Below, in pieces: positions 1 through 64,000 of a stretch of DNA of 64,000 nt. The notes under the pieces are model-generated. The model saw only the letters and a list, made by a program, of their open reading frames with translations, had not been told where the DNA came from and ran no database searches. Source of the DNA: Zygnema cylindricum (lineage: Eukaryota; Streptophyta; Zygnematophyceae; Zygnematales; Zygnemataceae); contig JBBHKE010001751.1 in NCBI GenBank assembly GCA_037447655.1, forward strand, positions 1-64,000, read 5' to 3'. The translations under genes and the position numbers were made by a program. Each line of letters starts with the position of its first letter. Position 1 is the first letter of the stretch.

Positions 1-2286
1 GATAGTGTGTGTAGTATGTTGGCAGATAAAAAAATAGGGAGAAGATTTTGGACAGAAGCCATGAACTATGCTAACTATATTAAAAATAGAGTCCTCTCTA
101 TAGCCGCCAAAGGAATGACACCTTATGAGAGATGGGTTGGAAGGAAATCGGATATCTCTCACTTGAAAGTATTCGGTAGCCAGGTTTATAGTCTTTACAC
201 AGATAAGAAAAACTGGAAACTAGACACTAGAGGAAAACCAGGATATTTTGTGGGATACGATGAGGATGTCAAGGGATATACAGTCTATGACTTAGCTAAA
301 CAAGATATCATTCTGGTAAAATATCTCGTTGTCATGGATGAAGGGAAGTAATTTGATCCTTTCAAATACACAAAGAAAATCAGAATCAGTTTTGAGTTCG
401 AGAGTGAGGATGACTTGGGTCTTCCCAGAAAAGACACAAGTGAAAAGGTGATTGCAGATTCAGGGGAGATCCAAGATGGGGGAGATATACCGGAATCTCC
501 TCATATTCCTACACACTGTGAGGAGAGAAAAGAAGAGGAGCCAGCACCGGATTTCATGGATAGGGGAGCTGATGAGACAGTGCAGAGGAATCCAAGACTT
601 CCCTCCATTCCAGCTTCGGACTTCGAGGGAGGACGTAGGAGCAGCAAAAGACTACAAGATAAAAAGGCGGCTCACAAGGTAACAAAGCTATCTTACCCAG
701 ATGAGCCCAGTCATACTTGGAGGCAATGGACAATCTGGAGAAAGACCGATGGGTCAGAGCCATAAATGATGAGATGGCTTCCATCATAGAAGCGAATACT
801 TGGGAGCTAGTGAACTCTCCTCCAAACAAAAAACTTATCGGGTGCAAATGGGTATTTAAACTGAAGCTGATCCTAGATAATACCATTATGAGATATAAGG
901 CTCGGTTAGTAGCAAAGGGGTTCCCCCAAAAAGAAATGATAGATTATGAGTAGACATAAGCTCTTGTGGTTCGGTTCCAATCTGTAAGGATTCTCCTTAG
1001 ACTAGCAGCAGCGAAAGACATGGAAATTCACCAGATGATATCAAGACCTCCTTCCTCAACGGTGAACTAGAGGAAGAAATCTTCATGCGGCTGCCAAAGG
1101 GTTTTGTAGAGGAAGGAGAGGAGAGCAAAGTCTGCAGGCTTATAAAGTCTTTATATGGACTGAAGCAGGCTCCCAGACTATGGAACAACAAACTAGATGA
1201 GTTTCTCACCGGTCGGGGATATATTAGGATTAGTTCTGACCATTCTATTTATATGTTTGAGGATGAAAATGGTGTGATCTTTATTGCAATTTATTGTGAT
1301 GATTTGCTTGTGTTGAGTAAGTCTATAGAGAATATCAATAAGCTAAAGAAAGATCTTAGGAGCAGATTTGACATGAAGGATTTAGGGGAGGCTAAATAAA
1401 TTTTGGGAATTCAAATGGAAAGAGATAGAGGGAAAAAGATAATTAGACTTACTCAGAAAGAAGCTATCGGAAATATGCTTGAGAAATTTCAGATGGAAAA
1501 AGCAAACAGTTGTACCACTCCCATGGACTTGAAGAAAGTAAGTGATGGGAGTGTAGAAGGAGGAGTGATGATACTAGATGATCAGATGAGTCAAGAAGAG
1601 AAACAATTTATGAAGTCTTTTCCGTACAGACAAGTTGTAGGAAGTTTAATCTACTTTATGAATTGTACCAGACCGGACATAGCAGTTGCAATTAAAGTCC
1701 TCAATAGGAGTCTTAATGATCTTAGAAAGAGAGATAGGGGGGTAGCCAAGAGGGTTATGAGATACCTGGTGGGAACTAGGGATTTATAGTTGCATTTGGG
1801 AGGGGAGAACACTGACATCACTACTTGGAGTGATGCTAGTTATGGGGATGCACCTATGAGAAGATGTACTTCTGGGTATGTGTTATATGTGGGGGAGGGT
1901 GCTTGCTTTTGGAGTAGCAAAAAACAAAAGGTGGTTGCTCAGTCCACTATAGAGGCTGAGTACATGGCTTCTTGTTCTGCTGTGAAAGAGCTGATGTGGG
2001 TCAAGTCTTTATTGCAAGAACTGGGGTATATGAGTAGGGAGTCCATGAAGTGTTTTGTGATAACAAGGCTGCAATTGCAATTGCAGCCAATCCAAAACAC
2101 CATTTTAAAGCAAAACACATGGACATAAGACTGATTTTTGTGAGGGAAAAACTGGAAAACAAAATTGTGAATTTGGTGTATAGGGGTGATGGGGAAATGG
2201 TGGCTGATATGATGACAAAACTTGTGCCCTCTCCCAAGTTAAAATACTGTAGAGAAAAGTGTGGATTAAAAGAGAAACTAAAGTAA
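1..2286 (+). pseudogene. Ty1/Copia pol remnant (integrase end, RT, RNase H)
   Basis: This is the 3' part of a plus-strand Copia polyprotein, cut by the window start. It begins in the integrase C-terminal region (ERWVGRKSD, HLKVFGSQVY), continues through reverse transcriptase (SLYGLKQAPRLWN near 1155; the YVDD box reads YCDD near 1290) and ends in RNase H (SDASYGDAPMRRCTSGY, STIEAEYMASC near 1950). It is closely related to the minus-strand element at 11.4-15.7 kb, which serves as an intact guide. The frame is broken by in-frame stops near 349, 951, 1399 and 1789 and by frameshifts near 765 and 2045, so it cannot make a working polyprotein. A polypurine tract and the 3' LTR follow directly. Confidence 0.92.
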
Positions 2287-2305
2287 GACTAGAAAATAAG
2301 GGGAG

Positions 2306-3304
2306 TGTTGAAATCACTAGATTTAGGGAAAGTATTTTCTAGGTTTTAATTAGCTAAAATAGCTAAAAGAAAAAGCACAGGCAGTCTACTTCCACCTTCT
2401 CTCTCTATCCTCCATACTTGTTGTAGTTACTGAAGGAAAGAGAGGGCGGTGGAGCCATGGCTGCCTCAGCTCCATAGGCAGGACTAAAGAGTGACCTAAG
2501 TCACTCTGAACAAAATGTTGAGTCCGATAGGACTCGAACCTCCGACCGCCAGAGCGAGGCGTAGCCGTCAGCTCTTACCGGTCTGTCGTAGTAATCCGTT
2601 AGGATACATAGGGTTTGATAGCTATTTAAGCATTAGCTAGATCATTAATCCGATTAACGGAATACCAAATTAAGGACATAGGAACTAGTTGGGTTTTAGT
2701 GCGCACAAAACAAATGTACCGGACATTTGTTATTTTCGACGGCAAACATTAAAAGCTGGTTTAGATCCGACGGCCCGCATCATCGTCAAGATCTCGAAAT
2801 GGCTGTCTTGGCGGTTTTTGGATGTGACATGACCTATCGACACATGGCAAGATATTATTGGGAAGCGGGAATCCTGGGGAGCATAAGGACAAGTTCGAAA
2901 GAGATAGACGTCCCCTCTAGGGCCTTGTGGTACAATAGCCGTACAAAAAGTATATCGGCCGTAGTACCTTTTTGTATTGAACAGTTTTTTGATTAGTTCG
3001 TATATCAGTAGATAGGGGTTGAGTGAGAGGTTTAGAACTTAGAGAATTGAGGAGGTAGCCGCCTCTCTCCCAACAAGCTTGTATAAATATTGGCATCTTT
3101 GCCACTTGATAATTAATTGCCTGGTTAGGCATTTTCAGTGATTTTTTTTGCTGTGGACTTAGGGGAGTCCAGACTGCATAGGGGTGTAGTTAGATTGTCT
3201 ATTTACCTGCTTGAGTAGCAGAGATCTTATTTGCTAGAGGGCTAGCCAAAAGCAATCTAGAGGCTTCGTGAATTTAGTGATCCAATGGGGGACACAGAAT
3301 TGCA
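2306..3304 (+). repeat. 3' LTR of the plus-strand Copia element
   Basis: A polypurine tract (AAAATAAGGGGAG) ends at 2305 and the LTR starts TGTTGAAATC. The same tract and LTR opening flank the minus-strand Copia elements further on. The LTR contains the family landmark GCAGTCT...CTTCTCTCTCTA, an ATGGCTGCCT segment near 2457, and on the minus strand a box-B-like GGTTCGAGTCC (about 2522-2538). It ends CAGAATTGCA, as does the solo LTR at 9150-10140. The 5' LTR is outside the window. Confidence 0.8.
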
Positions 3305-4148
3305 CATTATATTATCATTATCTAGCGAGACGTTGAATTCCTAGTGGGAGGCATTGTAACAAGGTCACAAAGACTTAGTGGGTTGAGAGTAGAATGGAGC
3401 AATTGCTTTGAGTGTTGTGTTTGATAACGCAGGTGCTACGTCAGAGTAGTGCAGTTGCGATGTCGGACTAGCGCAGCATGGCAACTTATCAACGCAATAG
3501 AATTTGGTAGAAGTTGTGCTTCTAGAACCCAGTGTGGTTAGGACACGGCATACCCAGGGATGCCATGTGTACATAGTGGTACAGTTGTAGTGCTAAGCTG
3601 GTGAGTGGCTAGCTAGTTTAAATGCTTCTTGACGTTAGGAAAAAAAAAGGCTTTTAGAGTGTGTGTACTCTGTACAGGACCTTGTATTCTCTTCTCCCAA
3701 ATTAATATTCCCTTGAGCTCTTTTTGTGGATGCTGTGTGCTCTTACTGTCGCTACGAGTGGTTCCTACAAGCATTCCGCTATGCACTGTAGTGTTGTTTT
3801 ACTCCATAGAAAATACAATAAAACCTATATTTAAACACTCCCTTTATTTTTTAGTCATTTTATTTTAACCCACACTGTTCTCTACAAAATTTAAGATTGG
3901 GAGATAAGACTTGCTTTGTCATCATATCTGCCACCATTTCCCCATCAGGTTTATACTCCAAACTCATTTATCGACCTTTTCTCTCATAAAGCTCAACCTT
4001 ATATCCATATGTTTAGCTTTGAAATGGTGTTTTCAAGTAGCCCTGAATACAATGGCAACTTGATTATCAAAAAACACTTTCTGAACTCCAACGTTCATGA
4101 ACTGTAAGTTCTTGCAAAAGAGACTTCACCCACATCAACTCCTTAACT
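3305..4148 (-). mobile_element. Truncated minus-strand Copia 3' end (RNase H remnant plus LTR-like part)
   Basis: From about 3860 to 4147 the minus strand encodes a decayed Copia RNase H C-terminus: reading backwards, the segments match the NPKHHFKAKHMDIRL and VADMMTK regions of the intact element at 11.4-11.7 kb. On the plus strand, CTCCCTTTATTTTTTAGTCA at about 3839-3858 is the complement of the family polypurine tract, so 3305-3838 should be its LTR, ending TTTAAACA. That LTR body does not obviously resemble the other Copia LTRs here and may belong to another subfamily; its outer edge is uncertain. The fragment stops where the Gypsy LTR begins at 4149. Confidence 0.6.
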
Positions 4149-5170
4149 TGTCATGCCGTAAGATGTCGGCGAGTATGATTGAGGCTACCCATACTAATTA
4201 TGTCTTGGTGACGTAACAGGTCTGTACGGGAGCGTACAGCACGAAATACGAACAGGACAAGGACCGGATTATGTACTCATGTACGGTACCGAGTGAACAC
4301 TATACGGAACCCACCTGTAACCGGACTACGGTACGGCATTGGATGCCCCGAACTCAACGGCTTCGAACGTGACGGATGTCGAAGTCATGGACCCTCGGAG
4401 GTCCATGAATTTATTTTGCTTAGTGTAGGGAGGGTTTTTTTCCGCGAGGTGTAGATGTAAGGCATTCCGAGGCGGCCACGTAGCGGTCGTCTCTAGAAAC
4501 TGGCAACGTTTGAGTATAGAAACCTGCACGCTCAAAGACAGATAGGAATTAGTGTAGCTGTACGGTTAGCACAAAGCATAGGATAAATGCCAAATGGGAA
4601 GTTAGAACCATTTGCAAATTTAACACGGGAATCCAACATTGTGAAGTTGTCGTTTTCTGACAAGCTTTTCTTCTCGGGATTTGTTGAACTTGTGATGCTT
4701 AGGGTTTTTCACCTTAATATTTAGTCATAGGCTAGTTTTGAGTTAGATTTCTTTTTCTTTCCGGACCATAGTTCATGCTAATACCTGTCTCAGAGCTCTT
4801 GATCTTCTCCTGTATCAAGTCCTTACCTAATCTACCAGTGATAGCCAGCCTGCAAGGTTTCCCTCCTGACTGTTGTCTACTTACTGTGGTGTATGAATTG
4901 TGTTGAGTGGATTTAGTGGTTTCTTGTTGTCAGAACGCTTAATTTACGGTCTAGCTCTTCTTTAGGTCTAATCACGTAGAACACCGACTATCTCGGTTTC
5001 ATCGTCTGATTGGAGGAGAGTTATCTTCAGTTGGTTGGACTCCTGTAGAGAATATCAAAGACTTTAGGCCCTGGTATACTTGCAGAATTTCGTATTAAAA
5101 TTTGCTACATTTCTAATTTTAGTTATTCCTTGTGGCAATTGTTTTCTTTTACATCTGGATTATTGTAATT
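4149..5170 (+). repeat. 5' LTR of the Gypsy element
   Basis: It starts TGTCATGCCGT and resembles 26384-27400 along its length: GTGACGT(A/G)ACAGGT, CGGACTACGGTACGGCAT, ATGTAAGGCATT, GTAGCGGTCGTCTCTA, ATAGAAACCTG, CTCGGGATTTGT, TTTAGT(C/G)A(T/C)AGGCTAGTTTTGAGTTA and TATTCCTTGTG. The two copies differ by many substitutions and indels, much more than the LTR pair of the nested Copia element, so the Gypsy is older. The 3' edge is uncertain because similarity fades after about 5150. No primer binding site could be placed with confidence. Confidence 0.7.
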
Positions 5171-5394
5171 TTCTTTTTTACCGCCATTAATTAGTTGTTG
5201 TTTTCTTTGTATTCTCCCAGTTCTGATTGCTTTAATCTTTTTATTTCAATTTTAGGTTTAGTTGCTTGAGTGGGCTGGGTTTGATTTTTGTGATTTTGCA
5301 ATTGGCATAGTTTTCTTCCGTCGACTATGGATTAATTCACTCAAAAAACTACAAACCTAAAATTTATAAAAAAATATATATATTTTAAAACGAG

Positions 5395-5396
<2 letters not shown>

Positions 5397-5491
<95 letters not shown>
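5397..5491. repeat. (TA)n microsatellite
   Basis: About 90 bp of almost pure TA dinucleotide, interrupted once near 5460. It lies in the untranslated leader between the Gypsy 5' LTR and gag. Confidence 0.97.
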
Positions 5492-5493
<2 letters not shown>

Positions 5494-5880
5494 AATATAT
5501 AAAGTAGGTTGCACGAATTATCACATAAAATTATAACTGCTTTAATAGTTGGGTAGAGCGTGGCTTAAAGTTGATACGTCACTCTACCAGGCTACTAACT
5601 ACTTTGGCATTGAGCTGTGGTGTGATTATGTAACTTGGAACTGGAGCATCGTTGAGAGACATTTACAATATCCTACCGGATGCATCCTACCGGATGCTAT
5701 CGCTTCAGGTGAGTAACCGATCTTTGTGGGTGCAGGCAGGATTAATGTTATCAAGTGAGCTCGTTTAGAGGGTTAGAGATCTTACCGAAGGGTGCGTTTA
5801 TTTTCCTTCGCATAGGACATCATCGTTGCATGGTCCTAGATCTGACCTTGATCCGTCTTGATTAACAGTTCACTGCTTTA

Positions 5881-6045
5881 CTACATCTGGCCGTGTTGGC
5901 CCTGAATAATTTCTTGCTTTCTTACATCTGGCAGTGTTGGCCCTCAATAGTTTCCTACTTTCTTACATCTGGCCGTGTTGGCCCTGAAAAGTTTCCTACT
6001 TTGTTACATCTGGCCGTGTTGGCCCTGAATAGTTCCATGTTTTAT
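5881..6045 (+). repeat. 41-bp tandem repeat, four copies
   Basis: Units begin at 5881, 5922, 5963 and 6004, each exactly 41 bp apart, with the core ACATCTGGC(C/A)GTGTTGGCC. A degraded fifth unit (ATCTTGCCACAAGTGGCTC) follows near 6045. The array is in the Gypsy leader upstream of gag and has no coding signal. Confidence 0.95.
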
Positions 6046-6556
6046 TAAATCTTGCCACAAGTGGCTCTGCATAGGTGACATGGTTTCTTCTTGGTGTAGT
6101 TAGGAGTGAATTCTTGAGGTTTGCCTAGATCTGGCTATGAAAGACCTTGATTGAGGGGTTCGTAATTAGACTAACCCTGGTGATACATAATAGACTGCAT
6201 CGTGGGGGTGGTGTCTGTTTGCGTGAATTGATATACTTCTTGCGTGGTTGATTGGTAGATCTAGCGGTTGCATTTGCACATCGACCTTGTTCAGTGTGTG
6301 TCATATAGTAGCATCCGGATAGGCTAACCGGCTGGTTACATGCCAACAAACTGGAGCGGGTACCACTAGAAGCTCGAATCCTTACCGTGGACCGGCCAAG
6401 GATTCCATTCCAGTCGGATCCTCTCCGCTACAAACCCCCTATCATACTGATCAATCTCGGTTTACGGGTTCGCCCGAACCCAGATCTGGTCTTACTCACC
6501 CGGATAGAACCAGATCATCCATCTCTTCGTCCTCTTCCCACAGTTGGGAGGAAGAT

Positions 6557-7823
6557 TTGGACATTGACTCCCTTGATATTCGGGATATGAACTTACCACC
6601 TTCGTTTTTTCCGTTGGGCGGTACTATACACACTTATACTAGTCCCTTTAGTGTGGACATGGCCTATTCCATGGACACAGAAGGAGGTAGAAATCAGTTT
6701 TGTTTTTCAGGGCTCAAGGACACAATGTCCTTGTCGCACTTCTCGATGCTTTTTGATACCGAGATGCGCGATCTCGCATTCCGGTATCAAGACCGTTATG
6801 ACTTACGGGTAGCGTTCTCCCTACTAGGGCGATACCTAAGGGGATCCGCCCTATTCCTTTACACTTGGAAATACGTTGCGATTTGCGCCATGACTGAATG
6901 GCACCTGCCCATTCCGGCTTGCTAGCCATAACTAACCTGTAAATTCTTTTCCAACCCGCAGTTCCCGCAGTTTATGACTCTTTCGGAAATGAGATCTCAC
7001 TAGAGATACCGGAGGTTCCTCATCAATTTGCGGTAGCAGCTCGAGCAGCAATACCGGCTCGAGCAGCTATGCTAGTTCCCTTACGGGATCCGGTATCATT
7101 TGTTTTTAGCTTGCTTCAGGAGGAATACAGAATGCAGAACATTGATCAGGTTAAAAACTAATGAATTTTGAACGCAAACCGGGCGAAACTGCCTCGGCAT
7201 TGCAAACACGTATGGAAACCTTACGTGGAGCCCTGCCGAACCTAATGTCGGATGCAGAGGCAAACCAAAAATTTGTGGGACAATTTCCCACCCAATCTTG
7301 GCGGTTCATTCAAAGTCATGTAAATGAAGCATATGGCCTAAAATTCACATTCGAGAAGGCTGCAGCATATGCCGTGAGGTATGAAATGCAGACCTGCTGG
7401 TGGGACGCTCACGAGCGGCCTAAGCTTTCTCCTAGGGATCCCCCGAATCCAAATCCGAATTCAAACCCTAACCCGCGCACATGGCCAAATCCCAAACCCC
7501 TGAGAGCCCCGGCTATAGGATCCCTCCCAACGACCCCCGAGACGCATATTTGTTTTCGGTGCGGTAACACTGGTCACGACGCACACAGCTGTCCAGATAA
7601 GACAGCCACGTGTGCTCATTGTAACCAAACAGGTCATTACATTCACAAATGTCACATTAAAAACCCTGATTTCAGTTATCAAAATCAAATCAGAAATGGC
7701 GGTACACCTGCCAGCCTGACAAATTGGTCACTCCACCTAAAGGGGCAAAGAATGACACAGCTCCCAGAATCAGCCGGAGGGATCGAGACAAAGGCGAGAT
7801 GCAGGCTACCGTTGCGGCCATGA
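6557..7823 (+). pseudogene. Gypsy gag with two CCHC zinc knuckles (broken)
   Basis: Gag forms the retrotransposon particle and binds its RNA. An N-terminal portion (6557-6925) and a middle portion (about 6960-7160) are separated by stops from the best part at 7161-7823. The latter opens with the capsid-like stretch FERKPGETASALQTRME, continues through a proline/asparagine-rich linker (repeated PNPNPN), and carries two C-X2-C-X4-H-X4-C knuckles: CFRCGNTGHDAHSC and CAHCNQTGHYIHKC near 7550-7650. Two knuckles in tandem fit several Gypsy lineages. Protease-like sequence follows after 7823. The frame is broken between the three parts. Confidence 0.8.
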
Positions 7824-8862
7824 TGAAGGAGCAATTTGCCGCGTTAATGGCGCATGTCAAACCCCAATTATTTGGAATGGCTCGAACCGTGGTTCACATA
7901 CCCTCCTTTGCGGCCCGATCTCTGCGAGAGTCAACTGTTCAACAGCAGGCAACTCAGTTCAAAGGGACTCCCGATCATAACCGAGAGTCAAAGTCTATTA
8001 ACACCTGTATCCCATTATCCTTTGCTGAAGAACCACTCTCACCTATTACAGAAAAATCGCCTCCAACATCATACTTGAGGCACTAACAATCCTCGAGAAG
8101 AGCATTCAAGACACCTATAGGGTCAAGGAGCGGTTATCAATACTGTCCACCATGCTTCCGGATCTGGTGCTTGACACCAAATCCGCGGATCCAACTCAAC
8201 CTGAGCAATTAGCACATGCATTACATGCCCTTCATATTAAGCGAAACTCACTCTCTCTTCAAGCAATCACTCTTGAAATGCGCGCCAGTCTTACACCGCA
8301 CATAATTTTTTTGGATAACAAACTAGGGGTATTCACAGTTAATGGGGTTTCTCCGGCATTACCTCTCATGGACATCGACGCTAAACCAATTATCCTTGGG
8401 TCAGATTTTGCAGTCAAAATAGGTATTACAGCGGAGAAATTACAACCCACAATCACACGTCTGTTGACCTCTATAGGCACCATAGAACTAATCCTTGAAA
8501 TTACAAAGGAACCAGTCTGTTTCCAGTTTTAGAGTCATTTAGAGACTGATTTTGCAGAGATATATGCCTACCCTTTGGGCACAAAGTGTAGTGATTATGA
8601 ATGCCTCGTTGGCCAAGACGTGATTTTCTACGTAGGGGGGGGGGTTGATATGCATGATCAAACATTTTTGTATAGACCAGACAATTTTTCAGAACGCAAA
8701 ATCTGCTTACCTCTTATCTCAGCCCGACACCCAATGCGTACTACGGCTCATTCTGCGCTGATCTTGCCCGCCTATGCCGCGATTAGCATAGGAGCTGATA
8801 TTCTTGAATCTTTCAGCGGAATAAATCTCGTTAGATCCTTCGGGAATACCAGAATTATTTAG
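7824..8862 (+). pseudogene. Gypsy aspartic protease region (degenerate)
   Basis: The frame at 8152-8532 contains VNGVSPALPLMDIDAKPIIL followed by GSDFAVKIGI, matching the retropepsin pattern in which an Asp-Thr/Ser-Gly loop is followed by a hydrophobic strand and an 'IxLGxxF' turn. The catalytic D-T/S-G triad reads D-I-D, so the glycine is lost and this copy should be inactive. A second open stretch at 8575-8862 (ARHPMRTTAHSALILPAYAAISIGADI) continues the polyprotein; I do not recognise a fold in it. The preceding stretch 7824-8086 is a low-similarity linker. The methyltransferase segment follows within 150 bp. Confidence 0.6.
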
Positions 8863-8879
8863 CACACCCGGATTTATCA

Positions 8880-9149
8880 TAAATTCTTTAGATTTTGACC
8901 AACTTCATAAGTTCACTGTACCAATTCCTTTATCAAGTATTCCGGATCCACCTTCCATTTCAATGGATCTGTCCGGGTTTTTGCCCATTAATTGGAAACC
9001 GGTCAATTTGCAACCTCACCAAAACGGTCTCGTTATCTTAGACCTTTTTGCAGGAATATGAATTTCACTCCTCTCTTGCCTACGAAACGGTCTTCTTATA
9101 AATCATTACTAATCTGTAGATATTGACCCCTTGGCCAAACGCGCTTAGT
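8880..9149 (+). pseudogene. C5 DNA methyltransferase, motifs I-II (first of three pieces)
   Basis: C5 methyltransferases transfer a methyl group from S-adenosylmethionine to cytosine. This piece holds the cofactor-binding start of the domain: VILDLFAGI at 9031-9058 fits motif I (DLFAGxG), with the next glycine codon now TGA (9059-9061). About 55 bases later VDIDPLAKRA (9116-9145) fits motif II, where an acidic residue holds the cofactor ribose. A further stop lies just before motif II and a TAG follows it. The piece follows the protease region and is cut by a Copia solo LTR at 9150. The fold call is by motif and spacing, and it is strengthened by the later motifs resuming in order. Confidence 0.75.
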
Positions 9150-10140
9150 TGTTCAAATTAAAGGTATTTTCTAGGTTATTTAAATGATTTAAATAGGAGC
9201 AAGAAAAAACAGAGGCAGTCTGCTTCTAACTTCTCTCTCTAGCCCCCATACTTGTCGTAGTCACTGAAAGCTGGAGAGGAAGCTAGAGCCATGGCTGCCT
9301 ATGCTCCTTCTAAAGTCACAAGGCAGATCCTTGGTAAACTTACCAAAAGGATTGACGGACCTAGGATTTGATCCTGGTACTTACCATCCGTCAAAGTAGC
9401 CGTTAGTCTTACCCTGTAGTCTAAGAGCAGTGTTGAAGTGTATAGGGTACAATAACTACTTAAACATGACGAAATAAAGAAGTTCGATTTATTGACAAAC
9501 AGACCACAATCACACAAACAAAGTTAAAATAGAATTACACCGGAAATGTACTACTTGTATTTTAACAGCTATAAATTAAAGCCGACATCAATCTAATGAC
9601 GGAAAAAGAAGCCGGCATCGCGGAATGGTCGATTTGGCGGTTTGCGGTCATAACCACAACGGGTGACAAGTGGCAGCATGACATTGGATGACGGCATCTC
9701 CGGGACATACTATGGCGAACCCGGATATGGCAGGCGTCGTCTTTCTGGCCATGTCGTACAATGACCGTACAGAAAGTACTTCGCACCAAGTACCTTTCTA
9801 TACTGTACACTCGATTGATTGGCTCCGTAAATCTGTAGGAGAGGGTTTAGAGAGGGGTTTAAGACTTATAAAATTAGAGGTAGCCGCCTCTCTCTTAGAG
9901 AGCTCTTGTATAAAAGGGTCATCTTTGACAATTGATAATTAACTGATCATGGGAGCAAATTCAAGGATTAATATTGTGGCAGACTCAGGGGAGTCAGCTC
10001 TTCCAAGTGGTTTAGCTCGGTCAGTCTGTATTTTGTAAGGGTGTCACCCATATTCAGACAAAGCTTAAATAACTTAGGTTATCCTAGAGGCTTCTAGCAA
10101 GCTGCCTACTCTGAGTACCAATGGAGGTCTCAGAATTGCA
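9150..10140 (+). mobile_element. Solo Copia LTR inside the Gypsy methyltransferase
   Basis: It opens TGTTCAAATTAAAGGTATTTT and closes CAATGGAGGTCTCAGAATTGCA, the same ends as the LTR at 2306-3304, with shared internal landmarks (GGCAGTCTGCTTCTAACTTC, GAGCCATGGCTGCCTATGC, TACCATCCGTC). No internal Copia sequence is present, so it is a solo LTR left by recombination. I could not find a convincing 5-bp target duplication (TTAGT versus TCAAT). Confidence 0.8.
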
Positions 10141-10337
10141 TCAATTGCATCACTGTCAAGTCTTACACAAACAGTATTCCCATCTCTTCCCTCGGTCTTT
10201 GTTTCACGATATGCATTCGGCTTTGCCACAAGATATCCGGCTAATAAGAAATCATTACTTAATGGAATTGGAACCAATCGATGTCCTGTTTGCCAGATGG
10301 GAATGTCAGAGTATGTCTAGGGCTGGGAAAGGTTTAG
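10141..10337 (+). pseudogene. C5 DNA methyltransferase, motif IV (second piece)
   Basis: The Gypsy frame resumes after the solo LTR and reads up to a clear motif IV: IDVLFARWECQSMSRAGKGL, ending at the Copia insertion. The family pattern is a hydrophobic strand, then GxPCQxxSxAGxG, where the Cys attacks cytosine C6. Here the Cys-Gln and Ser-x-Ala-Gly-Lys-Gly parts are kept (Cys codon 10304-10306), but the preceding proline is glutamate (WECQ instead of WPCQ), which would be unusual in an active enzyme. The next residue is interrupted by the TTTAG target duplication of the full-length Copia element. Confidence 0.8.
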
Positions 10338-11385
10338 TGAAACTCTGAGACCTCCATAAGTCCTCAGAGTGGATAGCTTCCAAGAAGCCTCTAGGATAAT
10401 CCTGACCCCTTTGTGTTTAAGCAAAAATAACTGCCACCTTGGCAGACAAAAACTCTGACCATCTTCACCCCTGTGAAGGCAAGACTCTCCTGAGTCGATA
10501 GCAAAAAGAATCTCTGAATTTGCTCCCCTGAGCAGTAAGTTATGGAGGGTCAAAGTTGACCTTTTGTACAGAAGCTCTCTGGGAGAGAGGGTCCTATCTT
10601 CTAATTTTTCTAAGTCCTATCTCTCTCACAGACTCTATCTACTGATGTACAGAACCAATCAGAATATAGTTGCGTACGCAAAAGTACAGCTGGCGGTGTA
10701 CTTTATGTACGGACATTGTACGACATGGCCTAAATGTCCACACGTGAAATATCCGGATTCGCTCCTTTAATCCTCGGAGATGCCGCGCTCCAATGTAACA
10801 TCGCCACATGTCATCCGATGTGGCGATGCCCACAAACCGCCGAATTCTTCTTCCGCGATCTCGGCGCTAATTCCGACCGTCCGATTAAACTCGCATTTGA
10901 TCGTAGCCGTAATAAATACATGCGCGGTATTTGTTTCGCTTATGAAATCAATGCGCGGTATTGATTTCTTATCCGTACCGCAATTTGTACTTTTACACTA
11001 CCATATCTATGTATCGTGTTAACAGTTATAGTTAAATGATTTATCCTACATGTACATTTTTAAATCATTATCGTACTATATACTATGTAAGACTACTTCT
11101 AGACTTAATGGCTAAGTCTACCGGCTATCTACTTCCTGACAGCCGGCATGTACCAGGATAATATCCTGTCGCCGGCACATACCTTTTAGTAATTAATCCG
11201 TTGACTAATATAAATTTCCCGTAAACCTCAGGATAGCCTAGGTAGCCATGGCTCTAGCTTCCTCTCCAATTTCTCAGTGACTGCGACAAGTTTGAGAGTT
11301 GGAGAGAGAAGTAAGAGGTAGACTGCCTCGGTTTCTTTATTTCTATTTAGACCTAGAAAATACTTAAAAACCATTAATCTCTACA
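10338..11385 (-). repeat. 3' LTR of the full-length Copia element
   Basis: On the plus strand it opens TGAAACTCTGAGACCTCC and closes TTAATCTCTACA, so in element sense it runs TGTAGAG...TTTCA with TG/CA ends. It is nearly identical to 15740-16785 and clearly related to the solo LTR at 23725-24777. The fold-back block at 11142-11176 is described among the findings. Confidence 0.93.
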
Positions 11386-11422
11386 CTCCCCTTATTTTCT
11401 AGTCAATCTTTAATTTCAGACC

Positions 11423-13672
11423 TCACTTCTCCCTGCATAAAATTAGCTTAGGGGAAGGCACAGGTTTGGTCATCATATCTGCTACCATCTCACTATCTGG
11501 TCGGTACTCTAAACTGATTATTTTATTTTTAACTTTCTCTCTAACAAAGCTGAGTCTAATGTCCATATGTTTGGCTTTAAAATGATGTTTAGGATTGGCA
11601 GAAATAGCAATTGCTGCCTGATTATCACAAAATATTTTCTGGACACCACTCTTAAGATGACCAAGTTCACGAAGTAAAGACTTGACCCACATCAAATCTT
11701 TTACAGCAGAGCAAGAGGCCATATACTCAGCCTCCATGGTGGACGGAGCAATAACCTTTTGCTGTTTGCTACTCCAACAGCAAGCCCCATCACCCACATA
11801 TAATACATATCCAGAAGTGCATCTCCTCATCGGAGCATCACCATAACTAGCATCACTCGAAGTAGTGATGTCAGTATTCTCCCCACCCAAATGGAACCAT
11901 AGATCCCTAATTCCTATTAAGTATCTAAGGACTCTCTTAGGTGCCTCCCAATCCCTCTTAGTGGGAGCATTTAGACTTCTACTCAGCACTCCTACAGCTG
12001 CAACTAAATCCGGCTGGGTACAATTCATAAAATAGATTAGATTTCCCACTACTTGCCTGTAAGGAATAGTCTGCATGAACTTCTGTTCTTCAGGAGATAA
12101 TTCCTCGTCTAAGACTAAAACTCCTTCTTCCTCACTCCCCTCACTTCCCTTCTTCAATTCCATTGGAGTTGTACAACTATTAGCTTTATCCATTTGAAAT
12201 TTTTCAAGCATGTTCCCTATTGCTTCCTTTTGAGTCAATCTTATATTTTTTCTTTTTCGGTCTCTCTCTACTTGAATTCCCAAAATATATTTTGCTTCCC
12301 CCATATCCTTCATTTCAAATCTCCCCTTAAGATCGGTTTTCAGTTTATTAATTTTTTCCATTGATTTACTTAAAACAAGCAAATCATCAACATAAATTGC
12401 AATAAATATAAAACCTTCCTCATCTTCAAAAACATAGATTGAGTGATCTGGGCTGATCCGGATATATCCCTGACCGGTAAGAAACTCATCAAGCTTCTTA
12501 TTCCACTGTCGAGGCGCCTGTTTCAAACCATAAAGAGATTTAATCAGCCTGCATACCTTACTCTCCTCTCCTTCTTCCACAAACCCTTTGGGTTGTCGCA
12601 TGAAGATCTCCTCTTCCAATTCTCCATGCAAAAAGTCTGTTTTCATGTCCATCTGGTGCACTTCCATGTCTTCCGCTTCTGCCAGGTTGAGAAGTATGCG
12701 GACGGAGGGAAATCTGACCACCGGGGCAAAGGTTTCCTCGTAGTCAATTCCCTCCTTTTGTGTAAATCCCTTTGCCACTAGTTGGGCCTTGTAGCGCTCG
12801 ATTGTGTTATCTGGGTTCAGTTTTAATTTGAAAACCCACTTACAACAGATTGGTTTTCGGTTAGGTGGACAATCCACCAGCTCCCAAGTATCGGCTGCCA
12901 TAATTGAGGCCATCTCTTCATTGATGGCTGTCTTCCACCGATTTCTTTCTGGACAAGTCATCCCCTCTCCATAAGTTTGAGGTTCATCTTGATGAGATAG
13001 TTTAGTTACCTTGTTATTAACCTGTTTTTCTTGCAGTCTTTTACTACTTCTCCTTCCCCCCTCAAAATCTGAGGCCGGAATAGATGGTTCTCGTGGATTC
13101 TTTCGAACAAACTCGGTTACTCCCCTATCCCTTGATTCCGAATCAATTTCCACCACGTCTTCCGCTTCGGGTAGAGTTGTCACTGGAGTTTCCACAGCCG
13201 AGTCCTTTTCAGTCTGATTTGTACCTGCAAGATTGTCATCGTCTCTAAAACCTGGATAGTTAGGAAGCTCAAAGTCATCAGAATTTTCTGACTCATATCT
13301 GATTTTTACTGACTTTGTATATTTGAAGGGATCCACATACTTTCCTTCATCCATAACTACTAGATGCTTTACTAAGATTATATCTTCCCTTTTTAGATCA
13401 TAATATTTATATCCTTTAACATCCTCATCATATCCTAATAAGTATCCCGGTTTTCCTTTAGGATCTAGCTTCCAATTAGACCGATCTGTATCTAGACTGA
13501 ATACTTGACTGCCGAAAACCTTTAAGTGAGATAAGTTTGGTTTCCGACCTGTCCATCTCTCATAAGGTGTTTGATCTTTTATAGCTGAAGTAAGAACTCT
13601 ATTTTTGAGGTAATTAGCACAGTTTATTGCTTCTGCCCAAAACTTTTTTCCTATCTTCTTATCTGACAACAT
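11423..13672 (-). CDS. Copia polyprotein, integrase end + reverse transcriptase + RNase H (749 residues)
   Basis: This is the best preserved coding region of the Copia family here. The first 110 residues are the integrase tail (YERWTGRKPNLSHLKVFGSQ). Reverse transcriptase follows with MDMKTDFLHGELEEEIFM, KSLYGLKQAPRQWN and an intact YVDDLL catalytic box. RNase H contains SDASYGDAPMRRCTSGY, STMEAEYMASCSAVK and the KAKHMDIRLSFVREK end. The order integrase before RT defines Copia (Pseudoviridae). The frame is open well upstream of the first Met, and its true upstream continuation is the gag-integrase ORF in another frame, joined through a frameshift near 13735; the listed start is therefore not a biological start. 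Confidence 0.93.
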   Translation of the reverse strand: MLSDKKIGKKFWAEAINCANYLKNRVLTSAIKDQTPYERWTGRKPNLSHLKVFGSQVFSLDTDRSNWKLDPKGKPGYLLGYDEDVKGYKYYDLKREDIILVKHLVVMDEGKYVDPFKYTKSVKIRYESENSDDFELPNYPGFRDDDNLAGTNQTEKDSAVETPVTTLPEAEDVVEIDSESRDRGVTEFVRKNPREPSIPASDFEGGRRSSKRLQEKQVNNKVTKLSHQDEPQTYGEGMTCPERNRWKTAINEEMASIMAADTWELVDCPPNRKPICCKWVFKLKLNPDNTIERYKAQLVAKGFTQKEGIDYEETFAPVVRFPSVRILLNLAEAEDMEVHQMDMKTDFLHGELEEEIFMRQPKGFVEEGEESKVCRLIKSLYGLKQAPRQWNKKLDEFLTGQGYIRISPDHSIYVFEDEEGFIFIAIYVDDLLVLSKSMEKINKLKTDLKGRFEMKDMGEAKYILGIQVERDRKRKNIRLTQKEAIGNMLEKFQMDKANSCTTPMELKKGSEGSEEEGVLVLDEELSPEEQKFMQTIPYRQVVGNLIYFMNCTQPDLVAAVGVLSRSLNAPTKRDWEAPKRVLRYLIGIRDLWFHLGGENTDITTSSDASYGDAPMRRCTSGYVLYVGDGACCWSSKQQKVIAPSTMEAEYMASCSAVKDLMWVKSLLRELGHLKSGVQKIFCDNQAAIAISANPKHHFKAKHMDIRLSFVREKVKNKIISLEYRPDSEMVADMMTKPVPSPKLILCREK

Positions 13673-13713
13673 ACTTCTAGCACTATCACTTAGTGTTCTA
13701 TTTAACCTTTCAG

Positions 13714-15672
13714 CTACCCCATTCTTTTCCGGGTTTTTTCTGGAACTGTCTTTTGGTGTTGGACCCCATCTTCCCTCAGAAAATCCTCAAACTGGTTAGA
13801 AGTATACTCTCCACCATTGTCACTCCTTATTCTCTTGATTGGAGTTTCATGAAGTTTTTCGCTCCATGCTTTATATTGTCTAAAACAATCCTGAGTTTCG
13901 GACTTGTTTTTCAAAAAATACACTCGGGAATACCGAGACCAATCATCAGTGATAATCATCATAAATCTCTTTCCCCCCGGTGAGGGCACTTTAGCAAGTC
14001 CCCAAATATCTGTGTGTACTAGATATAGAATTTTTTCTCCCTTATAGGTGGCTGTTTTAGGAAAGGGTAATCTGTGTGCTTCACCTTGAGCACACCCACT
14101 ACAATCACTTATATCATAACTCTCACTAAAGTGAATCCCTTCCACCACTCCCATCTTTTTCATCTCTCTTAACTTATCTAGATTCACATGCCCAAGCCTC
14201 TTATGCCACATCATAATATCATGGACACAAGCATAATAAAGTTTCTTCATTTCATTACTTAATATCAGCCTAAACATCCCATGGCTACCTTTCTCAGCAA
14301 TGAAATAGACATCCTCCTCAAAACTAGCAGTAAAGACTCCTTCCCTAGTGCTAGTGAAAAAACCCTTATCATCTAATACAGATGTAGAGATAAGGTTTTT
14401 GTTCAGCTCCGGAATAAACAATACATTGGAGAATGTTAATATGGATGTCTTTCCTTCTACTAACACTTTCAGATCTATCGATCCTACAAGAGTAGTGGTG
14501 ACTATCCTCCCATCCCCGTACTCTATCTCTTCAGTGGGAATCTTTCTTATCTTAGTGAACAAGTGCCTATCCTTACACATGTGCATTGAGGCACCTGAAT
14601 CAATAATCCAGCTTGCTTCACCTTTCAATCCACCGTAAGCACATTTCTGCCTTCGTGGAATTTCAACCTCATTTTTCGCCTCCAACTCCTCATCCAAAAG
14701 GAGCTCATCGTCCTCGTCGTCGGATTCCGCCTCAAGTACCTGTGTGACAAGGGCCTTTTTCTTTCCTCTCGGGGTACCACCGGTGTGCCCTTCCTTTAAC
14801 CGAAGCTCGGTTAGCTTAGTGCACTCTGCCATATAGTGCCCCGGTTTCTTACAAAAATGACATAAACCTTTGGGAGCCCTTGGTTCGAACTCGTCAACCT
14901 GTTTTTTCTGCTCCCTACCCCCATAGTTTCCGACTGGTTTCCGGGAATCCTTGTTCCTCCAATCGGTCGCAGTTGCCAAGGCTTGGCCACTCTTTCCTCC
15001 TCTTCGGATCTTAATCGTATTCTCTCGAACGAGGATCATCCCTACCACTGAGTTCCATATCCACCTTGAGTCCGGCAAGTCCTGCACACGGTTGACTATG
15101 TTCTCGAACTCATCGGGTAACTTCATCAGTAAACAGTTAACCTTTTCTTTTTCACTAAAAACTTTTCCCGCACTCTCTAGCTACATGAAGAGTGTAGCAA
15201 GCTCATTGCAAAAATCCAATATATTTCCCCCTTTGTATACATACTCTTTAACTTTCTGATCAGCCAAGTGTTGTTGCTGAATCGTACCACTTTGGTACAT
15301 CTCTATGAGAGCTATCCAAAGATCGGATGCCCTTTCTACCTGCAAATGAGGACATGCAAGTCCTTGAGTGAGATGGCGTAGGATGAAGTGCCTTGCCGCC
15401 ATATTGTTGAAGTCCCACGTTTCAGTATCATTCTCCTCGTTCCTCGGAATAGGTGACATGAATGCTAAACTAGTTGCTATTGGTGTGGTCGCCTCTTTCT
15501 CCTTTCCTTTTTCCACCACCTCTCTTTCCTTTGTTTCCTCCGTTGAAGGTGAATCCTCTTTCCTGGTGAATCTGCTTTCTTTAAACCCTGGAGAAATTCC
15601 AAGACTTGATGGACGCCCCAATCGTCCACTCACTATCCCCCAAAACCTTTTTTCGCATAGAGCTCCTATCAT
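13714..15672 (-). pseudogene. Copia gag-protease-integrase ORF (one in-frame stop, terminal frameshift)
   Basis: Translation would start at 15672 (MIGALCEKRFWG). Gag runs through LTQGLACPHLQV and KVKEYVYKGGNI to an in-frame TAG at 15181-15183; comparison with the sister element (ALYVELASAG there, TLFM-stop-LESAG here) shows a glutamate codon became TAG. The same frame continues from 15180 through LPDEFENIVNRV, a CCHC knuckle (CHFCKKPGHYMAEC), the protease loop WIIDSGASMHMC, the GAG-pre-integrase region (HKRLGHVN) and integrase (HTDIWG, RSDNGGEY). It ends by frameshift near 13735, exactly where a related reading frame resumes NGVAERLNRTL. It is one polyprotein gene with two lesions. Confidence 0.9.
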
Positions 15673-15724
15673 TTTACTTTCCTAGTATATGAAGCCAGTT
15701 CTATTAAAGATTGGTACCCTAGAG

Positions 15725-15739
15725 GGTGGGCCCATAACC
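15725..15739 (-). other. Primer binding site matching the tRNA-iMet anticodon arm
   Basis: On the plus strand GGTGGGCCCATAACC directly abuts the LTR start at 15740. This is the anticodon stem-loop of plant initiator tRNA-Met (CAT anticodon in the middle), not the tRNA 3' end. Priming from an internally cleaved, half-length initiator tRNA is established for Drosophila copia. Confidence 0.75.
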
Positions 15740-16785
15740 TGCAACTCTGAGACCTCCATAAGTCCTCAGAGTGGACAGCTTCCAAGAAGCCTCTAGGATA
15801 ATCTTGACCCCTTTGTGTTTAAGCAAAAATAACTGCCACCCTGGCAGACAAAAACTCAGACCACCTTCACCCTTGTGAAGGCAAGACTCTCCTGAGTCGA
15901 TAGCAAAAAGAATCTCTGAATTTGCTCCCCTGAGCAGTAAGTTATGGAGGGTCAAAGTTGACCTTTAGTACAAAAGCTCTTTGGGAGAGAGGGTCCTATC
16001 TTCTAATTTTTCTAAGTCCTATCTCTCTCACAGACTCTATCTACTGATGTACGGAACCAATCAGAATACAGTTCCGTACGCAAAAGTATAGCTGCCGGTG
16101 TACTTTATGTACGGACATTGTACGACATGGCCTAAATGTCCACACATCGAATATCCGGATTCGCTCCTTTAATCCTCGGAGATGTCGCGCTCCAATGTAA
16201 CATCGCCACGTGTCATCCGATGTGGCGATGCCCACAAACCGCCGAATTCTTTTTTCGTGATCTCGGCGCCAATTCCGACCGTCCGATTAAACTCGCATTT
16301 GATCGTAGCCGTAATAAATACATGCGCGGTATTTGTTTCGCTTACGAAATGAATGCGCGGTATTGATTTCTTATCCGTACCGCAATTCGTACTTTTACAT
16401 ACCAGATCTATGTATCGCGTTAACAGTTATAGTTAAATGATTTATCCTATGTGTACATATTTAAATCATTATCGTACTATATACATTTAAGACGACTTCT
16501 AGACTTAACGGCTAAGGCTACCGGCTATCTACTCCCTGACGGCCAGCAGGTACCAGGATCAAATCCTGTCGCCGGCACATACCTTTTAGTAATTAATCCC
16601 TTGACTAATATAAATTTCCCGTAAACCTCAGGATAGCCTAGGTAGCCATGGCTCTAGCTTCCTCTCCAATTTCTCAGTGACTGCGACAAGTTTGAGAGTT
16701 GGAGAGAGAAGTTAGAGGTAGACTGCCTCGGCTTCTTTATTTCTATTCAGACCTACAAAATACTTAAAAACCATTAATCTCTATA
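15740..16785 (-). repeat. 5' LTR of the full-length Copia element
   Basis: It is the partner of 10338-11385. On the plus strand it opens TGCAACTCTGAG and closes TTAATCTCTATA; the terminal base change (TATA instead of TACA) alters the TG end of the element, consistent with decay after insertion. The exact TTTAG duplication follows at 16786-16790. Confidence 0.92.
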
Positions 16786-16790
16786 TTTAG

Positions 16791-17625
16791 GTCTCGCGGA
16801 TCCGCGTACTTAGCTGTTCTTCGAGGTGGTTCGTCTGATCCACTTCTTCCAAAAATTGGATCGTCCTTTCGGATACATCCTAGAAAATATCGCAGCTTCT
16901 AATGATCCACGACCCACGGCGCTCGCATATTACAAGCGCATTGAATCATTGATTGGACCACCGTTAATCATCGATACCGCACGCCATGGTTCGTTGGCCC
17001 ACCGGGTTTGTACGAAGTGGACTAACCTGGTGGACATGGGTCAGCTCCGAGAAGCGAACCTCGCTGTCCGACCACCTAACCTCTTCATTTTCGATGCACT
17101 TCTTCCTTTTCATAAGGTCCCGACATGTATACAGACAGACTATCCACCTGCATTTGGTCTTAACATCCCAGTTAGCCACTACGTGCACTGCCTACACTCG
17201 TTGCATATCCACTTTCTCAAGCATACTCTCACAATGGACCGGGCATGCTTCACAATACGCATACAGACAACTTAGAAGAACCTACTACCACAGAACGAGA
17301 ACATCTGTTACATTTCATTCTAGACACTACTGCCTCCCCGAGACTCACCGAGCGGCAGCGCTGCACCTTACTTGGTCAAGTCATGGATCCTCACTCACTT
17401 TTATTTGTCTTGGGCATGGAATTGCAGCTGGTCGATACGCACAGAACAATCTGTCTCAATCGGCTAGAGGGGGGCATACACCATTTAAACACACAACATC
17501 TAAGTCCTCACCTTCTCTCCGGGGTACAACTTTTCAGCTCTCTCTTTTCCCTTCCTCTGCTAAGTCTGACATAACGCACACTATTTATGATTTTTTGGTT
17601 CCGAGTCACATGAGTTGGTCCCTCG
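16791..17625 (+). pseudogene. C5 DNA methyltransferase, motifs VI and VIII (third piece)
   Basis: Directly after the Copia target duplication the Gypsy frame continues GLADPRT, a stop, then RLIHFFQKLDRPFGYILENI. The ENI at 16883-16891 fits motif VI (ENV), whose Glu contacts the target cytosine. About 35 residues later SLAHRVCTKWTNL (near 16990-17025) fits motif VIII, AHRxRxxWxN in the DNMT3/DRM-like branch; the second arginine is Cys (CGT to TGT, a CpG-type decay). The rest (to 17275 in this frame) should be the target-recognition part, which I cannot align. A Copia derivative interrupts it at 17626. No host start codon, splice pattern or terminator suggests an independent gene. Confidence 0.78.
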
Positions 17626-18808
17626 TGAAACTCTGAGACCTCCATTGGCCCTCAGAGTAAGCAGATCGAAAGAAGCTAATCTAGATAGTGTCGACTTCTA
17701 ACTTGATATAAACCCAAATGATTGACCCCTTGACAATCAGAACCCAAATATAGAATCACCCATGTGAAATAAGACTTTCTGTGTGGTTAGTTCCACCACA
17801 GAATGCAAAAATAGAAAATGAGATTTGGACACATTCACCCACTTTGAAATTCCCTTTAAAATGCAGCCACCTTGGCAGACAAAAATTCTGACCGACTACT
17901 TTCCTATGTAGCTTAGACTTCCGTGAGTCCGCAGCAAAAAGAATCACTGAAAATGGTCAAGTAAATTGATAATTATGGCTGCTCAAAGTTAGCCATTTAT
18001 ACTAGATGCTCTCTGGGAGAGGCGACTACCTACTCAAAATATTCTAAGTCCTATTCTCACTCTAAGACCCTATTTACTGACGTACGGCACCAATCATTTC
18101 ACTGTACCGTACTGATAAGTACAGGTGTCGGTGTACTTTCTGTACGACAATTGTACGATATGGTTGAAATGTCAACACATGTCATATATCTATTTGTTCC
18201 CGTAATCTCCGGTGTCGCCGCAATCCAATGTTGACGTGCCATGTGTCATCCTATGTGGCGATGACCGCAAACCGCCAAAAGTACATATCCCGCGATCGCG
18301 GCGCCTATCGTGGCTGTCCGATCAAATCCGGCTATATTTCTAGCCGTTGAAAATAGACGCGCGGTATTTGTTTCGCGGTCGAACCAAATGCGTGGTATCC
18401 GTTTCAATAAATAAATCTGTACTCCGTACTATCCATAACTATATCTATGCAATACGTATATATTTCCAGTTAAATGAACTAGTTTACGTGTAACTATGTA
18501 AATAATTATCAAACCCCATACGTCGTAATACTAGCTCTAGTCTAAATGGATAAAGTCACCAACTAACAGCGAATTGACGGACGGTAGGTACCAGGATCAA
18601 TTCCTGGGTCTGTCAAAATACCTTTTGGTAAGTCTTACTAATTTACCCCTTGTCTACTCTAGACAGCTTATGCAGTCATGGCTCTAGCTCCCTATCCAGC
18701 CTTCAGGGACTAAAACAAGTGTGGGGGCTTGGAGAGGGGAGTTAGAGGCAGACTGCCTCTGCCTTTTTCTATCCTATTATTGACCTAGAAAATACACAAA
18801 TATCAACA
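17626..18808 (-). repeat. 3' LTR of the deleted Copia derivative
   Basis: On the plus strand it opens TGAAACTCTGAGACCTCCATTGG and closes AAATATCAACA, followed by the polypurine complement CTCCCCTTATTTTCTAG. It matches 20667-21849 with few differences and shares the LTR ends and the internal fold-back block (18576-18614) with the other Copia LTRs. Confidence 0.92.
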
Positions 18809-18814
18809 CTCCCC

Positions 18815-19387
18815 TTATTTTCTAGTCTTTTTCCCTTTCAACTTCCACAAAAAGTAAACAAACACCCCCTCCCATTTTCCTTTTTTTTTTCTTTTTCCTT
18901 TTCTTTTTATAAAACTTAAGTATTTAACACAGTGCATTAAATGAATTGAAATAATAATTGCATCACACATTTTATTTAACATCCCACTTTTCATAAATCC
19001 GAGCAAAGATTTCATCCACCTCATCACTTTTTCATCCACACACAAGCCGATTTCCCTCTTGCGATCCAAACAGCCAGCCCCATCTCTAATCTGCAACATA
19101 CACCCAGATGATAACCCTTTTACAGGCACACCTTCATAAATACCACCACTCCCTTTAGCGATGTCAAACCTATTACCCGCAAAAATTGAACTTTCCTCAC
19201 TCTCTCCCATGGATTTCTTTCCACTCTCTCTTTCTAAATTTATTCCCAATAAGTATTTCTCCTCCGCTAAACCTTTCGTTAAATATTCCTCTTCTCCCTT
19301 ATCTTTAAAAACTCCTTCTAGTTTCACTTCTCCCCTTTCCTCGGAATCCGTTGAGGTCTCCCTTTCCGACCAGTTTTCTGTTTCCAA
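18815..19387 (-). pseudogene. Collapsed Copia RT/RNase H residue (190 residues open)
   Basis: Segments still align in order with the full polyprotein: EEKYLLGINLERE with the RT end AKYILGIQVERD, LSSGCMLQIRDGAGCLDRKR with TSGYVLYVGDGACCWSSKQ, VMRWMKSLLGFMKSG with LMWVKSLLRELGHLKSG, and CVKYLSFIKRK with the HMDIRLSFVREK end. The RNase H catalytic residues (the D of SDASYGD, the E of MEAEYMA) and the YVDD box are deleted, so it has no polymerase or nuclease. The product is very rich in Lys, Glu and Gly. That it stays open for 190 codons after such deletions is curious but may be chance. Confidence 0.7.
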
Positions 19388-19414
19388 AATATCTATGAAA
19401 CTATCCTCAATATT

Positions 19415-20631
19415 TTAAACTCTCTCAAGTATCTCCTCTCTCTTTACTTCCCTTATACCTCCAAAAGCACATTGTTGCTTTCGTGAAATTTCTATATGCT
19501 CTTCTCTCTTCCCCATACTACTAATCCGGAGAAGATCTAAAATATATTCATCCTCTTTCTCCTCTTCCCCTTCGTCCTCCTCATCCACATTCCAACTTTT
19601 AAGTTTTTCCAAACAAGGGCATTCCTCCATGTAATGACCCGATTCCCTACAAAAGAAGCAAACCCCCTTTTTCAAAGCTCCCCTTTCTTTTTCGTTCCCT
19701 CTCTTTCCACCAAAGTTCCGATAAGGTTTACATTTGTCTTTCTTCCTCTTATCACGCTTCGGCTCGTCACCACCGTTCCTCTCATCACGCTTGCGCTCGT
19801 CACCACCGTTCCTCTCATCACGCTTCCGCTCGTCACCGTCGTTCCTCTCATCAGGCTTCCGCCAATCACCACCAGCTGAAAATGCATTGCCCCTGTCCCT
19901 TCCCCTACGAAGCTCCAAAGTGCTTTCCCTCACAAGAATTATCCCCATGGTAAAGCTCCAAGTCCATGAAGAGCCATCTATTGCCCGCATACGACAAATG
20001 ATGTTTTCGTACTCATCTGGGAGTTTTATCAGTAGTGTATTAATCTTCCTCTCCTCAGATTCTACATATCCCGCACTAGCAAGCTCAACATATAGTGCAA
20101 CAATATCATTGCAAAACTCTATCATGCTACCGCCTTTATAAATATAGGCATCTATTTCTTGGTTTACTAATTGCTTCCTCTGAATAGTCTTACTCTTATA
20201 AATCTGACTTAGTGCTTCCCATATCTCTGAAGACTTCATTAAGTTTAAAGAGTGATAGCTATGGACTTAGACACGTTTCTAAGTATGAGATGCTTTGCTA
20301 TAGTGTTTTTGTATTCCCATATTTTTCTGTCATTTTCTTCAGTTTTAATCCCTACAAATGGAACCATAGTCGAGAGCTTAGCTCCCCTCACCATCGGTGT
20401 TCCTTTTTCCTTCTCCCATTTTTCCCCATCCACGGAACGGTTTTTCCCTTCACCTTCCGTTGCATCTGAACTCCGGTTGATATTCTGGGCAGCCTCAGAT
20501 GATTCTCCATAGTAAGCTCCTCCAAAGCCAGGTGGTGGACATCTCACTTGTCTCGAAACAATTCCCCATAAATGCTTCTCAAAATAGCAACCCCTCCATA
20601 GTAAACTCCCAATAAATGAAGTCTGTTCCAT
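19415..20631 (-). pseudogene. Copia gag with CCHC knuckle and basic repeat (two frames)
   Basis: Gag starts near 20631 (MEQTSFIGSLLWRG) and covers 128 residues to a stop at 20245; the homologous sequence continues from 20239 (KSSEIWEALSQIYKSKTIQRK), so one small lesion splits it. The long part holds IEFCNDIVALYVELASAGY, LPDEYENIICRM, a charged repeat in which an 11-residue unit built on DERKRDERNGG recurs about three times, and a CCHC knuckle (CFFCRESGHYMEEC). Homology to the full element stops after QQCAFGGI, just before where the protease DSGA loop should come. The charged repeat is absent from the sister gag at 15.1 kb. Confidence 0.82.
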
Positions 20632-20650
20632 CGAACATAGGCACCCTAGA

Positions 20651-20666
20651 TGGTGGGCCCATAACC
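20651..20666 (-). other. Primer binding site matching the tRNA-iMet anticodon arm (second element)
   Basis: TGGTGGGCCCATAACC on the plus strand directly abuts the LTR start at 20667. It agrees with the plant initiator tRNA-Met anticodon arm over 16 bases, slightly longer than the site at 15725-15739. Confidence 0.75.
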
Positions 20667-21849
20667 TGAAACTCTAAGACCTCCATTGGCCCTCAGAGTA
20701 AGCAGATCCAAAGAAGCTAATCTAGATAGTGCCGACTCCTAACTTGATATAAACCCAAATGACTGACCCCTTGACAATCAGAACCCAAATATAGATTCAC
20801 CCTTGTGAAATATTACTTTCTGTGTGGTCAGTTCCACCACAGAATGCAAAAATAGAATATGAGATTTGGACACATTCACCCACTTTGACTTTCCCCTTAA
20901 AATGCAGCCACCCTGGCAGACAAAAACTCTGACCGACTACTTCTGTGTGTAGCGTGGACTCCCCTGAGTCCCCAGCAAAAAGAATCAATGAAAATGGTTA
21001 AGTAAATTGATAGTTATGGCTGCCCAAAGTTAGCCATTTATACAAGATGCTTTCTGGGAGAGGCGACTACCTACTCAAAATATTCTAAGTCCTATTGTCA
21101 CTGTAAGACCCTATTTATTGACGTACGGCACCAATCACTTCACTGTACCGTACAGATAAGTAGAGGTGACGGTGTACTTTTTGTACGACAATCGTACGAT
21201 ATGGTTGAAATGTCAACACATGTCATATATCTATTTGTTCCCGTAATCTCCGGTGTCGCCGCAATCCAATGTTGACGTGCCATGTGTCATCCTATGTGGC
21301 GATGACCGCAAACCGCCAAAAGTACATATCCCGCGATCGCGGCGCCTATCGTGGCCGTCCGATCAAATCCGGCTATATTTCTAGCCGTTGATAATAGACG
21401 CGTGGTATTTGTTTCGCGGTCGAACCAAATGCGCGGTATCCGTTTCAATAAATAAATCTGTACTACGTACTATCCATAACTGTATCTATGCAATACGTAT
21501 ATATTTCCAGTTAAATGAACTAGTCTACGTGTAACTATGTAAATAATTATCAAACCCCATACGTCGTAATACTAGCTCTAGTATAAATGGATAAAGTCAC
21601 TGGCTAACGGCGAATTGACGGACGGTAGGTACCAGGATCAATTCCTGGGTCCGTCAAAATACCTTTTGGTAAGTCTTACTAATTTACCCCCTGTCTACTC
21701 TAGAGAGCTTAGGCAGTCATGGCTCTTGCTCCCTTTCCAGCCTTCAGTGACTATAACAAGTGTGGGGGCTTGGAGAGGGGAGTTTGAGGCAAACTGCCTC
21801 TGCGTTTTTCTATCCTATTATAGACCTAGAAAATACATAAATATCAACA
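20667..21849 (-). repeat. 5' LTR of the deleted Copia derivative
   Basis: It is the partner of 17626-18808, opening TGAAACTCTAAGACCTCC and closing AAATATCAACA. The equal length of both copies and their few differences point to a fairly recent insertion. Confidence 0.92.
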
Positions 21850-21854
21850 CCTCC

Positions 21855-23723
21855 CAGCATACACGACTGCTAGGTCTCAGACACCAACACAGGTATCCCC
21901 ACACTGGCAGATGCATACCCGTCTAGAAGTTGGCATCACGCAGTAAACTGTTTGCATCAGCTCCTGGTCGAGTATGAGTTGGGTCACTCCTTGATAGCGC
22001 ATGAAAAACTAGCGTTTGCACAAGCCATGGAAGCCATAACAATTAGAACACCTGAAAAAACGACATGGAAATTTGAACCTGGACTAACAAAGACTAAACA
22101 CGAACTTTTAGATGGAGTCACAAACCGACACCTTGACGCATTCGCTTTCTCCATGAAAGACTTAGGACGACACACCACGTACAAAATGTTTATTGACCTG
22201 GAAGATGATAGACCCATATTCAAGCCCAAATATCGTCTATCAGAAACTGAATTGGAATTGGTGGCCAAATGATGCTCGGAATTGGAAGAGGCATGTTTAA
22301 TTTATAGGCCCGATTCCACTTTTGCGGCGCCCACCGTTATGCATCATAAAAAAGACGCAGAGGAAAATTTCACTAAACGCCGTATGTGTGGGGACTATCG
22401 AGAACTAAACTCACATACGATCCAAGACCGACATCTAATGCTGTTGGCAGAGGACATTTTTGATCATGTCGGAGGAGCTAAATATTTTTGTATCCCAGAT
22501 CTGCGACAGGGGTTTAACCAAATCAAGATAGAGGAAAAGGACCGACACAAGACTGCATTTTGGGGTAGTGACGGACGTTGGGAATGGCGGTTATGCCTTT
22601 TGGACTGAAAAATGCACTGGTGGTATTCTAGAAGGTCATGGACTCAGTCTTGGGGGGACGTCAGTTTGCGCGTTGCTATATCGACGATTTGATCATCGCT
22701 TCGGTTACCATAGAGGAACATTCAATTCATATAGAGTGGGTGTTGAAGGAATTAAAAAAGGAAGGACTTAAATGTCATCCTGCCAAATGTACCTTTGGGG
22801 CCGAAGGGGTCCCATACCTTGGGCATTTTATCTCATCTGGGGGAATAACTCCGCTAGAATTCAAAGTGGAAGCAATTAGTAAACAACCGGCCCCAACTGA
22901 TTTGACTAGCTTGCGTGCATTCCTAACGTTAGCCAATTATTATCGTCGGTTTGTTCCTTGTTTTAGCACACTTGCATCTCCACAAAATGAACTCTTGAAG
23001 AAATCAGTCCCATTCACGTGGGGACCCTCTGAGATCGGGGCATTTGAGGGATTAAATGAGGCACTGTCCACCGCTTCCATCCTTCGTCCCCCAAATCAAA
23101 AATTACCGTTTTGTCTACAGACCGGCTTTGTTAAGCCCGTATTGTCGCTATCTTAACTCAACGCGAACTCACATGTGAGGAATATGTGGTGGCCTACGCC
23201 AGTAGAAGCAACAATCAAGCGTAATCAAATTACAGTAGTTACGAGGGAGAATGTTTTGCCGCAGTTTATGGTATTGTGCATTTGCAACATTATATCAATG
23301 GCAAGCCTTTTACCCTTCTTACTGACTATGAACCATTGCATTTTCTTATGACCATTGACAAGCTATATGACAAATTAGCCTGTTGGGCTCTTATTGTACA
23401 TAAATATGATTTAGAAATAATTCATCGACCCGGGCTCCTCAGCTTGAATGCTGACGGGTTCTCCAAGAACCCGTAGCCCAACTCCATTGATAATGGTGTA
23501 CGACAAGATTTTGATGCCGAAACGGTTACCTCCCTATCGGCCAGAGCGCATCTGATTTATAGTTTTGTGTCTCCTACGACTCACAAAACCGAACACGATC
23601 TATGACGGGACAATGCTTTCATTCTCTTTCATTCAACTCAGTTTTTTTCCGGCGAGCACTCTACCAACGGAAGAGGAGCGTGTTCGTAAGAGAGCCCAAA
23701 GTTACTTATGGATGGGGGGCTGA
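21855..23723 (+). pseudogene. Gypsy reverse transcriptase and RNase H
   Basis: The polyprotein resumes after the Copia derivative. The RT entrance reads FKPKYRLSETELELVAK, then a stop, CSELEEACLIYRPDSTFAAPTV, RRMCGDYRELN and IPDLRQGFNQIKI. After a frameshift near 22600 the catalytic box CYIDDLIIAS is intact (22677-22691), followed by the thumb (HPAKCTFGAEGVPYLGHFIS, LRAFLTLANYYRRF). RNase H follows in pieces: VVAYASRSNN, YEGECFAAVYGIVHLQHYI and LLTDYEPLHFLM to a stop at 23476. The 21952-22200 part may contain the C-terminal end of the methyltransferase, which I cannot align. A Copia solo LTR interrupts near 23724. Confidence 0.9.
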
Positions 23724-24782
23724 TCAAACTCTGAGACCTCCATAAGTCCTCAGAATGGACAGCTTCCAAGAAGCCTCTAGGATATTCTTGACCCCTTTGT
23801 GTTTCAGCAAGAAAAACTGCTACCTTGGCAGACAAAAACTATGACAACCAGCACCCGTGTGAAGGCAAGACTCCCCTGAGTCGATAGCAAAAAGAATCTC
23901 TAAATTTGCTCCCCTGAGCAGTAAGTTATGGAGGGTCAAAGTTGACTTTTTGTACAGAAGCTCTCTGGGAGAGAGGATCCTATCTCCTATTTTTTTCTAA
24001 ATCCTATCTCTCTCACAGACTCTATCTACTGATATACGGAGCTAATCAGATTTCTCCACTGTACACAAAAGTACAGTCGCCTGTGTACTTTATGTACGGA
24101 AATTGTACAACATGGCCTTAATGTCGACACATGTCATATCCGGATTCGGTGCCGTAATCTCCGGAGATACCACGATCCAATGTAATTTCGCCACGTGTCA
24201 TCCGATGTGGCGATGCCCACAAACCGCCGAATTCTTCTTCCGCGATCTCGGCGCTAATTTCGGCTGTCCGATAAAATTCACATTTGATCGTAGCCGTAAT
24301 AAATACATGCGCGGTATTTGTTTCGTTTACGAAATAAATGCGCGGTATTGATTTTTTATCCGTACCCCAAATCGTACTTTTGCACTACCGGTTCTATGTA
24401 TCCCGTAAACAATTATAGTTAAATGATTTATCAGGCGTATTAATGTTTAATTAATTATCAAACCCCATAATACGTAACACTACTTCTAGGCTTAATGGCT
24501 AAAGCTAACGGCTACAGGCAGTTTGCCAACCGGTAGGTACCAGGATCAAATCCTGTGGCCGGCATTTATCTTTTAGTAAATAAAACCCCTAACTAAAATA
24601 TATTTTCCCGAAAACCTCTGGATAGCCTAGGTAGTCATGGCTCTAGCTCCCTCTCCAATTTCTCAGTGACTGCGACAAGTTTGAGAGTTGGAGAGAGAAG
24701 TTAGAGGTAGACTGCCTCGACTTCTTTCTTATTTCTATTCGGACCTAGAAAATACTTTAAAAACCATTAATTTCTACCTTAT
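23720..24782 (-). mobile_element. Solo Copia LTR in the Gypsy integrase, with target duplication
   Basis: The sequence from about 23725 (CAAACTCTGAGACCTCCATAAG) to 24777 (CATTAATTTCTAC) is a single LTR of the 10338-11385 type with eroded ends. CTGAT at 23720-23724 and CTTAT at 24778-24782 look like the 5-bp duplication with one change. Removing the insert restores the Gypsy reading from YLWMGGLI to RLLAEGSH, which supports the junctions. No internal Copia sequence remains. Confidence 0.85.
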
Positions 24783-25859
24783 TCGTCTCCTCGCAGAAGG
24801 AAGTCATCGGCATGTCCCTTGGCCAACGGAGCGACTATCTCTTATTAACAAGATACATACTGACCTTGGGCGCTACGGTACCAAACGTACCTTGAGTTTG
24901 GTACAAGCGCGCTATTGGTGGTCGGCTATGCAAGCTGACGTAGCATCCGTGTTGCAAGAATGCAGCACATGTGACCGGTTACGGACATTGTTTTCTAACC
25001 AGTAGACTACACTTCAACCCTTGTCTATTCGAGGTTTTTTTTACAGGTGATCATGTGATTTAGCGGGTCCCTTCCCTATTTTTCAAAGGGGCAAGCAATA
25101 TAATATGATTATGATCGAAAACATCAGCAAATGGGTGGAAGTTGTGGCCCTCCTGCAGAAAACTGCCAAACTCACCACTGTAACGTTCAAGGAGCATGTG
25201 CTCCTCTAATATGGAGCCTCGGCGGAAGTACTTACTGACTAAGGAACAGAGTTCCATGGCAAATTCCAGGAGATGTTGGACAAGGTGTTAATTATTCAAT
25301 GTCGAACAAGTCGTGATCATCCTCAAGCATACGGTTTGGCAGAAAGAGCCGTTCAAACATTTAAGCGGGCTCTACGTAAACATTGCTTAGAAAAACATAT
25401 TAATGTGTGGGATGAATCATTGGGATATATTACTATGGGTAACCAAATTATGTACACACCAGTTTAGCGAATTTTAGTCCATATTATATGTTGTTTGGTC
25501 GGAAACCGCTACTAGGTAGAAATGTACAAAAAACCGCTAGTTTACCTTTGCCGCTGATGTCAGATTCCCTTTTTCTGGAAGAACTAACTAAATGGGCATT
25601 GCTTTTCGCTAGGGAAATGCCCATGGCCTTTGAAAATTTGCAGATTGCCCAACATCGCGACTCCTTATGGTTTGCAATGACTCGCACTGACAGCTATCGT
25701 CCGCAACAAAAACCATTCCGGGTGGGGGGTTACGTTTATTTGCGACGGCAAACATTTGACACACTTGACACGGATGTTTCAGCCCATATCTTGAGGATTA
25801 CAAAATTCGACGCCAATGGATTATTAAGTCTCCAAGGGGCGGATACTGGATTTTTGTAG
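24783..25859 (+). pseudogene. Gypsy integrase (zinc-binding and catalytic parts)
   Basis: The zinc-binding part reads SLINKIHTDLGRYGTKRT, RYWWSAMQADV and ECSTC; the usual HxxxGHxG has GR instead of GH, so one zinc ligand is lost. The catalytic core is broken by stops but recognisable: a strand starting GDHV, ISKWVEVVALLQKTAKL, LTD-stop-GTEFHGKFQEML carrying the second Asp, and HPQAYGLAERAVQTFKRALRKHC carrying the catalytic Glu. The C-terminal part (25488-25859) with PFRVGGYVYLRRQ is open. The order after RNase H confirms a Gypsy element. Confidence 0.88.
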
Positions 25860-25873
25860 GAGCATTCAAAAAA

Positions 25874-26123
25874 TTGTGCTCGTGCTACTTACCCGATATT
25901 TCCCACAGCATGGACCCGTGGCGGATGCCGATTACCGAGGCCACTGAGTGTCAGTTTTGTCGGCGATCTGATGGGGAAACCACAATGCTTCTCTACAATT
26001 ACTGCAATCTAAGATTTCATATGGAGTGTTTAGTTCCACCTCTGCACACTACCCCAGCTGGACAGTGGTTTGGCCACGGATGTCGCGACCTACCAGTTGT
26101 CCTTACCAGCTCCTCCGCAGACT
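25874..26123 (+). pseudogene. PHD-like zinc finger at the Gypsy polyprotein C-terminus
   Basis: After the integrase tail and one stop, an 83-codon frame reads ECQFCRRSDGETTMLLYNYC, then LRFHMECLVPPLHTTPAGQW and a final GHGC. Spacing and the LVPPL...P.G.W signature are those of a PHD finger (C4HC3), a reader of histone H3 tails. The third Cys (LLYNYC where LLCDxC is usual) and the penultimate Cys (WFGHGC where WxCxxC is usual) are replaced, so this copy is degenerate. Many Gypsy integrases carry a C-terminal chromodomain that steers integration; a PHD finger in that position could do the same. The frame ends at the TAA just before a purine run. Confidence 0.72.
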
Positions 26124-26383
26124 AAGGAGCTAGGGGGGGAAATTCCATCCTTACTTTCTTGACCGTGCTTTTCCTTTTAGTTTTTGCTTAGTCTATGTGT
26201 TTGGGATGTTTTTCTTTTTCGGGTAGATTTATTTATGATTCCTTGCGGTATATTTGTTTTGCACTCCGGTTGTGGTCACGAATACTGTACATATGTAATG
26301 GTCAACTATTTTTTGGTGTTTATCTGCAACACAAGCTGGATTTGATACATGCCATTCATGGTTGTACCATCATGCACGACAGC

Positions 26384-27450
26384 TGTCATGCCGTGAGACG
26401 TTGGTGGGGGTTATTACCTGGTCATATACAAGTTGGCGTGTATGTGACGTGACAGGTTCATATCCGAGGTTACAGCTCGAGGTACGGACGGAACCAAGAC
26501 TGAATTATACTTCTGTCCTGCGCAGTGGGAACATTATGTTGAATCAGCGTGTGACCGGACTACGGTACGGCATCAGATGTCAAGAATTCGAACGGCTCCA
26601 AACTTGACAGATGTCCAAAGTCATGAACCCTCAAAGGTTCATGCATTATTTTGCTTTGCTTAGGGAGGGTTTTCATCCTCGAGGTGTATATGTAAGGCAT
26701 TACCAGTTGGCCTGGTAGCGGTCGTCTCTATAACTAGCATCGTTTAACATAGAAACCTGTATGCTCAAAGACATATAGAAATTAACGTGGTTGTACGGAT
26801 TAGTGAAAGCATAAGATAAATGCCATTTGGCAAGATATAAACTTTTGCAAATTACGTACGAGAATCCAACATTGGAAGGTTGTCGTTTCCTGGTAGTTTT
26901 TTTCTCGGGATTTGTCGAACGTTATAATCTTGGGGTTTCACCTAAATATTTAGTGACAGGCTAGTTTTGAGTTAAGGTTTCTTTTCAAACCCATAGCTTG
27001 TGCTAGTAATTGTTTTTGAGCTTCTCCTTTCCTTTGTGCTAAGACCTTACCTAATCTATCGGCGTAAGCTAGCCTGCAATGTTTCCCTCCAGATTGTCTT
27101 CTACTTGCTGTTGTTGGTGAATCGTATTTGTGGTCTTAGTGTTTTCTCGTTGTCTTGGCGCTGACCGCACGGGTTTTAACCCATTTTGTATGGCCTTGGA
27201 GGAATACCGATTATCTCGGCCCTCTCATCTAGTTGAGGAAGGGTTTTGGCCCGTTGGTTGGACTCCTGTAGGGAATATTGATGACTTCAGGGCCTAGTGG
27301 CTACTGTCGCAAATATTCCCGTACTTAATTTGCTTCTTTCTAATTTTCTTTATTCCTTGTGTCAATTGTTTTCTTTCTGTCTAGTTTATTTTCATTCGTT
27401 TCATTTCTAATTTTCTTTATTCCTGGTGTCTTCTGTCTAGTTTGTATTGA
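26384..27450 (+). repeat. 3' LTR of the Gypsy element
   Basis: It opens TGTCATGCCGTGAGACG and follows the 5' LTR in landmark order (see 4149-5170). A short 3' untranslated stretch (26124-26383), beginning with the purine run AAGGAGCTAGGGGGGGA, lies between the coding end and this LTR. The end is approximate; A-rich sequence begins near 27459. Confidence 0.7.
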
Positions 27451-29010
27451 ATTTGTTGAAAAAAAAATAAAAAAAAAATAAAAAAGTATAATATTTTTGT
27501 TATGCTTTGATTCCATTTTATTTGTTGCCTACTTTGTTTTTAAGTTGCTGAATTTGAGATTGTTGAACTGTCCGGTATCGTTTTCTCTTACGACAAGATG
27601 TAGTACATTTTAAATTCGATGATGACGCAAAATGTACTTCTCTTTTTTTCTATTTTATTGTACGGTTGAAACTTACGCGGTACGGCTCTAAGTTTTACAG
27701 GAAAACGACAGAAAAAGACCCTTACTTAAGCACATGGAGACGCACCCTTAGTTCGAAAAATCTTCGTTAAAATCCAAAGTTACATTTCAAACATCGAAGT
27801 TTCCGTTACTTGGGCACACAGCTTAAGGCCGTACGATCCCGGCCAGCAATTGATATGGGTGACACACGCGTTAAACAAAAATATCGTAGGAGGATTGTAC
27901 TCTCTGACATCATCTCCTACGTCAGCCATACTGCATCTCACATCGGCTTCATAAAGCCGATGCCGGTCCTATGAATAGAATCTTGAGTGCATTTCCCTCT
28001 TACTTGTCGTTTTTCTGACACTTTTTTAAACAGCTGCATGAACTAACAATCAGTTAACGTCATAACTGGCACATTCCGTACAACATACTACCCAAAGGAA
28101 GAGAAACTATTATTAATTCTATTTTAGGTGCAAGGCTCGTACGTAAGGGGCATTGAATGAGTGCTATCGACACTAATAGAGAATCCCTGTACATCGCGCG
28201 CGTCTTGTTCAATAATCTATGGGTTTTGTACACGTCACTTGCAAACGTGGCGCAATAATTTCTTCGAGCATTCAGCAAGCAGTGAAACTGTGAAACCTAC
28301 CCAGTCCTGCCAGCCAGGCAAGTATCTCCTTACGCGTGGCCGAATAGCAATATCGCGCGCTGGCTGCTGGTTTCCGGTGTACGAATTTCGTACCACTGGC
28401 TGGCAACACTCAAGGCCATTGGTTACTTTTCTAACAACCCTCGCGCACTACGTATTGTAACTGCAGTGTCGGCCGTTTTAGAAATCTAGCCGCCTTTGGC
28501 CGTTGATGGTAAAAGATATTTGTTGTAGCACTGTCGCCAGACGGTCCTGGCTGTCCAGCTTGAAATACGGCAAGACTGTTGACAAATTCTGTTTCGCAAG
28601 TTGCGAAAACAAACAGAAATCGTTGACTAGGCTGGTACGAATTGTCAACACGTCGGTACGATTCTACATTCGTCGTGGCGCTGGCCAGGCATCGAATATC
28701 AGGATTACGACATACGTACAGAACCTTTCCGTTCCTCTTATTGGAGCGCTTGAGAAGGATGGTACGCATATGCGACGAGGGATACGCTCAACGTACAGCA
28801 TCCGTTCGGTCCTCCTATTGGAGAGTACAAGAATGGTGGTACGCTCCGTTTCGACGGCCAAGGTCACGACCTACGTACAGAATCCTTTCTTCCCTCTTAT
28901 TGGACGATATGGAAAAAGTCGTTTGTCACGTCGGATGGGGTGCACTTACACGTCGAGTCTAAGGATGACACTTTCCTCGATAAAGTGCGTGGTTACGACA
29001 GTAAAGTAAC
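27451..29010. other. Intergenic region, no supported gene
   Basis: I see no gene with support here. The first 200 bp are A/T-rich. At about 28630-28920 a degenerate repeat of roughly 80 bp recurs three times (cores CGTACAGAACCTTTCC, CGTACAGCATCCGTTC, CGTACAGAATCCTTTC, each followed by CT(T/C)CTATTGGA-like sequence). Short ORFs there differ between units and do not look coding. The region could hold the promoter of the CG-1 gene downstream. Confidence 0.5.
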
Positions 29011-29250
29011 TTACAGTACAGTACACCGCGAATCGTTATTAGTGTCAAGGTATTTTCGACATTTAAAACATCTTTTCTCCGTACACACTTGTCGGATTTT
29101 CAATTTGAGACCGCCAATCGGACGCTTAGAATGTTACCTGTCAATGGCAGCCGTCAGATCCACAATCGAACAGGTGTGTACGGAGAAAAGATGTTTTAAG
29201 TGGCGAAAAAAACCTTGACACATAACGATTCGCGGTGTACTGTACTGTAA
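29011..29250. mobile_element. Hairpin MITE (TIR CACCGCGAATCGTTAT family)
   Basis: The first 29 bases (TTACAGTACAGTACACCGCG and onward) are the exact reverse complement of the last ones, and pairing continues with small interruptions into the middle: AAAACATCTTTTCTCCGTAC near 29066 pairs with GTACGGAGAAAAGATGTTTT near 29177. The whole 240 bp can therefore fold into one long hairpin. The TIR core is shared with copies at about 30212, 31134, 57342 and 61271. Confidence 0.85.
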
Positions 29251-29404
29251 TATAAAGTACTGTACCGTACAGTTGTGGAGAAAATCCTTACTCCCACCCC
29301 CTATTGTGTTGGATAAACAACCAAAGTAGTGAAAGGACAGTATTCTTCAGTTCAGCCGCAAGTTGTAAATGTTTTGTCGGGTTGTACATAGTTTTTGGAA
29401 AATG

Positions 29405-29465
29405 TATTCCTCCCTCCTCTCCTCTTCCTCCCCCTCCCTCCCTCCCTCCCTCCCTCCCTCCCCTT
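29405..29465. repeat. (CCCT)n-type microsatellite
   Basis: A pyrimidine-only run built from CCTCCCTCCCTCC. It lies upstream of the tandem CG-1 gene. Confidence 0.9.
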
Positions 29466-29835
29466 TATCTTCTTCCTCCTCTGATCTTTTGTTTTCCGAT
29501 CTCAGTCCCACTTGCCATCGCCTGACGAATTGTTGCTCAACCTGAAAATGGCCTCTGGCGCACCTGCACCCAGTAACTCCTGAAGAACGACCTCTGCCTG
29601 TACCGGTAACTTTGATGCCATTATCCCTTGATCCTTTTCCTCCTCCTGCATTTACCTTCCACTTTCGATCGCCGCGAACTGTTCTCCTTTGCCGAGCAAC
29701 AACGCGTTGTAACTTTCTCGCTCCCACTCTCCTCCCTCTCGCTCTTCCTCTCCCTCTCGATCCTCTTCTCGCCCTCCCTCGACTCTCGTGAATCAACCTC
29801 TGCCCTATTTTTACGCGGAAATAAATCGACTGCAG

Positions 29836-32800
29836 CTGAAAGCGAAGTCGGAGCTGTTAACGATTTCCGAAATTTTTTACTTTTTGAAAAATTGGCGAAC
29901 ATTTGGTGTTCCAGTGGCTACAAAACCACCTGTAAAGCCAGAAAGTAAGATATTCTAGTCAGCTCCTTATCTATGATGAAATTATATCACACTAACGTAA
30001 CAGTATTAACATAACGTACTTCTATTACACAGTACCAGCATACTTAATGCACTAACACACTTAAATTACGCTGGCATACTTATGTTACACTGACATACTT
30101 AATACACTAGCATACTTATGGTGCACTAACATACTTAATACACTAGCATACTTATGTTACTCTAACATACTTAATACACTAGCATACTTATGTTACTCTA
30201 CTTAATACTCTACACCGCCAATCGTTATTAGCGTGTAAGTTTTTTTAGCGTATACAAATAATTAGCGTGGTTTACGCTAATTGGGAATTTGAAAATTTTC
30301 GAAGAAATCGTCTATTCTAATTAGGAATTAGGGCTTTTTTAAATAGTGTGGATAATTCTATTTGAGAATAAAAATACAAAAAAGCGGGACGGAATTAGCG
30401 TACACAACACTAATAACGATTGGCGGTGTAGCATACTTATGGTGCACTAACATACTTAATACACTAGCATACTTATGTTACTCTAACATACTTAATACAC
30501 TAGCATACTTATGTTACTCTAACATACTTAATACACTAGCATACTTATGTTACTCTAACATACTTAATATACTAGCATACTTATGGTGCACTAACATACT
30601 TAATACACTAGCATACTTATGTTACTCTAACATACTTAATACACTAGCATACTTATGGTGCACTAACATACTTAATACAGTAGCATACTTATGTTACTCT
30701 AACATACTTAATACACTAGCATACTTATGTTACTCTAACATACTTAATACACTAGCATACTTATGTTACTCTAACATACTTAATACACTAGCATACTTAT
30801 GTTACACTAACATACTTAATACACTAGCATACTTATGTTACACTGACATTTTTATGTTACTCTAACATGCTGAACACGCCAACATGCTTATAATACTAGC
30901 ATACTTATTATTAATGTTAGCATGCTTATACTAGCATACTAACATTTTTGTAGTACACTAACATAATGCACTAACATGCTTATATTACATTAGTATACTT
31001 ATTATTCACTAACATTCTTTTATTACACTAACATAATGCACTAACACACTTATATTACATTAGGAGACTTATATTACAATTACATACTTATGTTACACTA
31101 GCATGCTCGATATACTAACATAATATATTGCACAGTGTCTCGCTATTAGTGTTAATGTTTTTTTCCGCCACTTGAAACATCTTTTTTCAGTGCACCCTTT
31201 TCGGATTGTTTATCCGACGTTGCAATTGAAAGGCAGGATTCTCACCTGCCAATTGGCGGTCTCCAATAAAAAAGCCGACATTTGTGCAGGGAGCAAAGAT
31301 GTATTAAATGGCGATAATACCATTAACATTAATAGCGATAGTTCACTAACATTCTTGTATTACACTAACATTCTTAATACACTAACACACTTTAACATAC
31401 TTAAGACACTGACGAACTAATATTTCACTAAAATGCTTAATACACTACTTGTATTACCCTGCATACTGAATGCACTAACATACTTTTATTACACTAACAC
31501 ATAAAATAAAACAAAATATACTTTGCTGTGACTCTGGAACGAAATGACTTCCTTAGTTTTTTTTTCTTTTCTTGTTATGCTTATGGTTTGCTGTTCCGAG
31601 TGTTTCATGTTTCAGTCTTTTTATCACGTTTTGGATTCAAAATCTTTTTATGTTTGATTTTTTTGTCAAAATAATTTCCGCTGAGAAGATCAACTATAGT
31701 TCTGGAACTCGCCACCCCTTCCCCTGTCTCTCTCTCCCTCTCTCTCCTCTCTTTCTCTTCCCCTCTCCCTCTCTCTCCTCTCTCTCTGTCTCTCTCCCCC
31801 TCACTCTCCCCTCTCTCTCCATTCTCTCTCCCTTTCTCTCTCTCTTCTCTCTCCTTCACTCTCTCTCCTCTCTCTCCTTTACTCTCTCTCCCCCCTCTCT
31901 CTCTCCTCTCTCTCGCACTCTCCCTCTCTCCCTCTCTTTCTCTCTGAAACAAGTTTTTCTCTTTATGCCTTTTTCCTGACTTCTTTTTCTTCTATTTTGA
32001 ACCATATACTTTTAAGTTACCTTCAATAATTATTATGTAGTCAAACGCTGGTTTGGTGGCCACATGCTTTTGACAGAGTTCCTAGACACATATGCCTTTC
32101 CTGGAAATCGTCAGTTTTATGGATATATGTATTTGGATAAACAGCAAGGTACAACTTGATCACTGAAATATAGTAAAGCTTTATGGATGCATATTGTGTT
32201 GTGTAAACGACAAGAATCTACAGCAGGAATACTTAAATTCAATGAAGTTTTACGAATTTATGTGCATTTGTATAAACGGCAAGGTAAAACAGGATTATTG
32301 GCCAATTCCAGTAATTTCGAATAGTTCTTTACAAATGTTGAATGTAATCTGATGGCGACCGATTCACCAGTTTCCTGCCACATTTTTGCTCTCAAACAAG
32401 GGTTTATGAGGTTTTTATTTAAAAAAAAAGATGTCTAAAGGAGATGTCTGCCATGTCACGGAAAGGTATGTTAGAGGGATCCAACATTTGTCACCGCTGT
32501 TTTACTTATTAATGATTTCGAGTCCCACTTTTGTTTCATCTGCTCATATATGATAATATGTCAGAGCAAAGAGAAAAAAGGCATCTAAACTTGATTATTG
32601 GTTTTGCAGGCGGAACGCTTCTTCTTTACGATAGGAATAAAACTCGTTTGTTTCGGAACGATGGTCATCAGTGGAGAATGAGAATGGATGGAAGAGCTGT
32701 CAATGAAACTCACGCTAATTTTAAGGTATGTTGAATCGACACAATTTATTGGAAACAAAGTGATTGACACTTTTTTTGTAAGGCGAGGTTTGAAATCTTC

Positions 32801-35152
32801 TGTAACTCAATATTTGTCACATTTCAGAAATAGTATAGTCTGCTGCCTTGCTTCTCATTATTCCACAATTTGGGGAAAACATCGCGAGATGTAGTGCTAA
32901 TTGCTCATATATTTGCAATCGGTCTACATTAGAAAAAAAACAAAGCAAAAGAAAAAACCTGCAATATTACTTGTTTATTTTCAAGGGCCAATGATTCTTA
33001 GTTTGCTCTGTATCGTTGTATATTGTTATTTTTTTGAACAGAAAATAGTGTTGACTTTTATGCCGTGTTTTTTTTTCGTCTTTTGTTTCGATACAGATTG
33101 ATGGATCATTGGCCGTGGCTTGTTATTACAACCACTTGGAACAGGACCATGATTTTCAAAGACAAACTTATTTTTTGTTGGACAAGTATGTGATTATATT
33201 TTTGTCAATCTTTCTTTATTTCTCACATTTGTTTAACTTTTTATGTGCTGTTATCCATTGTTATCCATTGTTATCTGTTATAATGGATATCTGACATCGG
33301 AAGTACATGCAAAAAAGGTAAAATATGTGAATGTTTGTGGTTATTTCTAACATCTTGTTTCATTGTTTTATATTTATAAGCAGACCAGAAAACAAGAACT
33401 TTGTCCTTGTCCATTATCTCAAAACGAAGGTGCGATTTTTTCGAATCTTTTACTCCACTTTTTTTTTGACATACAGTTGGCCAAAGCAATGATAATCTTC
33501 TGAAGGATTGTCGCTTTTTCTCGCTTTTCTTTGGCATGGAACTTTTTTGATTTGTTTCTTAACTGAATGCAAATTTTGGATTTGATTCAAATTATGGATT
33601 CGATTGAAATTTTGGTTTCAATTCAAATCATGGATTCAATCGAAATCATGGATTTGATTGAAATTATGGATTCGGTTGAAATTATGGAATCGATTAAAAT
33701 TATGGATTCCATTGAGATCGTGGTTTTCATTAAAATTATGGTTCTGACTCAAATTATGGTTTTGATTCAATTTATGGATTTTATTTTGCAACAGGGAAAT
33801 CGAAAGAATGCATCAATTTCGAAAGGACGACCGAGACTTAATCCACTTTCAAATAAAAATCATTCGGAAACTTCCCTAGGAAAACTGCCTCTTGATTTAA
33901 ATAAAGGGAAGGAGGAGGAAGATATTGGGAAGGAGGAGGAGGATGTTGGGAAGAATTTTCAGGAGGAAAGTGAAAGAAATGAAAGAAATGAAGAAAATAA
34001 AAATGAAAAATGGGAACCTCCAACCATTGCCACGAGGATTGACTTATCGGAAAAAGGTAATCAAAGCAGTGAATGAAAATTAATAGAAAAATCATAGATT
34101 TTTTGGAGAGAAGTGATTATGGGAGTGGAGTAAAATATTGACTTACATGAAAAGAGATATTAAGGCAGTGTAAGGATTTCTTTTCAGGAACAAAAATGAA
34201 CGTAAAAAAATGCTCGTGGAAGAGATTATAAAAAACTCCTTTCGTAAAAAAATCAAAATTTTCAACCCAAAGTTATATCATTCACAAATAAAATCCTCAA
34301 ACTTCCTTATTTAAAATAAAATAAAATTTTAATAGCCTCCAAATGAAAGTCAACTAGATCGCAAACTACAAACATTTGTACCCCGAGACTTTCCCACTTT
34401 TTTTTTTTCCCTAACAACTATTCTTTCTCTCCTTCCCTCTTCGCATGCTTTCGATCATTTCTTCTTTTTTTTTTTGAACAGTTAACTCTGAAGTTCTTTG
34501 CAATTTCATCTCCGTCTTTCCGTTTTTCTGCGTAGACATTCCGTACAAATGTCTTTCCAGTTTCGGTTTCAGTTTCCGTTTCTGTCTCCGTTTCAATTTT
34601 TGTTTTTTTGGCACAAAAAAAAAACGAGAAAGAAAAAGAAAGAAAGGAGATATTGAATGAACTTATCACCATTTACCTCATGTAACATTGTTTTAAAAAA
34701 AAAGCAGATGTTTTGACATTTGAAAGAATGGAGTGGTAAGGGAATTTTGAATAATTGACTTTTATTTTTTTTCCTGGTTTCACTGCAGATCAGTCTCATT
34801 CATCTTCTTCTCAAGTAAGTGAGAATCAAAAACTTCCTTTTTTAAACATAAATCCTTCTAGAAAAGTTAAAAAAATGACCATACTACAAAATTCAAACAT
34901 TTAATTTTTGGTCAACTTTTTCCTGTTGGTCAATGTGCAGACGAAGAATAATAAAAAATATTGTATGGTATATAAATTTGGTTTTGTCTGGTGTTATCTA
35001 TCAGTGCCGTTTTTTTTTTTTTTGATTTTTTTGCTGTTTTGTCGCTGTATCTGGAGTCTTCTGAATGAAATTTCAACCTTTCCGCAAGATTTCTGTTACG
35101 CTGGTTTTTTTTTGCATATATTTCTCTTCTTTCTCTCTCTCTCTCTCTTTCA

Positions 35153-35184
<32 letters not shown>

Positions 35185-38100
35185 TGCTCTTGATTTTTGC
35201 TCTCTGTTTTTTTTCTTCTTTGTCTTTTTTTACATTATAGATTTATGCTCCAGATTCGGCAAGACAACCAATCATTGAAGATTTTAAAAGAAGGAAACGT
35301 AAAAGTACAGAAAGTGAGAACCAGTGGTCTTCCTGCCTCCCTCCTCCTCCCTCTCTCTCTCAAGCGGAAGCCATGAAGTCATATTTGTGTGAAAAGGCAA
35401 AAACAAAGTTGCTCGACAATGTGGAGATTTTGTATATTTTGATTTATTTTGAAGAACTTCGTTTCGAATTGAAAACGACAACATCAGAAATTCTAGAAAG
35501 TGAGTTTTTTGTTATGTGAAATTTGAGTTCCTTACGTGAAATTTTGAAGTGCACTTTCTTTATAATATTTTATTTATAAGAAATACATGTCCTCTGTTTA
35601 GACCATAGTCTCCAAATTTTAAAATTGTGGGTTCTAAAACACGAATGTTTAAATAATATTCAAATTGGAATTCAAAGGTAATTGAATTGTCGATTAAAAA
35701 TTGTTAAGAAATCCAGAAAAAACAAAATATGGCTAACGAGAATCGACCTCTAATTGGTTGTTATGTTGTTGGGTAATAAATGGAAGGGGGAAGGGGGGGG
35801 GGGAGAGGAGAAGGAGAAGGAGAGGGAGAGGGAGAGAGAGGGGGAGGGGAGGGAGGGGGAGAGGGAGAAGGAGAGGGAGAAGGAGAGGGAGAGGGGGGAG
35901 GAAGAGGGAGGGGGAGAGGATTTTTATTTTCTTGGGCTCTTTCCTTTATTCCCTTCTCTTTTCCTCTGCTAATATAAATTTAGCTGCTGAGAAAGTTGGT
36001 GATAGTTGCGGTATGGTATTCTTATATGGTATATAATCAATATTGTTCTTATATGGTAGTCGATAGACTTCCGAAATCTACCAGACTGTAATCATCAATA
36101 CAAATTATTTTTTTCTTTGGAAAACCCAATTCCATGTGGCGACCAATGGTTGACTATTGGATTCATATTTTCTCCCCCTATTTATTGGTCGAATATTTCT
36201 TACCTGTCAGAATCTCGTCCACTATTTCTTCAAATGTCGTTTTAGGCGTTGCCTCTATTCCATTTTTTGGAAAATTGTGTATAACCTGTCTGTTACATCA
36301 AATATTGTGGTGTGAACCATTTTGTATAGAATAATTTCATCCAAGTTTCATGTGGATGGCATGTTGTTCTGTTTTAATATCCAACCATTTGTCTGTTTAA
36401 GAGGGTCCCTCTTTTTTTTTTTTCCTGGACTGATGTTTTTTTTCTACCAAAAACATGGACAGACGAGGACAGTAAATGAAATCTACTGCGTCTCTCCAAA
36501 TACCAAAATTGAGTAGATAAAGCTAGAAACAATTAGAAACAGGCATGCCATTTTTGTTATGTGTGATGTTAAGGGAGGTCAAGTAGTGTTGAGAAACGAT
36601 TAGGAAAGGTGGAGGGATATTGAGGGATATTGAGGTATGATAAAGAAATATTAGAAACTTTGGACGCACATCGAGGGACGTGGAGAAATGTTGAAGGGAC
36701 AATGAGAATATTTAGGGAAACATTGAAGGGACATGGAGTGCCATTTTGTGATCATCAATACTTGTTGAGAAATATTTAGGAAACAGTGGACAGATTTTTG
36801 AGGGACGTTGAGAAATGCTAAAGGAACAGTGAAATCATATTGATGGGACATGGAGAATATTAGGGAAAGATTGAAGGGAAATGGAGAATATTTAGGGAAA
36901 GGTTGAAGGGACATGGAAGGATATTGAGATATGATGAATTGGAAACATCCGAAGGGACATGAAAGGAAAATTGGAAATATTTACAGAAACATTGAATGGA
37001 TATTGAGGGTATTTAGGGAGTATTGAAAGAAACCAAGAATATTTAGGGAACATTTTAAGGACTTTGAAAATATTTAGGGGAGCAAAGAAGGGACATCTGG
37101 AACATATAGGGAAGATTGGGGAACATTGAGAATATGTAGGGAAACATTGGAGGAATATTGAGAGTATTTAGGGAACATTGGCTGAAAATTGAGAGTATTT
37201 AGTTAACATTGAGGAGACATTGAAAACAGAGAAAAAACTGGTAATTTTTGCCGATTATGTCCAGAAAAGGAGTAAAATAGGCGTAGTGCGTTAAGAGTTT
37301 TTAGCACTCTCCTTTTGTGCGTATAATACGGCGTAAACTGCCGCACTGTTTTTCTACTATCGCGGATTTTAGGGAACATTGAAGGAATGTTGAGAATATT
37401 TAGGGAACATTGGGGGGACAATTGAGAATATTTTTTAGGGAAACTTTGAACCATATTAGGACTATTTAGGGAACATTGAAGGGACTTTGAGAGCCATTTG
37501 TGATCATTAAGACTACATCCATCGCTATTGGAGTAAAGGAATAATGAGTGTAAATGCGAAATTAGAATGTATAATTCTAATTTTGTGTATTAGTTTCCTG
37601 TTATTTAATTTTTGCGTGACAAAAAAGCGCCATAATTTAAATTTATGTTGTTTCGTTTACGTTGTTCTAAACTTATCCTTTTTTGGAATTTCCAAAAACT
37701 TAAATAACTGAGTCATAAAGTAAGCTACGCTGGTAATTTCCTTATTTGGATGAAAAAGATTAGTTTAAAAACTTCTTCAAAATGAACATTTGAATGGCAA
37801 TATTGGTGTGACCAATGGTCTGAATCTATAGAGATTTTGGACTTTTTATGAAATTGGGACATTTTATGCCTCCCTGTTTTTTCACATTCTGGTATTGATT
37901 TATCGTCTCTGTTTTCTAATTGGTTGTCATTTATCGATATTTGTTTTGCAGGTGATCATATTTTCCTTTTCACTAAAAACTGTGGCCACTCATTTTGTGA
38001 CAATCCTGTCTGGAAAGGAAAACTTCATAAACAAATCTACCATCCAACTCATGAGGAACTTATGGCAAGTAATTCAACACAAAATTAAATAATAATACTA

Positions 38101-40699
38101 ATATCCACATTTTTATGCAGTTAAGTGTGTGATTCAATGCTTTAGGCACTTACTACCAATTCCTTTATCGTCTCTAGTTTGGTTTTTCGGAAGTTTTAGG
38201 TGTTGTATTTTTCAAATTAAAGCTTGTTTTCAATTCTTGTCAGCTATATTTTAAATATTCAATAAATTCGCTTTTGATGTTTAATTGTTTGGTCTTTCAT
38301 TCACTTCCGGAGGAAGTTTTATTTTCTAGCGTTTGTGAAAAGAGCGCCTGTTGGTCTTTGTTTGACCTTTGTTTTTTTGTTTTTTTCCTGTTGGTTTTTG
38401 TTTGACCTTTGTTTTTTTGTTTTTTTTTTTTTATACATATCTTCTTCTTTGGTCAGGTTTCGGGACAAAAGGTGTTTGAGTGTTGTTTTATGGAAGGAGA
38501 AAGTAAAGATGGTTGGTTACACCAACGTTATCAATTCTGGTTGCCTGCCGAAAATCCTTTAGAAACGTATGTTTAAAATGACAACTAATGTATTGCTTTT
38601 TATTTCTTTTGTTGGGAATGTTTGTTTAAAAAGTAAAATTATGTTTTGCTTTTTTTTATATCTTTGGGGAATGCAAGTATGAACTTGTGTATTGCATTGA
38701 TTTCTTATATCGGTGTTTGTTTTTTATATATTCTCTTAGTTAATGACAATCACGTCATATATGCTATTTGATTTCAATTTTTGGGTTTTATGTTAGATGC
38801 CTGGAAAGAACGTTTAGAGACGCTAGGAAGGAATATGGTAACTTCAAAGGAGAGACAGTTTTGTCGAAATAATATAAAATCTCTTGTTTCCACATTAATG
38901 ATGTGTTTAAACGTCAAATTTGCTTCTGAGATTGGGATTTTTTGAGGGTTTCTCTTTATTGATAGACTGAGAAAGATTCTGTAAAAGTTAGCCATAACAG
39001 AAAAGTTCAATTTTCAAATGTTCAATTTACCTCTAACTTTTTATTTATTTTTGTTTTTTCTGTATATGTAGGCATAAAATTATACTCGTTCATTACCTCA
39101 AATCATGTTTGGAGGTAAGAAATATGAGCGAAATTTCACTATACCTCTGTGTAGTTTTTGTCAAAAAAATGCTTTCAGTTTCTTTTAGTTTTCGTTTGTC
39201 ACATAAAAATGGCTAAAAATGTCTAAATTCTTGTAGCTAAGAATCCAGAAAACTTAACGTTTATACTAGTTTATATTCGTATTGATGCTTGCAAAATGTA
39301 TGAATGTATGGCACTTGTATGATTTTTATGATTCAATGAGATATCTTGTCATCGGTTTGAAGTTAAATATTAAAATGTTTTCTGGTCAGTCCTGGTGCAT
39401 TTTAAATTCAGTAAAAAAAAGTGTTTGAATTCAGTAGGAAATTAGTGTTTGAATGTGACAATATTTTATCAGGTAGAAAAAGTACATGACATATATATAT
39501 TTTCTTATTACTAAGACAGCTGTAGATTTGTCAGAGACGCATTATGTTGTAATTGTATCAATAATTAAAAGAAGCTCGAGGTACACCAATAAGAGACGTT
39601 GAACTTGCAATATTTTTTTTGACAAGAATTGATTCGATTTTATGGAGTTAGTGGGTGAGGAGAATGGGAATGGAAATCAAACCCGGAAAAATAAGAGAAC
39701 AAAAATCTAGATTAGATTGTGAAAAGAAAGTTACTTGTACGCTGGGAAATAACTGTGGAATGAAATTTACTGAACCCTCCATCTTTCCCCTTTTAACCTT
39801 TTCTGAATCTCACAGGAAGAAAAATGATATTTTCTTTGTTTGATTTCTTTGGTTTGTCCCGCAATTGTTTTTATTCCTTAACGTCTTTTCGACGTGAAAT
39901 GTAATTTTACGCCTTTCCTGAATCTACTGCAGCCCAAATGACAAATCAGCAAAGGAAACAGTAATACAGAACGTGAGTACCCTCTCCCTTACTCTCACTC
40001 TCCCTGTCTCTCCCACTCCTTCACCTCTCTCTCCTTCTCTTCTTTTCCCTCTCCCCTTCCCCTCTCCTCCCCTTTCCCTCATCCCCCTCTTTAACGTCAT
40101 ACTCGCCATGTTTTTTATTCATGCTGACATCATCCTTTTGCCAAAATATGCTTCCTGTTATTTTTGTTTTTGTCTCCTTCTCCTCCTGATCCCAAAATCA
40201 ACTTTTTCTTCGAATTGACTTTGATCGTTATTTTTCCAAAAATGGGAATTTTTGTCCTTGTTAATATAGGCTCTCAGAAAATGCCATTACTACATTTACT
40301 TGTACAGAAATTTTAATTGTCATCGTGGAAACTGTTTAACAATTGATGGAGTAGAATCAATACTGAAAGTTTTTATTGACTTGAAATAACTTTGCTTAAT
40401 ATTGAAAGGACCGATGGGAGTATTCCGTGTATGGTTTTGAAAACCTAAATTTTGTCGAACGTGAATGAATAATCTTCCTGTTTTTTCTTCTCCTTCCTTT
40501 TTCTCCTTTTCTTTTCACAGGATTTGGTCTTCGGTGAAAACATGTCTAAATTCCTGTTTTTCCTTCTCGCTCCCCTACTTTTTTTTTTTTTTTCTTTCAC
40601 AGGATTTGACCTTCTTTTTAAATGTCGTTGGAAAAAAAAACGAAGTAGCTGACAATCTCGATAAAAGCCTCGAAAGAGAGCCTGAGGTCACCGATCAAG
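29836..40699 (+). CDS. Tandem CG-1-domain gene (CAMTA-like), spliced
   Basis: No long ORF exists, but exons with good splice sites rebuild two CG-1 DNA-binding domains. First domain: exons 29836-29944, 32610-32725, 33097-33185, 33384-33429. Linker: 33795-34056, 34789-34814, probably 34941-34967. Second domain: 35241-35499, 37952-38064, 38457-38566, 39072-39114. A further exon is likely at 40603-40699. Landmarks of the first: SEIFYFLKNW, LFRNDGHQWR, CYYNHLEQ, DFQRQTYFLL, VLVHYL. The second is more divergent: ILYILIYFEELRF, ESDHIFLFTKN, HEELM, ECCFMEGE, LHQRYQFWL, IILVHYL. Intron positions and phases (1, 0, 2, 0) equal those of the CAMTA gene at 45.7-53.0 kb, and two exons have identical lengths (116 and 89). 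No TIG, ankyrin or IQ part is seen. CG-1 domains bind CGCG-type DNA; whether these diverged ones do is unknown. The 5' start (possibly ATG at 29548) and the 3' end are unresolved. Confidence 0.72.
30212..30432. mobile_element. MITE inserted in the 36-bp satellite, TA target duplication
   Basis: The left end CACCGCCAATCGTTATTAG and right end CTAATAACGATTGGCGGTG are perfect inverted repeats, each flanked by TA. The array unit normally reads CACTAGCATAC; the insertion splits it exactly at TA, so neighbouring units serve as an empty site. The interior is AT-rich and non-coding. Confidence 0.9.
31134..31345. mobile_element. Degenerate MITE of the CACCGC family
   Basis: TCGCTATTAGTGTTAATG near 31140 pairs with CATTAACATTAATAGCGA at 31321-31338. 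The interior shares GCCACTTGAAACATCTTTT with the hairpin copy at 29011-29250. Outer TIR bases are mutated. Confidence 0.7.
31720..31950. repeat. (CT)n-rich low-complexity tract
   Basis: About 230 bp built almost only of CTCTCTCCCT-type sequence in the first large intron of the tandem CG-1 gene. ORFs in both directions here are low-complexity artefacts. Confidence 0.95.
33567..33790 (+). repeat. Imperfect 18-bp repeat in an intron
   Basis: Roughly a dozen variants of ATTATGGATTCGATTGAA run up to the acceptor of the linker exon at 33795. They keep one frame open and so give a false N-terminal extension to that exon. Confidence 0.85.
35800..35925. repeat. Purine-only (GGGAGA)n tract
   Basis: Plus-strand purine tract of about 125 bp in the intron between the first two exons of the second CG-1 domain. 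All ORFs over it consist of Glu, Gly and Arg only. Confidence 0.95.
36560..37500. repeat. Degenerate intronic repeat, unit about 30-35 bp
   Basis: Units vary around GAATATTTAGGGAAACATTG followed by AAGGGACATTGA. About 25 diverged units are visible, interrupted at about 37215-37370 by unrelated sequence (GTAAAATAGGCGTAGTGCG, GCGTATAATACGGCGTAAAC). The array occupies much of the 2.45-kb intron inside the second CG-1 domain. Confidence 0.85.
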
Positions 40700-43600
40700 G
40701 TAAAGTAGTTGTACCCAAAAATTCGATTGTTGTTATAATTTGATTAAACAACTTAAAGGTCAACTTGAAGGTCTTTGCATAGGTATAGGGCGGTATTTGT
40801 ACCTGGTATCTAGAATGTTGTCAAATTTCAAAAACAAAATCAGTAAGGTTTATGTAGGTAACAAACGGGATTATCTTTGCACAAACTTTCCTTCCCTTTA
40901 TTATTAATAGTGTAATTATCACTATCAAAGGTTACTCTCCTCTTCTGAGTAAATTCCATATGCTATTGTAAAGTTCTGTAAATATTTGTACGTTCGGGTA
41001 ACTTGTAAAATGTGAGTAACCCCTCTAGTAGAGAGAAAATTGTGAATCTGAGTCTGGCGGTTCACTGTTCACCGTAACTAGAGACTGTTATTAGTCTCCG
41101 TAATTACTTAGTAGTCACAGTCACCTTCATTAGTTGAGTAATCGGTCACAGTAATGAGTCACTGTAATTTTTTCTAGTGTAGGGTTTTATATCGAGAACT
41201 TTTTCCCAGAAAGCGATAATTGGTATGTTTGGGGTGCCAGTAACCAATTATCAGACTGTATACATATCATTTATCGACAGTAAATTTCGATATAAAAGCA
41301 AACAAGTACTTAGGCAAAAATGGTACATCGCAAATTAATGACTAAAATGTACATAATTTGAGTTTTGAGTTTGAAATTTACTGATGACAGTAAAAAAAAA
41401 AGCGAAGGATATTGATTGAAATAGCAAACGACGTATGGCAATTTCCGTATATATTGTAATATTGAGTAGTCCGTAAGGTTGTATTTATCCTCTTTGCCGA
41501 TTAGTGGATAATAAATAAGAGGAACATAATAAATGTATTGAGAAAAATGTACTGTCTTTCTCTTGTGTTTGTACGGACAGATAGAACACGGTGAGGGGGC
41601 TACTATTACGCTTACCCAAAAACAGATAATAAGTTTCAAATGTGTTCTTATTGGCTGAGGATGTCGGCAAAAACGTATGTATAAATATTTTTATGTCGTT
41701 GTTTTCTCTCTTATTAGTTTCTGTTTTCATACCTTATGTAAGTGAGACCGGATTGGCTCGTCTGCTTGTCGGTTTTTTGTTCTTTTTTACATTTGCGGTA
41801 CGGTCGTTGACGTCCTCCAACTAAAAGGTACTTTCAAAGAAACTAAGAGGAGAGGCGAGTGTAGAGATGTGAAAGATTTATTGTTTATTCAGAAGAGTAT
41901 AGCTGTGGTGAAATTAACGAGTCATCTTGCATATACTTTATTTTCCTATGTGACTTTAATGAGTTGAAAAATATAAAAAACGAAAAGAAATGCCACATGA
42001 ATGTAAATTGTATCGTATTCTTTTATGTTGTAGTTTGACAGGTCAGAGTTCTAAAACTTGGTTGTTTGGAGGTGTGGTACATTTTTGTCCTTCCACTCTC
42101 TATTGTTTCACTGTAAGCAAAACTTATAGACTACGCTTTTCTCACATGTATGCTTTTCCCCATAGATCAAAAGGTGCAAAAACGCTTTCAAATGCTGTTG
42201 ATAACCCTGTACTATATCCTCTATTATTATAATATCGGTACTATATCCTCTATTATTATAATATCGGCATATTATACCCGGAAAGCACGTATAATACGCA
42301 TATAATACAGGGATGCCAGATATAGCGGTTGCCCGAGTTTTCGCACGTTCCACCTATGGTTTTTACAGAAACAGGTTCTTTTAGTTATTTTGTACGTATG
42401 AAAAACTAACGGTGGTCTCATTTCATGAATGGAAAATGCAGAAAAGTAGGAGTACCCTTGCATTCACTCTTTGATGATTCGTCAAAAGGAAAAATGGACT
42501 CGGTTGTAGTATTGCAAGGGCTTTCCTATCTCCATGGACACATTTTACTGTCCGTCGTAATGCATCTGAACCAGCTATCGAATCAAAATACCGAAATAAT
42601 GAGATCCACGCTAAATTGTGTGGCAAGTAGAGTCCCTGTAACTCTGGGAACATGCATCTTGTTGGAGGATTTTAGGTTTCCGCAAATGTTGTTGTCCACT
42701 GCTCCTATGTGGACCAGAAAAAACCGATTAAAAAAAAAAAACGATCATTGGGATTTGGAGTGATCCAGAAATTCACTATGGACAGTAAAGGTTTTCTTTT
42801 TCATTATTTTGAAAGTCAAACGAGGTCAAAACTTTATAGTAATGCTGAACGGTCTAACGCCAATGGTCATCCATAAGTTTACTGGTTATTTAGACAATTT
42901 TATCAAACTCGCAAGCAAATTTTAGAGCATGGAGACAAACTGACCTGCATCTTCCCTAGCTTTCTCTGACCTATTTCTTTCCTTTCTATGCCAGGTTGAA
43001 CGTATACCTTTGTCAAGGGTACTTTTTGAGTTCGAGGTTTATGCGATTCTTCTCAAATTTATGTCTTGGATTGTTTCGTGAAATAAGGAATTAGTGATAG
43101 GCATTCATTTAAGTTATGTAAACAAATTCGACTTGTGTATGGAAATTGCTCACTGCTTGTTTTTCAGTATGTAACATGGTGCTCCCATTGTAACAGCTCA
43201 AGTTATATTGCTGCTGATTCACCCAAACATTTGTTTCATTTGTCTGATGCATAATTAGTGTGAAATCATTATTAATAATTGGCAAGTGTATTTGTGCATG
43301 ATCATCAAGAATCACTTTTTACATATTGAATGGCTTACTGACCCGGCCACTTTCAAACATGCAAATCACCTTCTTTATTTTTTATTTTTTTTGGTGTACA
43401 TCAACATGGTTAAATGTATACGAAAGCTTCCCAAAAATGAAATTTAATACATCAGCTTTTCAGCCGCTATTATTTCCGAATTCACACCTTTCCCACATTT
43501 CCAGCCATGCAAACTCCAAGAATTTCGAGCAGCAAACAGTTAAGATGAAGCATGAAAAGAAAAAACAAAAAGAAAACAAATGTAAAAAGCAAAACTTAAT

Positions 43601-44329
43601 GGCAAAATTTGCCAGTATTGCAGGCAAAGTGGCAAAGCTTCATTACTACAAATAGGCAATCTAGATGCCAAACCCTAAACAACCACAAGAAGAAAAAAAC
43701 ACTCCAGAAAATTCTGCTTATACTTAAAGAATAAAATGGGAAAATGAATAGAAAGGAACTCCAACTCTCCCTTCGACGTTTGGCTTCTTCATGTACTTGC
43801 TACACAAAACCAACCTGATACTGGACATATTACCAAAAATTAAAAGGTTAAAGTGTAGTTACATTTTAACTAAGCTCAATTTTCTACTGTCATTCCCTAT
43901 GGATTCCTAAACCAGCAAAATATTTACAATATTCGCACAAGGTAGACACTCGAAGGAGCCACAGTTGTCAAAGAAAATAAACCACCGAGTTATTGATCGA
44001 CGACTTTTACCGATTTTTTAACAGCTTCTGCAGATTTCCATCATTTTCCCAAGCTTCATATTCCTGTCATGAGTAAAAAAAGGTCAAAATAGCATCATCA
44101 GTCTACACAATATACACAAGTCAAAAGTTTCCAAAAAATGTTTAAAAGAAATCCATGACATTTCTAGGGATAGTTTACAGCTAAACTGCAAAGAAAAGCT
44201 AGCAACAAAATTTCGTTTATTCTACAGCTGAAGGAGGTGGAGCCATTGTTTTTAAGTGCGGAAGCTGGGGCCATATTATACCTTTCTACTGCGACATCAC
44301 TCACAAAATGTGGTACAAAAGGACAAGAT
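40700..44329. other. Intergenic AT-rich region between the two CG-1 genes
   Basis: I find no supportable gene. Short open stretches lack homology and codon structure. Notable points are a possible small inverted-repeat element at 41185-41297 (TTTTATATCGA ends), repeated AGTCACAGT-like motifs near 41090-41165, and a direct duplication of about 30 bp (GTACTATATCCTCTATTATT and onward) at 42209-42268. Further 3' exons or the 3' UTR of the tandem CG-1 gene may lie at the left edge. Confidence 0.5.
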
Positions 44330-44612
44330 ATGCATATAAAGTAAGCAGATATGATGCGAGCATATATAATGCGAGCATGGATGTTGCGAGCATATATCAT
44401 GTGAGCAGATATAATGTGAGCATATATAATGCGCACATACATAATGTGAGCATATAAAATGCAATGTGAGCATACATAATGCAATGTGAGCATATATACT
44501 GCAATGTGAGCATATATAATGCAATGTGAGCATATATAATGCAATGTGAGCATATATAATGCAATGTGAGCATATATAATGCGAGCACATAATGTGAGCA
44601 CATATAATGTGC
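44330..44612. repeat. 21-bp satellite
   Basis: Units such as ATATATAATGCAATGTGAGC repeat through about 44450-44590, with shorter or diverged variants on the left. The long minus-strand ORFs over it (cysteine, histidine and isoleucine repeated) are repeat artefacts. Confidence 0.93.
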
Positions 44613-45703
44613 CACACCTTAATGGGTCGGACAAGTTACAAAGCCCCAAAACCTCCTATATTACCGGAGCTTGGGCAAGGCGGAAAGTAAGGAGGAATAG
44701 TGAAGGAAATGGCGAGCTTACACAACCATGTCTTTCACCGAAATCGCTCCTCTAAGCCCGTCCCAACTTGCCTGGGTGAACTCCAAATGAGCATCGTCGT
44801 TAGTATCGTTCTGCGAGAGGAAATAGTCAAGTTTCTAATGTTTGTGCATTTTATTCTAATTCTTGCTACTTTACAGCTGACATGCTCATGAGACCCAAGC
44901 AACATCCTCCTCCAGCGTACATGCATAAGTCTCCTTAATCTCTTTTCATTCAAACTATATCTCTCTTTCTCTCCTTTGTTGTCTTGTACAAATCAACACA
45001 CTCTCCGTCATTTGATCCACTCGTCAACCACTACCTATATCTAGCTTCCTACAACGTTCATCTTACTTCCTTGTCCTCTTTCCTCACATTTTGATTTAGA
45101 TCCCTCCAAAAACGTGGTTGCGTTTGTCCAAGTGCTAATTATACGGTCACAAAAAGTTGACATTGAAACAAAATTGGCTTTTGCTATTCTCACCAACATT
45201 GTTGTTATCAACGAAATTTAAAATTGTGGATGTCGAACAAGAGTACGCACCATTTGGGCAGAAACATGTACACGAAAACCCAATAACATCGATCTACTGA
45301 GAGAACTATGCTTATACTTCTTCTGAAAATGAAAATTATCATTGGCTCTGAGTCTAGTTATTTTAAGATACATATCGATAATCATGTCTTATCATATACC
45401 AGATAATAACAGGTGATCACCATCAGAAGTTACAGGTGATTTTGTGCATCGTGAATATATGGAGAAGACAAACAGAATGTACCATAGTGCAGCTCATTTT
45501 TTCAGAGATGTTGAACGATATTATTTAGATGACAATCGTTTAACTTTCTGTGAAGAAACGATTTATGTTTAACACATTGCCAAGTGTGGCTGACAAGGGC
45601 ATACATCTTTGTGAGAGAACAGACTTAGAGAGAAGAGGAAGAGGGAGAAACCGCAGAAGAGAGCTGAGAGATAAGAGAGAGAGAGCATGGGAGGGAGTAC
45701 CTT
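44613..45703. other. Region downstream of CAMTA, no supported gene
   Basis: Nothing coding is supported. Part of it next to 45703 should be the CAMTA 3' UTR (minus strand). A purine-rich stretch (AGAGAGAAGAGGAAGAGGGAG) lies at about 45625-45690. Confidence 0.5.
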
Positions 45704-48700
45704 CTAAGTTAGATCCTGTCCTTTTTGTAGCGCTGCGTACTGCATTCTCCCACTTAAAGATGGCACTAAAGTGGTCAAATGACCAAGAGCCCTTTGCAAT
45801 CCGGCTCCTTTACCACCAACATTTTTCCAATCATCGTGCCCTCCTAATTTAGGCAATTCACGAGGAATGAGTTCTTGAGGAAGGGGATGAACCACCAAAG
45901 CGCCTTCTATTTGGGCGGGTTTTCCACGATGAGGCAAATTGTCCATGAAAGAGAGCCCCTTTGATCGTCTCCTCCATCGAAGAATGACCTTTTCTACAAT
46001 TCCGACAGCAAATCGTAGCTTCAGGAATCTCTGGCGCGCCAATTTACCTCTCGCAAGTGACTGCCCCCCATTGACACACAAAAGACTTGACATTAGAGTC
46101 AGGACTCGGAAAGAAACAAGCAATATTATATGAAAATGATGGAGAGAATATACATTTTCCTCGATTCCGGAAGTAGAAAAGAAATTGTTCTATCGCAGGT
46201 AATGTTAAGAAAAACCACGAGTATAAAAAATATGTGAATTTTCTTTTCTGCCACAAATCATGCATTAGAGGCTCACGAAAAAAAGCGGAAGCAGTCTACA
46301 CACAAAACTTGGATAAGGGGCAAGCGTGCACACCATGTACCATATACTATATACCATATACCATATACCATGTAACATATACCATATAACATATACCATA
46401 TACCATATACCATATACCATATACCACATACCACATTCCATATTGTGGCATCTAAGGAAAGTCGATATTCAAGCAGATCCATATTATTACTAAACAAAAA
46501 GGAATAATGAACACATAAAGAAGATAAAACAAGGGGGAGGCCTCAGTATCTTCATCAATATGGCATGGGCCATCTCACTCCAGAAAAAAACACACAAATA
46601 CCTCCTTTTTACTCACCCAATGAAACCGGAATAAAACCTGACACTGAGAATGTCTTAGCCAATACAGACCAACCTGGTAAAATCTCTCTCTTTTTAAACG
46701 GAGATCTCACAACACACCTGAAGGTAAATTACTTTCTGACGGAGTGTCTGAAAATGTGCGCGGTCCTTGTACCCGCGATAGTGCTGCTGTATCTTTAAAG
46801 CAGCTGCTTGCCGGTCCTTTGGGGCGATATTCTTCATTAAGTTGTTTAAAAACTCTGCCCCAGCCTCTATCTCGAACGCTACCTCATCAGTCTTCACAAC
46901 TTCCACCCAATCCACTCCTAATTTTCTTATCGAATACTTCCGATCCACACATTTAATCAATTCTGCCGCTTCTGCACTTTTTTTTATCCTTTCTTCCATC
47001 CCAACATCTATAACCGGCCCAACCACATCACGACATTTATTGACAGCAGCCATTCCTGCTTTCTCAACTTTGTCTTTTATCGACATAGAAGACAATTGAG
47101 AGTAAGGAATTTGCTTTGCTGCATCGTCTAAAGTTTTTTCAGCCAATCGAGCTGCAATTCCCTTATGTCCACTCCAACTTGCTAAATCGGCTGGTGTGGC
47201 CCCTTCCGGATAATCGGGTCTCTTAACTAGTGGGGCAGGCATAGCTCCGGCGTCTAAAAGGCTTATAATAACTTTTTCCCTGTTGTGAAACAACCAAGTG
47301 AGCAATAGTGAGCGACAACATCCATCTCTCCAAAGCAGCAACAAAAAAGGAAAAAGAAAAAAAATAAAAGGGAAGGGAAGAGGGAGGGGTTGGAGGGACG
47401 GAGGGAGAGGGGGATGGATCGGATCAAATGATGGAACGGATCAGTACTGGGAAAACAAGGAAACATTCAAAAATACAAAAGTGATATCAAACGCGCCATT
47501 AAACACAAGTTACAATATCTCCCTTGTTTTGCCCTTTAGAAGACTTAAACGTACGTTTCTTCACCAAAACGGAATTCACGTATTTGCCAAGGCAAAAAAG
47601 AAACAAAGCAGAAAACAGAAAAATAGAAAAAGAAACTGAAAACAAAAACATCCTAATACCTGCCATTGGCGGCTGCCCAATGAAGCGCTGTTCTCCCTCG
47701 TCCATCCGGTAAATCCACACTCTCCATTTTCCTTGCCAACATAGGAATCGCCCAATCATACCCAAGTGCCGCCACCATATGTATGGCTGCCAGTCCGCCA
47801 TAATCCTCCTGCTTCAACCGTGCCTCAGCATCCGGTCCTTTGACCCAATTTGCCAATTTTTCTCGCAACAACATCACCATAAGCTTCTCTTGGACAAACC
47901 CTGAGGAGGTTTCCCCCTTTGATATCTCCTCCAACCATGCCCAATCTCCTCCAACATCCGAATCTGTACTGGTACTACTGCCGAAATTCTCCTCTCCCTG
48001 AGACTGCATTAACAGATGCACCAACCGAACTTGCAGATTCTCGTCGCTCTCCTGTACATTCGACTTCACTTCAGGACTGTTCCCGTATTCGACTTGTGAG
48101 ATGTTACTACAAGGAAGACCGTCGTCTAACGTCACAGAAAACCTAACAGTTCCAGCCACATGCGGAGGGGCGTGACATTTGAGCACGCCAGGATGAATCA
48201 TTTCAGCTGGTACCAACTCGTTATCGAACATAACTTCCCACTTGTGATTTTTGTCCACCTCCGTCTTTCCGACTATTAAAACCTGCAAGTGCATAATTCA
48301 CAAGTTTATAAGTGAGTGCCCACAATTCAAATGGTCATGTTTGACAAGACCCACAGTAACAACCTTAATCATCCTCGCCGAATAGTCTGCTGATGGGGCA
48401 GAGTAGTCGATGGATTACCATAACAGGTGAAAAAACCAAGTCAATCGATAACTAAATCACATTTATTCCAAAAATGCTGGCAAACGATTTGAACTGATGA
48501 CATCAACACGGTATTTTGTGAAATAAACCATCATACTGCGATCTGCTTCAAATGCATTAATGAGTGAACATTTACAAGATTTTCCAGCATAGGTAAAAGT
48601 AAACGTATAAATTTACTCATCTCCATTATAAAGCTCTTGTTTTTTAATCTCCAGTCTTTTGATCATGATACTTCATGAAATGTGAGAAAAAAGAGCTTGT

Positions 48701-51700
48701 GAAGCGAAATTTTTAACATTAAAATTTATAGCGGGATACGATGACGTGTTTCTTCCAGGGCCACGAGAATTAGAAAACCATACAAAAGTAAACATTTTTA
48801 TGCATGATCATGTCTCACTCTCTTTGTAAGGGTGTGAAAATCACCTTAGTGCCACCCTCTGTACTGCAGGTGACAGGGGAAAAATCGTTCACTTCAAACA
48901 AAACATGAGACGGTTCCTCCATGAAAACTGGAGACCAAGTGTTGGTGAAGGGGCCAGCGTCGGCTTGCTCTCCATACAACTCATTCGCCCACTTACCAAA
49001 ACTTTCTAGTTTGGGAAAATCCGAGAGTTGAGACCAATTTCCAAAACTACCGCCTCTGCCTAAGGAGTTTCTTCCCATAGAGTTTCTCCCCAACGAGGTT
49101 TTCCCAATAGAATCGAGGCGCATGTCCTCCACTATAGCAGGAATAATACCATCCAAATATTCCTCATTTTGCGCATCCTCTTCAAAACTACTTTCAAGGC
49201 TCGATTCTCTTTCTGCTAGATCGTCAAATCCACTCTGTACATCAGCAAATTAAATAAACTAAGACAAGTGTTAGTAGTCAACCAACCTCAAAAAGTCACA
49301 GTAGTGAAACATGGTAAATCTATAATCAGCATCAATCCAAAAAAGTTTTAAAACGTCTGAAATATTGCAGTGATATCGCGGACCAAAGAACAGGGCCATC
49401 GAATCATCATCAACCTATTACGCCCAAAAACAGAGTGGAACCAAACTACGGGTATCTAATTAGACTATAAAAGGAAAAGGAGTGTTATGAACCTACCAAC
49501 ATTGGTTTTGAAGGGCCATGTTCCATGCGGCCTCCCAAGGATCTTGTAAAAAAGCCTCTCACCGATTGGTTAGGCCGCTGCTCATATAAAAAATCCTCAA
49601 TAACATCAAGTTAGACCATACCTAAAATCCTAGAAAATAAGAATCATAACCACAATAAACTCATATAACCGCGAACTGGCCTCTAATTAAAAAACTAGAT
49701 AAGTTATTACTGCCGGGCAAGAACATTGATTGATCCGTGACGTCGGAGGGGGAAAAAACAACACGAAAAATAATCGACAAAGAAATCAACACCTTCTCAC
49801 CTCAAGTTCAGACTGGAAGACTCTGCTATCCAAATTCTCAGGCTGCTCAGGTTTTATTCTTGCGAATCCATTGCTTTCTGGAGAGATTTCATGAAATCTC
49901 TGTTGTACCTGTTGTGTTCCATTATCCCAAGTCGCACTAATACCAAGATTATTATGGTTACCATCAAAGCCTTCGATGGGTTGAACTACATTCATCGCCA
50001 CTTGATCCAAGCCTGCAAAAAGAGACAGTATGCAAAAATGAAGAAGATAATTCCCAATAAAAAAACAGGCAGCTTGACTCGGCCACTTCTAGTTTTAGTC
50101 ACGTATTCCATTTGCAGATATGCATAAACTAAATTAAAATCCAAAAATACTATCTAACACAGAGCAAGAGGCAAAGGGCAACGATTTGGTAGCCCACACA
50201 TCCCAGAAGGCTCAATTCCAACAAAAGATTTTGTCGTTGCAACAGAATAAGCAGCTTGAAACAAAATTCCAGCAAACTTTGATATACTAACTGTAAACAC
50301 GAATTCAATATCAGTGGGCAATGTCATCGCAAAGAAAATCCAAGAGCAATGTTATCAACAATAGTTTGACTCATTCTATCATTTCCACAGATTTGTTAAA
50401 AAACATCCAGCAAATCAACGGCTGGGCTTGTACCACTGACCTATTTGACCTAAATTTTCAAGTTGAGTGTCAGCCAGAGTCTGGTGAATTTGTTGGGAAA
50501 ACATTTTGGTCTGCTCATTCAACTGTGACCAGAAGGATCTCGGGGTTTCTGTTAACAGCGGTCCAACCCCTCCAAAATGGGTTTCAAGATGGGTCGATGC
50601 CTCGTCAATTTCTGGTCTTTCATCGTCTTCCCAACCCATTTCCTCGTCATCGCTCTCAAGACTAATTCCTACGTCTAAAGATTTTTGGGACTGTTCGAAG
50701 CTATTTTCAGAAGCTGAGCAAGCTATATTTGACCGATTTTCCGGTGTTGCTACATGCCTCAGTCGACTAATGGCCTGGAAAAAACAAAATGCACAACATT
50801 GATGAGACATTTGCGCAATCAAATGAGCCAGGACATCTCTCTCAAAAAAGCGAAACAATTTGTCACAAACAATAACCTTCGCAAGCAAGTATCTGAATTA
50901 AAAAACAAACTTGTACTAACGTGAAATAAGTAGGTCAGTACCTTGTCAACCTCGAGATAGTGAACTAGAACAATCCTTCTCCTGCAGAAATGAAATAAGA
51001 TAGCATGTTATTTCATGTTCGTGAAACAAGATCTTAACGGATGAGAAATACAGGGGAGCTTAATAGACATCATTTGTCTCAACCGTCTAAAAGAATGGAA
51101 ACCCCCATAGTACGGATGCACAATTTTTTTTCCAATCTTCCCGACCACCTTTCATTGTACTTTACTTGCTCCATCAACATACAAACAATACAACAAAAAC
51201 AGGAAAACACATGTACAATCGATCGCCAACAGAGACAATCGACAAAAAAAGAAAAAAGCCAACAAAAGCCTAAACGAAGAGACATAAACCATAACAATCT
51301 CTTGAAACCTGTTCAGTTAACATGAACATGGAACGCACTCTGCCAATCGCCAATAAACACGTCTCTGGAGAAGACAGTCCCCCTCTCCGTGCGCATAATA
51401 ACAAGCGAGCATTTGCTCACTTACTACCTGCAAATGGAAGATCAGAAACAAATTAATCACCATTAGGTCATTTTACAGAGGTTAACCAACACACCTTGTT
51501 TCAGAAAAGAATCAACAAATCATAAACAAGTATGAGCACCAACCCAACTTCACTCACTAAATAACAATGGCACTACCTGATACTAAGCCAGCTGCAAACG
51601 TCTTGAAGTGAAAAGAATATAGACAGAATATGTCACATATAGACCCACTATGAAGCTCACCATCAATAGTTTGGAAGGAAGAATCCCAGTATCGATGGGG

Positions 51701-52961
51701 CAATAGTAAAAGCTGAAACACCTCATGTACAAAATATAAGGGTTTACATACGCTTACAATCCAAACACATTGTATTTAGTGCATACTGGATCCAAGGGAT
51801 GTCCCAGCCTCAAAGATAGGCAACCGGAATTACTATGTTCCAAATATTTTCATTATGATATAACATTTTTCCCTGTAATACGAAACTTACCTTGAGCTTC
51901 TCGTGTGCCTCTTTGACGGTTCTCCCGTCCGGCTTCTTTCGCCAATTATGGCCATCTTTTCGATAATACCGTTGCACTTTACAGTCAAAAAGAAAGAGCT
52001 TTCCACCTGCAAAAGCAGTCTTGAACTAGATCCACTCAAACGGTGAAAAAGAAAGCAATAAATTTTATCTTTTAAAGAAGTAAACTTGAAGACACGACCA
52101 TTGCAAAAACGCTTAAAAATACAAAACAATCGTTAATGCAGGAAGGGAGGGACAGATTGCTAGATTCATTCTGTATAAAAACTATCTAGCACAAAATGAA
52201 AACCTTCCTTCCAGTTCAAAAAGGAACATATCGTTTTTAATGGTGTGGAAACTCACTCTCTGGCCTGTCAGGAGGATTCTCATTTAGATGGAAATGGTAC
52301 TCTTGAAAATTTTCCAAAATATCCAAAACTTCGGCAGGTTTCAACCAGCGATTCGTAGCTTCAACAAGCACTTGCCGGATGTCCATGGTGTCTATGTGGC
52401 AGAAAGCAACAAAACCACAAACAAAAGAAGAAGGAAGAGAAATGAATACAACTTCAACAACATGACTAAATGACATGATTAAATATCGTTTATGAAAGTC
52501 ATAAACAGAGAGAAAAAGAAAAGGAAATGACTTTAACTTCAATAACATGACTCACTATTAAATTATGCAGCAACCAGTGATCAACTTAGGATAGTGAGAA
52601 CAACCAAAAGTTGACCATTTCGGTTAAAAAGGAGCAGGAATCAACTGAGAAAAAAGCTTACTAGAGCCAGATTCATCAGCTATTTTCAAATACGCAAATT
52701 TATTTGCAAAAGCAAATACGGAAGAGTGTTTTAGGGTTTCAAGTTCAATTGCAGGATTGTCTTCATCTATAGTAAAAGCAGGAAAAAAAAGCAAAAGTCA
52801 GAGAGAGAAGGAAAGAGAAATAGAGAGAGGAGACAGAGAGAAGGAGAAATGTCGATACTAGACTCTACTACAGCCGGACTTACAGCCTTTCCCTGGAAAC
52901 ACGGATCCACCTGCTCACCTGGTCCTTTTTTGTCCGCAAGACTTCCTTGACTTGGCGCCAT
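45704..52961 (-). CDS. CAMTA: Calmodulin-binding transcription activator (CAMTA), 12 exons, about 1001 residues
   Basis: Calcium/calmodulin-responsive transcription factor of the nucleus. Exons in transcript order: 52919-52961, 52662-52766, 52257-52391, 51891-52006, 51339-51427, 50942-50981, 50441-50774, 49801-50012, 48845-49234, 47660-48282, 46718-47279, 45704-46060; together 3006 nt and in frame throughout. The CG-1 domain spans exons 3-6 (NRWLKPAEVLDIL, KLFLFDCKVQRYYRKDGHNW, ACYYAHGEG, LLQRRVYW, IVLVHYLEV). Exons 7-9 form an acidic linker rich in Ser and Glu. A TIG/IPT fold begins VNDFSPVTCSTEGGTK and crosses into exon 10. Ankyrin repeats follow (AAIHMVAALGYDW, GRTALHWAAANGR, GATPADLASWSGHKG). 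IQ motifs are ALKIQQHYRGYKDR and LQSLARGKLARQRF, then the calmodulin-binding helix VGIVEKVILRWRRRSKG. Length and order are typical of plant CAMTAs. The start at MAPSQG uses donor CCAG|GTGAGC, which keeps the frame into exon 2. All key motifs are intact; it looks functional. Confidence 0.93.
46334..46445. repeat. Short tandem repeat in the last CAMTA intron
   Basis: Variants of the 7-mer CCATATA and ACCATATACCATATAC repeat for about 110 bp inside the intron between exons 11 and 12 of CAMTA. It is outside any coding exon. Confidence 0.9.
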
Positions 52962-52993
52962 AGCCGTTTTTCAATTCGAAATGCAAACCGAAA

Positions 52994-53002
52994 TTAGGGT
53001 TT
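52994..53002 (-). promoter_or_regulatory. Telo-box in the CAMTA 5' region
   Basis: AAACCCTAA on the minus strand, about 35-40 bp upstream of the CAMTA ATG. Telo-boxes are common near plant transcription starts, especially in genes of growing tissue. Its distance suggests it lies in or near the 5' UTR. Confidence 0.45.
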
Positions 53003-54075
53003 TCTTGCGCGAAGTCAGAGAGTTCAGCGTTGACTTTGAAGGGTAATTACTAATTAGTAATTAGGAATTTAGAACTACGGTACAGAAATTACAGTTCTAA
53101 TGAGAGGTAAAGAAATCGATCCTTGTTTTGATGGCTTTTAACTTTAATTTTAGCCGCGAAATTAAAATCTAATCACGAATTGTAAATAGTGTGTCTTGAT
53201 TTCGCGCGTGACGACGCGCATACTTTTCATTTAGTTTGATCCATATTTTCAAGCGGTTCCGTTTACTAATCGTTTACGAAGTTTATTTCTTTCCGTGCGA
53301 GTTAATTTATCCGTATCACGTCGTCCTTTAACCTACGTCTAGAAGACTAGAACTCTAGATTAAAGGACGACTTGACTTCGTACACGATTTAGAATGTTAA
53401 AAGCCAGCATGTGCTCTCAAGGAGGAGCTCACGTAAAGTGGGAAAGCAACTGCGTGCAGCACTGTTATTTACATGTGGTTGCCGCAGTTTTGTTACCCGT
53501 AAACCTTGGCCAGCCGTCTGAATTGCTGATTTTCTTATGACGGTCGACGTTCGCAAACGCGGCACTTTTTTAACCGGTACAAAACTTGTACTTATCTGTA
53601 CTTAAAATGTACAATTTTTGACAAGCTGACGCAAGTGCTTGCGCGCAGCAAAAATTGTCACTGCGATTGGCAATTCCCATCGTTTAGTATTTAATAACGA
53701 AATTACTGTAGCTCTATGTCGCCATGCTGCTCCAATCTTTGTATAAACAATCCTTTGTTTTGAAAATCACGTGATATGAAACCGGGAATCTGAGGGTGGC
53801 GTTCCATCAGACGAAAAGTGGGGTAATTTACAGAAATCGGCGCCTATCCGTACCAGTTCGTACCGCTTATTTTGTTTTTGTTAGCGAACAACATTACAGA
53901 GAATCTTGCCAATATTCATAGATGTCCTATGCGCATAAAACGCACGGAGTAAACTAACGAATACTACGTTCCGTGCGCATAAAACAATTTTCAACTTTAT
54001 AAAATTCGCAGTAAAATTCGTACTTTTTTTTTTACTTTTCAAATTTTAAAATTATAATATTCAAAACCCTAAAAA
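53003..54075. other. CAMTA upstream region, no supported gene
   Basis: It should contain the CAMTA promoter on the minus strand. I see a short fold-back with arms CGTCCTTTAA and TTAAAGGACG near 53322-53370, and no coding signal on either strand. Confidence 0.5.
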
Positions 54076-54089
54076 ACTGAAACGTGCAA

Positions 54090-54400
54090 CAAACCAGCGA
54101 CCAGGCTGCTTGGTTGCTAAACCAGCGACCAGACTGCCTAGTTCAGCAAACCAGACTGCCTCGTCGCTGAACCAACGACCACTACCTGGTTGCTGAACCA
54201 GCGACCAGACATCCTAGTTCAGCAACCAGATTGCCCCGTCGCTGAACCAACGACCACTGCCTGGTTGCTGAACCAACGACCACTGCCTGGTTGCTGAACC
54301 AGCGACCAGACTGCCTAGTTCAGCAACCAGACTGCCTCGTCGCTGAACCAGCGACCACTGCCTGGTTGCTGAACCAGCGACCAGACTGCCTCGTCGTTGG
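54090..54400. repeat. GC-rich tandem repeat next to the hAT element
   Basis: Modules such as CTGGTTGCTGAACCAGCGAC and CCAGACTGCCTCGTCGCTGA recur about ten times in variable order. It is much more GC-rich than its surroundings. It lies on the 3' side of the transposase gene and could be a subterminal repeat array of that hAT element, a known hAT feature, but terminal inverted repeats were not found. Confidence 0.8.
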
Positions 54401-54587
54401 TACAACATGGCTTTGTAAAAAATTGTCCACAATAAAAAACCATGTCCACAATCAAAAATGACAAAGTTCACATTGACGCAAAACAAAACAATCGTTGTAC
54501 TAATCTGGGGGATATGATCTAATTCTCACATTAAAACTATGTCAACTCATTGCAGGCTGTGAATACATATATCTCCCATATCTCTCT

Positions 54588-56540
54588 TTACTCCAAATCT
54601 ACGTCAAACATGTCTTCATCAAACTCCTCTTCTCCTACCTCCCCTTCCTCTTCCTCCCATGCTACCAATTCCTCTTCATAACTAACATCCCTAGTGTTCT
54701 GTAATAATCTGAGATTGCTAAAGACCCAAACCAAATCATTGGCTCTTTTAGCTGTCAACCTGTTCCTTTTCTAAGAGTGAATATGGTCATAGGTTGACCA
54801 ATTCCTTTCACATGAGCTGGCAACTGTACATTGTGCAAGGATCCTAATTGCTATTTTCCGTAAAGTAGGGGTGAAAGACCCGAACTGCTGCCACCACTTC
54901 CACCCCGGCATATCTTTAGCACAAGTTTTTGTCACTTCCCTCCCAAATATGCCCTCAAAGCCTTTATACTTAGACAAATCGGAGTAGGCCGCAGCCTGAT
55001 CCGCCACATTTGGTAACATCTTATCGAGCATTATTTGAAAACCTTCCATTACTTCCACATTTGAAAGTTGATCATACTTATTACTTTGGTACTCGGGATC
55101 GAGTACAAAGCCGGCAGCATATATAGGGCTATGTGCCATCTCCCATATGGCGATGAAAGACACCTTCAGCTCCTCCAAAATCTGCAGTCTTTCGTAAATT
55201 CGTGCTCCTCCATTGCTGGATAAATTCACTAAGAAATCCCCAATAGTGTAAAAACCATGATAAACCTTCCCCACGTTTGGCCTCCCTTTGTCGCACTCCC
55301 TCCTCATTCGCACTACAGGTTCAGAAACTGTCACAGCCTCAGTCACTCTCGTCCAAAACTTTGGGTTTAAGATATGGCCTTTAATCTTAACACCCTCTAA
55401 CTTGTATGTAGACTTCAATAACCACTGTTTGTAAGCATCATCAAACATCAACATCTCCAAGCTATCTTTCACATGTAAAAACCTCTGTAGCATGATGAAA
55501 TTTGTAGCAAACCTGGTCTCTCCAAGTTTCAAAAGCCTAAGTTTGGAGATTTTGTTGAACAAGGGTGTAGTCATATGATGATTCATGATAAATTTCAACA
55601 CCTCCTTCGCCTCTCGGACAGGTGTTGAAATAAATGATAACTTGCCCCAATCCTCCAACATTAGGTCCAATACGTGGGCAGCACATGGCGTCCACGTGAT
55701 GGAAGGATACTTTTCCACGAGCATCGAGGCGGCAGCCTTGTTCACAGGAGCAGAATCCGTCACAATTTGTACCACATGTTGGACCCCCACCGCAATAACT
55801 CCTTTCTCTAACACTTGACAAACATATTCAGCATCCTTAATTTTCCCTCGAGTGTCTTCCGCCTGGAGAAACATGTCACTTTTGGGGGTGACAGCTAGAA
55901 TGTTTAGGAGAGGCGTATCGTCAACCGCCGTCCAACCGTCAGATGTGATGGAGGCACCGGTGACTTTTATGGTCTCATAGTAGCTTGCCAAATCGCTAGT
56001 GATCGCTGTTTTCGTCTCAGACAGAAGGCGATTTCTCATGGTATTCCTGTGAGGTAACTTGTAATATGACCGTATATCCCTGGTCTTCTTCACTGCTGCC
56101 TTAAAGTATGGGTCGTCCAATAGCCGAAACGGTAAACCATTGGCAAAGAAAGCCTTTGCCCATGCTACATCCACCTCTTTTTGGTTATGCATATTGAATA
56201 CACTATTTATTTTGGTCTAAACACCTTGTATCTTACTACTCTGGCTAGATCCAGGACATCTAGTGAGTTCATCCAAATCGGATATGACACGTTTCCGACA
56301 GCCATGATAAGATTTTGCGGTCTCCGATGCATTTAACTCCGCTTGCACTTCATCCGGACATAAAATGCAAGCTCTAATGCCCCCACTTTTAATATTTCCT
56401 AGCAGATGGTTCCTAATCCTAGTTGCTTGACCATTGTATTCAAAATTGCAGTATATACAGATGCATATTTTGTTATTCCCAAGCAACTCTCCTTCTGGAG
56501 GCTTAACGTGCTCCCACTCGATTCCTCGTGGCCTAGGCAT
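54588..56540 (-). pseudogene. hAT-superfamily transposase with BED zinc finger, two in-frame TAG codons
   Basis: Cut-and-paste transposase. The frame opens at 56540 (MPRPRGIEWEHVKPP) with a BED-type finger: CIYCNFEYNG followed by RIRNHLLG. A TAG at 56217-56219 ends this part, and the same frame continues (TKINSVFNMHNQKEVDVAW). The long 473-residue stretch holds a DUF659-like region (ASITSDGWTAVDDTPLLNIL, VVQIVTDSAPVNKAA, WTPCAAHVLDLMLEDWGKL) with acidic positions of the RNase H-like core, and the C-terminal hAT dimerisation motif (AQCTVASSCERNWSTYDHIHS). A second TAG at 54771-54773 is followed in frame by KRNRLTAKRANDLVW and an acidic tail to 54588. The two stops are the only clear lesions, so the copy died recently or the upstream stop lies in an unrecognised intron. 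Confidence 0.88.
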
Positions 56541-57341
56541 GGATGCATCTATTTAGGTTCGTGGAAACTTGAAGGGTGGCTTCAATGACAGGTGTAATGG
56601 CCGCTTTTATGGCGTTTCTAATGGCGGCTTCGTTGTGAAGGAGGAGTGGAGGACAAATTAAAATTCGCGCGCGAAAATGAACCAACGTCTTTTTTTTTTA
56701 AATGTCCGTACAATTTCCGTACAGTATGTGACGTACGATTTTTACGAATCTTACGAAACAAGCGAATACTACGTAGTAATCGGAAAAAAGTCCAAATCCG
56801 TACGAATAGGACATCTATGCCAATATTCTCCAAAGGTCTGGGAGTTAACAATGACCGTTGTCGAGGTACATCACCATTTACTGAAAAATTTGAGCCGCGA
56901 CGCATTGGATAATGTACATACGTGTCAACACGGCAACCAACGGAAATCGAAAAAAATCGCACATGATACATCCATTCAAAAATCCTAACCGAAATCACAA
57001 AAGTAATCTCGTAACGAACTTTCGTCACGCTATTTTTGTTAGCGCCCATTCGTCACACTATTTGTGGAAGCGCTCATTCGTCACGTGAAAAAACAGAAAA
57101 TTCAGAAACCATAAGAGAATTGAGCTGGTATCTGACAAGGCGTCTGCAAAGAGTACAAAAATTATGTCGTACGATGACCTGGTCCACACGTACATGGCAC
57201 GCAAATGAAGATTTCAAGTTGAAGTTGGTCGGTGAGAAAAATATTTGACGATTTTCAATATACGATCTTATCTTACGTGGTACCATTCAATTTTGAGCAC
57301 GTGGATTCCAAACTCTGCGCGATAAAACTTCGTTCAAAATG
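56541..57341. other. Region between the hAT gene and a MITE, no supported gene
   Basis: Open stretches on both strands are short, overlap one another and lack homology. GCGC(C/T)CATTCGTCAC occurs twice (about 57041 and 57071). The hAT terminal repeat should lie at the left edge but could not be placed. Confidence 0.45.
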
Positions 57342-57890
57342 TACACCGCGCATCGTTATTAGGGTCAAAATTTAAATAGTGTGGAAGTAAATATAGCGTC
57401 ATTGACGCTTATTAAGATTTTTTATTTTTATTTTAAAAAGGTATATTCTAATTTCGGCGTTTATGCTAATTTGGGAACAACAAAAATGGAATATTCGTTG
57501 TACGATTATATACATTAATATATGTAACCGTAATTAATATTAAAAATCGTACGCCATCGTGAAATTTAAATATCCGTACATGTAAGACTAGTTTACGTGT
57601 CATAACAATCCCGTTTTGTTAGCGCACGATCCTATGCGTGCGCGTCTGGTTTAACTCATTTTTTGTAAAATTTTCACTTGAAAAGGTACATTTATGTACG
57701 GTCTCACATCGACCGTAAACCACACTATTTAGATATTATTGTAATTCGTCATTTACGCTATTTTGTACGGTAGCTTAATTAACGTCAAGGAAAAATTAAA
57801 ATCATGTATCCTATTTGAGGAAAAAAATCAAAATTTTAAGAACCCAAATTAGTGTCGTTGACACTAATAACGATGCGCGGTATAGATTAC
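57340..57890. mobile_element. Larger MITE of the CACCGC family
   Basis: The left end TACACCGCGCATCGTTATTAG (57342) and the right end CTAATAACGATGCGCGGTATA are inverted repeats over about 19 bases with TA at each side. The interior of about 500 bp has several further TTAGCG/CGCTAA-type motifs and no ORF, so it is non-autonomous and longer than the other copies. Confidence 0.85.
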
Positions 57891-58515
57891 CAAGATAACT
57901 TACTTAGATAGTGTGTATAGTATTACCAAGGCTTTTTTTTTTTTTTTAGTGGGGGGTTTCCATTCTATAAACGCAATCCTTAAGAATACAGTAAAACATA
58001 TGGCTTTGTAACATATTGTAGATTAAATAGTTTCGATACATTTTTTGTTTAGTATAACGTTGTAAAGGATATCACCGTGTAATATACAATTGTTTTATCT
58101 TAATTTCCATTGTTGTCATAAATCTCTTTATTTGTGTCAACTTATGTTTTTTCTTTAATTCATTCAATCTCTTTTCATTTTGTTTCATGGTTGTCCCAAT
58201 GACTTTTTCGTATTGAATTACATATAATGTGATCGGGATCTTCCCCTTTGTGTATCGTTTGTATATGCCAACAATATGACTTTGTTTATCCTACTTCTCA
58301 CCGCTTACCTTAGCAGTATTTTTATTCATTGCATTTGTTATGTTTTCTTCTCGGACAAAATGCTAAATTGTTGCACAGAAAAAACGCTCGTCTTTGTTGA
58401 TAGCCGTAACATTATCCATCTATTATACAAACTCGCAACTCATGTACCAGCGATGAACAAACCTCGCCGATGTAAATCCATGCAATGAGTAAGGGTCATC
58501 GTTATATTGGCAAAA
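57891..58515. other. AT-rich region without a supported gene
   Basis: No homology or splice-consistent exon was recognised. A poly-T run lies near 57940. Confidence 0.45.
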
Positions 58516-59045
58516 CCAATTGAGCAAACTCTACTTTGTCGGGTTTAGCGACGAAGCAATTTTACCCTTGGATTTCAATTCACCGAGTGCGTGGGATATT
58601 GTCACGCAGATTGGGGTGGAGATTTTGATAGAGGAAAGTCAACGTCTGGATATGCTTTTGTTTTTGGTGGCGCGGCAATTTCTTGGAGTTCGCGACTCTA
58701 ACCAACTGTCGCATTAAGTTCAACCGAAGCGGAGTATATGGCTGCTTGTCATACGTCCAAGGCGTCGATTTGGATTAAAGAGCTACTTGGAGAATTGGGG
58801 ACTACGATTGGCTGCATGAAAATGTTTTATGACAGTATGAGTTCGATGGCATTGGTCAAGAATCCTGTATTTCACAAAAGGACAAAACATATCAGGATTC
58901 AGTGGCACTTCGACGCGATTTGGTCACCGCAAAGGAAGTTGAATTTTTGTACGTTTCGACGTTGGAGGAAGCCGCGGATATACTGACGAAAGTCGCGAGT
59001 CATGATGTACTTTTGAGGGGAAGACCCAAATTAGGGTTGGTGTAA
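58516..59045 (+). pseudogene. Copia RNase H remnant (different lineage)
   Basis: Across frameshifts it reads SGYAFVFGG-like sequence near 58650, LSSTEAEYMAACHTSKASIW (58715-58775), WIKELLGELG, KMFYDSMSSMALVKNPVFHKRTKHI and ADILTKVASHDV before a stop near 59043. These are the Copia RNase H active-site strand, helix and C-terminal end. Wording differs clearly from the 11.4-kb family, so it derives from another Copia lineage. RT and upstream parts are missing. Confidence 0.85.
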
Positions 59046-59069
59046 TGATTACAACTTTGAGAGGGGGAT

Positions 59070-59500
59070 TGCTAGGATCAAGGTTGTAATCGGCCGTCGC
59101 GGTCTATTGCTCGGCCGGCTAATTTGTCGTTATGTCAAGTTAGTGGTCCAGGCTGGTTTGGAGTCATTGAGTCTAGTTGTACGATTTTGTAGTACCCTGG
59201 TCTCGCGAAGATTTAGTTTGGCAACGACCAGGTATTTTTTTCGTTTGGTGTGTACGGTTGTTGGGTTTGTTTTGTCTTTATTTGTTCTTTGGTTGTACGT
59301 TTGATTAGTACTTTTGTTGTACGTAGTTTCGCGTATAGACGCAACTTGATTGGTAGGCGCTTCGTGCGCAGTTTATGTTTGGTTTGGTTTTATAGTTTGA
59401 TAGTGTGACGCTTCACTTGCAGTACTATATACCGCAGCTTAGAGGGAGGGAAACTTAACCTTTTTGTGGGAGAAAAATGTCCGTGAAATATATTGGCTTT
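59070..59500 (+). repeat. Probable LTR of the second Copia lineage
   Basis: A purine run (TTTGAGAGGGGGA) ends at 59068, 20 bp after the RNase H stop, and is followed by TGCTAGGATC, as expected for polypurine tract plus LTR start. The end of the LTR could not be fixed and no partner LTR is in the window. Confidence 0.5.
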
Positions 59501-61269
59501 CGTGGACAGTTCTCTTTCGTCTGATTTTTTTTTATGCTTCCGCTGTAATCTTGCACTCTGCATTTTGTGTAAGAGCCTGTCAAGAATAACATGTCAATAT
59601 AAAGCGAAAGGAAGTTTCAATGGCCAGGACAACGTGATCAAAAAAATATTATTGGACGCGCACAACCGATTTCGTAACTAAGTTAGAAAGAACCAACACA
59701 TCCGCGAAAAAATAACAAGAGGAAAAGAACATGACGCTTCCAAAATGAACTGCTAGAAGGCGAACCAACGGTCTGAAACATGAGGGACCACGGTCGCAAG
59801 AAGAAGTCTCCCCGACCAAAAAACGAGGGACAAGAGTGGTGGCAATAAGGCACCAACTTCCCAAATAAGTAGCGGGAGCAACACGTGCCGTTGATTGTAC
59901 ACCCAATCCGCCTACGGAGACAGAGCCAAGAAGAGAAGCCTCAAAGCGAGGTGTAGGCCCAAACTCTTGATCGAAAGCCCCACGACCAAACAAAAGGGGG
60001 TGAAGGGGGTGAAGGGGGTCCATGAGGCGATCATTAAAGGCGGAAAGTGATAGACATACGTTGGGATGGGCGGGGCAATGCGAGTGCGGAAGGAGGGGAG
60101 GTGGAGGAAACACATTTCAAAAGAGCAAAAGCTACCTAAGGTTCAGAAAGGTTGGGAAGATCGTCCACGTGGGACAAATTTGTCTGAAGAGTAAAATCAA
60201 GAAGTGGGTCACGGAAGAATTCTAACCAAACGGACAACTTAACACGCGAATGCCATCGAATAGAGAGACTGATGAGAAAGAGAACGAGTAGGAATATCAC
60301 GAAGAGACCAAACAGCACACCTAGATGCTTGAACGGAAAGGTTGAGTTACGCCAAACGATTTAAAAAAAGTTATAGGACGTTACGACTTATTGCAGAGGA
60401 CCAATATTATATTAATCTTCCACAACTGAAGAAAGAAAGAGGGAGAAAGAAAGGAAAGAAAGGAAAGAATTTGGTAAGGAAAGTGGTATTAGAGGCAGGG
60501 AGGGCCTGGTAAGGAGCAAGGGCAAAGAAAGGTGCCCCATGAGGGTCGCTTTGACAATTACTGGCCTTAGAGGAAAGGGAAACCAAATCGCCATCGACGG
60601 AGAAGGAGAGTTTGTTGGTCAAAGAATAAAAGGTTCTCACAAAGGGGACTATTTGGGCATTCTGGGAAAGAGCAACTGTAAGCTCCGAAAAAATGGCGTT
60701 TTGGTCCACAATATTCAAGGTGTTGGAAACACGGACTTAAAGGACTATCCAATCCATATGGACGTTATACAAAGCAGACCACGACCTCACAACCCCTCTA
60801 AATTGCGGCTCTAAACAGCTGAGGTGTTGGCTTCTATATTACTTCGATCGTCTATTACCGTTATGGATCGACGGCGTGTTCCGGAACTTCCTCCTCGTGC
60901 TCCTCCGGGATTCGGGGACCTACGTGGTTGCTTTCGGTAGTTTTTTTTAGTTATGTTGGGGGTCCTTTTTTTTTTTTTTTGGTTTTTCTTACGTGTTAGA
61001 TTTTTCCTTTGATGTTTTGCTTGCTGGGTTTTGCTTTTTTGGGTATTTCGATTTCCTTGCCATCCTTTCGTATTTTCGTCGGTTTTGCCTTGATTTTCCT
61101 TTTTGTTTATTCCCTTCTCATGTGGTTCTTTCAGTTTTAGAAATGCTACTTCATTTTGTTCCTATGGACTCAGATGGTTTACCATCGCGCTTTTTAATAA
61201 AGTCGCCCCACTGAGATTAAATGCGGGTTAGAGCTGGATACAAGTGGCATTGGCTACCAATCAAATTAG
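59501..61269. other. Region without a supported gene
   Basis: The longest open frame (59649-60113, minus strand, 154 codons) has no recognised motif and biased composition. A purine-rich stretch (GAAAGAAAGGAAAGAAAGG) lies near 60430-60470 and a poly-T run near 60970. The short plus-strand MDRRRVPELPPRAPPGFG near 60863 vaguely resembles Copia gag starts but is only about 25 codons. Confidence 0.4.
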
Positions 61270-61482
61270 TACACCGCGAATCGCTATTAGCGTTAACAAA
61301 TATTTAGTGTTAAAGAATAGTTAGTGTGATTAACGCTAATTGAAAATTTGGGGATTTTCAAGGAAATCAGTCACTCTAATTTGTTTTTTAGGGTTTTTTT
61401 AATCACTCTATTTAAGAATTTGGGTAAAAATTTAGGGGCGCCTAATTAGCGTGATTAACCCTAATAGTGATTCGCGGTGTAC
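61270..61482. mobile_element. MITE of the CACCGC family
   Basis: Left end GTACACCGCGAATCGCTATTAG and right end CTAATAGTGATTCGCGGTGTAC are inverted repeats with single mismatches, flanked by TA (GTAC palindrome). The interior holds TTAGTGTGATTAACGCTAATTG. It is about the same size as the copy at 30212-30432. Confidence 0.88.
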
Positions 61483-62991
61483 CTCTCCCACTCCTAAGAG
61501 GAGGTTTTCCCATTGGGTTTGGTGTCATCCACAAGGCGAAACGATGTTAGAACATCACAAACTTCAAGGGGAATAGTGTCACCGGCAATAAGGGAACACA
61601 CTTGAAAAACCATATCAAAACCTCAAGCACCCAACTCAAAGGGCAAAACACCACGAAAAAGCTCATAGACATCGAAAAATAATTAATAAAAAGTGCTCGA
61701 TGAACCCCCAGTTAAAAGGTGAGGGAAAGTGGTAAAGGCTTTAATGAAAGAATCTCAATCCAAAATAAAACACTCCCACAACTTACAGAGTTAGATAGAA
61801 GGGGATAACAGGGTAAGTGCCAATGGTAGAAAAGCTCGAATAACCTTGACCGTTGCACAAGATTGAGGAGCAAGAGTAAATGGTTGATAGGCTCGAACAG
61901 CTCGAGAAAGCTCACCGACATGACCGGCTTGAACAACTCGTTGATAAGAGCATGGGACATCCGAAGGCCTAGATGGACCACGCCGTGTGAAAGAAGCACT
62001 ACCAACAAGATCCTTCATGCTCGACATGGAATGCCATCCTATCACCCCGAAGAAATCGCCGACAACGAGCCAGGCCCCCGAGCCCCACTACCACCTCTAA
62101 GACCTAGTAAGACTAGGACCCAAAGAGAAAAAAACGAGAGATTTAAAATCAAGTGCCAAAAAACAATGTCACACCCCACTCAAAACAAAAAAAATTGAAA
62201 AAGCGGTATAAACAAATTTACGGCCAATAATGACACCTTCCAAAGCAATGGCACATACGCTACCAACAAAACAACACTAGAAACAAAAACAAGATTCGAA
62301 ATGAATATGGACCACCGCAAACAAACGGTCTATAACGACCAAATCTCGTAGTTAGTCACGGTCACAAAGAGTGAGTGCAACAATGGGTACAAAAACCAAA
62401 ACCTTCCAAAAACACATGATTTTAAACCTCGTACAGATTTCACAATTTTCCGAACTAAAGAGGTTGGGCAAAGGCCCAACCAAAAACCAATCCACAGCCT
62501 TTAAACGTATTCATTACCAAACAGGATTTCTCTTAGAAAAGCATGCTTAAACCCTATTATGCGTCCAGTTATTTACTATCCCACCCCTTTACAGTTTCGC
62601 TTTATAGGTTGACCGCGTGGCCGTGTGCGATTTGCATGTACGCACAAAAAGGATAAACACACAAAATGACAAAATGGCCTATAGTATACACAGGGGCCAC
62701 TGTCAACTACTAACTGAAAATCTCAGCCGATATCTTACGTTTGAGTAACTTTTGCCAATAATTTGATGGTGATTGGGCTAAGAAATAGTTGTTAACAACA
62801 CAACCGCTTAAAATTTTTTGTGGGTACTTTCCTAGGGTCGTTACATAACATTTTGACTTTTTGTTATGCGGCTCCGAGCATTGACATATTCTACATACAA
62901 ATACGGTTCGACTTCTCCTCGTCATTCGAGCAGAAGCCATGTCAACTTACAACCATTAAAACGATTACAACTCGATTTTCTTCTAGCAAAT
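61483..62991. other. Region without a supported gene
   Basis: Several open frames of 80-110 codons overlap on opposite strands near 61712-62198 with low-complexity Leu/Ser composition. I see no domain, conserved splice pattern or repeat, and leave them unassigned. Confidence 0.4.
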
Positions 62992-63282
62992 TCACAAGTC
63001 GTCAATATCCCACCCGGGGGGAGGCCGAGAAGATTCTTTCCCCAGAGCTTCTGTCGGCTCTCCGAGATCTGCGATGAAAAGCGGCCCATGGTCTGTCGCG
63101 GTACTCTCTCCTCGTCTCACCTTCTCCTCAAAATCTTTTGCTGCGGCAGCCATGGCTTGCTGAAGAGTGGCGTCTGTCAGACTGCCAGCTGGCCCTTGGA
63201 CAGCAACTCCTAACATAGTCAGTCCCGGGTGGAGAAGACGGGGATCGATTTCCTCCACAGATTCTCCGTCGGAACCTCCCAT
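62992..63282 (-). CDS. Small acidic protein or terminal exon, function unknown
   Basis: A 96-codon frame from ATG at 63282 to TGA at 62992-62994. It reads MGGSDGESVEEIDPRLLHPG, then GVAVQGPAGSLTDATLQQAM, AAAAKDFEEKVRRGES, and ends RPPPGWDIDDL. The composition is protein-like (an amphipathic Ala/Lys/Glu helix, an acidic tail), unlike the repeat-driven ORFs nearby, and GC content is higher than the flanks. A possible acceptor (GAACGCAG) sits 4 bases before the ATG, so it may be the last exon of a minus-strand gene that starts beyond 63.3 kb. I do not recognise the family. Confidence 0.5.
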   Translation of the reverse strand: MGGSDGESVEEIDPRLLHPGLTMLGVAVQGPAGSLTDATLQQAMAAAAKDFEEKVRRGESTATDHGPLFIADLGEPTEALGKESSRPPPGWDIDDL

Positions 63283-64000
63283 GCCTCTGCGTTCACATAT
63301 TGCAAAAACACATATTACAAAAGCAGAAAAAGGAAAGTATGTTTTTGCAATCCCGGAAATAAGAAAAAGTTAGGAAAAACTATGTTCCTGCATTCACATA
63401 ATAGAAAAGATACGTACAATAAGAGCCTCCCGCATTCACAAAATACAAACAGGCTACGCTTTCGAAGAGAGTCCATTGTTTGCTTACAATGCCTCACCAT
63501 TCCCAGAGAAGAAACTTACAGAACCGACTAAAAGAAGACAGTTTAAAAACACGAATTTGCATTCACAGGACGAAAAAAATGTCTTTGGATTCACACTATA
63601 GAAATGAAGTCTCTATGAAAAAAATAGAATATAAAAGACGTCCGAAAAAAGCTCTGAACTATTTTTACTGCTAGATCCTGGATGAGAAGACCTTTTCCAT
63701 GACAGCTGTATAAGTTCAGTTCGTTTGTTGTATAAACAGAAAAAAACCAGTTCTATCCACAGATTGACATGGAATTGGGCTGATCCCTAAAAACCCAAAA
63801 ATGGCCATTTTTTTACTGCTGGGGGGAAGAAAAATACAGTTAACCATAATTAGTCTAAACAGACAAACTATTTGGACAGAAAAAAAAAGTATGATCTGTT
63901 CTAAATTGTATATGCTGATGTGGACAATCCCTGCAAGATCAGTTCAAGATCAGTGGTTGATGTCGTACATGCTAAATATCGAGGAGATTGAAAAAAAAAT
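63283..64000. other. Window end, no supported gene
   Basis: AT-rich DNA with short, partly repeated A-rich segments (CATTCACA(T/A)AATA... near 63390 and 63433). If the ORF at 62992-63282 is a terminal exon, this is probably its intron. Confidence 0.4.

Follow-up and report, generated by a model that had tools for sequence, protein, structure and literature searches.

The window, a 64,000-nucleotide stretch of the Zygnema cylindricum contig C1313, appears to hold a nuclear gene on its plus strand (29836-39114) for a CG-1 protein that would carry a tandem pair of CG-1 domains in a single chain and no TIG, ankyrin or IQ part. Taken jointly with the proposal that the second CG-1 is a partner domain, we give this reading of the sequence about an even chance of being right. 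CAMTAs connect calcium signals to stress genes. Descriptions of plant CAMTAs list CG-1 and ankyrin parts together with an IQ and a calmodulin-binding part (PMC4770041), and the window itself contains a CAMTA gene, which we used as a yardstick. The eight short exons that the original prediction assembled into two tandem CG-1 domains are all present in the sequence, but two linker exons between them had been overlooked, as had the fact that the gene is a member of a family:

29836..29944, plus strand: exon A, N-terminal part of the first CG-1 domain (109 nt), homologous to CAMTA exon 1
32610..32725, plus strand: exon B, first CG-1 domain, with DGHxW (116 nt)
33097..33185, plus strand: exon C, first CG-1 domain, with CYY and FQR (89 nt)
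33384..33429, plus strand: exon D, first CG-1 domain, with VLVHYL (46 nt)
33795..34056, plus strand: exon E, linker, phase 0 in and phase 1 out, donor gtaatc, the same in the C376 relative described below
34789..34814, plus strand: exon F, linker micro-exon of 26 nt, entered in phase 1 and left in phase 0
35241..35499, plus strand: exon G, pre-domain stretch and start of the second CG-1 domain
37952..38064, plus strand: exon H, second CG-1 domain, with an inferred GC donor
38457..38566, plus strand: exon I, second CG-1 domain, with LHQRY
39072..39114, plus strand: exon J, second CG-1 domain, with ILVHYLKS
40603..40699, plus strand: tentative exon K, phase 0 in, proposed from splice sites and an open frame only, with no support from a relative
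44700..52386, minus strand: neighbouring CAMTA gene (CG-1, TIG, ankyrin, IQ), convergent, 3' end approximate

Both CG-1 exon sets are split in phases 1, 0, 2, 0. As predicted, this is the pattern of the window CAMTA, whose CG-1 exons lie at 52386-50942 on the minus strand and whose exons 2 and 3 (116 and 89 nt) match exons B and C in length. The spliced gene is free of stop codons from exon A to exon J, including linker exons E and F. Upstream of exon A the same frame stays open to 29713, in a stretch rich in serine and proline, and the exon may start further upstream in it. Domain 1 may be N-terminal, as CG-1 is in CAMTAs; searches of the sequence for a start codon and a 3' end found neither. 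Tandem arrays of a 36-base unit lie between exons A and B, within the intron (30050-31104), one of them with 11.7 copies at 30429-30849 and 94% matches. Elsewhere in the window are Copia-type retroelement frames (11423-15180, minus strand; RVT_2, integrase core and gag_pre-integrs), other retroelement pieces (19415-20266 and 22632-23156) and, upstream of the CAMTA gene, a hAT-type transposase frame (54771-56216, minus strand; DUF659 and Dimer_Tnp_hAT).

The Pfam CG-1 profile (PF03859), the check suggested with the prediction, matches the spliced protein in two stretches with 153.2 bits, the best being residues 3-118. The second domain of the window gene alone scores 44.8 bits (E 1.2e-11, cut-off 23.5 bits), which rules out chance as the explanation of its score. 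TIG, ankyrin and IQ parts were searched for with the corresponding parts of the window CAMTA at E 0.05, in open pieces of at least 15 residues across the fetched stretches. No match was found on the window plus strand, in agreement with the prediction that these parts are absent after the CG-1 pair.

A Pfam CG-1 search of the whole assembly (352.8 Mb, 2689 contigs) returned at least 36 exon matches at E 0.001, and the matches covering exon B fall at at least 27 places. We fetched sequence for 18 of these 27; the other nine places are C728, C2429, C307, C121 at 549.7 kb, C1109, C1514, C316, C1730 and C677. Two of the loci have the same layout as the window gene: on the minus strands of C376 (about 244.3-238.3 kb) and C1828 (about 247.5-242.3 kb), exons A to J occur in the same order and phases, free of stop codons. 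Linker exons E and F keep their order and phases at all three loci, within a gap between exons D and G of 1.8 kb in the window gene and 1.3 kb in the other two. Exon A is homologous among the three genes, and exon G has a common pre-domain motif, W..C.PPP....AE..KS. The counterpart of exon F measures 164 nt in C376 and C1828 versus 26 nt in the window gene, and the exon H donor is GT in those two genes versus the inferred GC at the same place in the window. Upstream of exon A, C376 has a serine/proline-rich stretch similar to that of the window which reaches a methionine, while the N-terminal methionine of C1828 lies in a frame other than that of exon A. Exons B to J of C1828 and C376 are 92-100% identical, and the two genes are possibly haplotypes. 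The Pfam search found one exon-B place on C1828 and three on C376, so C1828 is not a plain copy of the whole C376 stretch.

Searching the genome with domain 2 of the window gene returned these three loci and, besides them, partial copies on the C376 plus strand and on C2053; C1979 gave a weak match (E 0.26). Domain 2 of C376 as query added no locus. Loose exon-A- and exon-B-like CG-1 pieces lie on the C376 plus strand at 230700-232500, as signs of gene birth and decay. A further pair occurs at C1163:41746-48384, where two complete CG-1 units stand in tandem. Its second unit is open in a single frame, shares the phases and has an exon B of 116 nt; it lacks DGHxW, has CYN instead of CYY, and resembles the first C1163 domain. 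Alone, this second domain scores 60.1 bits with the Pfam profile; that of C376 scores 15.9 bits, below the cut-off.

TIG, ankyrin and IQ matches in the fetched stretches were confined to the CAMTA on C1313 and both CG-1 genes on C178. None was found in the stretches fetched near C1898, C1163, C1515, C2069, C2261, C2183, C2254, C75 and C376. The stretches from C121, C1828 and C2053 and the second C376 piece were short (~6-10 kb), with just 0.65 kb read downstream of the C1828 gene, and absence carries little weight there. The two CAMTA genes on C178 (19100-54413) stand head to head, and the plus-strand one has a stop codon between two matched ankyrin pieces. A CG-1-only gene at C1898:325079-325791 has three tandem copies of exon C, and no exon A was found for it.

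We built a tree from 20 CG-1 domains of the Zygnema cylindricum genome, with five database CAMTAs as the outgroup. Excluded were C2261 (a near-copy of C2069), the interrupted C121 place at 572 kb, the nine unread places, and the incomplete copies and stray pieces of the C376 plus strand and C2053. The 15 domains outside the CAMTA group form one CG-1-only clade (96/93), which contains all two-CG-1 loci and is proposed, from the sequences, to have arisen beside the same genome's own CAMTAs. The CAMTA group also includes C2183 and the plus-strand C121 gene, and the search for TIG, ankyrin and IQ parts found none beside C2183 (20 kb) or within 1.3 kb past the exon B match of C121. Genes in which these parts are lost or absent therefore occur outside the CG-1-only clade too.

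The second domains of the C1313, C376 and C1828 genes form one clade (100/100) on a long stem, which indicates that the CG-1 pair is older than the divergence between the C1313 and C376 genes. In C1163 the second domain clusters instead with the first domains of C1163 and C1898 (95/94). This second pair thus arose independently, and a single origin of all two-CG-1 loci is ruled out for C1163. A grouping of domains 1 and 2 of the C1313, C376 and C1828 genes as one clade is not the best tree and is not rejected (p-AU 0.386).

We compared the three genes for signs of constraint, which bear on the most serious alternative: that the gene is turning into a pseudogene, in its second domain or as a whole. 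Between C1313 and C376, domain 1 is identical at 64 of 118 residues (dN/dS 0.26), the part encoded by exons G to J at 66 of 146 (dN/dS 0.64) and the linker at 24 of 94. The domain-2 core has a pN/pS of 0.69, a value as low being reached in 35 of 2000 neutral runs, and for domain 1 none of 2000 runs gave a ratio as low as that observed. The third-position excess of domain 2 is not significant (reached in 227 of 2000 neutral runs). Under simulated neutral drift, the 147-codon second-domain part kept an open frame in 2 of 5000 runs at d 0.68; at d 0.3 it did so in 26 of 5000. The recent pair, C376 and C1828, differs by 3 synonymous and 13 nonsynonymous changes in the domain-2 part (ratio 1.18); no constraint is seen there or in the linker, and the ratio for domain 1 is 0.56. 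Constraint on domain 2 is thus visible over the long term but weak, and absent in the recent pair. That absence fits a decaying gene, as do the GC donor of exon H, the fact that no start codon was found and the broken or partial relatives: in the C376 plus-strand copy the frame is offset within exon I and a domain 1 was not found in 7.3 kb upstream, and on C2053 the 7 kb examined yielded exons I and J alone. Set against this are the ten exons open at three loci, the long-term retention of frame and pN/pS values under the neutral expectation in both domains between C1313 and C376, and we consider decay improbable, though it is the likeliest of the alternatives. The second domain would instead already have existed when the C1313 and C376 genes diverged, and its frame would have been kept ever since.

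A less probable alternative is that two neighbouring genes with one CG-1 domain each only appear to be joined. In favour of such an arrangement, C1163 has two whole CG-1 units in tandem, and an open frame resembling a linker, similar in both cases, comes after each. Possible internal starts also exist: in C376 and C1828 an in-frame ATG lies just upstream of exon F as read, and exon G of the window gene contains an ATG. Exon G of C376 and C1828, however, has no in-frame ATG, and the gap between exons D and G holds, at each of the three loci, linker exons of constant order and phase. The donor of exon E and the pre-domain motif are likewise conserved, all of which speaks for one chain.

We wondered what the second domain retains of the residues by which CG-1 binds DNA. 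For CAMTA3, the mutants W26A, W75A, H88A, YY102/103AA and Y132A are reported to lose DNA binding, while W118A retained weak binding (PMC10417383). All five sites are kept in domain 1 of C376 and C1828. In domain 1 of the window gene, the predicted signatures DGHxW, CYY, FQR and VLVHYL are found and the equivalents of W75, H88, YY102/103 and Y132 are kept, but that of W26, which the prediction had passed over, is a leucine. The second domain of all three genes has leucine in place of W26 and CF or CL in place of YY102/103, and keeps the equivalents of W75, H88 and Y132. The prediction that this domain keeps only the framework was therefore right about the framework and too sparing about the rest, the residues like H88 and W75 being kept as well. 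Net charge also separates the two domains: it is -5, -3 and 0 for domain 2 of the three genes and +6, +7 and +8 for domain 1.

These substitutions weigh on a further alternative, by which domain 2 would be a second DNA-binding domain of altered specificity and the protein would read two sites. The retained W75, H88 and Y132 equivalents would suit this, as would a signature particular to domain 2 (C..PVWK, DG.LHQRY and LVHYLKS) that is conserved over the three genes, two of which are close copies. Yet W26 and both YY102/103 sites are lost and the charge is acidic to neutral in three of three genes, which leaves this possibility no stronger than that of two adjoining genes. A chance pair of adjacent fragments is made unlikely by two more loci with the ten-exon layout and linker phases, and chance in general was rejected on the Pfam scores together with the three parallel loci.

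The reading of these sequences that we hold, with middling confidence, is a CG-1 protein that has no calcium-sensing parts and uses its second CG-1 domain as a partner domain. Domain 1 would probably dock on CGCG-type DNA, with the W26 equivalent lost in the window copy, and domain 2 is probably unable to bind DNA in the usual way. The conserved core of domain 2 and its own conserved signature suggest a partner role, in which it may serve as a built-in domain that pairs with domain 1 or with a CG-1 in a different protein. For the Drosophila CAMTA, a review calls CG-1 dimerization crucial, citing a paper titled on a potential dimerization region (PMC13290587). Presumed to lack calmodulin-binding parts, the two-CG-1 protein would be blind to calcium and is proposed to sit on CAMTA targets free of calcium/calmodulin control, and there it could tune or block CAMTAs at shared sites. 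More tentatively, and with the odds rather against it, the fusion of a CG-1 pseudodomain to a CG-1 domain might mark a lineage-specific, calcium-blind CAMTA branch, formed by at least two tandem duplications, in which the pairing domain tethers or blocks CAMTAs.

A CG-1-only clade, some of whose members have a second CG-1 depleted of key residues, suggests that the DNA-binding part can escape calcium control and double. The zygnematophyte source of these genes bears on stress-signal networks near the origin of land plants, and a natural CG-1 pair in one chain makes the role of self-association by CG-1 testable.

Database searches with the 423-residue model and with the three-gene alignment returned no protein at E 0.01 among entries sharing words with the query and of 0.55-1.75 times its length, a rule under which full CAMTAs could not appear and which limits this negative. 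A control CAMTA query of the same database matched 938 proteins, and the 120 listed include entries from land plants and from EukProt. Among solved structures, a CAMTA CG-1 query gave no CG-1 relative, the matches being two unrelated proteins at E 0.35 and 0.62.

The original prediction knew of no described protein with two CG-1 domains, and this does not stand: an additional CG-1 is reported for both CAMTA1 and CAMTA2 of Nicotiana benthamiana (PMC6037683). Tobacco thus already provides a printed precedent for a protein with a second CG-1 domain, and what seems new here is a pair without TIG, ankyrin and IQ, for which no report was found in the portions of the CAMTA literature covered by our search. 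Besides the two tobacco proteins, the same portions describe a single N-terminal CG-1 linked to ankyrin and calmodulin-binding parts. Compared by description, NbenCAMTA1 and NbenCAMTA2 share the additional CG-1 with the window gene and differ in being full CAMTAs, with a CG-1 'interrupted by extra stretch of amino acids' (PMC6037683). Rice OsCAMTAPL is likewise described as a family member missing a part, and acts with a full CAMTA; the part it lacks, however, is the CG-1 DNA-binding domain (PMC11084498), whereas the window gene shows CG-1 only. Other genes of the same clade and genome are CG-1-only as well (C2254, C1515, C2069 and others): the stretches fetched for them showed one CG-1 domain each, and the search there for TIG, ankyrin and IQ parts gave nothing. 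In C2254 the CG-1 domain is followed after 2 kb not by a second domain but by an open frame (160327-161079) with a strongly acidic end and then a stop, which resembles an activation region and may be the last exon of that gene. With CAMTAs themselves, the window gene shares the CG-1 domain and the intron places and phases of the window CAMTA; it differs in having two CG-1 domains, the second without key DNA-binding residues, and no TIG, ankyrin or IQ part found.
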